From assembly GCF_026914265.1 (NCBI RefSeq), contig NC_069135.1, forward strand, positions 3,179,001 through 3,243,000: a stretch of 64,000 bases of DNA, given 5' to 3'. Shown one piece after another: positions 1 through 64,000 of the stretch. The stretch is from Mya arenaria (taxonomy: Eukaryota; Mollusca; Bivalvia; Myida; Myidae). A program made the position numbers and the translations under genes. The notes under the pieces are model-generated. The model had not been told where the DNA came from and did not search any database. It was given only the letters and a program-made list of their open reading frames with translations. The number at the start of each line of letters is the position of its first letter. Positions within the stretch are counted from its first letter, which is position 1.

Positions 1-99
1 CGTAACGCTGATTGTTTTCCATTATGTCAACGGTTCTTGGGGCCCCTTTACGATTGATCACCAATGCAAATTTAGAAAGGCTGCATGTAACAATTCCAA

Positions 100-300
100 G
101 TTCTTTGATTTTGAAGCAGGTGCTTTTAGACAGTTTTACCCAAAATTGGGGAAACGATAACAACTGGCTTATTCCTTCCATTTATTTAGTCAGTAAGACA
201 ATTTTACATGTGTTAGCTTGTCAAAGTGACACACGGTTTTTTGGTAGTTCCAAAGTGGCCAAGCTTACCTCTGTATCAGATACAGATCAGTCGTACTCTG
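100..300 (+). mobile_element. Fossil RT/RNase H scrap of a DIRS-like retroelement
   Basis: A short stretch reads NNWLIPSIYLVSKTILH and, close by, LVVPKWPSLP. This resembles the conserved 'NNW-PP--L-----H ... G-LVVP-WPSA' block near the RNase H end of DIRS/tyrosine-recombinase type elements common in invertebrates. It is broken, with at least one break, and has no recognisable ends. An old fossil; the family assignment is from memory of the motif and tentative. Confidence 0.4.
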
Positions 301-440
301 AGTGCGAATATCGATTGTGTATTAATTGTATTTATTTTCGAATTGATTATTATGATTATCCGTGCATTTGGAACAAACAAGAAGAGCTTCCTAAGGATCT
401 CAGATGTTGCCGTGAAGCATTCTTGAACGTCTTTATATAA

Positions 441-1520
441 TAGCCTTTTCCTAAAAAAAAACACAGGAACTAACTTTTAAACAATACGACTGTTATTTCA
501 ATTTTTCTTTACTTGGTGTAAAAGATATAATTTTAAATCTTTGCTTTTTGGTTAGTTGATGAAATGAATTATGACTGTTTAAATGCTATTTTCTATTAAT
601 GTATATATTTCACAATATATTTTATATTATATCTATATTTATATATGATCATTGTTATGATATTATTTGTTGTACACGTACCCGTTCTTTAACTGTCGAT
701 AAAATACCATGTTTGTTGGCACACCTGCACTGTGTTTATTTATTTATTTAAGGTCCATATAAGAAATATTTTATGTTTGGCATAAAGTGAAATGAAATAG
801 AAAACATTAATCTCCCTTAAACTCATTTTTATTCTTATTTTCGATCGAGTGAAATCTATCGACAACGCCCGAGCTTTTCCTGCTCATAGTTCTTAGAACA
901 GAAAATGACATTACGTTTTTGTAATAGCTTTTTACTGTTGAGATCGCAAATTGTTGATGGTGTATTTAATGTTTGATGTAGAAAACGTGCATTTTAATGC
1001 ATCAATCATATCATGCACATTGCATATAACCTCGACCTCACGGTTAATCATGTCTGTAATAATTGTCGGTTGCATTAATCAAATAAATTAACCTTTTTTT
1101 ATCTAGATGCACAAATTTGCATTTCCTATAAAAAAAACAACATCAACAACAACAAAACAACAACATCTGTCTATAAAAAACATAAAACTTAAAATTCAAG
1201 AAGACACCTGATAAATTCCCCCGATGCGACTTGTCTGAGTGATGATATCCCTCGACTGGTTATGCAAAGTGGATGGAAATCAAATGATTGTGAAATATTC
1301 CAACCGAAACATGCAATACGTGGATGATGGACTCTTATGAGCCTTGGACACAAAATATGAATTTGTTTGCAATCATTGAAATAAAAGAATATTTTTACCC
1401 CACGTTAACTAGTTTCAAACTAATAAAAACATTCATAAAGGCAAACATTCGGATTAAGTTTGTAGAAGATTGAGCCAGAAATATTGCACAAAATAAAAGT
1501 CTCTAGGTTGTTAACAATGT
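441..1520. other. AT-rich stretch with no recognisable gene
   Basis: Only short chance reading frames, poly-A/T runs and CAA-rich tracts are seen. No coding motif, tRNA or clear repeat boundary was found. Confidence 0.5.
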
Positions 1521-2700
1521 TTTTCTAAGCTTTGACCAAGTGACCTATTTTTCGACCCCATGTGACCTGGTTTCAAAAAAATCCAAGACTTCTCCAAAAT
1601 TTAACCTAATGACTTGGTTTTCGACCCCATGTGATCTAGTTTTAAAAAATCCAAGACTTCTCCAAAATTTAACCTAATGACCTGGTTTTCGACCCCATGT
1701 GACCTAGTTTAAAAAAATCCAAGACTTCTCCAAAATTTAACCTAATGACCTGGTTTTAGACAATGCGACCCAATCTTAACGTCTTCCAGCGTTAAACAAA
1801 GGGGAACATTCTGACCACAGCTTGAACAAAGTCCAATATTTGATTCCGGGAATGACTTCAAAAGATTTTACCAAGTGGGCTATCTTCACATTTCTAGTAT
1901 GTTCCCGAGATTTGACCTAGTGACCTTGTTTTTGACCCTATGTGAACCATTTTTAAACGCGATAAGATGTCATTAGAGTAACATTCTGATTATGTTTTAA
2001 CATAATCTGACCAATTATTACCATGTGGTTCCGCCAATTTTTAAGAGTTTATCAAAAGGAACCGTTCAGATAAAGTTCTGATGAATAGTGGACCAAATAT
2101 AATGCCTCAAGTGTGTTACAAGGATTTGACCTTGTGACCAAGCTTTGACCCCATGTGACCCACTTTTACAAGCAGGTCGACTTGATAAAGAGGGACATTC
2201 TGTTCAAGTTTGAACATAATCTAACCCATCACTACCAAGATATGGTTTCAAACAAATGTTTTCTAAGATTTGACCTAGTGACCTATTTTTCTCACATATT
2301 ACCGAATTCAAACTTATCCAAGTGGGAAAAATTCTGATTAAGTGTGGGAAATATTGGACCAAATATAATGCCCTTAGTTTGTTCCAAATACTTGACCCCA
2401 TGTGACCCAGTTTTACTAGAGGTCGGGCTTTCATCAAGGGAATCATTCTGACCAAGTTTGAACTTGATCTGACCCATCCCTGCCAAGACTTGGTTCTGGA
2501 TGGACGAACGGACGCAATTCAATAACTCCCTCCAGAAACCTTCGGTTCGGCGGGATGATAACTAAAGAGGACAACCTTAGACCAAAGGATACTCTAGTTA
2601 GAAATAGTACAAGCTTTTTGTGTTTTGTTTTGACCCTGAACTTTGACCTAAAATCAATAGGGGCCACTTGTGGGCATGACCAACCTCCCTACCAAGTATG
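1520..2700. repeat. Tandem and interspersed TGACC-rich repeat
   Basis: The phrase 'gacctagtgacct..ttttcgaccccatgtgacc' recurs many times. From about 1530 to 1760 it forms three to four near-identical direct units of about 70 bp, each with 'ccaagacttctccaaaattt'. From about 1830 to 2500 it continues as a looser, longer period, and at 2620-2720 it grades into 'ctttgacctaaaatcaatagggg'. The same family reappears near 5740. The open frames here are by-products of the repeat. It lies downstream of the NUDT5-like gene. Confidence 0.75.
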
Positions 2701-3792
2701 AGCTTCAAGGTCACCATGACGTAGACATGAAAATCAAAAGGTGCTATTTGCTCTTAATGACCAACTCTTAACAAGTTTAAGGACCTTAAACTCAAGTCAT
2801 TCTCTTGTTATCAATAAGACAATGTTTTGTCTACTGAACAACATGTACAAAGCAATAAACCGCTACTTCTTCGAAAGGGGGTATAAAAACTGAAGAAGTC
2901 GTTGTAATGCCAATGTTTAATAAACATAATACATTAATTATTTCAGAAATTCTTAACACATTTTATTAGTAGACACTTTTACAATTAATTACTGTGTACA
3001 CATTTTGGTTATAAATTTTGAACTTTTAAGAAAAAGTACTGGCACAAACCTAAGACAAAAATTCAGCGTATATTCCGATTCGATCAGTATCATATATTGT
3101 ATATAAAAACATATATGTCAAGGACTTAGGGACGTTTTATTAATCAAACTGGCATTTCTTATACAACTTCCCAGTGCTGAAGAAGTCACAAATACCAAGA
3201 GTGCTATTGAGTGACCGATGGTTGTTTTTCAGTCATAACAGGGTATAACTCTACAATTATTAAAGCCAGAGATATTGCCTTGCAAAGGTTTACATGTATA
3301 ATCATGTAAAAAACTGGTGCTTACAGTTATACTTATATTTTAGGTCTATTATTTAAAACTATAAATATACACCTATATACATTATCATCATAGATCTGAA
3401 TAAGATTCATCTTAAAATTTCAATTCACATTACAATAGTTAGTATAATAAGCTGTTACTAAATGTTACTTATAATACAAGTAGATGGCATTCAATAGTCT
3501 TGTTCATAACCTCTTTATGCAAATACCTGTCATAAAGACATTTCAGTAGTTCCAACAAATATGCTTTAATATTTCTGATTTCCATCAACTTGACAAGCTT
3601 AAATTCATGTTACAAAAACTTCACTAGGTACATTAAGGTAATTTCAGCCTTAAACAACATGCAAACTCAAGAGATGTTAGAATGAAATGTACATGTAGTG
3701 AGGGAACATTACAGTCTTCGGTCTTCTGTGCGAGCTTGAATTCCTGAGTTGACAAGTAATTATGTATCCAATCAATAAAATTCTTCAAGTGG
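2700..3792. other. 3' flank of the NUDT5-like gene, no other gene seen
   Basis: AT-rich sequence immediately downstream of the minus-strand stop codon at 3793-3795. It probably holds the 3' UTR and polyadenylation site, but several TTTATT-like strings occur and I cannot choose one. Confidence 0.4.
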
Positions 3793-6700
3793 TCATGACA
3801 GATCTTTATTTTGCTGTAACATTTTACGAGTTTGTTCCATCCCAATAGCGTATGCAAACACACGAGAGTCGACTACCATACCCGCATCAGAGAACTCTGA
3901 AAATATAAAACAAACATGAGTTACCAAAATTATAAAACAGGAGCACTGCATGGGAGTGTCAACACCGGTCTGTTGTTGTTGCTGTTGCTGTTGCAACTTG
4001 ATTAAACAATATTTATGAACCTTGCTACATATATGGGCATTTGCCACTGGTAACATGTGTATTAAGTTTCATGTGAATTTCGTTTGACTGATGGCCAAGT
4101 TTTTGCATGATTGTGCTGACGACACAATAGCTGACAACACAAGGCCATGACTGTATACCACATGACGTTGCTGGTTTCGAGTGTAATACAACCAATACAT
4201 GTTGATATTGATGCGCTTCCATTGAACTTAGAGGGCAAGAAATTCATGCATTTCAAGAAAGGAAAACAATTACTTCTATTAGTGGACAAACAATTATTTT
4301 GAATTTAAAGATCTAACAGAAATGATTTTTGACATGTTTTATGCCGAAGTGGTTTGCATATTATGTCATAAAAAGGCAATAAGCTCATTTTAAACCCTTT
4401 GGTGCGTATACCTTGCTGGCACAACTCATCTTAATAAAGGCTGGTTGTCAGAATCTGGCGTTTTAATGGAGTCAAATTATGCGAGGTATTTAAAACACTG
4501 AATGTTGGAATGATGAGAGAGTAAGTCATCTGGCAGAATATCATTTTTATCCTGACTTGTTGATATCATTGTTTCCATTACACAAATCTTTTTGTTTTGC
4601 TCATAAGCATATGCTGATATTTACGTTTAAATTATTTTTAAATACCGATAACCTTAACTCATGCTTTTCAGAAAAGGGCGTTTAATCTGATGAATTGAAA
4701 TGATCTTGCAAATTTGGTATAACACATTCAATAAAATTTGCATTTACAATTAAACCACATTCTAAATAAACAAGATAATGAAGAAATTATGCACAATCAC
4801 TGACACGTACAGCTGTCAACTCTGATCCATCTGAAGTATTAAAATAACTGTTGACCTTATATATCAAACCCCATTCATGTGGTTAAAATATAAATTATTG
4901 TTATTCAGTAAAACGACAGGTTTGATATTTCATAAACAAAACAAGAATATAAATGTTTTAACGTGACAAGAATAGACGTTGGGAAGCATTCTATGACTAT
5001 GTTCATGTACGTGTACCAAGTTTCAACATGGATAAAACAACTAAAGTCAACGGGTAGGTTCCCCTGTTTGACCCTAAATCCCCCCCCTATTCCCTGAACA
5101 TCCCGAACATTTCAAATCTACTGTAAAATAAACCTTTCAAATGTGTACTGGAAACCTTAAATTAACAAAGAAAAATATCACTGAAACATATCTCAAATAT
5201 TATTCATGTAGGTGAGATAAAAAAAGGTTTACATCCGGTTAGAAAGTCATGATAAAGAACCTTGCACTGTTTGTACGGTACATGTACACCTACCATTCAG
5301 CTTTCGGAGGAAGTCATCCATTGGAACACATATGACATCGATATACTCTGCATTGCAATATAAATGTGTTAAATAAGATTAATTTAAATAGTAGCATTAC
5401 TATTAAGTTAAATTTAAAAGTAAAAGAAATATATATCAATTAAAAACATCACATAAAAGACAATCAATGTTTAATTGATTAATCTCCCTTTTGAAAGAGA
5501 TGTTTGTCAAACATTATGCCCCACTGAGTGCAATGTTGTCAGAAATATGTGGACAATTTAATGAAATATGCATGGACCGAAATGACAGCTGATTTATCAT
5601 TGAAATTAAATATCTTTGAGGTAGTTAAAGATTATGACCATTCAAAGTGTGAGGATAATAGGTAAGAATGATGCCATACCAATGGGGTAAAAATGGAGAG
5701 GATGAGGCATTCTTCAGTTACCAATCAGAAAAGCTTTTTATGTTGAAGGTCACAGTGACCATTTAACCTGATGACCCCAAAATCTATAGGGGACATCTAC
5801 TGGTCCACACACACCATCAAAAATCCAGCCTCCATTTTGAAAACTAGCAAGATGGCTCCAGAGCAAACTAATGCTTGTCTTTTCATTCTTCCAATCAAAA
5901 AAGGGGCAAATTCGACAATTATTGTTATGTGCCTCGCTATAAATAGCATTTTGTCTCTGGCAACATGTGTACCAAGGTTTCTGCATGACCATAACCCCAC
6001 CGCTGCCTAACCACACCAAGGCCATGTGAATAACTATAATTTTTCCTTTCAATGAACAGACAAGTAAAACTAAAAATAAATCCTTCAAAAAGGCCAAACT
6101 AAATCTGTTAAAACTTAAAGGATATCTTTATACAAGATATATTTGACAAAAGCTAAAACTATAACTTAATAATAGAATAAAAAAAACCCATTGACTTTGC
6201 CTTTAAAAAAATCAAATTGCATATGAAAATCTGAATTTACATATTTTCTATGAACAATTATTTTGGTGTCAGTAGTGAGATGCCATAATTGTATAATTTA
6301 TCTGAATTTTATTGAAATTTATTGGAAAATATGGAATTATTTTAGAAATACTTAGGTTCTACAGAAATTGAAAGCATATAAGATTAATGTTTTAACATAC
6401 CTCCCTCATCTATTTATACAGCCAGCAATATGAAAAGTAGAAAATAAATCATGGTTAACATTCTGCTGAAAGTTAAAACACAGAACAGTGAGTGCATCAA
6501 TAATTGTTTTATATGAAAACTAGAACTCCGCGAGTCGGATGTGTCGCCTGACGAATTATTTACTGTCGACATTATAGCTGTTAGATTGGCATTTTATTCA
6601 TTTATAGACAGTGATGTTGCCATTTAACTTTCAAGTGTAGGTGGCATTTGATAGTTTACGAGATATGCCACGGACAAAACCTAAGCCAGAACATTAACAA

Positions 6701-8222
6701 AGGGAAAATGGCAATAACTCTAAAAATATGGCAGCAAGAGTAACGGTTCTTGTGCATTGCACTTGCCCTCAATGAGATCTATCTAGCTATGAAGTTTGAA
6801 GTTGATACCTCTTATATTCTTCAAGATATGCCCCTGACAAAACTTACAAAGGGCAATAACTCTAAAAATATGGCAGCAAGAGTTACGGTTCTTGTGCACT
6901 GCACTTACCCTCAATGAGATCTATCTAGCAATGAAGTTTCAAGTTGATTCCTCTTATATTCTTCAAGATATGCCCCGGACAAAACTTTAAGCATGAAAAT
7001 CAACAAAGGGCAATAACTCTAAACATATAGATGCAAGAGTTACGGTTTTTGTGCACTGCACTTTCCCTCAATCAGATATACCTACGGAATAAGTTTCAGG
7101 TTGATACCTCCTATAGTTCACGAGATATGCCACGGACAAACCTAAGCAAGAAAATTAACAAAGGGCAATAACTCTAAAATATGGCAGCAAGAGTAACGGT
7201 TCTTGTGCACTGCACTTGCCCTCAATGAGATCTATCTAGCTATGAAGTTTCAAGTTGATACCTCTTATATTCTTCAAGATATGCCCCGGACAAAACTTTA
7301 AGCATGAAAATTAACAAAGGGCAATAACTTTAAAACTAAGAAAGCAATAGTTACTGTTATTGTGCACTGCACTTGCCCTCCATGATATCTATCTACACAT
7401 GAAGTTTCAAGTTGATAACTCTTATATTCTACAAGATATGCCCCGGACAAAACTTTAAGCATGAAAAATAACAAAGGGCAATAACTCTAAAAATATGGAA
7501 GCAAGAGTAACAGTTCTTGTGCACTGCACTTGCCCTCAATTAGATCTATCTACATATGAAATTTCAAGTTGATACCACTAATAGTTTAGGAGATATACCC
7601 CGGACAAGCGAAAATGGCAATAACTCTAAAGATATGGCAGCAAGAGTAACGGTTCTTGTGCACTGCACTTGCCCTCAATGAGATCTAACTAGCTATGAAG
7701 TTTCAAGTTGATACCTCTTATATTCTTCAAGATATGCCCCGGACAAAACTAACAAAGAACAATAACTCTAAAAATATGGCAGCAAGAGTTACGGTTCTTG
7801 TGCACTGCACTTGCCCTCAATGATATCTATCTACACATGAAGTTTCAAGTTGATACCTCTTATATTCTTCAAGATATGCCCCGGACAAAACTTTAAGCAT
7901 GAAAATTAACAAAGGGCAATAACTTTAAAACTAAGAAAGCAATAGTTACTGTTATTGTGCACTGCACTTGGCCTCCATGCGATCTATCTACATATGAAGT
8001 TTCAAGTTGATAACTCTTATATTCTACAAGATATGCCCCGGACAAAACTTTAAGCATGAAAAATAACAAAGGGCAATAACTCTAAAAATATGGAAGCAAG
8101 AGTAACAGTTCTTGTGCACTGCACTTGCCCTCAATTAGATCTATCTACATATGAAATTTCAAGTTGATACCACTAATAGTTTAGGAGATATACCCCGGAC
8201 AAGCGAAAATGGGACGCGGACG

Positions 8223-8261
<39 letters not shown>

Positions 8262-11200
8262 ACAAAAGTAACCCCTATATGTTGTCTTTTCAGGCGACAC
8301 AAAAACTGGTTTGTAAATTATTTCAGGAGAACAGAAATGCAGCGTAGTGAAGGGCAACACGGCATCCAGGTATCCATGGAGAGATCAATGGTGGGTTGGG
8401 TATCCATGGAGGGATCAATGGTTGGGTTGGGTATCCATGGAGAGATCAATGGTGGGGTTGGGTATCCATGGAGTGATCAATGGTGGGGTTGGGTATCCAT
8501 GGAGGGATCAATGACAGGGTTGGGTATCCATGGAGGGATCAATGGTTGGGTTGGGTATACATGGAGGAGTCAATGGTAGGTTGGGTATCCATGGAAGGAT
8601 CAATGGTGGTGTTGGGTATCCATGGAGGGATCAATGGATGGGTTGGGTATCCATGGAGGGATCAATGGATAGGTTGGGTATCCATGGAGGGATCAATGGT
8701 GGTGTTGGGTATCCATGGAGGGATCAATGTTGGGTTGGGTATCCATGGAGGGATCAATGTTGGGTTGGGTATCCATGGAGGGATCAATGGTGGTGTTGGG
8801 TATCCATGGAGGGATCAATGGATGGGTTCGGTATACATGGAGGGTTCAATGAATGGGTTGGGTATTCATGGAGGGATCAATAAATGAGTTGGCTATCCAT
8901 GGAGGAATCAATGGATGGGCTGGGTATCCATGGAGGGATCAATGTTGGGTTGGGTATCCATGGAGGGATCAATGTTGGGTTGGGTATCCATGGAGGAGTC
9001 AATGGTAGGTTGGGTATCCATGGAGGGATCAATGTTGGGTTGGGTATCCATGGAGGGATCAATGAATGGGTTGGGTATCCATGGAGGGATCAATGTTGGG
9101 TTGGGTATACATGGAGAGATCAATGGATGGGTTGGGTATCCATGGAGGGATCAATGAATGGGTTGGGTATCCATGGAGGGATCAATGTTGGGTTGGGTAT
9201 ACATGGAGGGATCAATGAATGGGTTGGGTATCCATGGAGGGATCAATGTTGGGTTGGGTATACATGGAGGGATCAATGGATGGGTTGGGTATCCATGGAG
9301 GGATCAATGAATGGGTTGGGTATCCATGGAGGGATCAATGTTGGGTTGGGTATACATGGAGAGATCAATGGTGGGTTGGGTATCCATGGAGGGATCAATG
9401 GATGGGTTGGGTATACATGGAGGGATCAATGAATGGGTTGAGTATCCATAGAGGAATCAATGGATGGGTTAGGTATCCATGGAGGGATCAATGGTTGGGT
9501 TGGGTATCCATGGAGGGATCAATGGTGGTGTTGGGTATCCATGGAGGGATCAATGGTTGGGTTGGGTATCCATGGAGGGATCAATGGTGGTTTTGGGTAT
9601 CCATGGAGGGATCAATGGTTGGGTTGGGTATGCATGGATAGATCATTGATTGGGTTGGGTATCCATGGAGGGATCATTGGATGAGTTGGGTATACATGGA
9701 GGGATCAATGGTGGGATGGGGTATCCATGGAGGGATCAATGGTGGGGTGGAGTATCAATTGAGGGATCAATGGTGGGGTTGGGTATCCATGGAGGGGTTG
9801 GGTATCCATGGAGGGATCAATGGTGGGGTTGGGTATCCATGGAGGGATCAATGGTGGGGTTGGGTATCCATGGAGGGATCAATGGTGGGGTTGGGTATCT
9901 GGAGGGATCAATGGTGGTGTTGGGAATCTATGGAGGGATCAATGGTGGGGTAGGGTATCTGGAGGGATCAATGGTGGTGTTTGGTATCTATGGAGGGATC
10001 AATGGTGGGGTAGGGTATCCATGGAGGGATCAATGGTGGGGTTGGGTATCCATGGAGGGATCAATGGTGGGGTTGGGTATCCATGGAGGGATCAATGGTG
10101 GGGTTGGGTATCTGGAGGGATCAATGGTGGTGTTTGGTATCCATGGAGGGATCAATGGTGGGGTTGGGTATCCATGGAGGGATCAATGGTGGGGTTGGGT
10201 ATCCATGGAGGGATCAATGGTGGGGTAGGGTATCTGGAGGGATCAATGGTGGTGTTGGGTATCTATGGAGGGATCAATGGTGGGGTAGGGTATCTATGAA
10301 AGGATCAATGGATGGGTGTGGTATCCATGGAGGGATCAATGTAGGGGTTGGGTATCCATGAAGGGTTCAATGGTGAGGTTGGGTATCCATGGAGTGGTCA
10401 ATGGTGGGATTGAGTCTCCATGAAGGGATCAATGGTGACAATGGGAGGAACAATGATCGGGGTAGCCATGGGAGGAACAATGATCGGGGTAGCCATGGGA
10501 GGAACAATTTAGGAGGTGGTTATCCATGGCCTGACGAAGGCATCCAATGGAGGATCAATGATGGGGGTGGGTATACATTGGAGTTACAATGGAAGGGGTT
10601 GTTATCCATTTGAGGAAAAATGGTTGGGTATTCATATTCTCTATCCAATTGAGGTCAAACTTTGATTTGATTTTTTTTTACATAATTATCATTTTGGAAA
10701 ATGTTCTGATTGTTATGCAAGAAAATCATTCAAGCCGAATGTTTAGGGAAATAAGTTTAAGTATAATAAATTATGTAAACATGTAAACAGCTGGCTTACC
10801 ACAGTTTGATTTAGGACTTTGGTTTTCAGGTAAATCCCCATCAATCTAAAATATAGCAGAATATCTTTCATCTTTTGAAATCTGTGAAATCACAATTGAA
10901 ATTTCAAAATAATGCAATATCATTTCACCAGAGTAAAATGAGTTTAATCATTAGGACTTTTAAAAATACAAGCTTACAAAACACATATGAGCAAAGTCAG
11001 GAAACAGTACAAAACTCTTATGAGCATTCATGTGACAGTACATGACACTTATGAGCAAAGTCATGTGACAGTACAAAACACTTAAAACCAAAGTCATGTG
11101 ACTATACAAATCACTTATGAGCAAAGTCATGTGACTGTTACAGTGACAGTACAAAACTATTAAAAGCAAAGTCCTGTGACAGAACAAAATACTTACAAGC

Positions 11201-14200
11201 AAAGTCAGGTGAAAGGACAAAAAAGTTATGAGCAAAGTCATGTGACAGCAAAAAACATTTATGAGCAAAGTCATGTGACAGTACAAAATACATATGAGCA
11301 AAGTCATATGACCATACAGAACACTTATGAGCAAAGTCATGAGCCTGTTACAGTGACAGTACAAAACTTTTAAAAGCAAAGTCAGGTGAAAGTACAAAAA
11401 AGTTATGAACAGTCATGTGACAGTACAAAACAGTTATGAGCATAGTCATATGACCTTACAAAACACTTATGAGTAAAGACATGTGACAGTACAAAACACC
11501 TACAAGGAGCGAAGTCATGTGACCATACAAAACACCTACAAGGAGCGAAGTCATGTGACCATACAAAACACTTATGAGCTAAGTCATGTGACAATACAAA
11601 ACACTTATGAGCAAAGTCATGTGACAATACAAAACACTTATGAGCTAAGTCATGTGACCATACAAAACACTTATGAGCTTAGTCATGTGACCATACAAAA
11701 CACTTATGAGCTAAGTCATGTGACCATACAAAACACTTTTGAGCAAAGTCATGTGACCGTACAAAACACATATGAGTAAAGTCATGTGACAGTACAAAAA
11801 CTATTATGAGCCAAGTCAGATGACGGTACAAAACACTTAAATAATAATTCATGTGACAGGACATAACACTTATGAGCAAATTCACTTGACAGTTCAACAC
11901 TTAAGAAATAAGTCATGTGACAGGACAAAACACTTATGATATAAGTCATACACAGTACATTTATATAAATATTAGATGGCCAATTATCTATTATTTGCCA
12001 GTGATAATCAAATTGTCAACTTGAAGAAAAACTGTCGAATCAGGCTAAGCTGAGGATGACAGTAATCTTGAAAGATAAAAATGTTGCTATCACTCTATCA
12101 GCAATCTAATATTTATTTCATAATACCAAACAATTTAAGGAGATCAAAAGCTTGTTGGTAATACAAAATGACATTTAAAACCAAAAAAACCTTCAATTCA
12201 TCACACTAGACAGGAGAACTTCAAGTACGTAAAAGTCACACTTATCAAAATATCAACAATTACAATGTTTTTATATCAAGGACTTAAGATTATCAGTTTT
12301 TATAGCAATTTATATTTGTCTTTTAATAATAAACAAGTGAAATTTCTGATGTAAACAGACAACATTGGTCAATCAAAATGGCCAATAATAAATGATTTAA
12401 TGACTACCAGCACCCCATCAGCCATCTAATATTCATTTTGTTAAATAAAAAAATTTAAGGGGATGGCTTTTTTTTTCAAACCTCATTTTCAAACAAAATA
12501 CAGTCAATTACAACATTTTTTTATTGAATGATTAAGGAGTGATCATCACTTAGCTATTTCTTCACAAAACAAGTGAAATGAATACATGCTAAATATGACA
12601 GGTCCAAAGACTGGCAACAATTTACATTAAAAATATTACCAATATTTGCCATTTATTAAATTTCTAACAGCAAATGCTGACTTGGTTAAGAAACAGAGGT
12701 TCTCCTGACCTCTCCTGATGAGGAAGTACATGAGGTCAAACCAGACCTTGTTTTGTAGTCAACATGTGGTGGTAACATTGAATGAAATACAATCTTTGTG
12801 CAATTTTCTTAAGATCGCTGCCTGATAGTAGTTGTTTCACCTTCAATTTGTAACTGTCATTGCTAGATTAGGATACCTTGTCATCTATGTAATTTGCTTA
12901 TTTCTATCAGAGGTTTGGAAATCCCATACTCCAGACTATCAAGAGAATTTCCCTTCAGCTCTTCACCATTTTTTTTTCTTTCAGAAGCGTAGAAATATCG
13001 CAGGCAAAAGCCCAGAGCATCAACCAGATCACTTACCAAACGGTTGCCATACAAATACTCCTTAGAAGGGTTTTATCCCCTTTTGTCCTACAAATTTCCT
13101 ATTCTTCGAATGTTTTTTTTTCATCAAGAGTAATCAAACTGGCTTCAACTATGACGCAAAATCATTTACTAGCCATATTATTATTTGTTGTCGTATATTA
13201 TTTATTATCTTACTTGGTTACTTAAGTAGATTGGATGGTTGAGTACCATTGTATAAAGTCTCGATGCAATACATCAAGTAGTTGCTGAGATATTAACCTA
13301 CATGTATGTGTGCTTACATGCAAAACCTTAACCAGAATTTCTAAGTTAAATAATAAAGGCCCATTTTTTGCATTATATTCAAATAATTGTTATCTAACTC
13401 CATTAATTAAGTAGGTTAGATAGTTGGGAATAAATATCCAAAGTTTTAATGCAATAAATGATGCATTTACTGATACAATGACTTAAAGGTGCTTACATGC
13501 AAAACCTTAACCAAGGTGTGACGCCGAGGGTGAGTAGTATAGCTCTCCTTACTCTTCGAATAGTCGAACGAAAAACTTATGAGATAAGACATGTGACGGT
13601 ACAAAACAATTATGAGTGAAGTCAAATTACAGTACCATGCATTTGTGAGCAAAGCCAAATGACAGCACAAAACACTCACTGGTATAAGCGAAGTCAGATT
13701 ATAGTACAAAACATTTTAATATGGGATAAGTCACATGAAAGTACAAAACACTTACCGATATGAGAGAAGTTAAATTACGGTACAAAACACTTACAGATAT
13801 AAGCCAAGTCACATGACAGCACAAAACACTTATGAGCCAAGTCATATGACAACACTTAATTATGAAGCATACCTCAACAGAAACAAGCTGGGCTGTCATA
13901 TCACCAAGTCCTGGCTCCAAACTTGTGGCTGTAAATACATTCCATGAATAACTATGTTATCCGTGTAATATATATATATAATAACAGTTTTTAAGTCATG
14001 ACCTGCAGGAACACCAAGGCTTTGACAATACCTCAATTCTTTATATATCACAGAATACCTTTATCTGTGGTATGCCATGTTATATCATAACAAGTATCAT
14101 TACACAATGTTTAAATGATAAGAACGTTATTAAACTGTTATAACTTGTAATCTTTATGATTTTAACCAGTAAGGTATACTACAAGCCTAAAGGTGACATG

Positions 14201-17200
14201 TTGAGCTAGTTGAAAGAGTCCTAGACACAGATGTAACACTCTTCCATGCAACTGCAATACAGAATAACGTGGAGTTGAACAATACATTGAACCTGTGACA
14301 CTACGCCTCAGCATGGTAAGCCTCCATGGAAAGTTTTTTGAAAATCCTAAAGTGTATGGTCAAGATACAGCGCAGACAAGGATCATTTCAAGCTTTGTCC
14401 TCTTACGCCGTCCTTGAGCGTACAGACCTGGGTCTTGTGCAGACCAAGCCGCCACATCATGGTTAACCTTTATGGCAAGTTTTTTTTAAAATGCTATAAT
14501 ACATGGTCAAGATACAGGCCAGACAAATTCAGTCAAGATGGTCATACACAGAACCGCAATTGTGACAACTATGTCTCACTCTCAGCAAGCGGGCTTGACA
14601 ATAATAAAAAGAGTTATTGGTATTGTTACATTATTTCATCTGGGAGGTCTTATTCTACTTTCTTAGATTTTTTTTTAGATTTAATCTAAATCTGTCAACT
14701 CCAGTGAAATATAACTTGCCAGATCAAAATGCTGTAACAATAACCCAAATGTTTATTTACAATCCAATACCAGGTGATGTGTGTTTCACTGTGCCAGTGT
14801 AGCCTGTCTCCTCAAGCAGCTCCCGGACAGCACACCTCTCAGCTGTCTCACTGGCATCCAACAGACCTGCCACAATTATATAACAATCATGTAGTTGCAA
14901 GCTGGGGAAAGCATTTCAGAAAGTGTGGCTACAGTGCTAGGACATGTAAAGCATGTCATGCAAACTTTTCAGAACACATGGTAATGGTACATGTATATAC
15001 TGGTGAAGACAAGTCTCTTATGAATCTATTTTAAACCAAAATAAACAAACAAATTATAAAAAAATGAGCATTTCCACTTACATTATCCACATATTGAACA
15101 AAAACTTGGATGGGATAATGATTATGATGCTTACATGTGTAATAGCTTAAGTTGCCTTTTACTCATGAAATACAACTTATGGACAACAACATATGAAACC
15201 TATATTTGTGGCTGGATTGGGAAACATGGCACACACCAGGGTTTAAATAATTCCAGTAACTCACAAGGGCATTATTTAATCATTCAAGTAACTGTCCAAG
15301 GGCACACTTTTACAGTGCATGCACTTAGCCAGTAATCAAAATTAGACCTTTTTATCAACAAAATTGAATTCTTATCCTTGTGCTAGGCATTAAATCTTCC
15401 AAGCCCTGCTATATAAAATTCAGAACTTTATCAAGCTTCCAAAACGTAGTACCAGTTAGGTTCTTGGAGGTTTATTCTCATTTCGACCACGGCTTAGTAA
15501 AACAACTTTAAGTGAGTCACCATAGTGATCAAAGCTTTATAATATTGATAGAAAATTGAATTTTGTTTAATAACATCCATATCAGTTATTAAATGAAGTA
15601 TTTAAGAGAGGTACCTGCAGGAAACTCTATGGTGTATTTGCTGATGGGTGGACGAAACTGTTTGATCAGAATGAAGCAATCATAGTGCAGAGTTCTTCTG
15701 AGGATTGGAATAGCCACAACAGCTGAAATGTAAACAGACATAGGTTTTTTGGGAAGCATAACACATAAAGAGAACAAAATTTTCTTGGAAATGTTTACAA
15801 ATGAAGTTAATTTCAATCCGCATTGATTTCATAAGACACTACACATAGATTTCTGGTAGCCATCACATCACACGTAAGTGAACTTGACATGGGTCCAAAC
15901 TAGCTCAACATTCTCAAAAAAGGTAATAATTTTTACAGCATGATAACACCATATTTTACAGGTTAATTTCCCGCTTAATTTATGTGACATAATTATCATG
16001 TCTAGACTCAATTTCATGAAAAGTTTAAGACAAAATCTTAAGCATGAACCATTACGTTAAGAAATTCAAGTAATAGTTTCAGAAAATAAGAGGATGATGT
16101 GAGTGGTTTAGTGGTATAGGTGTCCACCTCTCAAAGAGGTTTTTGGTTTGATCCCCAGCAGATATACTATTCACAGCCTAATATGTTTTGTAGTAAACCT
16201 TCTAGCAGTTCACTTGTACTAGCTGTAACAGCTGTAGATTACAATTTGTGATAAACTGACCGTCTGGGATGTTGCTGGCTACTACATTCGTGATTGTGTA
16301 TAATGTAAGTTGTTATAAACTGACCGTCTGGAAGGTTGCTAGCTACTACATTCATGATTGTGTATAATGTAAGTTGTTATAAACTGACCGTCTGGAAGGT
16401 CACTGGCTACTACATTCATGATTGTGTATAATGTAAGTTGTTATGAACTGACCGTCTGGAAGGTTGTTGGCTACTACATTCATGATTGTGTATAATGTAA
16501 GTTGTTATGAACTGACCGTCTGGAAGGTTGCTGGCTACTACATTCATGATTGTGTATAATGTAAGTTGTTATAAACTGACCGTCTGGAAGGTTGCTGGCT
16601 ACTACATTCATGATTGTGTATAATGTAAGTTGTTATAAACTGACCGTCTGGAAGGTCATTGGCTACTACATTCATGATTGTGTATAATGTAAGTTGTTAT
16701 AAACTGACCATCTGGAAGGTTGCTAGCTACTACATTCATGATTGTGTATAATGTAAGTTGTTATGAACTGACCATCTGGAAGGTTGCTGGCTACTACATT
16801 CATGATTGTGTATAATGTAAGTTGTCATGAACTGACCGTCTGGAAGGTTGCTGGCTACTACATTCATGATTGTGTATAATGTAAGTTGTTATAAACTGAC
16901 CGTCTGGAAGGTTGCTGGCTACTACATTCATGATTGTGTATAATGTAAGTTGTTATAAACTGACCGTCTGGAAGGTTGCTAGCTACTACATTCATGATTG
17001 TGTATAATGTTAGTTGTTATGAACTGACCATCTGGAAGGTTGCTAGCTACAACATTCATGATTGTGTATAATGTAAGTTGTTATGAACTGACCGTCTGGA
17101 AGGTTGCTGGCTACTTCATTCATGATTGTGTATAATGTAAGTTGTTATAAACTGACCGTCTGGAAGGTCACTGGCTACTACATTCATGATTGTGTATAAT

Positions 17201-19931
17201 GTAAGTTGTTATCAACTGACCGTCTGGAAGGTTGCTGGCTACTACATTCGTGATTGTGTATAATGTAAGTTGTTATGAACTGACCGTCTGGAAGGTCACT
17301 GGCTACTACATTCATGATTGTGTATAATGTAAGTTGTTATGAACTGACCATCTGGAAGGTCACTGGCTACTACATTCATGATTGTGTATAATGTAAGTTG
17401 TTATAAACTGACCGTCTGGAAGGTTGCTGGCTACTACATTCATGATTGTGTATAATGTAAGTTGTTATGAACTGACCGTCTGGAAGGTTGCTGGCTACTA
17501 TATTCATGATTGTGTATAATGTAAGTTATTATAAACTGACCGTCTGGAAGGTCACTGGCTACTTTTGTGGTTCTTCTTACAGCCTCCCACTCCCTGCAAA
17601 GTAAATGAACTTCAGAGGAGCGTAGCCACTGGTCAAATTTTGCCGTGCTTGTTTATAGTTGCAGTGTAGAGCTTGTTATGTTTTTGGATACATTGCAATG
17701 CCAAAAGTAATTTGGCTTAGAGTGGTTTCAATATTTTTTAGACTTCACACATCATTAAAATTATGATCTATTTTTTTAAATTAAAATATGAATTACTTAA
17801 ATCTATAAGGAGTAGGATTTCATTTTTACACAATTACTATTGCTCTAGTCTTTTTTATTGAGCAAAACTTTATTGTTCATCCTGCAAGAACCAGAAGGAG
17901 TTGTGACAACATTTTTTATTTTTATACTGCATTCTGATGAAAACAAGCTAGACATAGTTTGCAGAATAGTAAACAACACATCAAATATAAGACATTATTT
18001 TCACAGGAATAAAAAGCAAAAACAACCTTTCCATAGTTTTTCCTAAAGTGTGAATTCAAAACAGGTAGAAGCAACAGAGTAAAATGTAAATAAAAGGGTT
18101 GATAATCACTTCGAAAGCATTCATGCAATCATGAAGGCTCTGGTCAATCTGGCAATTCATCCAACAAATGCTAGCGGGAGCACAATTCATGCAAATTGCT
18201 ACGTACTCCAACCAAGACTTTCAAGATAGCATGAATGTCCCTAAATACCTAACTGAAGAAATTTACTTAACACTTCTTTAAAAACAAGTTGATTTAACAT
18301 AATATAAATCATTCTTGCTGAAGCAATGTTTTGGAAAATGTGGAATTTTATTGTAGGGGAAACCAGAGTTCTTAGAGGAAACCCACTGGTCAGACTTGGT
18401 GACACCTCACATATGCAATATCATAACGCATTGGTGAGAAGTGAGTGTGGTAACCACAGCAGTAACCTGACAAATTAGAGTTGCTTGCCTTTGTTTTCCT
18501 GTTGGGTCAGTGTATGTCACCTTTGAAAGCTTCACCCATTTTCCACTTGCAATATCCTGAAATTAAATGTGGAGTCTACATACATGTAGTTATAGATAAA
18601 CAATACAAGATTCAATCATACAAATAATGATTTATCATGCCATTTCAGGCGTGTAGCTGCCTATATGCGAGTACGCGGGTGAATCCACATGATTCTGACA
18701 AAAAAATAAAACAATTCTGCCGAACTAAATGGATGCGTACTTGACTTTACATGCTGTAACAGACATATGGTCATTGACATTAAAAATTAAATGTACAGTT
18801 CAATTGCAAAAAGGACAGAAAATAAAACTTCTTTTAGACAATCTGAGTGTCATCAATTTAACATAACTGGGGATTATTTGTTTGCTATTTGAGAGAAAAA
18901 ATTCTGAGGAAAGGTTTATTTTTTGAATTTGTATCCTTAAACTGTTCATTTTCCAGTACTAAACAAAACACCTCAAAACACCCAGAATGCACCAGATTGC
19001 AGCATACCCCCAGACCCCTAAGCAAAATTACCAATTACAATCACCAGACCGCTTACACACCTCCTCACTACAAGTGTAGGTATCGGTACTGTGACATACT
19101 TCCCTGCAAACTGGAAATTCATTCCAAATTTGATGAACACCAGTACTAAGGAATATACATAAATAACACTGAGTGCATGTAATGCTGCCAAACAGTGCCG
19201 CCAGTGCCTTTTGGTGCCAAATGTGACATGGTGAGAAAATGTGCAGCCTGACCGGAACTCGAACCCGGGACCCCTTGCTATCAGGGCCAGTGCTCTACCG
19301 ACTGAGTTACCCAACCATTTACACACCTCCTCACCACAAATGTAGGTATCGGTACCATGACGATTATTAAAATTGCTGTTTCTCAATCTATTTACAATAC
19401 AGTAACACAATAAAAACATTTTGTAGACATTCCTATCTTCACAGTGTATACACGAAACTGTAGGCATCTAAGATATTGCAAGGTGATTCAAATGGCTGAT
19501 ACATCTTTCACAACATTCTAAAAAGGTGTTATTTTTATAAGGGTTAGATGGTATTTGTCCTGTAGATAATATTCAGAAATGTAGTCAAAGCTTTAATTTG
19601 AATACAAGTATGTCAACCTTTAACTTGAATACAAGTATTTAAGTATTTTGTGGGATTTTTTTTTCTTGGAATTTTTGGTTGATAGTTAGTGTTTTGTGAT
19701 AGATGATCATGTTTTGAGTAATTTTAGTCTTGAAAAAAACTGCCACCTATAGAAACTTTGCACTCATTTCTAACGCAAGCTTCTGAATCGAGATCAACGA
19801 ATCAATTCTCAACAAACACAAGTTTTAATAGATAATAGGTATATATAAAACTGAAAGTTTTTGAAATACCCTACCGATTCACTCACAAATCTGCATTGAT
19901 TTGCGTGAGCAAGGCCTGAACCGGCTTCCAT
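3793..19931 (-). CDS. NUDT5: ADP-sugar pyrophosphatase, NUDT5-like Nudix hydrolase (9 exons)
   Basis: Nudix hydrolase of the NUDT5 type, which splits ADP-ribose to AMP and ribose 5-phosphate. Exons in coding order: 19931-19887, 18556-18489, 17593-17541, 15722-15615, 14866-14771, 13928-13873, 10845-10800, 5347-5294, 3896-3793. All junction phases agree and the total is 209 codons plus stop; human NUDT5 is about 219. Recognised pieces: [17 protein letters not shown] (residues about 20-36), [18 protein letters not shown], and a complete Nudix box GX5EX7REUXEEXGU from G92 to Y114, with catalytic R106-E107 and E110-E111. Also [12 protein letters not shown] (122-133) and a C-terminal [11 protein letters not shown] that matches the family's 'VDARVYSYALA'. 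Exon 1 ([15 protein letters not shown], good Kozak context, strong GTGAGT donor) is the least certain. The donor after exon 2 is GC (AAAG|GCAAGC). Introns 3, 6 and 7 carry minisatellites. Confidence 0.9.
5700..5840. repeat. Interspersed repeat with AGGTCA/TGACC half-sites
   Basis: Contains 'gaaggtcacagtgacc', then 'aacctgatgaccccaaaat' and 'ctataggggacatctactgg'. It is the same repeat family as at 2620-2720. The string AGGTCACAGTGACCA at 5747-5761 is one base off the palindromic nuclear-receptor element AGGTCAnnnTGACCT. It lies between the last coding exons of the NUDT5-like gene (intron 7), so it is probably a passenger. Confidence 0.6.
6540..8301. mobile_element. Tandem-core element with inverted ends, Helentron/BIV160-like
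   Basis: Bounded by TGTGTCGCCTGA (6540-6551) and its exact inverse TCAGGCGACACA (8290-8301). The core is about ten units of 140-160 bp, each containing 'gggcaataactctaaaaatatgg', 'gttacggttcttgtgcactgcac', 'tatgaagtttcaagttgatacc' and 'gatatgccccggaca'. A (GCC)n run at 8221-8260 sits just inside the right end. Inverted ends with a ~150-bp tandem core and a microsatellite recall non-autonomous Helentron-type elements described in bivalves (pearl, CvA, BIV160). That family name is inference. It sits in NUDT5 intron 7. Confidence 0.6.
8221..8260. repeat. (GCC)n microsatellite
   Basis: About 13 GCC/CCG triplets with one interruption, inside the right part of the tandem-core element. Strikingly GC-rich against the AT-rich surroundings. 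Confidence 0.9.
8371..10600. repeat. ~31-bp minisatellite in NUDT5 intron 7
   Basis: About 65-70 copies of 'gttgggtatccatggagggatcaatggtgg', unit 29-32 bp, running to about 10440 with decayed units to 10600. Variation between copies is concentrated at the 'atggtggg / atgttggg / atgaatggg' segment, giving higher-order blocks (for example 8905-9430 alternates 'atgttggg' and 'atgaatggg'). Unit lengths near a multiple of three leave long open frames in several phases (WVSMEGSM..., GIHGGING..., YPWRDQWW...). These are not proteins. Confidence 0.92.
10975..11960. repeat. ~33-bp minisatellite in NUDT5 intron 6
   Basis: About 28-30 copies of 'gtcatgtgacagtacaaaacacttatgagcaaa' with many substitutions. 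The 33-bp unit keeps frames open on both strands ([11 protein letters not shown] on plus, [11 protein letters not shown] on minus), but it is intronic and shows no splice signals. Confidence 0.9.
13560..13865. repeat. Second block of the ~33-bp minisatellite
   Basis: Nine or so diverged copies of the same unit ('aagtcacatgacagcacaaaacacttatgagcc'), stopping about 10 bp before the donor of NUDT5 exon 6 at 13873. It is separated from the main block by about 1.6 kb of non-repeat sequence, suggesting one array was split. Confidence 0.8.
14280..14560. repeat. Interspersed repeat, two copies of a ~150-bp unit
   Basis: 'catggtaagcctccatggaaagtttttt...atggtcaagatacagcgcagacaa' is followed by 'catggttaacctttatggcaagtttttt...atggtcaagatacaggccagacaa'. 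The pattern matches the abundant bivalve repeats that share the phrase 'gtcaagttacttgaaaatcc'. Intronic. Confidence 0.55.
16094..16165 (+). mobile_element. tRNA-derived SINE head
   Basis: 'gagtggtttagtggtataggtg' is an A-box-like string and 'ggtttgatcccc' a B-box; a short hairpin CCTCT..AGAGG lies between them. It reads as a degenerate tRNA-like pol III promoter with no SINE tail I can delimit. It sits just upstream of the 64-bp minisatellite. Confidence 0.5.
16241..17565. repeat. 64-bp minisatellite derived from the exon 3/intron 3 junction of NUDT5
   Basis: About 20 copies of a very regular 64-bp unit ('gttgttataaactgaccgtctggaaggttgctggctactacattcatgattgtgtataatgtaa'; the unit is described here in plus orientation and in part). 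On the minus strand each unit contains GTAGCCAGCAACCTTCCAG, then ACG|GTCAGTT, which is the last stretch of NUDT5 exon 3 (codons V-A-S-N/D-L-P-D), its 5' splice site and the intron start. The unit nearest the gene is the functional junction at 17541. Copies are 95% or more alike by eye, so the array is recent or homogenised. Confidence 0.92.
17541..17593 (-). CDS. NUDT5: NUDT5-like exon 3, whose 3' end is the minisatellite unit
   Basis: Codes for (R)[17 protein letters not shown](A), residues 38-56, matching the human 'RTTRKEQTADGVAVIPVL' region. The donor is CCAGACG|GTCAGT. The last 23 or so coding bases (GTAGCCAGTGACCTTCCAG and onward), plus the donor and intron start, are the same sequence that is repeated about 20 times in the adjacent intron. 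Extending the exon to this donor is needed to keep phase with exon 4, which begins (G)CT GTT GTG. Confidence 0.85.
19020..19365 (-). mobile_element. tRNA-derived SINE in NUDT5 intron 1
   Basis: On the minus strand 'gggtaactcagtcggtagagca' (A box) and 'ccgggttcgagttcc' (B box) flank an anticodon-arm-like segment (about 19317 down to 19246). A direct repeat of about 40 bp ('acacctcctcac(t/c)acaa(g/a)tgtaggtatcggtac') lies on both sides, at about 19056 and 19323. It could be a partial tandem SINE or unusually long flanking repeats. Not a functional tRNA, since the acceptor stem does not pair. Confidence 0.65.
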
Positions 19932-20506
19932 TTTCTTTGATTTCCACTGGAAGTAAGAATTTATCGCAAACAAACGCTTGCAGAATAGAAAAACAACGCC
20001 GGTTGGGTATAACTGATTAGGTTTGAAGAGATGACACGGTTTAAAACCTTTATAAACAGTTATCTTAAACATGAAACTTTAAGTGGTTTTTCCCTTATTT
20101 TCACAAAATATACTTCCTTGAGAAATTGGCAAACTGTACTGGAGCACACAATACTTTTGATGATATTCACAGAGCGGTTACTTCCCATGCATTCCTTCTA
20201 AAATGACCTCACGATATGTAATATTTAATAACATGTACAGTATAAATAATGTATGATTTTCAGTCGTTTACATGGAAAGGTTTAGCAGTGAAAATAACTT
20301 AATAGAATATTTCACTGTATCAAACAGTTCAGTTACAATTACATGTATCCGTTTGATAAATTGTGTTTTCGCTGTTGTGTCATTTTTGTACCGTACATTG
20401 TGTACAGTACATGTATTACTTTACTGGCAAAGACATTGTTTATTATAGAAAAATACTGTAGTTATTCTCTCTGCCATTTGACTACCTGCGGTGACGTTCT
20501 GAAGCT

Positions 20507-20910
<404 letters not shown>

Positions 20911-23148
20911 CACAGGAGTTATGTTTTAACATTTAACATAAAAATTAAAAACACATGCAACGATATGTTATTACGCGAAATATGCGTGGATACGATTGCC
21001 CTCATCGGAGGTGATTTTGGCGTCATTGTAGTGTTTGTTTATGCCCGCACGTCTATATGTACACCGAGCGGCCATCCAATCAATAAAGAATGAGGCGTTT
21101 ACCCTGCAGTGGCATGCCTTGTAGAATTATATGCGTTATCTTACGGATCTATGTACGATTGTTCATTCAACATTCTTGTCCTCCGCCAAGGTCCCTAACA
21201 TATTAAGTGAAACGCAGTCGTAAAATATTTACATCCGCCGTTTCCCGATATATGGTACGGCGTCGTCCTTTTCTAATATACTGCTGCAAGACCAAATAGT
21301 AATTTTATTAACTTACAATATAAATTACGAACTTAATCCCAATGGAATTGCTCTGCAAATAAAAAGTTTGAAATGCAGTTCTATACAATACTTTAGGTGG
21401 GGATTGAGCTGTAATCTTCTTTTTCATAACGTGATGAACGTAAGATGATCCGTTCTAACAAAAATGCATTTGCCTATATTAACCCTGAGAACATCCATAA
21501 ACATACAAGTTGCACAAAATTGTTAACTTTTGGTGGAATTTCAGCCCTCGGCTTCGTCGAAGTTTTGCGACAAACGAAATTTTGACAACCAGTGACGCTC
21601 TTGTCTATATCTGCCTTCATACCAGGCTAATAGAATCGCTGTCTGGTCTACCACATGGTCTTATTGCCGGGTCGTCCTACGTCGACATGAACGCCTTCAA
21701 TGAAGGAAAGTTCTCCCAGCTCTTCCACGAGTCTATGCATTATTGTTAATTATAGAAACGAAGCAAATAACGAACCATCATTTATCAAAAGTTCATTAGC
21801 AAGTTATAATACAACAATTTCTAAAAAGTGTGTGGAAGATTGTAAGTATCTATCATGTGTTTCCGGTACGGATAGAAAAATCCGACCCGAGGGCACGCGC
21901 GTTAGCCGGTAACGAGGCTTGCCGAGTTACCGGTCACGCAGCGTGCCCGAGGGTCGGATTTTTCGATCCGGACCGGAAAAACATGATTGATATTTTTTCT
22001 TGCATACCTAAAATTATGAATTTATGGAAAAAAATGACGTAGAAAACGAACTTTCGTACATTTACACAAAAAAGCGCGTGCGACGTTGTTTGCTGACGTC
22101 ATAGAGCGCAGTAATTTTAAATAACTAAAAATTAAAAGACTTGCAAACATATATATTTGATTGCGCTTTATTGAAATGGCATTCTATATCTTTCATAAAC
22201 CATACAAAGGGTATATAAGAAGTGGCGCGTTGTTGCGCGTGACTCATCTTACATGGGGTATGTAAGATGGGTTTTTCCAGCACTGGTCACATGACCGGAA
22301 ACACACGTCCGGTATGCAAGAAAATGAATTATATTGATTTGAGAACAAGATATTTCAGTAATACAATGAAAACTACAGGGACATGCACAGAAGTCGAAAA
22401 TTCCAAAATTAACTCTGTCAATGGCCAAAAGAACAATTAAATAAGGACACAATTGTATAAACTCCTTAAAAGACCCCCCCCCCACACACACACACACGCA
22501 CACACATACCAAGTAGGTTTATCGATAAATGATGGGATTACCGCATTGGAACGGTCAAACATTATTTATGCCAAAGACCTACGACACAAAAGTTTACAAC
22601 ATACATTTCATCCGACCATGTTTAAGCTCATTTTTATGTTGGTTTTGCTATTTATGGCGATGCATGTGCATTATGTGGAGATTTTTTTTATTGCAAATCA
22701 TTTATCATATATTTAATACACGTGAGAATAAACTATATTTTGATACAGTACAACAGATATTGACTTCATCGTTGCAACGTGCAATACGATAAACATGTAT
22801 ATTCCCTTTGATTGACTTTGTACAACTGGACCAATGATAACTGCAACACGAGATTACGAGAAAACGAACACACGGAACACATTTGAATAATCGATTACTC
22901 AATACATGTGATAAATTAACATGCCATCAAAATAAGTTCATAACAAATGCTACGTGCTAGTCTTGCTTGATAACGAACAGTTTCAAGCCCGAGACTTTAG
23001 AGAAGCCCTTTTATGTAATTTTAAAGAATCATTTTTACAAACATAAATGTCAATTTCAAATAGAAATACAAAGCAGTAAATTTCACAATCAATACTCAAC
23101 TATAAAGAAAGTTACATTGAAATGAAGATATGCAGTTTCGATACTTAA
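20911..23148. other. Intergenic region between NUDT5 and the TIR locus
   Basis: Contains a palindrome at 21853-21986, a short (CA)n run near 22483-22508, and a GC-richer patch at 21560-21730 with a 60-codon open frame that I do not recognise. No gene could be supported. Confidence 0.4.
21853..21986. repeat. Imperfect ~130-bp palindrome (hairpin MITE-like)
   Basis: Arms 'tcatgtgtttccggtacggat' and 'atccggaccggaaaaacatga' are inverse, continued by 'gaaaaatccgacccgagggcacgc' against 'gcgtgcccgagggtcggattttt'. A second nested palindrome, 'ccggtaac..gttaccgg', is at the centre. A diverged relative occurs at 48516-48595, so this is a dispersed family. It has no coding capacity. Confidence 0.75.
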
Positions 23149-23617
23149 AGGGACTGTGTCACAGATTGGCACCAAAAAAAAGATTTTTTTCTGTAACGAA
23201 TCTCAGGACAATTATCTAATAGAATGTGTTACGCTTTGATATCGTAATTGTAAAAAAAGTACCAAAAAGTAAAAAAAAAATGTGTCAGAGACCGGGTTCG
23301 AACCCGCGTCGCCAAAATTGAAGTACAAAGGCTTATTCTAATCGGGTGACATAATTAAGCTATACACCTACCTCGGTAATATCACGTGATCACACCGACT
23401 AGCCAATCACGCATAAGGAATAAATTCTACCTGGTAGACATACCCAGTAATCTTTTTTAATGGAAAAAATATGAAATAACTGCTAAACTTAAATAAATTG
23501 TAAACTATGTTGTACTTCAGTTAGTAAGTTTCAATGCATTGTACACTTCGATGCCAAGTTTATGTCAGTTTTCGACAATTTTGTTTTCGCTATTTTATCA
23601 TACTTGAGACAGCCCCT
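23149..23617. mobile_element. TTAA-flanked MITE with tRNA-like core, copy 1
   Basis: 469 bp between TTAA sites at 23145-23148 and 23618-23621, with short inverted ends AGGGACTGT / ACAGCCCCT. It is clearly the same element, inverted, as 41191-41680. Inside is 'accgggttcgaacccgcgtcgcc', a B-box-like tRNA remnant on the minus strand. TTAA target duplication is typical of piggyBac-type elements, but no transposase is present; that assignment is inference. Confidence 0.8.
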
Positions 23618-24323
23618 TTAAGTCTAATCTTAACTTGTGATTGTTCGAAATAATGGCGACTGGTCGCTGTTTCATCAAGACTCGAAAGAAGCAATTTTGT
23701 GTATAGGAAGGACTTCAAACACAGAAGCATTACTGTTGAAAATCGTGCTTGGTACGAAATTGCTCAAGATTTTCTGATGAAATGATCCCCTGCTCTATCA
23801 CTTCAATTTCAAAATCAAAATCATGATTCATTAAGCATTAAGAATACATACACATATAACTCTATCAATAAGACATATCTGAGTAGGGATCACTGAAATG
23901 ATTTCGATATAAAAGTCACAGACATTTGAAGCAGCTATGTAACTGAAGAAAAATATATCAAATATATTTATAAAACCTAGTGATCGATGACTTTATTAAG
24001 AAAACATAACATAACATATCACATTTAGTCGTAAATTCATGAGGTAGATATGTAAATAAAAGAAAAATATTTCATAAATAAATGTACAAGTATAAATGCA
24101 AACGAATGATAAATAAGGTGTGCTCCCTTCCTAAAATAAAACTGAATAATCATGAAATATTTTCAGACTTTTGAGGAAAAACAACAAGTACAGATACACT
24201 TTCGAAAACACAAGAATATTGATACTCATATAAATACTATATGAAAACATTTCATTTTATAGATCAAAAGTTATAGTATCATTATTCTAGAAACAATGAT
24301 AAACATTTCGCGAAAGATGCTTT

Positions 24324-25915
24324 TCATGAGCTCAAGTCTAGCTTTTTTTGCAACTCGTGTGCATATTTGAAGTTCCTTTTCACGTTTGCATCAATTTCCT
24401 TACGTTTTCGTACAACTACAGCCTCTTTCAGGACGGTGATCACTTTTTCACGAGTAAACGGTGATTCTCTATCAAACCAGTCAAGCTTTGCAATGCTAAA
24501 AATCCCGGGGGCGTTTTGTATTTTCTTTGAAATTTTGGACTGGAATGAACGGGTTTTAAAATACTATTTGGTAGCATTTCCGTCCCTGTTTCATGGCTTT
24601 CTAGGAACGTTCTCGCTGTCGCTTCTTCACAAAAAAGGTTAAAATACGGCGTGTTAGAGTTTTGAGACAGATAGAAGAACACAATGCAGCTTCTTGACAA
24701 TATATCAACTATGACTTGTATTTTGGACTGCGCAAACTGTTCACTGTCAAAAAGTTCAATTCGAATGATATCTGGTACTGGGATTTCCTTTGTAAGTGAT
24801 TCAATAAATGATTTAAACTGCAATACATAGTCATAATCTCTTGAATCGTAAACAACGACGGCATCAAAACATTTATACTCTGCAGGCTTTGCGCGGACTA
24901 TCTCTGAACGAATGGATTCGCGAATAAACACTTCAATAACGTTTTCATTTTGGTTTGGTTCTGTTGGTTTTGTATCCCTAGGAACATCGTTTGCATTTTT
25001 AGGCATTGAATCTCGGTGAAGCGCATAGTTTTTCGTCTCTTCTATTCCATGAAGCACATGTGTCTGTACTGGATCTTGGCGGATGTTTGTATTGGACACT
25101 AGAGTTCTGCCTTTTCTCATACCGTTTTGGTTTGGCCTGGATGATCGCGCACAGGAATATGGTTCTTGGCTACGCGTAATGGTTTGTGAATTATGATGAC
25201 GTTTATCTTGGTAGTTCTCGGTGTGCGTGACAATATCGCCCTCTTCCGCCGATTCATCAACGCCTTGAACAGATTAGATATTGCAAATTAGGTGATGTAT
25301 TACAAGCGTAGGTAAATTTACACACGCCCAGACTATTAATTAATTATATAAAGATTCTATTTGTAGGTGGGAGTTAAACAGTTTTTAAGATATATATTGT
25401 AGAAATACCGACAACATCCAAACAAAAACAACAACCAAAAGACCATAATAAAAATAAACCGCAAAAGTAGAATGTGATTAACGTATTATGTATTGGTTGT
25501 GATGTTTGAAATAACAAAAGACTTATCTTATACACATGTGTATGTTTCTGCGTTAAAAACGTTATGTTATCAAGACAGAAATAATTATAGAAAAACATTT
25601 GATCGATCGAACAATAAGTTTATTCATATTTATATGAAAAAACTACAGAAACAAGCCAACAAGCCAAAAGTTTAAACATACATCCCGCTTAATGGCACAG
25701 GGTAAACGCAAAATACATAGAACACAAAACAAAAACATCACAAACAAGAAACATGGAATAACAACACAAAACTCCACAAAAACACAGTTCATATATACTA
25801 TATAATTGTAGGTGTGTTTATCATGGATTGTTAGCCTAAGAACGGTTACCCAAATAATATTTTTTTACTTACATGTGCACCCGCTTTTTAAACTAAGTCG
25901 GAACCTTAAAAACAT
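24324..25915 (-). CDS. TRIF-like TIR adaptor, short form without RHIM (one-base frameshift)
   Basis: Two coding exons: 25915-25873 (start exon, MFLRFRLSLKSGCT) and 25263-24324 (acceptor TTCAAG|GC). Expected product about 327 aa. A TIR domain lies at about 147-290: FDAVVVYDSRDYDYVLQFK (box 1 region), IRIELFDSEQF, IVFFYLSQNSNTP and LKPVHSSPKFQRKYKTPPG. The last parallels the human TRIF stretch 'MRPLNNPLPRERTPFALQTINAL'. The frame breaks in the run of five G at 24507-24511. With one more base it would continue as GIFSIAKLDWFDRE and end at the TGA at 24324-24326; without it the protein ends with about 20 unrelated residues. This could be a real inactivating change or a homopolymer error. The paralogue at 33155-36896 shares the TIR and has a RHIM; none follows here. 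It may be a decoy or regulator, or a decaying copy. Confidence 0.8.
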
Positions 25916-25967
25916 CTTGCTCAAATCTTCAGCGGTAGAGGAATAGAAAAGTATATAAACTATTCAA

Positions 25968-25974
25968 CTTTATA
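25968..25974 (-). promoter_or_regulatory. TATA box of the nearest start exon (copy A)
   Basis: TATAAAG on the minus strand, 59 bp upstream of the ATG at 25915. The spacing is identical in the two other copies, supporting a core promoter with a short 5' UTR of about 30 nt. Confidence 0.65.
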
Positions 25975-28178
25975 CCTGTATGTTTTACGTCGCAGGGCTT
26001 CCCGCTTATGCATACGAAACATTCTACTTTTCCTTTCGAAAAATAATTAAATATGGGCTAATCTACTTTTTCGTAGAAGAGAGACAGTTCCGATTTCCGC
26101 AAATACAGAATGGTGACTGGTCGTTTCTTTACCTTACTAATACAAAATATCGATGTCTTGTTTAAATTTGAGTTTAAAGAAATAGTTCACAATACTAAAA
26201 CAACATTTTTGTTTTTGTTGGTAAGAGTTGACATAATATAGAATAAACTAAACTTTACACCGGACAGTTAATAAAGTTTCAGCATTTCATATCTGTAATA
26301 TTTTTCTCTTTGCGCCTTAAAGTAAGTCAGAAATTCACTCAGAATTAATTATTGATCATGATTTTTTCCGTTTTTTTTTTCAAATGTTTAATCGTTAGTA
26401 ATCATAATTCCATAATTTTACTCAGGTGTGGCATTTGGAAAAAGACATCAGCAAATACAGTACTGCAATTATATTTTTTATTAATGGTTTTCTTTGTTTA
26501 TTACCAGCATAAATCGTATCTGTTAGTCGGCAATCTAGAGTCGAGATCCCCTATAAAAGAAATGCTTGTGTTTACTTTTCATTGGCTATCATGATTTCTT
26601 TCATTCTTATGTTTCATCCAGTCAATTCATACTTTGTGTTCGCGCGTATACGAAGTCAATGCCGATCGAGGATTTACCCCATTTACTGTATCTCCATTTT
26701 TGACGGTGAATAGAGCTGCAGTAATTAGTGTTCCTGATTGTCATTTGCCAACAAATATGTGCGAACACCAAGTTTTTAACACAGGCATCTGAATCATTGT
26801 TTGCCTGTGGTTTTTAATAAAGCATATTTTGTCGGTCTACGTGACTTGGTACAGTGGATCGCTCTGCCTTATGTGCAAGGCTGGGGTTGTCTGGAGGATG
26901 TTTAAGCTTACGTTATGAACCAGAATTTAACATTAATGTGTAAACACTTTACAGCTTACTTATCGTATTGACAGCTATTTAGTAAACAAATGGATTATTT
27001 ATGTGGAAATATTCGCCACTCGAGGAGGTATGTTTTCTATGATAAATGACAGTCGTGACATAAAGTACGATCATACACTAATATAAACAATATATCTGTT
27101 TCTTTTATGCTTATTTTCGGACTTTCATAAGGTCTTAATATTTTTTTCTAAATGCCACCTTTTTTGAAGAGAGCATTTTCTATTATAGCTGTCAATTTTC
27201 TGTTTCCTGCTTGTGGAGAAAAAAGTTATTCCATATGTTTTTATAGTTTATTATGCATTCGTGTTTGGTGCATTTAATTGATTAACATTAATAAATGATC
27301 TTTTATGAATGTATTTTTCTTCCAAATAGTAACAGTTACTGCAGGAAAGCACATTTTAATTAAACAGGACATAAAGACATGACCGAATTAATACGCCGCC
27401 ATGTATTGAATGAAAGCAAATGGTTTTAGCAAAACAATTGCGGATAATCATTGTAAAAATAACTTTTCATAGTTTTAGAGTTTCTTCATGAAACATAGGT
27501 ATTCTAAGTGACCACAATCAATGCAATCGTTTTGATTTATCGAAAAGGATGAATAAGTCTCGAAAACAATGGTTCTTATCGTGTTTACTTTCATAGAAAT
27601 GTGCACAGAAAAACACGGTATATCTACCTTATGAGATGAGAGTTGACCGCTGCAAATATTTGAGGAGCCACCAGTCATTTAATATTTGTGCGATTTTAGC
27701 TAAAACATACATGGATACACTCTTGTTATCAGTAATTAATATTTTTCATAAATGCATTATCCAGTGAGTTGTTAAAGTTTTATCACTTAAAAGGTATGTT
27801 TGTATACATGTGTATGTTTTGATTTTAAATATGAGTATCACTTTAACCATCAAGCAAATTCAGAACGCTTTGTTGGTCCATATGAATAAAAAATGAAACA
27901 AGGTCATCCAAGTAAAAGTTATGTACTATCAATACGGAAAAGGGAAACGCACAAGGTTTCAAAATAAACCCCGTTTAATGGCACTGGGTAAACGCGAAAG
28001 ACATACAACACAAAAAGCAAAAACATCACAAACAAAAACATGGAACAACAGCACAAAACTCCATAAATAACACAGTGCATATATTCTATATAAAGAAGTA
28101 GATGTGTTTATCAAGAATTGTTTGGTACCGCTTTGGAACGGTCTGTAAAATATTACCAAAATATTGATTTTTACTTAC

Positions 28179-28221
28179 ATGTGCACCCGCTTTTCAAATT
28201 TAGTCGTAACCTTAAAAACAT
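28179..28221 (-). CDS. Duplicated start exon, copy B, of the short TIR gene
   Basis: ATG plus 14 codons (MFLRLRLNLKSGCT) ending in the same phase at ACAT|GTAAGT as the copy next to the TIR exon. The TATA box TATAAAG is at 28274-28280, 59 bp upstream, with GACGTCA (CRE-like) just before it. It could splice to the acceptor at 25263 and give an alternative N-terminus. Confidence 0.55.
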
Positions 28222-28273
28222 CTTGCTCAAATGTTCAGCGGTAGAGAAATAGAACAGTATACGAATTATACAA

Positions 28274-28280
28274 CTTTATA
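28274..28280 (-). promoter_or_regulatory. TATA box of start exon copy B
   Basis: TATAAAG, 59 bp upstream of the ATG at 28221, with GACGTCA a few bases further upstream. The surrounding ~150 bp is conserved with copies A and C. Confidence 0.6.
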
Positions 28281-30065
28281 CCTATATGTTTGACGTCGCT
28301 GGGCTTCCCGCTTATGCATACGAAACATTCTACTTTTCCTTTGGAAAAATATATATCGGCTGATTTACTTTTTAGTAGAAGAGAGACCGTTCCGATTTCC
28401 GAAAATACAGAATGGTGGCTGGTCGTTTCTTTACCTTACTAATACAAAACATCGATGTTTTGTTTGAACTTGAGTTTAAAGAAATATTTCACAATACTAA
28501 AACAACATATTTGTTTTTGTTGGTAAGAGTTGACATAATATAGAATAAACTAGCATTTCATATATGTAATATATTTTCTCTATGCCCCTTAAGGTAAGTC
28601 AGAGTTTAACTAAGAAAATATTTATTAATCATGTTTTTTTCCAGATTTTTTTTTTATTGTTTAAACCTAAGTTATACTGAAACTGTCAGATACCTGTCTG
28701 ATTCGCTTGAAGACAGGGCGTTTTCCCGGTAAAGAGTGAAAAACAGCTTAGGTTGTTAACACATTTTGAGGCGTGGATCGGGTTGAAAAATCATCTGTTA
28801 ATTGATGTATAAATTTTTAGGGAAGTTCGTATCAAGTTTTACAACAACAAACAGTTCAAAAAATATTTGAACGATGATGTACGTGTAATTTCAAAATATT
28901 TTTGAAACATTTTCTGATTTAAAAGTGATGTGTTTTGTTTTAATCAAGATTTTTTTAAACATCGTATTACTGTTCGAGAGTTTGTTTTCGCCTGTCTGTT
29001 ATTTGTTTTTAATGATAGCAAATGTTCGAACATTTAGCTTCAAAGTTCAAGAAAATGTTTAAAAACAGGATTACCATTTTTCTAATTAGCGTTAACTTGT
29101 TTATTTCCAAATATCTTTATTTAAACTTATGAGACCTTTTTTAAATTTCAAATTATTTTTGGAACACTTTCTTATTTAAAGTGTTTTGTTTTGATCAAGG
29201 GGAAGTTACTACAATATATTTTAAATGTAGTTCTTAAAGTTGATAATTTCACTCCTTAGTTTGAAATGAACATATCTTATTGGTATTTTCACTGTTGTTA
29301 TTTCACTGATAAAATTCCATATTTCATCAATAAGCATGAAAGAAAAAAATAAGCATATACGTTTCTTTTTTAAATATGCTCTTTATAATATTTAAAGGTT
29401 CATTCTTATTGCAAAAATATGATACACCACAATTGATACACTTGTTTTAATGTACCGAAAAAGATGAATAAGTCTCGAAAACAATGGTTCTTACCGTGTT
29501 TCCTCTCAATGAAATGTGCAGAAAAATACCATACCTTATGAGATGGTAGTTGATCGCTGTAAATATTTGTGGACCCACCAGTCATTTAATATTTGTGTGT
29601 TTTCAGCTAATAAATACAGAGTTACATTCTTGTTATCAGTAATTAATATTTTTCATTAATGCATTATCCAGTGAGTAGTTAAAGTTTTATCACTCAAAAT
29701 TTATGTTCGCATACATTTGTATGGTTTGATTTTAAATACGAGTATTACTTTATCAAATCAAGCAAATTCAGAACGATTTGTTGGTCCTTATGAATATTTT
29801 TTTTTAACGAGGTCATCCCAGTAAAAGTTATGTACTATCAGTACGGAAAAGGGAACGAACGCGATTTCAAGATAACCCCGTTTAATGGCACAGGGTAAAC
29901 GCCAAAGACATACAACACAAAAGCATAACAAATCACAAACAAGAAACATAGAACAACAACACAATGCATATATACTATATAAATAGTAGGTGTGTTTATT
30001 AAGGATTGTTGGGTACCGCATTGGAGCGGTCAGTAAAAATGACCAAAATAACAATTTTTACTTAC

Positions 30066-30108
30066 ATGTGAACCCGCTTTTCAAACTTAGTCGTAACCTT
30101 AAAAACAT
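30066..30108 (-). CDS. Duplicated start exon, copy C, of the short TIR gene
   Basis: ATG plus 14 codons (MFLRLRLSLKSGFT), donor ACAT|GTAAGT, same phase as copies A and B. Open and intact. Splicing to 25263 would skip the nearer start exons. Confidence 0.55.
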
Positions 30109-30160
30109 CTTGCTCAAATCTTCAGCGGTAGAGGAATAGAATAGTGTATAAATTGTACAA

Positions 30161-30167
30161 CTTTATA
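30161..30167 (-). promoter_or_regulatory. TATA box of start exon copy C
   Basis: TATAAAG, 59 bp upstream of the ATG at 30108, again with GACGTCA upstream. Confidence 0.6.
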
Positions 30168-33154
30168 CCTATATGTTTGACGTCGCTGGGCTTCCCGCTT
30201 ATGCATACGAAACATTCTACTTTTCCTTTGGAAAAATAGAATATCGGCTGATCTACTTTTTCGTACAAGAGAGACAGTTCCAATTTCCGCAAATACAGGA
30301 TGGTGACTGGTCTTTCGTTTACCTAACTTATACAAAATATCGATTTTTTGTTAATATTCAAGTTTTAAGAAATATTTCACAATACCTATATGTTTGTTTG
30401 TTTTTGTTGGTAAGAGTTGACATAATCTAGAATAAACTTAACCCTACACCGGGAAGTTAATGAAGTTTTAGCATTTCATACCTGTAATATTTCTTATCCT
30501 TGCCACTAAAGGTAAGTCAGAGATTCACACAGAAAATATTTATTATTCATGATTTTTCCCGGATTTTTTAAATGTTAAATTGTAAGTTTTAACTTAATTG
30601 AAACTGTCAGAGACCTTTCTGATTCGCTTGAAGACAGGTCGTTTTCCCGGTAAAGAGTGAAAACCATGATAGGTTGTTGACAAAATTTGAGGCATGGATC
30701 AGGTTAAAAAACATCTGTTAATTGATGTATGAATTTTCTGGGAGGTTCGTATCAAATTTTACAACAACAAGGAGTTCAAAAGGACATATGAACGATGATA
30801 TAACATTGTTTTTATGTTCGAGCGTTTGTTTTCGTCTGTCTGTTATTTGTTTTTTAATAAAATCAAATGTTGCTGAACCGCTAATTTTCTTGTATTTTAG
30901 TGTCAACGTTATCGCAATAACTTGCTTTTGCTTGGAAATTCACTCTTTCGCTTTTCTTTGGGGGAATTGTTCTTGTTTTGGGGGAAAACTCGCTTCGCTT
31001 GTAGAGGTTGGGGGCAGTTCAGTTAACAGTCCGTCTTAAGCCTATATACAATATCCAGCAAAGAGCACAGTTAATAGTTTATTACGAAGATGTTATTTCG
31101 TTAAGGAATCAATGTTAAGTGAATATATTGTTTGCAACACGGAGATCTTCGAGAGCTGCGCGCTGATACCAATCAACAGCCAATCACCATCGATTCCCTG
31201 ATCGGTCACGGGTCATGTGACCAATAGATCGATTACTATTGCACTGTGGGGTCCCTTGACCCGCGTGGATGTCACGCCTCTTGTTTAGGTAAAATGCCCC
31301 TAAGGCAGCCATAAAGCTGCTAAAATCCGACTTAAAGGTATTCTATTGATAAAAGTATTTGTAGACATTAAATTACCCAAGAAGTCAAATTGAGTGATAA
31401 TGCATGTCATTAAATGACAGCATGAAACGTAATTTATCTTTAAACTTAAATTGCTATCAAACCGCCTATCTACTTTATTTAAAACAAAGAAGCCATACTT
31501 TAAAAAGTACAACTTAAGCAAAATGTTAATCATATAAAAATAAACAATATTAATTTAATTAAAAGAGCTACAAAAAAGACTATTTTATTTATCTAAAGTA
31601 ATTTATACAGAATATAACTCTATAAGAATTAATTTAATAATCTTAAAAGGCGACCATGAATTATAGCATGGTAGCAATGTTCGAACGTTCAGCTTCATAG
31701 TTCAAGAAAATGTTTGAAAAACAGGATTACCATTTTTCTAACTAACATTAGGTTGTTTGTTTCCAAATATCTTTACTTAAATTTATGACACCTTTTTTAA
31801 GTTTCAAATTATTTTTTTGCAATATTTTCTGATTTAAAAGTGACGTGTTTTTCTGTTTTGATCAAGGGGAAGTAACTACAATGGAATTTAAATGTAAGTT
31901 TTATAGTTGATAATTTCACTCCTTTTGAACTGAACATATCTTATTGATAATTTCACTGTTGTTGTTTTTTTTTGGATAAAACTCCATATTTCATCAATAA
32001 GCATGTAATAAAAAATAAGTATATACGTTCCTTTCTTAAAAATGCTCTTTTTAGTATTAAAGGTTCACTGTTATTACAAAAATATGATATATGTATACCA
32101 GAATCAATACAATTGTTTTAATTTACCGAAAAGGATGAATAAGTATCGAAAACAATGGTTCTTACCGTGTTTACTTTCAATGAAATGTGCAGACAACACG
32201 GTATTTCTACCTTATGAGATGATAGTTGGTCGCTGTAAATATTGACCCACCAGTCATTTAATATTTGTGCGTTTTCAGCTATTAAATACTTGGTTATCAG
32301 TTATTAATATTTTTCATGAATGCATTTTCCAGTAAGTAGTTTATTTATGTTCTTATACATGTGTATGTTTTGATTTTAAATACGAGTATTACTTTAACCA
32401 TCAAGCAAATTCAGAAAGCTTTGTTGGTATATATGAATAAAAAATAACGAGGTCATCCCAGTAAAAGTTCTGTACTATCAGTACGGAAAAGGGAAACGAA
32501 CGAGATTTCAAGATAACCCCGTTTAATACCCGGCACATATCGTATTTTGTCCCCATGACACGGCTCCTGTTGCTTCGACCCCGAGAATAGGCGACACTGT
32601 GTACGAATTATATGCGAGAATAATGAGTGCTTCTACGCCGTTCCCATAAATATGTGAAGAATGACGGAATAAGTTCAACCTCTTATCGACATTCCCATCC
32701 TGTGTGACATTGTAATAATGATACATTGCTAAGTTTATATTGAACCACGCTTTATAATATTAAAAGGCTTTGACTACGTTCGAACCCTGCATTTCTGCGA
32801 CGCATTTATGTCTTTCAGTTCGACCAATTGAAAACTAGTGTAAAAATAAACAAATTATTTCCATTGAGTTTATTTTCTTTATTTTTCACAACACAGATTC
32901 AAAGTGATTAAACCAACATATTTTTTGTAATATTTTATTAAACTTTAATAATTGAGAAAAAAATAATCACTCAAATATATATACTAATGGTTATTGATTG
33001 TATAGACTGGCTTATAGCAGTCAGTTGTGGTTACCCGTTGAGCCGTCATCTACAAAATCTTGAGATTATTTATTGGTTATAATTAAAACCAATTTCAGAT
33101 TATAACGATACTCGGATTATCGGTGCTAAATAATTAAGACTTAAGTTTATAACA

Positions 33155-36100
33155 TTAATCTACTTCGGAATTAGAATTTGACTGACAAAGACTAAGTTTA
33201 ATTTTAGAAAATGGTCCTCGTAAAAAACCCTGTATTAAACAATCACTTTTCATCTTTGTATTTTTTATCTGATTAAATGAAAATGTTCGTTCGGATATTG
33301 AAGAACCATCAGAAAATAATTCAGAATCAGAAATAAAATCATCGACATGTATGTTTGATGTAAATCTTGATCTTGCATTTGTTGTGTTTTCATCGTCTAG
33401 ATAGTTGTTTTCCGAATCCTTTCGACGATATTTATAGCTGTTAGAGACATCGTTTTCCGATTCCTTTCCACGATCAATATGGCTGTTAGAGACATCGTTT
33501 TCTTTATTAGGCGTCGTTGGTCTATTAGATACCTCACCATCTATAATGTTGAATTTCTCGTCCCAATTTGTCTTTCTATTACCATTTGTTTTCATCGATG
33601 AATTTTCTTGATATTTACCTTTCAAGCCACTGAAAAATATCATATGATACTAAAATATAATTCTTAACGATTAAGATAGAGATTGTTTTCATAATACTAC
33701 AGTATGTCTGGTTTAAACTAGGTATAACTGGTTAACTGATTTGTTTGCATTCTTTATCGCGTGATATTCCGTGTACAGTATCCTCATGAAACTTATCTCG
33801 ATAAAGCCAGTTTATTCACAGCGATAACATGCGTTCATGCTGATTTAAAACTTTAGGTTTATTTAACATATCGGAAATTATAAGATCATGTGACATATGC
33901 TACATGATTAATATACACACCTTTTCCGTTCGCCAATGGTGGTGCTAGATACACTGTTATTGCTGCCTATCTGCACTATAGAACTGCCAACAATATTGAC
34001 AGTTTTACCGCCATGAGGGTGGTTCACAAAGAATTTAGCAAAACCCTCGTCATCGCTGTCAGACTCGCCCTCGTCATCGCTGTCAGACTCGCCCACGTCA
34101 CCGCTGTCAGACTCACAGGTAGATGACTCTGATGTTTGGTCCTCTGTAAGGTACTCGTCATCTTTAGTTGCAGCAAATTTGTCCTCGCTATCTAAAACAA
34201 GAATTAAGAACATTAAGAACGAAACGCAAACAAATTTAATTCGGTATAATTTAAGTTACCAGCCGAAAAGAAAAGACAATTGTCCATCAAGGTCATACGC
34301 CGTCAAAGCTTATTTTGCTTAACACTAGTTACTGAACATGATTAAAATTATTCCTTTTATAGGTAAGCTGTAAGCTAAATTTACGTCGAAATGATCATTG
34401 GTGACCAAGAACATGTAACATAAGCTTTGTTAATGAATTAAGTGTCGAACGTATGTACAGCTTTTAAAATTTATATATACACGTGATTAAGAACCGTTTA
34501 CCATTCTATAACTATAATTGGCAAAGCTCGAAGTCCAATACGCTAACCACGTCAGCGTTACTGATAAGTGAATATTTAAGTTCCCAGGAAAACAACACTT
34601 TCAGTAACAGCTTTTTCTTAGAAACACTTACTGTATTTATGGAGAGTGTCAATTGCTGCTGTATGATTCGACCGTGAAGAGTGCTCTGTGTCTATTTCAA
34701 CATCATCTGTTGAAAGCTCTGGGTTTATGATTAATTTTCCTGTGACCTTTGACACAACCGTCAGCTCGGAGTTCAAAGGTGTATTATGAGTGTCTTCATG
34801 TAGAAATGAGTGTTGGCGGCTGGATTGGGGATTGCTAGTGACACCGTCATGACTAGTTACACTGTATTGAGGCTGGTGTTGGCGACTAGAATGGATTTCA
34901 TTTGTATCACCGTCATGTCTGGATACACTGTTTTGAGGCTGGTGCTGACGGCTTGCATGGGGAATGCTTGTTTCACATTCATGGCTGGTTAAACTGTAGT
35001 GAGGCTGGTGATGATGGGGAGGTAGATTGTGGTAGAAATTAGCTCCGTTTCGATGATATCCATGATGGTGTGAATAGTCTGTTGGGTACGCACGATTACC
35101 GTATGCACCTAGATGCTGACCATTTGTCGCACTTTGCATCGTATTTAACGTCGGTTCTGCAAAAGCCTGTTGGTTAACTCTACCGTTTGCGGCCGGTGTT
35201 AGGTTTTGTTCATGTAGAACATACTGAGTATCTCTTCTAGCATAATCATAACTATTGACATTATTATTTGGCGTGGTTCTGGTCAAATTCGGTACCATGT
35301 GAAATGTGTTAGATGGCATTGCCTCATAATAATGCCCATGTTGATGTCCACCTGTACTTGTCTGGTTAACCGAAAAAGGTGAATGGGAAACATTGCCGTT
35401 ATTATGATTTAGAGGTATATTGTGTCTATACAAATGATCGTCATTCTCATGCAAGAGCATCCTCGATTGTCTTATCATTTCTTCATCCTGCTTTGTTTTA
35501 AAGGTGTCTTGTGTATCTAATTGAACATGATGATTTCCTTGGTATGGTGGGAATTGACGAGTTGGTGGTGCCGGCACTGAAGTAAACGGCACAGTTTGTA
35601 CATGTTCAGTTGTACCATTAAAGTTACGAGTGTGACTTGATGCTGGAATTGTAGATGTTTGTTGTTCACGATAAATGTGCTGGAATTCCCGATTAGTGTT
35701 AACTTCAGTTTCATGGCGTTTTCTAAGCTTCTTTGCACTTTTCATAAGTTGTATTATTTTATCACGTGTAAACGAAGACGTTATGTCAAACCAGTCAACT
35801 GCATTAATAGAGAATAGCCCCGGTGGTGTTGAATAAGTTCGTAAATGCTTTGGCTTTGTATGAACTGGTTGAAGTAAACACCTTGAAGGTGTATCTAAGG
35901 CAAATGCGGAAGCAATTTCACTCTGGTTACATGGATCAAGACGAAGTCGTCCAATAGCCTCTTCACAAAAGAAATTAATATCAGGCGTATTTGTATTATC
36001 AGTCAAAAACACGAATATTACACAACATTTTGAAATAATATCTTCCACATTTCGAACTTTAGATTGAATAAATTTTTGACTTTCAAATAATTCTATCCTT

Positions 36101-36896
36101 ATATGTTCATGTTCCGTTCTCATAACATCTTCAATAAACCTCTTAAACTGCAATACATGTTCATAATCTCTTTGATTAAATACTATAACACCGTCAATGC
36201 TTTTCCATTGCTTAGGTTTTTTACTTTGTAAAACATTTTTAACAGTAGATTTTATCCACTGACGTAACGTGTCTTTGTCAACACCGCTGTTTCGGTCACT
36301 AGGTGTATTGTCTTTCGCAGAAGATAACCCCTGATTTTGATTGCAAGTCTCTTCCGCTGATCGCGTTTCAGCCCTGTGGCTCTTGAATGTCTTCGCGTTA
36401 CCGTGTGTTGTACTGTGTGTAGATGCTAACTGATCAGCCGACATAGCCGACATTCTATCGTCCTCGATAGGAACAAATGAAGATGGCACACCTCGGGTAA
36501 CATCTCCAGCTTCCTTGCTGGATTCTTTACATACACCAGCCTCATTTTCTGATTCCGATTCCGAACTCCCACTTGAGTCATCCTCGCTTAGATCGTTGAT
36601 ATGTACATTCTTAGTGTCATCTGTAATTTAAAACGTTAATTAAAGTCCAAATCGATGCACTCAATATCAAACTATTGTTCAGTATCCATTTATCAGTACA
36701 TCTGTAGACAATTTACTGTCAATTTAATCCCAACTGTTAGCTAGGTTGAACATTTTGTACAGTTGCCAACTCTATAATGATAAGTGGCTGACATGTTTCT
36801 ATTTAAAGAATGTGCTTACAATTCCTATTCATTTACTGCGTCTCAACTTTCAGTTAACTTACCCTCGTCAGGTAGTGGATTTGCCTTAACACCCAT
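33155..36896 (-). CDS. TRIF/TICAM1-like adaptor with TIR and RHIM domains
   Basis: Exons in coding order: 36916-36863 (ATG at 36896 in the context ACCATGG), 36620-34632, 34191-33921 and 33629-33155 (stop TAA). Phases agree and give 922 codons. Layout: acidic N-terminus; TIR at about 152-310 (GVIVFNQRDYEHVLQFK, IRIELFESQKF, VIFVFLTDNTNTP, LLQPVHTKPKHL..STPPGLFSINAVDWFD); a long H/Q/N/S-rich linker (about 320-670); a DSDDEGESDSDDEG acidic stretch; then TVNIVGSSIVQIGSNNSV (738-755), a RHIM with core VQIG and the NN two residues later, as in RIPK3 and TRIF. A 160-residue hydrophilic tail follows. TIR then RHIM is the order in vertebrate TRIF, which relays Toll-like receptor signals to NF-kB, IRF and necroptotic kinases. 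Function here is inferred from domains. The short paralogue lies 7 kb downstream on the same strand. Confidence 0.87.
33921..34191 (-). CDS. Acidic/RHIM exon of the TIR-RHIM gene
   Basis: Codes for residues 675-765. An acidic stretch with tandem (E/G)ESDSDDEG units precedes FAKFFVNHPHGGKTVNIV and the RHIM core VQIGSNN. The acceptor GTTTTAG|ATAGC and donor AAAAG|GTGTGT keep phase on both sides. An amyloid-forming RHIM next to a charged stretch is a plausible autonomous module. Confidence 0.85.
34632..36620 (-). CDS. TIR-and-linker exon of the TIR-RHIM gene
   Basis: A single 1989-nt exon, residues 12-675, with acceptor TTACAG|ATGAC and donor AAATACA|GTAAGT. It holds the whole TIR domain and the low-complexity linker with repeated SRQHQPQ(N/Y)SV-(S/T)-HDG units (about residues 555-620), a small internal tandem duplication. 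Confidence 0.88.
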
Positions 36897-36918
36897 GGTA
36901 ATATCTTCCTCAGAGTCT

Positions 36919-36919
36919 A

Positions 36920-36988
<69 letters not shown>
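36919..36988. repeat. (TTA)n microsatellite at a splice acceptor
   Basis: About 23 ATA/TTA triplets directly abutting the acceptor of the first coding exon of the TIR-RHIM gene. On the gene strand the run ...TTATTATTATTTAG supplies the polypyrimidine tract. Confidence 0.9.
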
Positions 36989-36990
<2 letters not shown>

Positions 36991-37276
36991 TCGAACTACT
37001 TAGTATTTTTGTCGAGACATGTTTATTATATTTATAACGGATGAGCAAAATAACAATTGTACTGTATAATATGTGGTCAAAGCTTAATATAATAAATACA
37101 TACATAATGTTAAGACATAGAAACTGTATGTACAATAATGAATATAGTCTTATTTTTTAAAAAAAATAATATATGGATATATTTTATTTATTCACCAATA
37201 TATGAATTAAGGCTTAACATATACCGTGAAAAATATTTATCTTTAATACATAATTTCAAATAAGTTACAAAAATAC

Positions 37277-37358
37277 CTTGAAATGGGTAGAATAGACGTT
37301 TAACCTTCACAATTTTGTAGAATTTAGTTATGTATCCAACCAATTTGCATGGAGAAAA
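37277..37358 (-). other. Candidate 5' non-coding exon of the TIR-RHIM gene
   Basis: A donor TTTCAAG|GTATTT ends at 37277, and a TATA box lies about 110 bp upstream at 37384-37390. This would place transcription start near 37355 and give a short first exon joined to the acceptor at 36916. Start position is inferred; no ATG in frame was seen in it. Confidence 0.35.
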
Positions 37359-37383
37359 AGTCCGAATAGCGGGTTGCGATCGC

Positions 37384-37390
37384 TTTTATA
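37384..37390 (-). promoter_or_regulatory. Candidate TATA box of the TIR-RHIM gene
   Basis: TATAAAA within CTATAAAAGCG on the minus strand, upstream of the candidate first exon. Confidence 0.4.
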
Positions 37391-38489
37391 GAAAGTAACT
37401 TGGATTTTCCTATGTTACTATAAATACATGTTTGGTTACCGGCCATATTCATTACTACTTAGAATGGGAAACAGTGCTTATCTCGTTAACTGCGTCTAGC
37501 GATACACCTAAATGAGATCAATAATCGTCGCTTAGTCGTATATTATTTTAGGATTTTTAATTACCGTATTCATTTACTCTCGTCATAGCGAGGATATTTA
37601 TTTCCTTTTTCCAATTTATTACTTTATACACGTTTCTTCAATCCTACGCATTTATAAATATCAATATTTACAGGAAAACACGTCATTTTTCCGAGCAGTA
37701 AAAATAGAAGTGGTGATTCCAATATTCGCAAGTTCTATTCCGCGGGTTTACACAAATTCTCACTCAAATTAAAATGAATATATTTACTTTTGTACGTAGC
37801 ACAGTGCATCGGTATATTCATAAAGCCGACACGTTTATCAGTTGACGAACAAGATTTATAACTTAAGCTGTACTCTAAGCACCATTCGGAACACCTCGGC
37901 CATTTTCAATCGAAAACGACCTAGGATGTATGCCGGTACATCAGTACTGGTAGTAAGGTTGCTATTTTCCCCAGATCAGTAGAAGTAGTTCATTAAAATT
38001 TTAATAATAGTATTAATTAATTATAGAGTTTTAACGTGTGGTTTTTAATAAGTTTAAAATAATTGCCGGTGACATGTCTTATTGCATAAATAATGAAGAT
38101 TCACAAGAGAGAAGTCATTTATTTTAACTGCTAAATTAAAAAAAAAAAAAAACACCATCTACTTAAAGCGTAGTTAAATGTTATGATTTCTGACAATGTA
38201 AACCGTCTGTATACTTCCGTGATTGTTTTCGATGGAAAATGGCATTTGCAGCATATGCAGAATGTTTCAGTCAGTGGTTTTGTGCTATGGTTTAAATGGC
38301 CGACTTGGTTCTCCAGGCTACTTTTATCTGTTATATATCTGCTAACAGCTAAACCTTCGAAACGGCCATTACACCAAGCATAAATTGCAGGGGAGCAATA
38401 TGATTTGGGTCGGTTTTGGAACAATCTTTCTACTTAGGTTAAACGCTTTATCTCAATTTGTTTATTTCGATACTTGTCAAACATAAAAC

Positions 38490-39140
38490 AAATATTTCAA
38501 CAGTAGTTTATCTTTGAAAATAGACATGGTTTCCTCAACTATAATCTAAGTATTCAATATTTGATATTGTTTATAAACTTCCTCCTTGACAACCCTCTAA
38601 ACCACACACTTGAGTTATGTTTAAAGATTGAAAATATCAAGTGCAAATCGATGGGTGAAAGCGAAAAGGTTCTATCTGCTTCTTTATTTAATGTCACTTA
38701 AAACCTTTTCGCATTCACCCCACGAAATGTAACTAATTATATTTACATCTAAATATATTAATATAACGCCTTTAGCTTAAATTATGTCGGCAAGTTTAAC
38801 AACTTGATTACGGTATTGTTGTATGAGGATTTTGCCTGCGTAACGATGTATTTTGACCATAGAATCACGACCGCCTCAACCTCCACCCCCAGCACCCCCT
38901 CCGAGGTTAAATTATACTGGGAAGTCATTTTTCTGTGGATGTCGAATATCTGCATAAGGGTTCATTTTATTTCATGGCTTCATCATTATAAATAAATTAA
39001 TGCAGTGTCTTCGCTTTGATACAAAAAGTCCCTTCATCCACAACAACATAAAGTTGATAAACGCGAGATTAGCAGCAGCAATAGTAGTTAATGGATAGTT
39101 AGTGGTATGAGTAGCAGCTGCTGCTGCTGTTGTTGTTGTT
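38490..39140. repeat. Segmental duplicate, copy 1 (empty site)
   Basis: Shares collinear sequence with 40690-41860: 'ttgatattgtttat', 'aaagattgaaaa(t/c)atcaagt', 'aacttgattacggtattgtt', 'tctgtggatgtcgaa' and 'gataaacgcgagattagcagca'. At about 38950 it reads straight through 'tctgcataagggttcatt', the position where copy 2 carries the TTAA element. Confidence 0.8.
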
Positions 39141-39188
39141 GTTGTTGTTGTTGCAACATTATCATCATCATCATCATTATCATCATTG

Positions 39189-39246
<58 letters not shown>

Positions 39247-39260
39247 TGTCATCGTCATCG

Positions 39261-39311
<51 letters not shown>

Positions 39312-39356
39312 CAATCGTCATCGTCATCATCAACATCATCCTCATCATCATCCTCG

Positions 39357-39442
<86 letters not shown>

Positions 39443-39479
39443 GTAATAATCGTCATAATCGTCATCATCGTCATCATCA
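39107..39479. repeat. (TTG)n and (CAT)n microsatellites
   Basis: A (GCT)n/(TTG)n run followed by about 110 CAT triplets with scattered CGT/TGT variants. Poly-Asp, poly-His, poly-Ile and poly-Ser readings are artefacts. Confidence 0.95.
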
Positions 39480-39850
39480 ATCATCAACAGCAATAACTGC
39501 ATGATCACCAGCTGTTTCTCTCAGAGTTGAAAGCACACGTATTAAAATACCGAAGTATTTAATTCAAATAATGGTACTCGATGTTATTTTTTATCAGGAG
39601 TTATTGCTTATTAGATGTTCATAAGTTTAATAGTACCGATATCGTTTTTATAAAGGTTTGAAATTTCTTATAAAACGTTAATGTTTCAAGTTTTATTGGC
39701 AATATTGGCAATACATATTGGCTATGAAACATAATAGAAAAGGGTATTGAATGATATTTACAGATCCCCCTCCCCCCTCTTCAATTTTGATATTACACGT
39801 TTTCATTAAAAAACTTCATTTCGCCTTGCAAGATACTCTTTAATATAGAG

Positions 39851-39976
39851 AATATACTAGGTTAACGCCGTGGATGGAGGAAGTTTATCTGGCAAGGCGG
39901 AGGAAAGGCAAACCCGACAAATTCCGAAGCCGAACCAGATAAACTTTCTCCATCCACGGCACTAACTTAGTATTTT
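39851..39976. repeat. ~125-bp palindrome
   Basis: Arms of about 40 bp: 'cgccgtggatggaggaagtt' and 'tatctgg' against 'ccagataaactttctccatc' and 'cacggc', with flanks 'atactaggttaac'/'actaacttagtat' also inverse. The loop is 'caaggcggaggaaagg' and onward. Probably a hairpin MITE. Confidence 0.75.
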
Positions 39977-40301
39977 ATTTATTCTGCCTCTTTGTTAATG
40001 AAACACTATAAATTATCTTAAAATTATCAAGTATCTTTAGAAATAAGGGGGGCAAGTGTTCTTCCCTGTTGACGTGGGCACACTCGGTATCCATGTTTAA
40101 ATGCGCCCCCAAAATAGTTATCAAAGCTGTTCATTTTTGCAATACGTTTACAGTCAAAGTAATTGCAATTTAATACGTCAATATCAATTCAAAACATAAA
40201 AAGCTTTTAAAAGTGCATAAACTTTATTAGTCACCAAACATTATTTTTTTCATGTAACAATTATTCCGCAAGTCATAGACTACACAGGTCATGGTTCAAG
40301 A

Positions 40302-40618
40302 TCACGAGTGTTTACAAACAATCGCCACATGTTCATTGGATTTTATGCAACTTGATATTAAAGAATAAAGTGCTGGATGTTCAGAACTGCACCAGCTGTA
40401 AGTGAGAGTTTGCCATTCACCACTAAAATGGAATTCACTATCGTTGTATGCTGCACATGAGTCAGCATTTGCGGGTGGAGTAAGTGCACATGACTTTTGT
40501 GCATGATGTACGTAGATCTTCTGGCCGTTTTTCTTTGCCAATGTTTTTATCCTGCATATTGATGGAATATTTTGGGTGAGAAGTTGTTGTGGTCGGTTGT
40601 TCAGCAGTGAGGATATAC
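40302..40618 (-). CDS. Orphan cysteine-rich candidate terminal exon
   Basis: An open frame runs from an acceptor-like GATCCTAG| at 40619-40620 to a TGA at 40302. It gives about 104 residues with six cysteines (ICRI, SCAL, SCAA, WCSS, SCIK, VCKH), which would suit an extracellular disulfide-bonded domain. I recognise no family and cannot find partner exons on this strand. It may be a chance frame in the duplicated region. Confidence 0.25.
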
Positions 40619-40930
40619 CTAGGATCAAGTATATTAGGTAATAGTCAATATTGTATTGTTCTCGTTAGGTCCCGAATTGTTTATAAGATTCTGAAGCAGT
40701 ATTTCAATAATAGTTTATTATTAAGTATTGACATGATTTTCTAAACTATAAAAAGTATAATTATTAATTAACTAAGCTAAGCATTACATGGTTGATATTG
40801 TTTATGAACAATCTCCTTGATAACAATATTTAACTATCTAAACCACACTCTTGAATTATGTGTAAAGATTGAAAACATCAAGTACAAATGTACCAACTAT
40901 ATTTCTTAGTTCCCCAACAGCTAAATATTT

Positions 40931-41054
40931 TCCTCACGCTGGCCAAATCCTAATAGCCTCTTGTAGAACAATACCGTAATCAAGTCGTTTAATTTAACAA
41001 CTTGATTACGGTATTGTTCTATAAGAGGCTATTAGGATTTGGCCGGCGTGAGGA
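40931..41054. repeat. Near-perfect palindrome with 55-bp arms
   Basis: The left arm starts tcctcacgctggccaaatcc and ends taatcaagt (40931-40985). The right arm (41000-41054) is its inverse with about three mismatches, separated by a 14-bp A/T loop. Copy 1 of the duplication (about 38802) has only the right half, so the left arm arose by inverted duplication after the segment was copied, or was lost from copy 1. Confidence 0.85.
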
Positions 41055-41190
41055 TGTATTTTGACCCAAATAGAATCACGAACCCCAGTCAAACTTATCG
41101 ACTACCGGCTCAAAATGTTATGACTCATGTATATTTAATAAAATGATACCGGGGAGTCGTTTATCTGTGGATGTCGAAAATCTGCTTTAA

Positions 41191-41680
41191 GGGGCTGTAC
41201 TCCGTATGATAAAATAGCGGAAAAAAGAAAATTTTCGAAAAATGACATAAACTTGGCATCGATGTGTACAATGCATTGGAAACTTACTAACTGAAGTACC
41301 ACATAGTTTACAATTGATTTAAGTTTCGCAGTTATTTCGTATTTTTCCATTACAAAGATTACTGGGTATGTCGACCAGGTATAATTAATTCCTAATGCGT
41401 GATTGGCTAGTCGGTGTTATCACGTGATATTACCGAGGTACGTGTATAGCTTAATTATGTCCCCCAAGTAGAGTAAGCCGTCGTAGCTTAATGGAAACGA
41501 CGCTGGACTGCAATTTTGGCGACACGGGTTCGAACCCGGTCTCCGACACAATTTTTTTTTACATTTTGGTACCTTTTTTACAATTATGATATCAACGTGT
41601 AACACATTCCATTAGATAATTGTCCTGTGATTCGTTACAGAAAAAAACTTTTTTTGTTGCGAATCTGGTGTACAGTCCCT
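41191..41680. mobile_element. TTAA-flanked MITE with tRNA-like core, copy 2
   Basis: 490 bp between TTAA at 41187-41190 and 41681-41684, ends GGGGCTGT / ACAGTCCCT. On the plus strand 41479-41547 forms a tRNA-Cys-like cloverleaf: the acceptor arms GTCGTAG / CTCCGAC pair at six of seven positions, 'ctggactgcaat' resembles a GCA anticodon loop and 'cgggttcgaacccgg' is a perfect T-arm. The anticodon stem is poor, so this is a tRNA fossil inside a MITE rather than a working gene. Confidence 0.82.
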
Positions 41681-42161
41681 TTAAGGGTTCATTGTACTTT
41701 GCGCTCGTTATAAAAAGATAAATGAAGGGTCTTCGCATTGATACAAAAAGCTTAGTTCCTTCGTTCACAGTAACATATAGTTGATTAACGCGAGATTAGC
41801 AGCATCAGTAGTAGTTATATAATAGTTAGTAGAAGGAATAGTAGTAGCTGTTGTTGTAGAAGTTGCAACAAAAACAACAACAACAATTCAGCAGGAGCGG
41901 CAGTAGTTTTAGGGGTATCATCATCAATATCATCATCGGTGGTGGTGTTGACAGTGGCAATAGCAGAAGCAGTAGTGGTAGTATCAACAGCAATAGCTGC
42001 AGGATTACCACCTGTATTACTAAGACTTAAGAGCACACGTATTAAATGACCAACATAGTCGGTTCTGTTCCGTGGGGTTTAATACCTATTTACAGTAACG
42101 ATCGTTGGGAGTCATGTTATCATTTGGGGTGTGGGGGTGTGTCAATATTTACAATTTACAG

Positions 42162-42376
42162 AAAAGGAGTCACTCAAGGACAGCGACCATTGTCGTGATT
42201 TTATGTGGGTCAAAATATGTTCTTTCACCGGTCACGGTATGATGACAATGCCAGATGAACACAAAACTAAGCAATTTTCTAGATTGAAACATTGCAAAAA
42301 CAAATCGCAATCAGTTATACGAAAATGCATTTTAAACGCCTCAGAATGTGTTCATGATGATGTGAACAAAATTTAA
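42162..42376 (+). CDS. Orphan candidate terminal exon
   Basis: Acceptor TTTACAG| at 42161, then about 71 codons to a TAA: KESLKDSDHCRDFMWVK...FSRLKHCKNKSQ...ECVHDDVNKI, with five cysteines. No family recognised and no upstream exon found, so low confidence. Confidence 0.25.
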
Positions 42377-42399
42377 GTAAATTTATCATTTGGAGATTC

Positions 42400-45300
42400 A
42401 GTTTCGCCAATGAGATGTATTTTTTCAAGTTTTGTTTGTATTTTCCATTTTCCATGGTGTATACGTATACTTACGAACTCAATATTTTTTTACAGTGAAA
42501 AAAAAAAAACTAAAACAAAGCTATAAAAATGAATATTTAGAGTGTGGATTTTTGTTAAAAAATATGCACCCAATCAATCTGACATTTTAAAATCAATATC
42601 CATACGCTTAGTAAAGCATACCCTTAAATATAATTCGACCTATGGGACGGCCAGATTCATATATAATGTAATATAGGTAACATTTTCATTCCAAATAAAA
42701 CGGTTGGTTAAGCATACCATTTTCATTAACATCTGTCATATGTCTAAAAAAATGTTACTCATTAAAAACAACATATTTTTGTTTCAGAATATGTAAATAA
42801 TAAGTTTTACTAAATTAAGTACTCAGTAATTATGTCTAACACTTGATACTTATTCACGTCTTTCAGGGCAAAATTAAATACATTCTTTTAAATCTTGACC
42901 CGAACTACAACAACTCCCTAGATATGATACATGATTAAACACATGGTCAGATTCTCGGTCAATTAGGGGTTAATGTGTAGCTGAAATTGACTCTCGTGTA
43001 GAAATGAAAAGTGGAAAAATTGGCTGGTATTTCTTGGCATGTTAATATACAACACGAAAGCCGAAATCGAGTAGGGTACCATGAGCTAGCTATTTTTTTG
43101 GATTCCGTGAAGAAAGAAAATATAAAACACTCATAAGTTTTGTTGTCTAAATTTCAGTCTGGTCGTTTGCATTTGTTGGTCACGTGATTGTTGTGCTCCC
43201 TCACACTGACAGTACAAACAACAGGTTAACAATTTATGTCTTAGAAGTAAGTTCTTCCTTGAACTGACATAAATTCAATTCAAGGACCTTAGAAGACCTA
43301 TTCGCTGACAAACATTATTTACCGAAGATGATACTGGAATGTCCATCCTTGTCGTATAGTAGAATTTACCTTGTAAAATTATCAAATATCTTGATAATAA
43401 ATATTCCAGGTTGACTTTACTGTGAAGCTGGCTTATGAAAGCAGAACAAAAAATAATTATCCAATACGATGTATGTCTCTGACGTAAGTAACTACGTGAT
43501 AGGATTTACCACACTGCTTCTCAGAGATCCACTGTCTACCTTCGTCATATGATCATATCGTAAACCTGTACTGCTGGTTTTCCTTTATTCAAATTTACTT
43601 TTGGTTGGGATGTCATGTATGTTGATGAGTTTGCGATAAATGTGTATCGGCCATAATTATTAAGTGCATTTCAGGATTTTGTCAACTTCATGTTTATGTT
43701 TGAAATTCAACAGCTCCTAATGTGATATCATGTGTTATTCCAAAATTATATATTTTGTAATTTTGAACCTGCCCATAATCGCAAACTTCAGATTTTTTGC
43801 TGACGCTATGGTTTTACCTTTTCAAGAGTGGAATATCCCAGTATTGTCAAAATTATAAAATAACAATTCGTGTGTGACGTTTAGAATTACTTCAAAGGCT
43901 TAAACTGCGTCAGATAACAAAATTTTAAACCTAGATTTTACATTTAAGTCTCGATTTAGTAAGATCTTGAAAAATGATATACTGAAATTATGTAAATGTG
44001 GCATGATCACACGAGGAAAGAAAATACCTGCTATTTGTTTCCTTATATAAGATATAAATGGCATTCGAGTATTTTATAAGACAAGGTTATATTACGAGGT
44101 TACTTCAAACAGTTATGTAATAAAGAAACTCGAAACCTCTTTGTTGAAGCTCCATAATAATTTCCTTATTAAGTCATTGTCTAAATGCGGCAGAGTGGTT
44201 TTCCTTTGTTATAATATTTCTGGCACTAATGCATTTCCTGAATGGGCTATTTTCTAATATTATGTATCGGACCAAAAATATACAAAAAATACCATGGTTG
44301 TGTGGTTAGTTTGAGATTACATTTTTTATAATGTTAATTTTAAACCGAACTGCCAAGTCGTAAATACAAGGTCAGGTATTTGCTTAACGTGTGATTTATG
44401 CAATGTTTGTTGATAATTCGCTGTAAGAAATGGAATGAAACTACCCAACCGAGCCCTAATTGCTCAGTTTAAAGATAAAATAAAGTAGACAGCTTTCTTA
44501 AAAATGGGCGTATGTATGTTTCAAGTACCACTTCCATCTAAAAAAATGAATAATTTAACATTCATTTAGTCAGTGCTGCTAAGAATATGTACTCCTACAT
44601 TTACATAAGGTTCAGCGACCAATTGTCAGACGGGATACAGGCGCTGGCTTCAGGATTCAAACGATTAACTAAAATTCAAATGCTCTAGTTTAGGAACTAT
44701 TAAAATTCACTCTCATTTTGTACGGCTATTTACCAAACGGCATAGTCTGTTTTTTACCTATAGTTTTGTTAATAATCGTATGGTTGTAGTACAGAATGCT
44801 AATGAATAACGGACTTACACAGCACTTTTACTTAACGTGTGTTGTAGTTGTACTAATGTGTTTTAACGAATAAGAACATTATGTCATTTATGATAAAAAC
44901 AACAACATAATGATGTTGCAGTGACATCAAAAGCTTAAACATATTTTATTATTTGCAAAATTTAATTTGTAGTTATATTAAGGCACACTACATAATTCAG
45001 GAAATAATAATGATAATAATAAAACTAGATAATCGTTAACACCAAGCAGTGAACAAAAATGTAAAAATTGTGTAATACATTCGAGGACGAGTTCCATTTT
45101 CTCATCGCGTCCATTATATTATGATTGACGAATATCATACATCAAGCGAGACTAATGGCACAATCCAAACATTTAAAAAATTATCGAACTACTCTCGAAT
45201 GTTAAAATGAATGCAATATGAAAACTATCTTCTTTAGTTTACAAACGTTTTGAAAGCGTCAAAATAGTTAGTATCACTGCTGAAGCTAAACAATGGCCGT

Positions 45301-45580
45301 AATTTAGGTATACATGAGGTGTACTATGATTAAAGCCGCTATTGAATAACCATGCACGATGTTAAATAGAGGTACTTTAAGTTTATATATATAATAGTAA
45401 TAATACTATTGTTTATAGTCATATTGCATATGTAATACATACATATATGTTTAGAATAATGAAACAATTGATCTTTTACACGTTATATTTACCAATTTGT
45501 TAAAAAGTGATATGTTTCAAAACAATTTGGTTTTACACTCAAACGGATCTTAATTTTGTTAAGACAATTAAAATAAAACT
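42400..45580. other. Long AT-rich stretch with no gene seen
   Basis: No open frame with coding character, tRNA-like fold or clear repeat was found over about 3.2 kb. Confidence 0.45.
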
Positions 45581-46009
45581 ATGAAAACGCTTAATCAATT
45601 GTCTGACGGTTTTGTTTTGTATGTTTTAAATTATGCTTATGAAATTTGGGGAAATTCTAAATCAAACGAAATAGAGAGAATACACCTAAAATTTTGTAAA
45701 AGCTTGTTGAAGCTGAGGCCAAATACAGGTTATGCTTGTATCAGAGGTGAACTAGTTAGATATCCCCTACTACGTTTATACTTCTCCAGACTAGGACTAT
45801 CTGTATTCCCACTGAGAATTCAGACTGGTAGGAATGCCAGAAACAGAACACCTAAAGAGGAACGATATTTTTTATTTTGTAATACAAATGATAAAGAAGA
45901 CGATTTTCATTTTATTTGTATATGTCCATGGTGTTCTGATGTAAGAAAGGGATATCTTAAACGTATTTCTACATGCATCCGTCTGTGTACAACTTTCTAC
46001 AATTATTAA
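45581..46009 (+). mobile_element. LINE ORF2 C-terminal fragment, internally deleted
   Basis: The frame reads LNYAYEIWGNSKSNEIERIHLKFCKSLL...GELVRYPLLRL, matching the post-thumb region of endonuclease-type LINEs in molluscs (usual form 'LNYGSEVWG...IERVHLKFCK..L..GELGRYPL'). It then jumps to LRIQTGRNARNRTPKEERYFLFCN...DDFHFICICPW, the C-terminal cysteine/histidine block. About 100 residues that normally lie between the two blocks are missing, and there is no reverse transcriptase upstream. A 5'-truncated, internally deleted dead copy. Confidence 0.75.
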
Positions 46010-46800
46010 AATTAAATGACAAGAACGACTTAATTAAAACAGCATTTTATGTCAAAGAAGCTCTTGTTATAAGAAATAGTTAATTGAATATTGAAAGATT
46101 AATGTTAAGTTCAGCCTCTAATTATTGTTGTAATTAGTATGCTGTGTTATGATTATGTGAACACTGTCGTATGACTAATTATAACATCAAACACAATTTA
46201 CTATTTACCATTACACGTTGTATAACCGTTGACATGATATATGAAAACATGCATGTATATGTAGACGATGTACATTGTACAAGTCTGAATAACATGTCTG
46301 CTCTGTTCTGTTTTGTTCATATATTTACCATTCTTGAAAATGTTGTTCCGGCAATATTTTAGTATGCAAATTATCATTAAATTATATGTTACTCATGCAT
46401 GGGCTCTATGCTTATACATATGGTTAAAGAAACATTTTCTTCATAATTCGGGTCCTTAAGAATAGAATAACAAAAATAACCCCATAAAGTTATGCCAACA
46501 CGAAATCAAAAATATTTTGAAAAGTGAATATTAACTGTTTGAACATCTTGTTTTACTCTTGCGTATTAGTGGAATTTCTGCAAAAATGGTCACGCCCTTA
46601 CTAAAGTACATGTACCCGTTTAACCAGTAAACAGTGGTCGAGAGTTCGTAATTTATTCATACAGCTTTATTGCAGTGATTTACGTTTCGGCTACATAGAA
46701 TAAATCATCTAAACATACAAAGAAAAAATAGACTGTGCAAGACATATACTACGACACAAGAAAACCGTTTTTAAATACGACTTGTTAACGCTGATAACAA
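46010..46800. other. LINE 3' flank and GPCR 3' flank, nothing further seen
   Basis: AT-rich, with only short frames such as 46171-46362 that lack coding character. Confidence 0.4.
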
Positions 46801-47847
46801 TTAAAATTCCGTAAGACTATGTCTGTGGGCAATTGTCGGAGATTCACTTCCTGTCTGTGTTCTGGCCAATTTCACTCTAAATATCGATGTCCGAAGGGTG
46901 TTCATGATGTTCTTGGCTTCATCACGAAATCTACTTCCCATGAGGCAATACAGCAGGAAGTTGCAGGTGTTGTTTGTATACATGAGTAGATTCACAACCG
47001 CCCACCATGGATCCTTGAGTCTTAAGTCATCAGGGTGGTCCTTAGGTAACCAATATGGACGTCCAATGAGATATATACATATTGGTAGAGTGCACACTAT
47101 GAACACAGCATTCAAGGTCAGCAATAACAATGTGAGACTTGATGTTTTGTTGTTTTGATTTGCGTTTTGAGTAGTTCCTGGTGTAATCTGACTGCTAACT
47201 CTTTTCTTACTTTGCATCAGTTTATATACAATGCATATATTGCCACTAGATAAAACAATGAACGGAATTATAGAAAATTTACAAAGGTCAATCCAAGACC
47301 AAATATTGTCAAAGAAATTCTCGTAAGCTCCAGCGCGTGCTCCGCATATAACTGTGGTGTTTGTAAGGTTTGATATTGCATTCTCTGTTAGCTCATACCC
47401 AATTAATACATGCAAATTAATAACCATTGCACTAATGACAATCGTTATCAACGAAATAATTGACAAGTTCTTTGTACAGATCCGCTTACTGCTGAACGGT
47501 CTAAGCGTGACAATAATTCTTTCAGTTGTCACGGCAACAAGAATCCAAACAGTGCAATCGGCAATAACATAAATTAGCCATCCATGGATTTTGCAAGTTA
47601 TCTCCGAAATGTCCCTAAAATCCACGGCAAACACATACTTGACCCACTGCCGTAAAAGTCCAACATACAGCATACACAGATCTGCCACGGAAAGTCCAAG
47701 GAGAAGCGTCGTCGACGGCTGCTTCTGGAACCTTTTTTGATTAAGTATTGCTATAGACAACACATTTCCAAATGTCCCAACTAAAATCAGGAAAGGGGAA
47801 ACTATTTGCCAAAGCAACACTCCAATTTCTGGTTGATCCTGTGCCAT
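46801..47847 (-). CDS. Intronless class A (rhodopsin-like) GPCR, neuropeptide-receptor type
   Basis: 348 aa in one exon with seven hydrophobic segments (about 14-36, 46-66, 88-108, 128-150, 190-210, 238-262, 282-302). Signatures: GNVLSIAIL in TM1, LGLSVADLCML in TM2, C85 and C168 for the extracellular disulfide, CTLPICIYL in TM6, and NNTCNFLLYCLMGSRFR in place of the usual NPxxY-x5-F. The DRY box is TER (108-110). The N-terminus is only about a dozen residues, while the third intracellular loop has a basic SKKRVSS. This resembles the large molluscan set of orphan peptide receptors related to FMRFamide-, GPR139- and TRH-receptor-like proteins. The ligand cannot be assigned. An intronless structure fits a retrocopied or expanded family. 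Confidence 0.87.
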   Translation of the reverse strand: MAQDQPEIGVLLWQIVSPFLILVGTFGNVLSIAILNQKRFQKQPSTTLLLGLSVADLCMLYVGLLRQWVKYVFAVDFRDISEITCKIHGWLIYVIADCTVWILVAVTTERIIVTLRPFSSKRICTKNLSIISLITIVISAMVINLHVLIGYELTENAISNLTNTTVICGARAGAYENFFDNIWSWIDLCKFSIIPFIVLSSGNICIVYKLMQSKKRVSSQITPGTTQNANQNNKTSSLTLLLLTLNAVFIVCTLPICIYLIGRPYWLPKDHPDDLRLKDPWWAVVNLLMYTNNTCNFLLYCLMGSRFRDEAKNIMNTLRTSIFRVKLARTQTGSESPTIAHRHSLTEF

Positions 47848-50300
47848 GTTTTTCTAAGATATCATTGCTATCTGATGGAACATTACGAAAAAGGTTTGTT
47901 AATGAGAACTGTGCCCCAAGTGAGGTTGAACATCGCTTCTATAAACTATTTAAATGTTCATACCTTTATCTGTAGTATTATTATCATTATCATCATCATA
48001 ATAACAAATTAGACTTACTTAATTCGCCGCCACGATCAGAATATGACAAACCGGCCACACATCTACTTAGACATGCGTAACTTCAGTTGGCAGCTATGTG
48101 GATGCATTTTCATTTTTATTTATATTAATTATTTACACGGAAAATGTTCACGTCGCATATTTATTCATGTAGCTTCGATATCGAAAGGATTATAATCACA
48201 GAAGACATTTGGGTTATGAAAATATATACACAGGTATATAATGTGCACTGCAGTTATAAGAACAAATAACAGGTTGTTGTTCTGTGATAATTATAAAATA
48301 ATGAATAATGTTGCTTCCTATTTATCATTTGATACAACTGAAAGAAATGCTTAACTTCACTTTATAATATATGCCATGTTTAGTTGCGGTTCATACTTTT
48401 CTCCTTGCGATACAAAGTAAAATGATTCCATAGTTAGTTCATATTTATACACTCAATTTATGTTGTAATTAATTGCCATCCTTATAATATCTATCATGTT
48501 TTTCATTTCTGAATCCTAAATCCGACCCAAGAGCACGCGCGTAAGTCGATTACGATACTCGCGGAGTTACCGGCAACGCAACATGCCCAACGGTATATGC
48601 ATGTGCTTTGTGTGCAAAATGGGAGTCTCCAGTATAGCTTAAGTTACCTGAAATACCTATACGGTGTTCAACAGAGTATATTCGTTGTGTATCGGTGATG
48701 ATCTTATCGTATATTCGGTTTGTTTAAATCTTTGGCTTCTGAGCTTGTTTCTGTAGCTTTTCATATAAATATTATCTCAGAACTGTTTATACATAACTTA
48801 TCAATAATACAAATCTGTATTAGCCTTCTATTTACTGAACTGAAAATAATCTCAGACACTTTAATAGTAAAAAAACTGAAGAGTAACTTTTTCTTCTTCA
48901 GTGAAAATATGATTTTGAAATGAACAAAATTGATACCACCACTTCGAATATTATTTATAAGTGTGTGAAAGTTCTTTATTATAGTTTATGTTTGTGGATT
49001 TCTGATATGTGTTACCATATTGTTCTAGTTTTAGATTAAATATTAAAATAATTAAATCACAGCCTATGATTTAAACAATTATTAGCAAAAATGCTAGCAG
49101 GAAAATATTACAAATAACATCAAATAACTTATGGGTATCTCATGACTTCACAATCAGTTCTGTAATCTAAACCAATTTGCCTTAAGTCCATATTGACCTT
49201 TTTGCAGATGATTCACACGCATTTGCCATGATACAAGGTTTTACCCTCGCGAAATAGCTCTTTACATGTGTTTATTAAGTAAGGTGCACGCAAGTAAAAA
49301 TACCAAAATGGATATACCAACTGAACAATTTGTTTAAATAATCTGCATTGTGCCAAGGAAGGTCATTAAATCACAAGGTTTTTCTAATGAAATTTCTTAA
49401 GTCATTGCCATTGACTTAAGTCGATTTCCTAATTCAAGCGTCTCACTGCTTACATGAAACGATAACTTGATACTTTTTGAAATATTGAGTTTCCATTACC
49501 TTTTCTGCAAATTCATAATTTTATCAAAAACACCCGAAACTCTTTCTTTTAATTTGACAATGAAAATGTTAATAAATCAGCAAAAGTTATTTCAGATTTT
49601 TTTTATCAATACAAGGTCTTTCTTCAAACAAAACATGATCATTTACAACATAATTTATCAATAGTTGAATGTTTATGCATTCGTCGTCGAAACCAAAGAC
49701 TCATATTTTTGTATTCCTGGGCAGTATTGCAGAACGATAGAGCAATATATTGAGGGTTTCGCATTAATATTGCGACTTTTGCTTAAATGTGGCGATATTT
49801 GCTTTACTATTTCAACAATAACTTTATTGCATTGCCGCAACGCCATCGGTCCAGGACTTGTCACGCATATTTTCCAGTTTGGGTCACTAATCATTGTATC
49901 TTACCAAATCGGCGTCTATTTTCCGAATCAGTCAGTATAGAGTTGGCGTCTAAGTCAATGTAACTAGGTTGTCTGCGTAATACATACTTAATAGAGGTGC
50001 CCCGAAATGAGATTAACGGGGCGCAGGAAACCATGTTCGGGTTCGAACATTCTATTCCATATTATTTGTGATAAAATAGAACTACGTGTATATGTATTCG
50101 AGAGTGACGTCACCTGCTATCGTTTGATTGAGTAAAGTAATACTTATAATAAAATTTCTTTTTAAGTGCTTTAAGTCCGGCCGGAGCATACACTCATCCG
50201 ACCGGAAACTATTGTTCTCTTTCACTTTCTTTTAAGCACTCGTAAATGTGACCTTTGTGTGGTTTGGGAGACGCCTACCCTCCACCACATTTTCGTCACC
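47848..50300. other. Intergenic region between the GPCR and the TNF ligand
   Basis: Holds a diverged copy of the 21.9-kb palindrome at 48516-48595 and several short frames without motifs. Both flanking genes point away from it, so it probably includes both promoters; no specific element could be fixed. Confidence 0.4.
48516..48595. repeat. Diverged copy of the 21.9-kb palindromic repeat
   Basis: 'aaatccgacccaagagcacgcgcgtaagtcgattacg' and 'gcggagttaccggcaacgcaacatgcccaacgg' parallel 'aaatccgacccgagggcacgcgcgttagccggtaacg' and its partner at 21890-21950. The right arm is decayed. Confidence 0.55.
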
Positions 50301-50760
50301 ATTAGTGGAAAATTAGTTTACTCGTTACGGCTGGGTCTGGTACTCACTAGAGTAAAGAAGGCGAAGTACCACATATAAGGTGTTGCTGGGGACGTATCCA
50401 CCTACAATTCCGTAAAGGTCAGCACTCTAAGAACACTAGTTAACTAGGTTAGAGAACACGCAAAATTGCCGCCAAAACGATAGAAAACCAAACTTCGGCT
50501 TCGTTTGGTACTCACGAGAGTTACCTAAAAGGAGTACAACCTCATGAACACGCACACTTACCAGCTGATAGAGGTCAGCACTTTGAGAAATCTCACAGCA
50601 ATCGCAAAGTTCGCACCAAAACGATAGAAACCCGTTTACAGGCTTCCTTGTGTCTAGTTATCATAGAAATTTATGCGGAGTACAGTCTATTCAGTTTGTT
50701 ATAGGGGACACGTCCATCTACCAACAATATAGGTCAACACTCTGTGAAAAATCGATTACT
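50300..50760. repeat. Degenerate ~157-bp tandem repeat upstream of the TNF gene
   Basis: Three units marked by 'ggtcagcactctaagaac' (50418), 'ggtcagcactttgagaaa' (50573) and 'ggtcaacactctgtgaaa' (50733), with 'aaaacgatagaaa' and 'tggtactcac.agagt' between them. Located 300-750 bp before the proposed start codon. Confidence 0.6.
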
Positions 50761-51055
50761 CTCACTCGAATTGAATTGTTCTTGAGTGGTGCCTATATGG
50801 GGTGAAATGTGGTTGTGTTTCCTACAAAACCTTCTAGGTTGTACTCCACCTTCTTCACTCTCTTGATTATCAGATGCAGCGAGAAAACATCTCGACCGGA
50901 TAATAGATAGTTCCGGCCTTACATTGAAATTTTAGTTGTCATTGATTGCGGTTTTGGTATGCCAGATGAATATATATTCGGGTTCCCATTTCTTTATTCT
51001 CCTATATATAAAGTCGATTCTGAAAGGGCTTACTCAGTTCCGTGTCACGGCATAC

Positions 51056-53016
51056 ATGGCTATGACTATACCGGCGTTAGTTTACGACAACTTGAAAGAA
51101 GGGGAAGGTGTGAATGAAGGGGTGGAAGCACAGCGCTTTCCACAAAGGGAAATAGATGAATTGGGCATACATAGATCAGGGAAAGGCCATGACGGCGCGG
51201 ATGACCGGAATAAAGCATGGTGTTGCTTTTGCTCAAGACAAAAAAGCGTGAACGAAGAAAGGGAACGTAAAAACTTGCTTGCGAATAGTCGAAGTCATGA
51301 GGAAAGTGTTATAGATATTAGCAACAGTGGGAACTCTTCAGCTTCCAAATCTTCCTCGAGTCAAACGGTCACCGGAAGCCGTGCGGAATGGACATGTGGG
51401 AGTGTGTTTTTGTTAATACTAGTAAGCGCCCTTATCGGATGTCTGCTGTCGTGTGCTGTCATCATCCCAGTTTTTTACATGAGCAGACCGTCCACTTTCG
51501 GGCTTCTCGCAGTTCCGTCGGTATGACGATTTTTAAATTTTAACGTATACTAACTTGTGAAAAGAACGGGTTTTAAATAGAATAAAAATGAGACATATAT
51601 TTTTAATTAACAGTTGCACTTGCGCTTGAAACTTATATTTGTCCATTCAAAATGCATTTACTTCCCCATGCCTTTAAAATGAGCTTTTTTACCTCAGTTG
51701 GAAAAACTTAAATTATTTTTAAACAAAACATTATTGACCAAGTGAAATAAAATAGTTTTAACGTTTACATTATCAACATAATCAATTAAACAAAAATATG
51801 GAAATACCACGTTTTCAAGGACAAATTGGATGTGTTTTCCCGGTCAAGATTGACTTCATATTGTTGGTTAGGCCGTTCCAATAGTTCTACTTTCGTTTTC
51901 TGTTTGTAGGTCAATGAAATGAAAACTTCCCAGGAGCACTGGCATGAACGCTGTAAGTCAATACTATTATTGTTATAAAGCTGAAATACAATAAATCTAA
52001 TTGAATATCATTGGATTATGAAATAAAATGATTATTAACCATGATCACAACTTTGAAAAGTATAATAATAAATGCTGCGTTTCAAATTAAGGTCGAATAG
52101 AAACGAACAGTTGTATCAGGTACATGTATATGACTGTTGACTAATTCGATTAAGAAAACTATAAAAGAAGCCCTTTATATGAAGCCAACAGGTATATCGT
52201 AAAATAAACCTTGATCTTCTACATTTATCTAGATACGGACAATGAAGATCATAGCAAACCAGTTGGAAGATTTGTCCTAGATCAGAACTCTTTGATGGGT
52301 ATGTACATGTTAGAGCGGGTGCATTATAAGCTCTTTTACTGACAAACTGACACTCATTTGCGAGATGAAACAAAACATGTTCCCTCCCAATCGCATTACA
52401 AATTGTTCAGTAATAAAGGAGAACTTGTGAAAAGCTTTGGTAATACAGTACTCAAGACTCATACTTCCCTATATCCCGTAACACAATCAGACTACCTTCC
52501 TAGCTTGCAGGCGATGGCCGAGTAACTACGATTGACCCGTAACGTACAATTTAAAACATGTCTTTGCCGTGCATCGGTAAAATACATTTTAGTTGTACGA
52601 ATTTTGTCTGTCTTACAGAATATGGTTTGTTACGATGGAAGGAGTCGGAGCAGACAGCAGGCTCCCGCGTGCATTCGAGCAGGAACGAGTCCTGTGTGGT
52701 TGTGCCGGAAGCCGGGCTATACAGGGTCTACTCACAGATTACTTTCACCTTCGACGGGCGAACAACCCGGTCCGAGGTGGCACACAGCGTCCTCGTGCGG
52801 AAGGGCGAAGACGAGAATATGGTGCAGAAGAAGTTGATCAGCGTCCCATTCAGAGACCCCGCGCTTCCGGAGCGACAGCAAATCATGGAGCCCAGCAATC
52901 TCATAACGTCCGCGAAAGTCGCGGTCAGCGACCGCATATGTATAGAGGTCAGCCCAGTGGATCTTGTGTACAAATCACAGGTAGACAACGTACTTATGGT
53001 GGTGAAGGAAGAGTGA
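51056..53016 (+). CDS. TNF-superfamily ligand, type II membrane protein (4 exons)
   Basis: Exons 51056-51520, 51910-51952, 52233-52298 and 52619-53016 join in phase to 323 codons plus stop. The start is the ATG at 51056 (MAMTIPALVYDN); the frame is open further upstream but without an ATG that leaves a sensible N-terminus. Layout: about 113 cytoplasmic residues with a CCFC cluster (56-59) and a Ser-rich stretch; one membrane segment (about 114-141, SVFLLILVSALIGCLLSCAV); a stalk; then the TNF homology domain, with KPVGRFVLD (about 178-186), GLLRWKES, and the hallmark VVVPEAGLYRVYSQITF. The domain ends DNVLMVVKEE rather than the usual FGLFKL. TNF ligands form trimers that engage death-domain receptors and activate NF-kB or apoptosis. 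It cannot be matched to a vertebrate member. Confidence 0.88.
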
Positions 53017-53525
53017 ACTGAACGTTAAGTCGGCTCCAAACCGATGGAACACATTTTGTCAACACATAATAGGAACAAGCGAGCAGCGGCAAGTGTAGTT
53101 TCCGAGAAAAGGATAACGAGATTAGATATCAGACTCTCAAAGGTGACACGGCTACGTGACACCTACGCATAAAGGATAGACAAAACGCAACGAAAAATAA
53201 AATCAGCGCGTGAACTGCTAAGCTTGGCGACGTTAAGCAACATTATCAAATATCTCACGGCACCAACTCGGAGGCGTTCCTTCACCATTATTTAATATCA
53301 TCGGCATGGCTACCTCTGAAAGTGGCAAACACTACGATTTTGATGTAAAAATAGACTGAGAAATCGCAACTCAATATACATGTTACCTATTAAAGACAAA
53401 CATATTTTTATGGACAAATACACGTTCCTCAAAGTTCTGCTGTTTTTAAAACAAAAATGCTCATTTGAAATATTAGTATTATTGTGTTTTTTTTTAAATT
53501 AACGCGCTTTCATAAAATGAATTGC

Positions 53526-53534
53526 ATTTATTTA
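53526..53534 (+). promoter_or_regulatory. AU-rich element in the TNF-ligand 3' region
   Basis: ATTTATTTA, containing the nonamer TTATTTAAA, 510 bp after the stop codon. Such elements destabilise vertebrate TNF mRNA; relevance depends on the mRNA extending this far (candidate poly(A) signals at 53196 and 54104). Confidence 0.35.
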
Positions 53535-54103
53535 AAACAAGCATACAGAAAACTGTCACCATTGTCAAACATGAACTGTAATTGTCTCATCGTCCTGAGA
53601 CGGTATTCATAAAACTGCTTAAGACATTTCTTATGCTAAGTAAGTTGCCTAATATTAATATCTCATTCCTTATACGAAATAATACTTTAAAAAATCCTAA
53701 ATACATTATTTGCAGTGTCCTTATTGAAAAAATTCAATATACTTTAATGTTAAAAACACTTCTACATTAATTTAATTTGACTACATGTACGAGGTTATGT
53801 CCGCTGATCGACAACGAACAATGGACGAACGTCGCTGTACGCTTGTGATTTTACTGTGCAATCTTATTTGAGGGTTTTTGTGAAAATTTATGGCACTTTG
53901 GGAAATGCTTGTCTTTGCAAAGTTATGGTACATGATCACATGTTTGTTTTAACAGAGTTATGGTACTGAAAGACATGCTTCTTTAAATAAGGATAAGGCG
54001 ATGTTGAAAACGATTGACGCTGTATGAATTGATTGTTTTAACATTAATATACGTTGTCATTGTTTACTACTTACTTATGTATGATATAAAATTTTGTTGG
54101 CTC

Positions 54104-54109
54104 AATAAA
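54104..54109 (+). terminator. Candidate poly(A) signal AATAAA
   Basis: 'ggctcaataaactg' about 1.1 kb after the TNF-ligand stop. An earlier AATAAA exists at 53196-53201; which is used cannot be told. Confidence 0.3.
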
Positions 54110-54839
54110 CTGTTGTTCTACGAATAAAACTGTATAAACGTGGTCGTTATTCAAAGTTCATGAAATATCACAGTAATGACATTTGCTTGAATACATGTTA
54201 ATAAACCAAAATGTGCAACACAATAAAAGAAATCAAAGTAAGATAGGTTCTTAGCAGAGGAAGGAACCCATGACCAAACAGTTCACATTTGGTAGACAAC
54301 ATCGCACTGATTATCATCGGTTAGGATGTGAAGAAGATCATGACATATGATTTGTTCAGTTTAAGACACAACTTAAGACTTCATGAAAAAGCAGACAACC
54401 GATGTTTTGAGTACATTTTTCAAGGTAGGTAAATGGTTATGTTGATTTATAGAAGAAATATGTTTCTTGCTTCACTGGGTAACAAGTAAATGCCTTGATT
54501 CGGCGAATGGCGGCTTTAGCAGATACGACAGTCTTGGATTATTGGTGGCACAGTGTTGATAAGAAAGAAATTGGATTGACATTTGAAAGATTTCCATAAT
54601 TTAATGAAAACATCTTATTCAATAATCTCTGCAGAATCTGTTTTATCAATGCTTGACATAAGATTCTGCCTCCCATGGTGATGTGGGTACTGAAAACTAA
54701 ACGAGATATGTTTAAAGTGCAGCATGTAGATTTAGAAGTAATTTTCAGTAATGTATCTTTTTCATCAAAGTACTAGTAAGGCCTTGAAAAGTCTTGATGT
54801 ACCTAAGGTCAAAATTCTTGAAATCAAAATGACACGCTG

Positions 54840-54985
54840 ATGTTTTACCCATGGATCGCAGGTTCGATCACCTGCCTCACCATTTATGCATACGATTCGT
54901 CAGCTGGGGGGACGTTAAACGGGGGTCCCGGTGTTATACACTAGTGCACGTGTGTATGTTGAGGGAAATAAAAGTCGTAAGATTA
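54840..54985 (+). mobile_element. SINE remnant
   Basis: 'gatcgcaggttcgatcacctg' is B-box-like, followed by 'attcgtcagctggggggacg' and 'ttaaacgggggtcccggtgtt', a tail phrase recurrent in bivalve SINEs. No A box is recognised, so it is 5'-truncated. Confidence 0.5.
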
Positions 54986-56200
54986 TACGCCAAGTCCATG
55001 CATGAGTTATTCATCTTGGATAGTTTGGGTTCCAACAAGTATCATAATGAATAAGTCAATAACCAGATAGTAGTATTCACAAGAAATATCGAGAGATTAT
55101 TTTACCCACAAAGTTTTAGTTTTATTCAGTGACGATTTAAAAAAAGTAAAAAAAGAAGATTCTAGGACAAACTACTTGAAGTCGTGCGGCTTTGTGGACT
55201 GAGACTGTAGGTTAGTCCTACAAATGCAACATTCGATATCTAAATGAGGTGAAAGAAATGTAATTTATGTTCTATTGTTTCCGGTGTAATGGACAACCTT
55301 ATTTCACTATGTATTGTAGGAATAACAACACGTGTTTGAATTGAAATATTGTCCTAACTTTTTAACTATAATTCATGGAATTATTATTTTGTTAAAGCTT
55401 CAGCTTTACACAATTAGTATGTGTCCTCTTCGCTCTCTATGGCACAGCAATTTTAGAACCTTTGGTCTACACCATTCTAGTGAGCACTAGACACAACACC
55501 GTGAAACGAATTTTCAATCATTTGGACCAAATGTCGAGTTTTCTAAGAGTGATAACCAATAAGTGGTATTCCGAACCAGTTTAATACCATGTATATAAAT
55601 ATATATATTCGGAGTAACAAATATCCGGCCGCAAAAGATATACGTCCGTCCAGAAGAAAAAACTTATTGTCGAATAATATATGTTTCGGGTAGAAATTGT
55701 TCCGGCTGTCCGGCTAACAGAACAACCAAAATATTTGAATGATCACAGATGACCACAACTGAGTCAAACTTTGTGACGATATACACTCTACATGTTCCAC
55801 GGTCTATACTCAATAGAACCGTCGCAATTAAGATGGCGAAAGGCTGTCAGATTGGAGGGCATTCATCATATGCGGAAGAATATATCATGCATGTGTCACA
55901 ATTGTCTAATTCAAATGTCAACTATAATTTAGCGAAATTACAGCCCAATATTTACTGCAATGTTAGGTACCAGTTCGAAGATAGGACTGATTTTGCTACA
56001 ACAACACACGCCTGTTGGCAAATATCTGTAAACTACTTGTTTTATGTCGGTTTGTTCCGCCGACTGAAGATGACAGACAAGTGGCAAACACTCTTACTCT
56101 TCAGTTATCCGATCAGTGTTACCAATTTATATTCAGAGGTATATATGATAATTAGAATCTACTGTTCACAACATTAAACTAAACACCTCTAACTATGAAA

Positions 56201-59200
56201 TTAAATCCCCGAGTCAAAGTTGAAAGGGTTATTAGCGTCGTGACTTTTGTATTCCACTTGACTCCACTTGTAGTTTGTATTTTCCCAGCCCGGGAAGAGT
56301 TGATGTTTCTTCAATTCTGGTGTAGTAAGCGCTTGCCATCTCTAAAAAACGAGCAAATTATGTAACTGAAGAACTTAAGTGTGATCAAATTATTTTTAGA
56401 TTTTGACGACGTACGAAGTGATTAACAAATTGCGGATGAAATAGTAAAGTTTACGAAGTTGGAATGTTGTGAAGATTTTCTTGTCTTGAAACGTTATGGT
56501 GACTAGTAGATGAGTTATATGTAGCTGATCTACAAACTTCGGCAATTGATCGGAAACTATTATAGAGGATAAGTGTTTGCGTCAGTGTAGGAGCATACGT
56601 GAGATAGCAGCATACCTCTCTCAGAGAACCAGGAGATTTGATAAGGAGATATACAGCTACCGCTGGGACACATGAAATTGATGACAATGTGAAGAACACG
56701 CCGAGAGCCGTTGCCCAAGGAGCGTACTGGTAATCATCGCTGAATGTTAAAGGCTTATAAGTAGAAAGCTGGAACCAGAATATACCCTGAAAGTGAACAA
56801 GTTAAAGTCATTGTTTTAAAAAGTATGTATAGATTCGAATGTTACACCATTATAAAACTGAGAATACATCTGGAAGAGAGATTTTTCAGACACAAAATAT
56901 TCATCTTTTAATTAGAATTAATACAGCATTGTCTCAATCGACAGCCTGTATCAGATCGTTATGCCGATTTTTAGGGAGGTTACATTCGGCGATTATATGT
57001 GTGTGTGTCACGTGATAGATTGCATCATAAATGCTACGTCGGAAGACAGCATTTTGGTTGGAATGAAGACATAAAACAATGATAACTTCTACTTGTCTTT
57101 ACAATTTAGAGTGAAAGAAACGGCAGTCTATGCCGCTTAAAGAGCCCGGTCTTCGTTTTATTACAGGATTTTGAAAACGTGCTTACGGTTTTCTCAAACC
57201 TCTCGACCAACCTGTTTCCAATATAGCGTTTTGACAGCGCGGCAGATGGTGAAAAGGTTTGTCGAAGTTTTTTTAAGAAACTAAACTCTCAATCAAACTC
57301 TGGTAAAACACCGAAGGCGGGGCTCTGAATTCCCGGTAGACTGCTCTAGTTTTCATTTAAAATGTTGAACAAATAGTAAAGTACACCTTGTTTTAAGTCT
57401 TCATTCGAAGCAAAATATTGCCTTCCGACGGAGCAGTTATGACGCAATTTATCACGTGGTATACTCGCACTGTTATACTTCCTGCTGAACATTTCCAAAA
57501 CGTTGTCAAACTCACATTTCCTGGCTTTGTTCTGATTGAAATGTGATTAGAATCTCTTTTTACTTTTTCCCCCAGATTGTTTTTCGTGTTTGTTTTTGAA
57601 TCATTTGTTTCAATCCTAATGACATAATTATGTTTAAAGGATGAGAAATTAGGTTTTAAATTGTATTTAAAGTCTACTTACAGATTCGACACAGTTTTTT
57701 ACTGTCAGTTTGCAAAACAGGTTAAACTTTAAATTAAGCAGCACCTTTTAAAGCTGCTCTCTCACAGATTTACTGTCTCTTCAAATGTTTTTTTATTGTT
57801 TGTCTTTGAATGAGCAAATTATTGCATAAGTATCTACAAACCAGTGATAGAAGACTTTTGACAAAAGATCAGATCGCAGATTTTCATATTTCCATTCCAA
57901 AATTAACGTTTTATGGATTACTAACGGTTTAAGAGAAATGCATTAATCATCGTCTCATCGATTTTGGAACGGAAATATATGAATCTGCGATCTGATGTTC
58001 TGTCAGCAGTCTTTTATCAGTGGTTTGCAGATATGTACGCAAAAAAATGCTCGTTCCAAGACAAGAAATAAAAAAGTTGTCAACACGTTCAATCTGTGAG
58101 AGTGCAGTTTTAAGGTTTACAATTAAGAAAAAGAATGTTACATAAATAAATGCATTTAAAGCAGGCGCGTACCCAGGCATACGCCAGTATGCCAATGCGT
58201 ACACTTCGTCAGAAAAAAGCGAAAAAATAAAAGTTCCAAAAATGCAATAAAAAGTAAAGGCTCGGGGGGGGGGGGGGTATAAGAAATAATTACGTCCGAA
58301 TTTTATCGTTTGTTGGTTTTTATAGTGTAATACCTAAATTCCGCAAAAAGGTGATCACGATGTAGATCTCAACTAACGTTATACACGCGTTATTTTCCCA
58401 TAACCTGCCAAATCGGTGTGGATCCTGTTGACCTCCTGGTAAATGATCCGACTGATGTTTACAAGGCGGGACTTTTAAAAATGACTGAACAGACATTTAA
58501 TCCGCCTTACAGTGATATTTTCGGGCAAAAACTAGACGACAGTGAGAAGAAAGAGCTATTAACCGCAACTTGAAACAACGTTCACCAGTATAAGTTCCCT
58601 TCCAGGTCAGTACTATATAATGTTACGATATATCATGCATGATTTATTAAAACATCCTTCTCGAAAGTCTTCTCTTAGCTTATCCACATCCGTTTGTTTG
58701 CTATCTCGGCTCGAGGAGTAGATTCGTCATCGCAGAGTCATCGTTGCACCGCCTTTCTGTGCCGTCTGGTCTTGATCTGATTGGGTGGCTGTTTGTTTTG
58801 CATGTGGTGTGCCCTGCAAGACCTTCAATCTACTTTTGATATGCCCTTTTATCACATAAATACTCTTATCTTCGATTTGAGAACAATTCACGGAACATGT
58901 GTGATAACAAAAAAACGAAGTGAATTCGTAAGCATCGCATTTCATACACAAAACTGTTTAGGTAATAACAATAATCCGTCACTCGTTTTCTTTTGAGATC
59001 CAGATCTTAAGTTCGTCTCGAGAAAGACATTTATTAACCTCGCAAATTGTCTCGGTTAATAGCTGTTAATTTCAAGACCCATTTAAGAAATGTTGATCTC
59101 CAAAGAAAACCCAGCTCGGCGTCTCATTTGGATCCAAGTTGTTTGACATTTTCACAGTGATATTACCAAAAGGTCGAGGGAGTGTGAGAAAACAAAATCG

Positions 59201-62200
59201 GAAGTTGAAAAAATATCGCGCATGTACACGACTTGCCTGCCAGGTAACGGGTTAGTATCTGAATACATTTACATGCGCATGCATTAAAGATATTAAAATT
59301 AAATAATTATTGATCGTTTCCACAATAATAAGAAAATCCTAATGAAACAAATGAAACCCTTTAATTTAATAAGCACCGGATCATTGGCCGCATATATTTA
59401 AATGGCATAAGTGCGAAAATACAATAAAGATTTATTTGCAGGTCGACGGTCTCACCCATGCCGTAACGATAGAAATATTCCAGGAGTTCAAGTTAGACCT
59501 GCCAGATGACGAGCCGACTTTCGAGCGAGAGTGTCAACGTTGGACAGCGAAGTGGACTGTAACTTTACCTGCTCCCTACTCAACCCTGGAAAAAGCATTG
59601 GACGTAGCTACTGAGGCATCGTATCCTAACATAAGGATCTGCCTCTGTTGTGTATGCCAGTAGCAACGGCCACGGCTGAGCGCTCATTTTCGACAATGCG
59701 TCGAGTCAAAACGTATTTGAGGAGTACCATGACAACTGAGCGAATGTCAGGCCTGGGTTTGATGAACATTTACAGCGAACGCAATATCAACGCCGAACAT
59801 GTTGACATATTTGCAAGAAAGAAGGATCGTCGCCTGGCTCTTTTATTCAGAATTTAATAACCATTGTTATGCACAGTGCCATATTTAGGGAATAGATCCG
59901 CTAAAGACAGGTTGACTGTATCTTATTCTTAGACGGTCATTAACAAACAGTATTGAAGATTATTAATGACAGCTGGTGGCTTAATGCCAAAAGAAACTAT
60001 TCTAGAACGCTCTTATAAAAGCGTTCTGCATTAATTGAACACCTTTTTCAAAGACCACACTGTCCTAGTTTTTGGTTTTGACTGGTCGCTTAAAACTGAT
60101 TTGACTGTATTTCTTCCTAATATCCTACCGATAACTATTATGTAACATGTTGTTGAAGTCTAGGTAATATATTACATTCGCTTCTTCAGTTTAAGATTTT
60201 TTTAACTTTTTTGCTTTTAAATTTAGTCCAATCAAAACACTCATACTTAACAATTAAGAAAAACATAATCTTAAGAAGCTACTGGAATATGAACTTATCA
60301 GAAGCACGGTGGAGAACCCAGAGATTTGTCAAAAGCCGTGTACTTTGCCTTAGATTTCAACTCTGAGAAATCAGTTGGTCAAGATTTTCAGGAAAGCATT
60401 AGAATATTAGAGAAAGTTCTTTATTACCGTGGATCGAGCTCTTAAATGCGGGGTTTATGGTCTTTATTTCACAAAAATTCTCCAAATATTAAGAAAGTTA
60501 TCTTTAAAAACCTTACCTGAATCGAGACTTGTTGACATTTGTTGCCGTGCACTTTACCGAATAAGTCACGTGGGTTCTCCACCGTGAGAAGAGTAAGAAA
60601 TAACTGATCCGATTACGATAGTTGTATGCCTGAGTGATAAATTTCATGTAAACGCCACAGCAAAGCACATTAACAGGTGCGTTTAATTATCATGTTTACA
60701 AATCGTCAGGTGTGCATGAATACAAGTTCGATGATATTCTGATTGTTATCATCATTTTAGTGCCGTGAAAGAACAGATATTTTCCCATACATTTTAAAAG
60801 CAAAATAATTAAGTATAGATCTATTTGTGTTAAGTTACAATATTTTATTAACTTATCTAGATACTGTTAAGCATAGCATGGAGACAGTTTCAGACTCCGC
60901 ATGTGATTAAATATACCGGTGAGGTGCGCGGCTGTCAGACTTTTCAACCCCAAGACTTTTAAACCCCTTTGTCATTTGTGAAATCAAAGACTTTTCACCC
61001 CCTTTGTCATTTCAACCCCTAAAAGTGCTAAGCCGTTTCAACCCCACCTTAAACAAACTTTTCAACCCCTAATAAACGAAGACTTTTCAACCCCTTAATT
61101 TCTCACCTTTTTAAGAAAATAACTACAACAGTAAACAATTTATTATGAAATTTCTTTTAAAAATCAAGAATATATTAAGACTAAAAATATAACAATCAAA
61201 AAATATGTAATACATACAAAATATACATACTTAAAACACATGATAATACAATAATTCATTAAATATTTACATTTAAATAAGTAAAAAAAATGCTCGACTG
61301 TCCATTTAGCTATTTAGTCATTTAGCCATAAATCTTCCTTATCTCCCTGAGGAAATCCTCACACAATATATTATGTGCATGGTACTGCTCCATCAAATAA
61401 TTGAAACAGCGTTTGTTTGTTTTTCTTTTAGTTTTTTTAAACACTTTTTTTAAAACATTTTGTCATCAATAAAAAAGACAATAAAATGAGTTGAACTTTA
61501 AATAAAATTCTTCATAATATTTCAAAATATCATGATTTAGCAGACAATGTTTAAGAAATACAAAAGTATACATTGAGTTCAAAGATGTTATAAATGTATT
61601 ATAGATTGAGTTCCAAATGCTTTCAAATTACATAAATGTAACATAAGATTTTATTAACGTTTTTTATTTCTCAGTTTAAAAAAATAAGGACATTCTATTA
61701 TAAAGTGGTATATATGTAAAAAAATGCTATAAGCATTGTATTGTCTTTTCATATATGCAATTAAAGAATGGAATGAAGGTCGCACATTCAATAATGGGCA
61801 ACACGTGTGACATTGTCATAAATTCCTAAGGGATTAAGGGGCTTCATAACACCTTTAATTGAGGTTATAGTAACTTGAAAGTGGCAGTTAACTAAGGTTC
61901 TAATATCATGGCCATCATTCCAAACTATGGCCAGCTTGATAAATTTTGTGTATAATTTTCAGGATTTTAAATCAAACAAAAAATATATTTTATTTATTTA
62001 TACCCGCAAACTCTGAATTTTTAGATAATACATTATCAAGAATTAAAATCAAACTGTACTGAAATAGCAATATGGTACTACAAAAATACTTTCCACTGTT
62101 GACCTTTTTTAAAAGCAAAGAAAGTTTTATAAATGTTCAAGTTCAGGTTTTTATTGGCATTCTACAGGCACAAAAAGTAGAATGTTCTTTTATTAGTTAT

Positions 62201-64000
62201 TAGTTGTAGTTATTCTTTGCATTCATTTTCTTTTGCAATTATTCAAATTTGTTATTTAAAGAACACAATTATGGTAATAACATTGTACATAATATATGTG
62301 AATTCGCTGAGATATGTAATATCCTTCAGAATAATACAACAATTGCATGTTCGGAGTAACCAAGCACCAAAATCTTACTTTACCGTACCATTGTTAATGG
62401 TCGGAATATTATTTTGAAAAAACCTAACCATCAAGTGCTTAGTAAATCAAGGCAAAGCCTTTGTAAATTTCATCCAATACTTTGGAGAAAAGTGTAACAA
62501 ATAAGCCAAACAAATCTCTAATTGTATTTCAATAACAATTGGTTAAGTTTCTTGCAAAAACAATGAAAAGACAACACCTGGCTGACAAAAATAATAGGGG
62601 TTGAAAAGTCTTTGATATAGGGGTTGAAAAGCCTTCAATATCAACTAGGAGTTGAAAAGTCTTTGATTTAGGGGTTGAAAAGTCCAAACAGGTAGGGATT
62701 GAAAAGTCTTTAAAATAGGGGTTGAAAAGTCTTCGTTTTGAGAAGGGGTTGAAAAGTCTTGGGGTTGAAAAATCCTGCTCCCGTGCGCAAGCCTTTCTGG
62801 TCAACGCAATATCTCAATTATTCAGCGGATTGGATGTTAAATAGAGACGCCACCCATCACCCAGATCTTTTTGTTTATTTAAATCAAATACAAGTATTGA
62901 TTTTTGGAAAAAATAATAAAAAAATATCGGGACTAACAATGTTAATTAAGATAAATATTCATCTATTTGTATGCTTTTATACGTGCCAAAAACGCCCCTA
63001 GATAGCACCAAATGCGATGTTGGATTTCATACCCCCGGACCCCCCTAGACTGTGCGTATCCTAGATTTTGACCTAGGTACGCCCCTGATTTAAAGTTATA
63101 AAAATAATAGCTCACGATTATAAGATGGTTACTTACATTTATGACTAACGGAGCTGTGAATTGCCATGCGATGCGCATCCATGGGCCACATCGATAACCA
63201 ATCATCATTTCTAGGGAGTCGTAATATCGACTCGCTCCTACAAAAGTAACTTCATTTAGAGAATGCAGACGTATATTCATTCATTCGGCCTACTAGTTTA
63301 AAAAATACTTAGTACATATAGTGAAGGTAATATACCGACACCAGTACATGCATTAAGTTTGAAAGGCCAGGAGAATCTGCCTTTAGGCGAAAAAAACAAC
63401 ACGTTTGTTTCAGGTTTAAGGCCTCCCTAAAATAAATAAGGCAGGTAGAAAAAAAGGCATAGTGTTTTGACCAAAAATATATGCTTATAAACTTCTAAAC
63501 AATAAGTATTAGCATCACTGGTATTTTTAAAAGCTAAAGTACATTTTTTGTAACTTTAAAAAAAGATAAAACAATATTTCTAAGGGGAATAAGAAGTTAA
63601 AGGGTGTAGATTAACGAATAGGGTAGGTCGGGAAACATGAAAGAAAATTTATTTTTTACGCCTTAGAGATAAAATTATTAATTCTTTTGAAATGAAAACG
63701 AAAAAATATACACATTAGAATTGTATTTTTCTGGAAAGCATCCAGTTTTAAATTCAAAAGCATAGTTCTTGAAATCCTTTTGAAATCGACAGGTTCAGAT
63801 GTGTATCAATACTGTCGTCAAACGAACACTAAATGTTTTATTAATACAACAGAAATCCCATTCGAGAATTACCGTAAACCCATCCGATGGCCAGAGTTTC
63901 GAAGAACACCATTGCCAGAAGGACCAGACCACTGGCACAATAGTAATCTATCAGTCGGAATAGGTAAACGCCTCCCTGTAACACCCACGGTGTCTTTGAA
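56201..64000 (-). CDS. SLC6 neurotransmitter/amino-acid transporter, 3' part (runs off window)
   Basis: Four exons in coding order: 64000-63873 (5' end off the window), 63237-63137, 56786-56616 and 56341-56201 (stop TAA). All phases agree. The first holds GGVYLFRLIDYYCASG (TM10/11 region) and FFETLAIGWVYG; the second (G)ASRYYDSLEMMIGYR..WMRIAWQFTAPLVIN; the third a TM12-containing segment ending LLIKSPGSLRE; the last a 46-residue cytosolic tail ending FNFDSGI. These match the C-terminal third of Na+/Cl- coupled SLC6 carriers ('YG..RFYDNIEMMIGYRP', 'LSS...IP...Y....PG.L.ER'). Substrate is not decidable from this part; GABA, glycine and cationic amino acid subtypes are all possible. The intron between exons 2 and 3 (6.35 kb) contains a whole hAT transposon. 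Confidence 0.88.
57752..58109. mobile_element. TTAA-flanked foldback MITE
   Basis: 358 bp between TTAA sites at 57748-57751 and 58110-58113. Arms of roughly 160 bp are inverse: 'agctgctctctcacagattta..' against '..aatctgtgagagtgcagtt', continuing through 'gatcagatcgcagattttcatat' / 'tatatgaatctgcgatctgat'. Little or no loop. In the SLC6 intron, 50 bp from the hAT element. Confidence 0.82.
59442..59857 (+). pseudogene. hAT transposase C-terminal dimerisation domain, frameshifted
   Basis: After an acceptor TTTGCAG| the frame reads VDGLTHAVTIEIFQEFKLDLPDDEPTFERE...LEKALDVATEASYPNI. About 59640 the homology moves to another frame: MPVATATAERSFSTMRRVKTYLRSTM-TERMSGLGLMNIY, the hAT dimerisation motif. 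So one frameshift, and the catalytic DDE region upstream is gone. A possible preceding exon ends CTGCCAG|GTAACG near 59242. Confidence 0.82.
60305..60586. mobile_element. MITE with 16-bp inverted ends and AGAAG target duplication
   Basis: CACGGTGGAGAACCCA (60305-60320) and TGGGTTCTCCACCGTG (60571-60586) are exact inverses. AGAAG precedes (60300-60304) and follows (60587-60591). 282 bp, no coding capacity. Inserted within the hAT element, hence younger. Confidence 0.85.
60938..62774. mobile_element. Foldback-like element with inverted arrays of a 14-bp motif
   Basis: The left end has about seven copies of GACTTTTCAACCCC (60938-61100); the right end has about eight copies of the inverse GGGGTTGAAAAGTC (62596-62774). 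The outermost units match as GACTTTTCAACCCCAAGACT against its inverse with one or two changes. Between them lies about 1.5 kb of very AT-rich sequence without a gene. Inverted arrays of short subrepeats are the hallmark of foldback elements. No clear target duplication. Nested in the hAT element. Confidence 0.78.

Follow-up and report, generated by a model that had tools for sequence, protein, structure and literature searches.

Among described systems, TRIF (TICAM1) resembles the gene analysed here in that a TIR domain comes first and a RHIM later. According to a review, TRIF has no known homologue earlier than amphioxus (PMC6043800), and a TIR survey lists TRIF-like TIRs in chordates only (PMC7075850). 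Mollusc surveys report no clear TRIF orthologue in Aplysia (PMC9334734) or Mytilus (PMC3308963), the latter citing TRIF and TRAM from cnidaria and giving a weak TRAM match in Mytilus edulis. Amphioxus bbtTICAM, an invertebrate TIR adaptor, is reported to bind RIP through its RHIM (PMC6043800), although another account, contrary to that report, describes the RHIM as not conserved in Leptocardii (PMC9440496). This adaptor differs from the clam protein in being chordate and at the base of TICAM, and is likened here by its published description.

RHIMs are also reported in bivalve immune proteins. RIPK1 combining a kinase, a RHIM and a death domain is described from zebra mussel and from further spiralians; in zebra mussel, the RHIM of the RIPK1 C-terminus is reported to be required for full NF-kB activation (PMC12119088). 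These kinases lack a TIR and would be candidate partners of the clam protein, not relatives. According to the same source, the tetrad of lamprey RIPK3 is TQIG, and human RIPK3 carrying TQIG loses NF-kB activation while keeping ZBP1-dependent death (PMC12119088). The CARD-RHIM protein of bivalve iridovirus 1 is bivalve-like, resembling bivalve sequences, and likewise couples a RHIM with an assembly domain, here CARD instead of TIR (PMC12452177).

Gene structure and RHIM-like motif

The window, the whole 64-kb stretch of Mya arenaria DNA analysed, contains a predicted gene in which a TIR-like domain precedes a RHIM-like motif (Table 1). Splice sites (donors GTAAGT, GTAAGT and GTGTGT; acceptors AG) and phases agreed with the four-exon, 922-codon model of the initial annotation. 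Exon 2 lies within a 669-aa stop-to-stop frame, and a frame of 600 aa occurred in 0/40 Markov windows. Exon 1 is the weakest piece of the model, being short and without independent support. The stretch TVNIVGSSIVQIGSNNSV was located in exon 3 (34003-33950), with the core at residue 747, about 430 residues C-terminal to the TIR-like domain (about 440 had been given). The domain order of TRIF stood as regards TIR-like then RHIM-like; the RHIM, however, is not terminal, since about 170 residues follow it.

Table 1. Positions of features in the window
Feature	Position	Strand	Remarks
TIR-RHIM gene, whole	36896-33155	(-)	four exons giving 922 codons + stop
Exon 1	36863..36896	(-)	ATG, 11 codons + 1 nt; donor GTAAGT
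Exon 2	34632..36620	(-)	acidic N-terminus, TIR-like domain, Q/N/H-rich linker
TIR-like domain, residues 150-319	35698..36207	(-)	profile-profile comparison with human TIRs; Pfam negative
Imperfect 66-bp tandem repeats	34828..35014	(-)	encode part of H/Q-rich linker in exon 2
Exon 3	33921..34191	(-)	acidic repeats + RHIM-like motif; like exon in L011, L012
24-bp tandem repeat	34044..34114	(-)	encodes acidic GESDSDDE units
RHIM-like motif VNIVGSSIVQIGSNNSV	33950..34000	(-)	PF12721; paralogues carry VNIIG(G)KITQIGNNNKV
Exon 4	33155..33629	(-)	low-complexity tail, ends SEVD and stop; 164-aa frame
Tandem paralogue, TIR-like domain	24324..25273	(-)	62/175 identical, E 2e-39

The VQIG of exon 3 fits the (V/I)Q(V/I)G core of RHIMs, as had been claimed, and is also present in the copy on contig C3. 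Against the Pfam RHIM model (PF12721, cutoff 20), the 115-aa exon-3 frame scored 18.0 bits (E 0.002), and cut-outs of 49 and 22 aa scored 20.0 and 21.0 bits; these values, which come from the frame and cut-outs and not from the spliced 922-aa protein, lie around the threshold, and a human RIPK3 peptide gave 39.4 bits. The core [VI]Q[VIL]GxxN occurred once in the window; among 100 Markov windows it was found within frames of at least 100 aa in none and anywhere in the six frames in 32. In a genome-wide PF12721 scan the window motif scored 20.0 bits with E = 1.1, so the motif alone is not significant. The case for it is carried by its conservation in two diverged paralogues.

Conservation among paralogues

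A search of the 1.2-Gb genome recovered 12 loci of this TIR-like family, with a RHIM found in four and the other eight RHIM-less. Two of the loci, L011 and L012 on C14 near 10.1 and 10.7 Mb, keep the order TIR-like then RHIM, with TIR-like domains 35-36% identical to that of the window gene. Their exon 3 reads GGRAVNIIG(G)KITQIGNNNKV, the TQIG core deviating at position 1 of (V/I)Q(V/I)G, and PF12721 at E<=10 did not call either of them. Similarity of exon 3 between the window gene and each of the two was matched by 0/2000 shuffles, and a phase-1 intron as in the window gene is predicted as possible (donor GAA/GTAAGA, acceptor TTTTGTAG/AA). Because no in-frame ATG precedes the motif in L011 and L012, their exon 3 needs an upstream exon. 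The shared order, intron phase and exon-3 sequence therefore indicate that the motif is conserved and part of the TIR-like gene, and this architecture is conserved in three diverged genes. Similarity of exon 4 to the last exon of L012 was not significant overall (70/2000 shuffles as good). When three of the four copies were used to build a motif profile, it retrieved all four and nothing close to them among 4961 frames from the loci and window, the next best having E 0.2.

Between L011 and L012, dN/dS was about 0.31 in the TIR-like domain, 0.78 in the N-terminus and 0.82 in the linker; by this comparison the TIR-like domain is under constraint. Exons 3-4 of the two are 94% identical with low dS and look recently homogenised, so the pair are not two independent witnesses.

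A tandem paralogue, overlooked by the initial annotation, sits 10 kb from the RHIM gene. No RHIM was found in it (25273-24324), and it carries a frameshift near 24.5 kb, judged against an intact near-copy on contig C3.

Nature and origin of the protein

The gene probably encodes a cytoplasmic TIR-RHIM adaptor of what is probably a bivalve family, TRIF-like in action, the likeness probably being one of analogy. Its divergent TIR would dock onto, or co-assemble with, a TIR belonging to an activated receptor or to a different adaptor, and clustering through the long, disordered-looking Q/N/H-rich linker would bring RHIMs together. The RHIM could then nucleate an amyloid-type contact with a RIPK1-like RHIM kinase, leading to NF-kB or cell death. 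Such a kinase is presumed to be present in this genome, where none of eight PF12721 matches was recognised as a RHIM kinase in the short contexts read. NF-kB competence would go with the VQIG copy, whereas L011 and L012, which carry TQIG, would be biased to the other output; since the latter share the lamprey RIPK3 tetrad, split NF-kB and death outputs are predicted. RHIM-less paralogues may serve as TIR-only partners or brakes.

Of the two origins envisaged by the initial annotation, an ancient adaptor and convergent assembly, lineage-specific assembly is judged the more economical. In this version, which fits the adaptor reading and is its preferred form, a divergent mollusc TIR gene acquired a RHIM exon independently of TRIF; we consider it somewhat favoured. 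The TIR is not nearest to TICAM by family profile, the RHIM was found in one third of the family loci only, and CARD-RHIM provides another bivalve RHIM combination (PMC12452177). However, the RHIM-bearing members differ so much in the TIR that the fusion is no recent event in this family, and in the tree the window gene pairs, at low support (45/29), with the RHIM-less L010.

It is unlikely that exon 2 encodes some other alpha/beta fold and that the protein is a RHIM adaptor of another type. For the TIR domain of the initial annotation, Pfam TIR models gave no hit up to E<=10 in the family members and pieces scanned, yet this failure does not exclude a TIR, because the TIR of human TRIF likewise misses the cutoff (23.9 bits vs 28). 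Two AlphaFold models were poor (mean pLDDT 48.5 and 49.7); Foldseek returned nothing at E<=0.001 for either, with no TIR among the 50 matches listed for each. Scores against other clam TIRs were also weak: a profile of 10 TLR-type TIRs failed to beat shuffles (9/100 as high), as did two pairs of other TIRs (12/60 and 10/60), and 15 single clam TIRs gave an AUC of 0.68 against the family profile (p 0.015), with 2/15 above the decoys' 95th percentile. In this benchmark TRIF alone did hardly better (0.73, 4/15), and TRIF+TRAM (0.94) and SARM1 (0.85) did better.

Against another fold stands the similarity to human TIRs. With a six-member family profile, TRAM, TRIF+TRAM, MyD88, TLR2 and SARM1 exceeded 100/100 shuffles, TLR2+MyD88 was equalled by 1/100 and TRIF alone by 5/100. 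MyD88, TLR2, SARM1 and, by 0.01, TRAM also exceeded all 69 unrelated segments used as decoys. A five-TIR profile was matched by 0/100 shuffles and its five leave-one-out versions by 0/40 each (best E 2.3e-5), whereas a two-row family profile reached only P 0.056 against TRIF+TRAM. A co-linear register was found for 5/5 human and 9/15 clam TIRs vs 18/69 decoys, the offset range having been picked post hoc, and a Box-1-like FDAAIVYDKRDY was read by eye in L011. TIR came out ahead of SEFIR as an identity for the domain, IL-17R SEFIR scoring at noise against the family profile. These results support, and leave unproven, a TIR fold in a highly divergent TIR-like domain.

It is decidedly unlikely that the protein is an inhibitor, occupying receptor TIRs or capping RHIM amyloids with no signal passed on. 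The abundance of RHIM-less paralogues would suit such a role, and amphioxus bbtTIRC and bbtTIRA are reported to inhibit MyD88 and TICAM signalling (PMC6043800), but the canonical VQIG core is of the type reported as signalling-competent (PMC12119088).

Quite improbable is a true TICAM orthologue, that is, a TIR-RHIM adaptor older than chordates that was elsewhere lost or overlooked. Its domain order would be identical, and the score of TRIF+TRAM above all shuffles agrees with it. In single-sequence comparisons the best human TIR was TRIF for the window domain (8/500 shuffles as good) and TLR2 for the RHIM-less paralogue (2/500). In a phylogeny of 11 TIRs, of the kind that had been proposed, a clade of the clam set with TICAM was not rejected (AU p 0.23), and SARM1 adjoined the clam set with unconvincing support (85/84). 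A TICAM-like TIR, as the initial annotation had suggested, was not supported by the family profile, in which SARM1 was the strongest human TIR (27.6, in the last strand/helix region) and TRIF the weakest (16.7, 4/69 decoys as high), thus at decoy level. By eye, a Glu pair that is invariant across the family falls close to the region of what we take to be the catalytic Glu of SARM1; NADase activity of the clam TIR would be putative. A pLxIS motif and a TRAF6 motif, the latter searched with what we take to be its pattern, were absent from the 922-aa protein. The TRIF N-terminal domain had no match in exon 2 and none genome-wide, where the control matched nothing either. The BB loop is of the ELFxSxxFxQS type without PG, unlike the E-D-F-x-x-P-G motif given for the TRIF group (PMC7075850). 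The amphioxus report and the cnidarian and Mytilus edulis citations would fit an orthologue, while the accounts finding none before amphioxus and none clear in Aplysia or Mytilus speak against it.

Most improbable is that the RHIM-like exon is a separate gene or its motif a chance match, as the genome-wide Pfam value and an in-frame ATG just upstream of exon 3 in the window might suggest, since two other loci have kept the motif and have it likewise behind the TIR exon, with no such ATG ahead of it and with a same-phase intron possible.

Significance for bivalve immunity

In a speculative and improbable extension, the adaptor would be pre-chordate, bivalves keeping a TRIF-type branch thought to begin with amphioxus, the RHIM-core residue (VQIG vs TQIG) splitting NF-kB-leaning from death-leaning paralogues and RHIM-less copies acting as regulators. 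A conserved mollusc TIR-RHIM family, if true, would mean that the logic linking a TIR receptor with a RHIM amyloid had either an earlier origin or two origins; it would also provide a concrete upstream candidate for the known bivalve RHIM kinases. Because one animal naturally has both VQIG and TQIG paralogues, it would allow the reported split between NF-kB and death outputs to be tested.

Gene architecture and the RHIM-like motif

The four-exon, minus-strand model of the initial annotation was reproduced exactly, with consensus splice dinucleotides, matching phases and 922 codons plus a stop. Frames of 600 aa arose in none of 40 Markov windows, a chance test for exon 2. The predicted protein runs from an acidic N-terminus through an alpha/beta-looking domain (about 150–319), a Q/N/H-rich linker of ~350 residues and acidic repeats to the RHIM-like core (747–750) and a ~170-residue tail. 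The TNF-superfamily ligand gene, an immune gene, lies ~14 kb from this putative adaptor gene.

Features of the window
Feature	Window positions	Strand	Evidence
Exon 1	36896-36863	-	splice and phase check
Exon 2	36620-34632	-	669-aa open frame
Exon 3, carries RHIM-like motif	34191-33921	-	splice and phase check
Exon 4	33629-33155	-	splice and phase check
AAT array, immediately 5' of exon 1	36920-36988		23 copies, perfect
TIR-like paralogue	24324-25273	-	
Stretches with near-copies by the start of contig C3 (L009, L010)	20661-27614 and 31570-40072		98.9-99.0% identity
TNF-superfamily ligand gene (frame resembling a membrane anchor, followed by an exon with the TNF domain)	50936-53016	+	PF00229 33.1 bits
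Rhodopsin-type GPCR, single frame	46801-47853	-	PF00001 74 bits
Sodium:neurotransmitter symporter, C-terminal exon	56451-56801	-	PF00209 28 bits
31-bp repeat array	8369-10437		~46 copies in first part, repetitive open frames
64-bp array	16246-17563		20.6 copies, 95% match

The RHIM, proposed from its pattern, held up in part. Pfam RHIM scored 18.0 bits (E 0.002) in the exon-3 frame and 20.0 and 21.0 bits in cut-outs of 49 and 22 aa, around the cutoff of 20; a human RIPK3 peptide gave 39.4 bits for comparison. In the whole-genome search (1,216,080,610 bases, 18 contigs), the window-gene score was not significant (E = 1.1) and eight matches were found at E ≤ 10, so that the motif is unremarkable by itself. 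Two of these eight were the window gene and its near-copy on C3. The highest score of the genome (23.4 bits, NSSGVQIGKTG; contig C1, 7672190-7672231) comes from a 48-aa frame that runs antisense to a kinase-like last exon, and is probably a chance match.

Affinity of the exon-2 domain

The domain is quite likely a TIR, although Pfam TIR models matched none of the family members scanned; it was the profile comparisons that placed most human TIRs above shuffles. With hhalign, a six-member family profile was compared with each human template against 100 column-shuffled templates. None of the shuffles reached the scores of SARM1 (27.6), MyD88 (23.5), TLR2 (21.3), TRIF+TRAM (20.1) or TRAM (18.8); one reached TLR2+MyD88 (24.0) and five reached TRIF alone (16.7). 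The SEFIR templates were matched far more often (IL17RA, 13.3, 31/100; IL17RA+B, 12.5, 39/100). A five-TIR profile scored 23.3 (0/100), or 16.3 when reversed (2/60), and five leave-one-out TIR profiles scored 24.5 to 37.7 (0/40 each). MyD88, TLR2 and SARM1 exceeded all 69 E. coli decoy segments, as did TRAM, by 0.01, while TRIF was equalled or exceeded by four and IL17RA by 20. A two-row profile against TRIF+TRAM gave P 0.056, and among 15 single-sequence pairs, shuffles were as good in 8/500 for the window domain with TRIF and 2/500 for the paralogue with TLR2.

Comparisons within the clam count against a TIR: a profile of 10 TLR-type TIRs scored 17.3, a value reached by 9/100 shuffles, and for two pairs of other clam TIRs the score was equalled in 12/60 and 10/60. 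Single clam TIRs gave an AUC of 0.68 (p 0.015; 2 of 15 over the decoys' 95th percentile), compared with 0.94 for TRIF+TRAM, 0.85 for SARM1 and 0.73 for TRIF alone. PF01582 yielded at least 144 TIR matches in the genome (150 of 249 candidates scored); because no family member is among the matches listed, the family is a distinct and strongly diverged set. AlphaFold models from two-row alignments (mean pLDDT 48.5 and 49.7) returned no usable fold match.

The proposed kinship with TICAM/TRIF was not borne out by any test. With the family profile, TRIF was the weakest human TIR template, and the TIR tree did not resolve the position of the family. Unlike TRIF, the window protein lacks the BB-loop, pLxIS and TRAF6 motifs (the first sought in the family alignment, the others in the 922-aa protein). 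TRIF-NTD matched neither exon 2 nor the genome, and its control likewise matched nowhere. The protein may still work in a TRIF-like manner. Excerpts of PMC6043800 place no known TRIF homologue before amphioxus; those of PMC9334734 (Aplysia) and PMC3308963 (Mytilus edulis) report that a clear TRIF orthologue was not found, the latter with a weak TRAM match, and PMC3308963 also cites TRIF and TRAM in cnidaria. Our literature search found no mollusc TIR-RHIM protein, and the family is known here from one genome.

Family members and near-copies

The TIR-like domain search gave 13 matches at 12 loci of seven kinds, the frameshifted window paralogue being counted once though it fills two rows; two loci were partial. 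L011 and L012, on the window's contig (10.69 and 10.11 Mb), share 36% and 35% identity with the window domain. Downstream of its TIR exon, each has an exon that carries GGRAVNIIGKITQIGNNNKV or GGRAVNIIGGKITQIGNNNKV, and another open frame follows, terminating DSDVD. Compared with window exon 3, each gave 0/2000 shuffles as good; the last exons showed no significant likeness (70/2000). In both loci a phase 1 intron between exons 2 and 3 is possible (GAA|GTAAGA ... TTTTGTAG|AA), as found in the window gene, and their exon 3 lacks an in-frame ATG 5' of the motif. One gene kind has VQIG as its core and two have TQIG; no RHIM-like motif was found within the fetched flanks of the remaining eight loci. 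RHIM-less copies (L013-L018) cluster at 31.25-31.55 Mb of the same contig, in two closely similar sets ~268 kb apart.

For the pair L011 and L012, dN/dS was about 0.31 for the TIR, against 0.78 for the N-terminus and 0.82 for the linker. Their 3' halves (exons 3–4; 94% identity, low dS) resemble each other far more than their 5' halves do, a pattern suggestive of gene conversion or exon exchange in the RHIM-bearing half.

The near-copies on C3 (8.5 kb at 98.9% identity for the window gene, 7 kb at 99.0% for the paralogue) represent either an unmerged haplotype, a misjoin or a recent interchromosomal duplication. Exon 2 differs from its C3 copy in 5 of 662 codons, all nonsynonymous. The window paralogue, a tandem copy in which no RHIM was found, is frameshifted near 24.5 kb, and its copy on C3 (L010) is intact (316-aa frame); the frameshifted version is an allele, a pseudogene or an assembly error.

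Proposed mechanism and prediction

The protein would be recruited through TIR–TIR contact and cluster via its Q/N/H-rich linker, and the RHIM would then nucleate a RIPK1-like kinase; no partner kinase was identified in the genome. According to excerpts of PMC12119088, the zebra mussel and other spiralians possess a RIPK1 that combines a kinase, a RHIM and a death domain; the zebra mussel C-terminus activates NF-kB, and mutation of its RHIM lowers this activation. The same excerpts give TQIG as the lamprey RIPK3 tetrad, which in human RIPK3 abolishes NF-kB activation and spares ZBP1-dependent death. Given this reported effect and the presence of both tetrads in the family, a sharp prediction follows: the VQIG copy would be NF-kB-competent, and the TQIG copies would be biased to another output.
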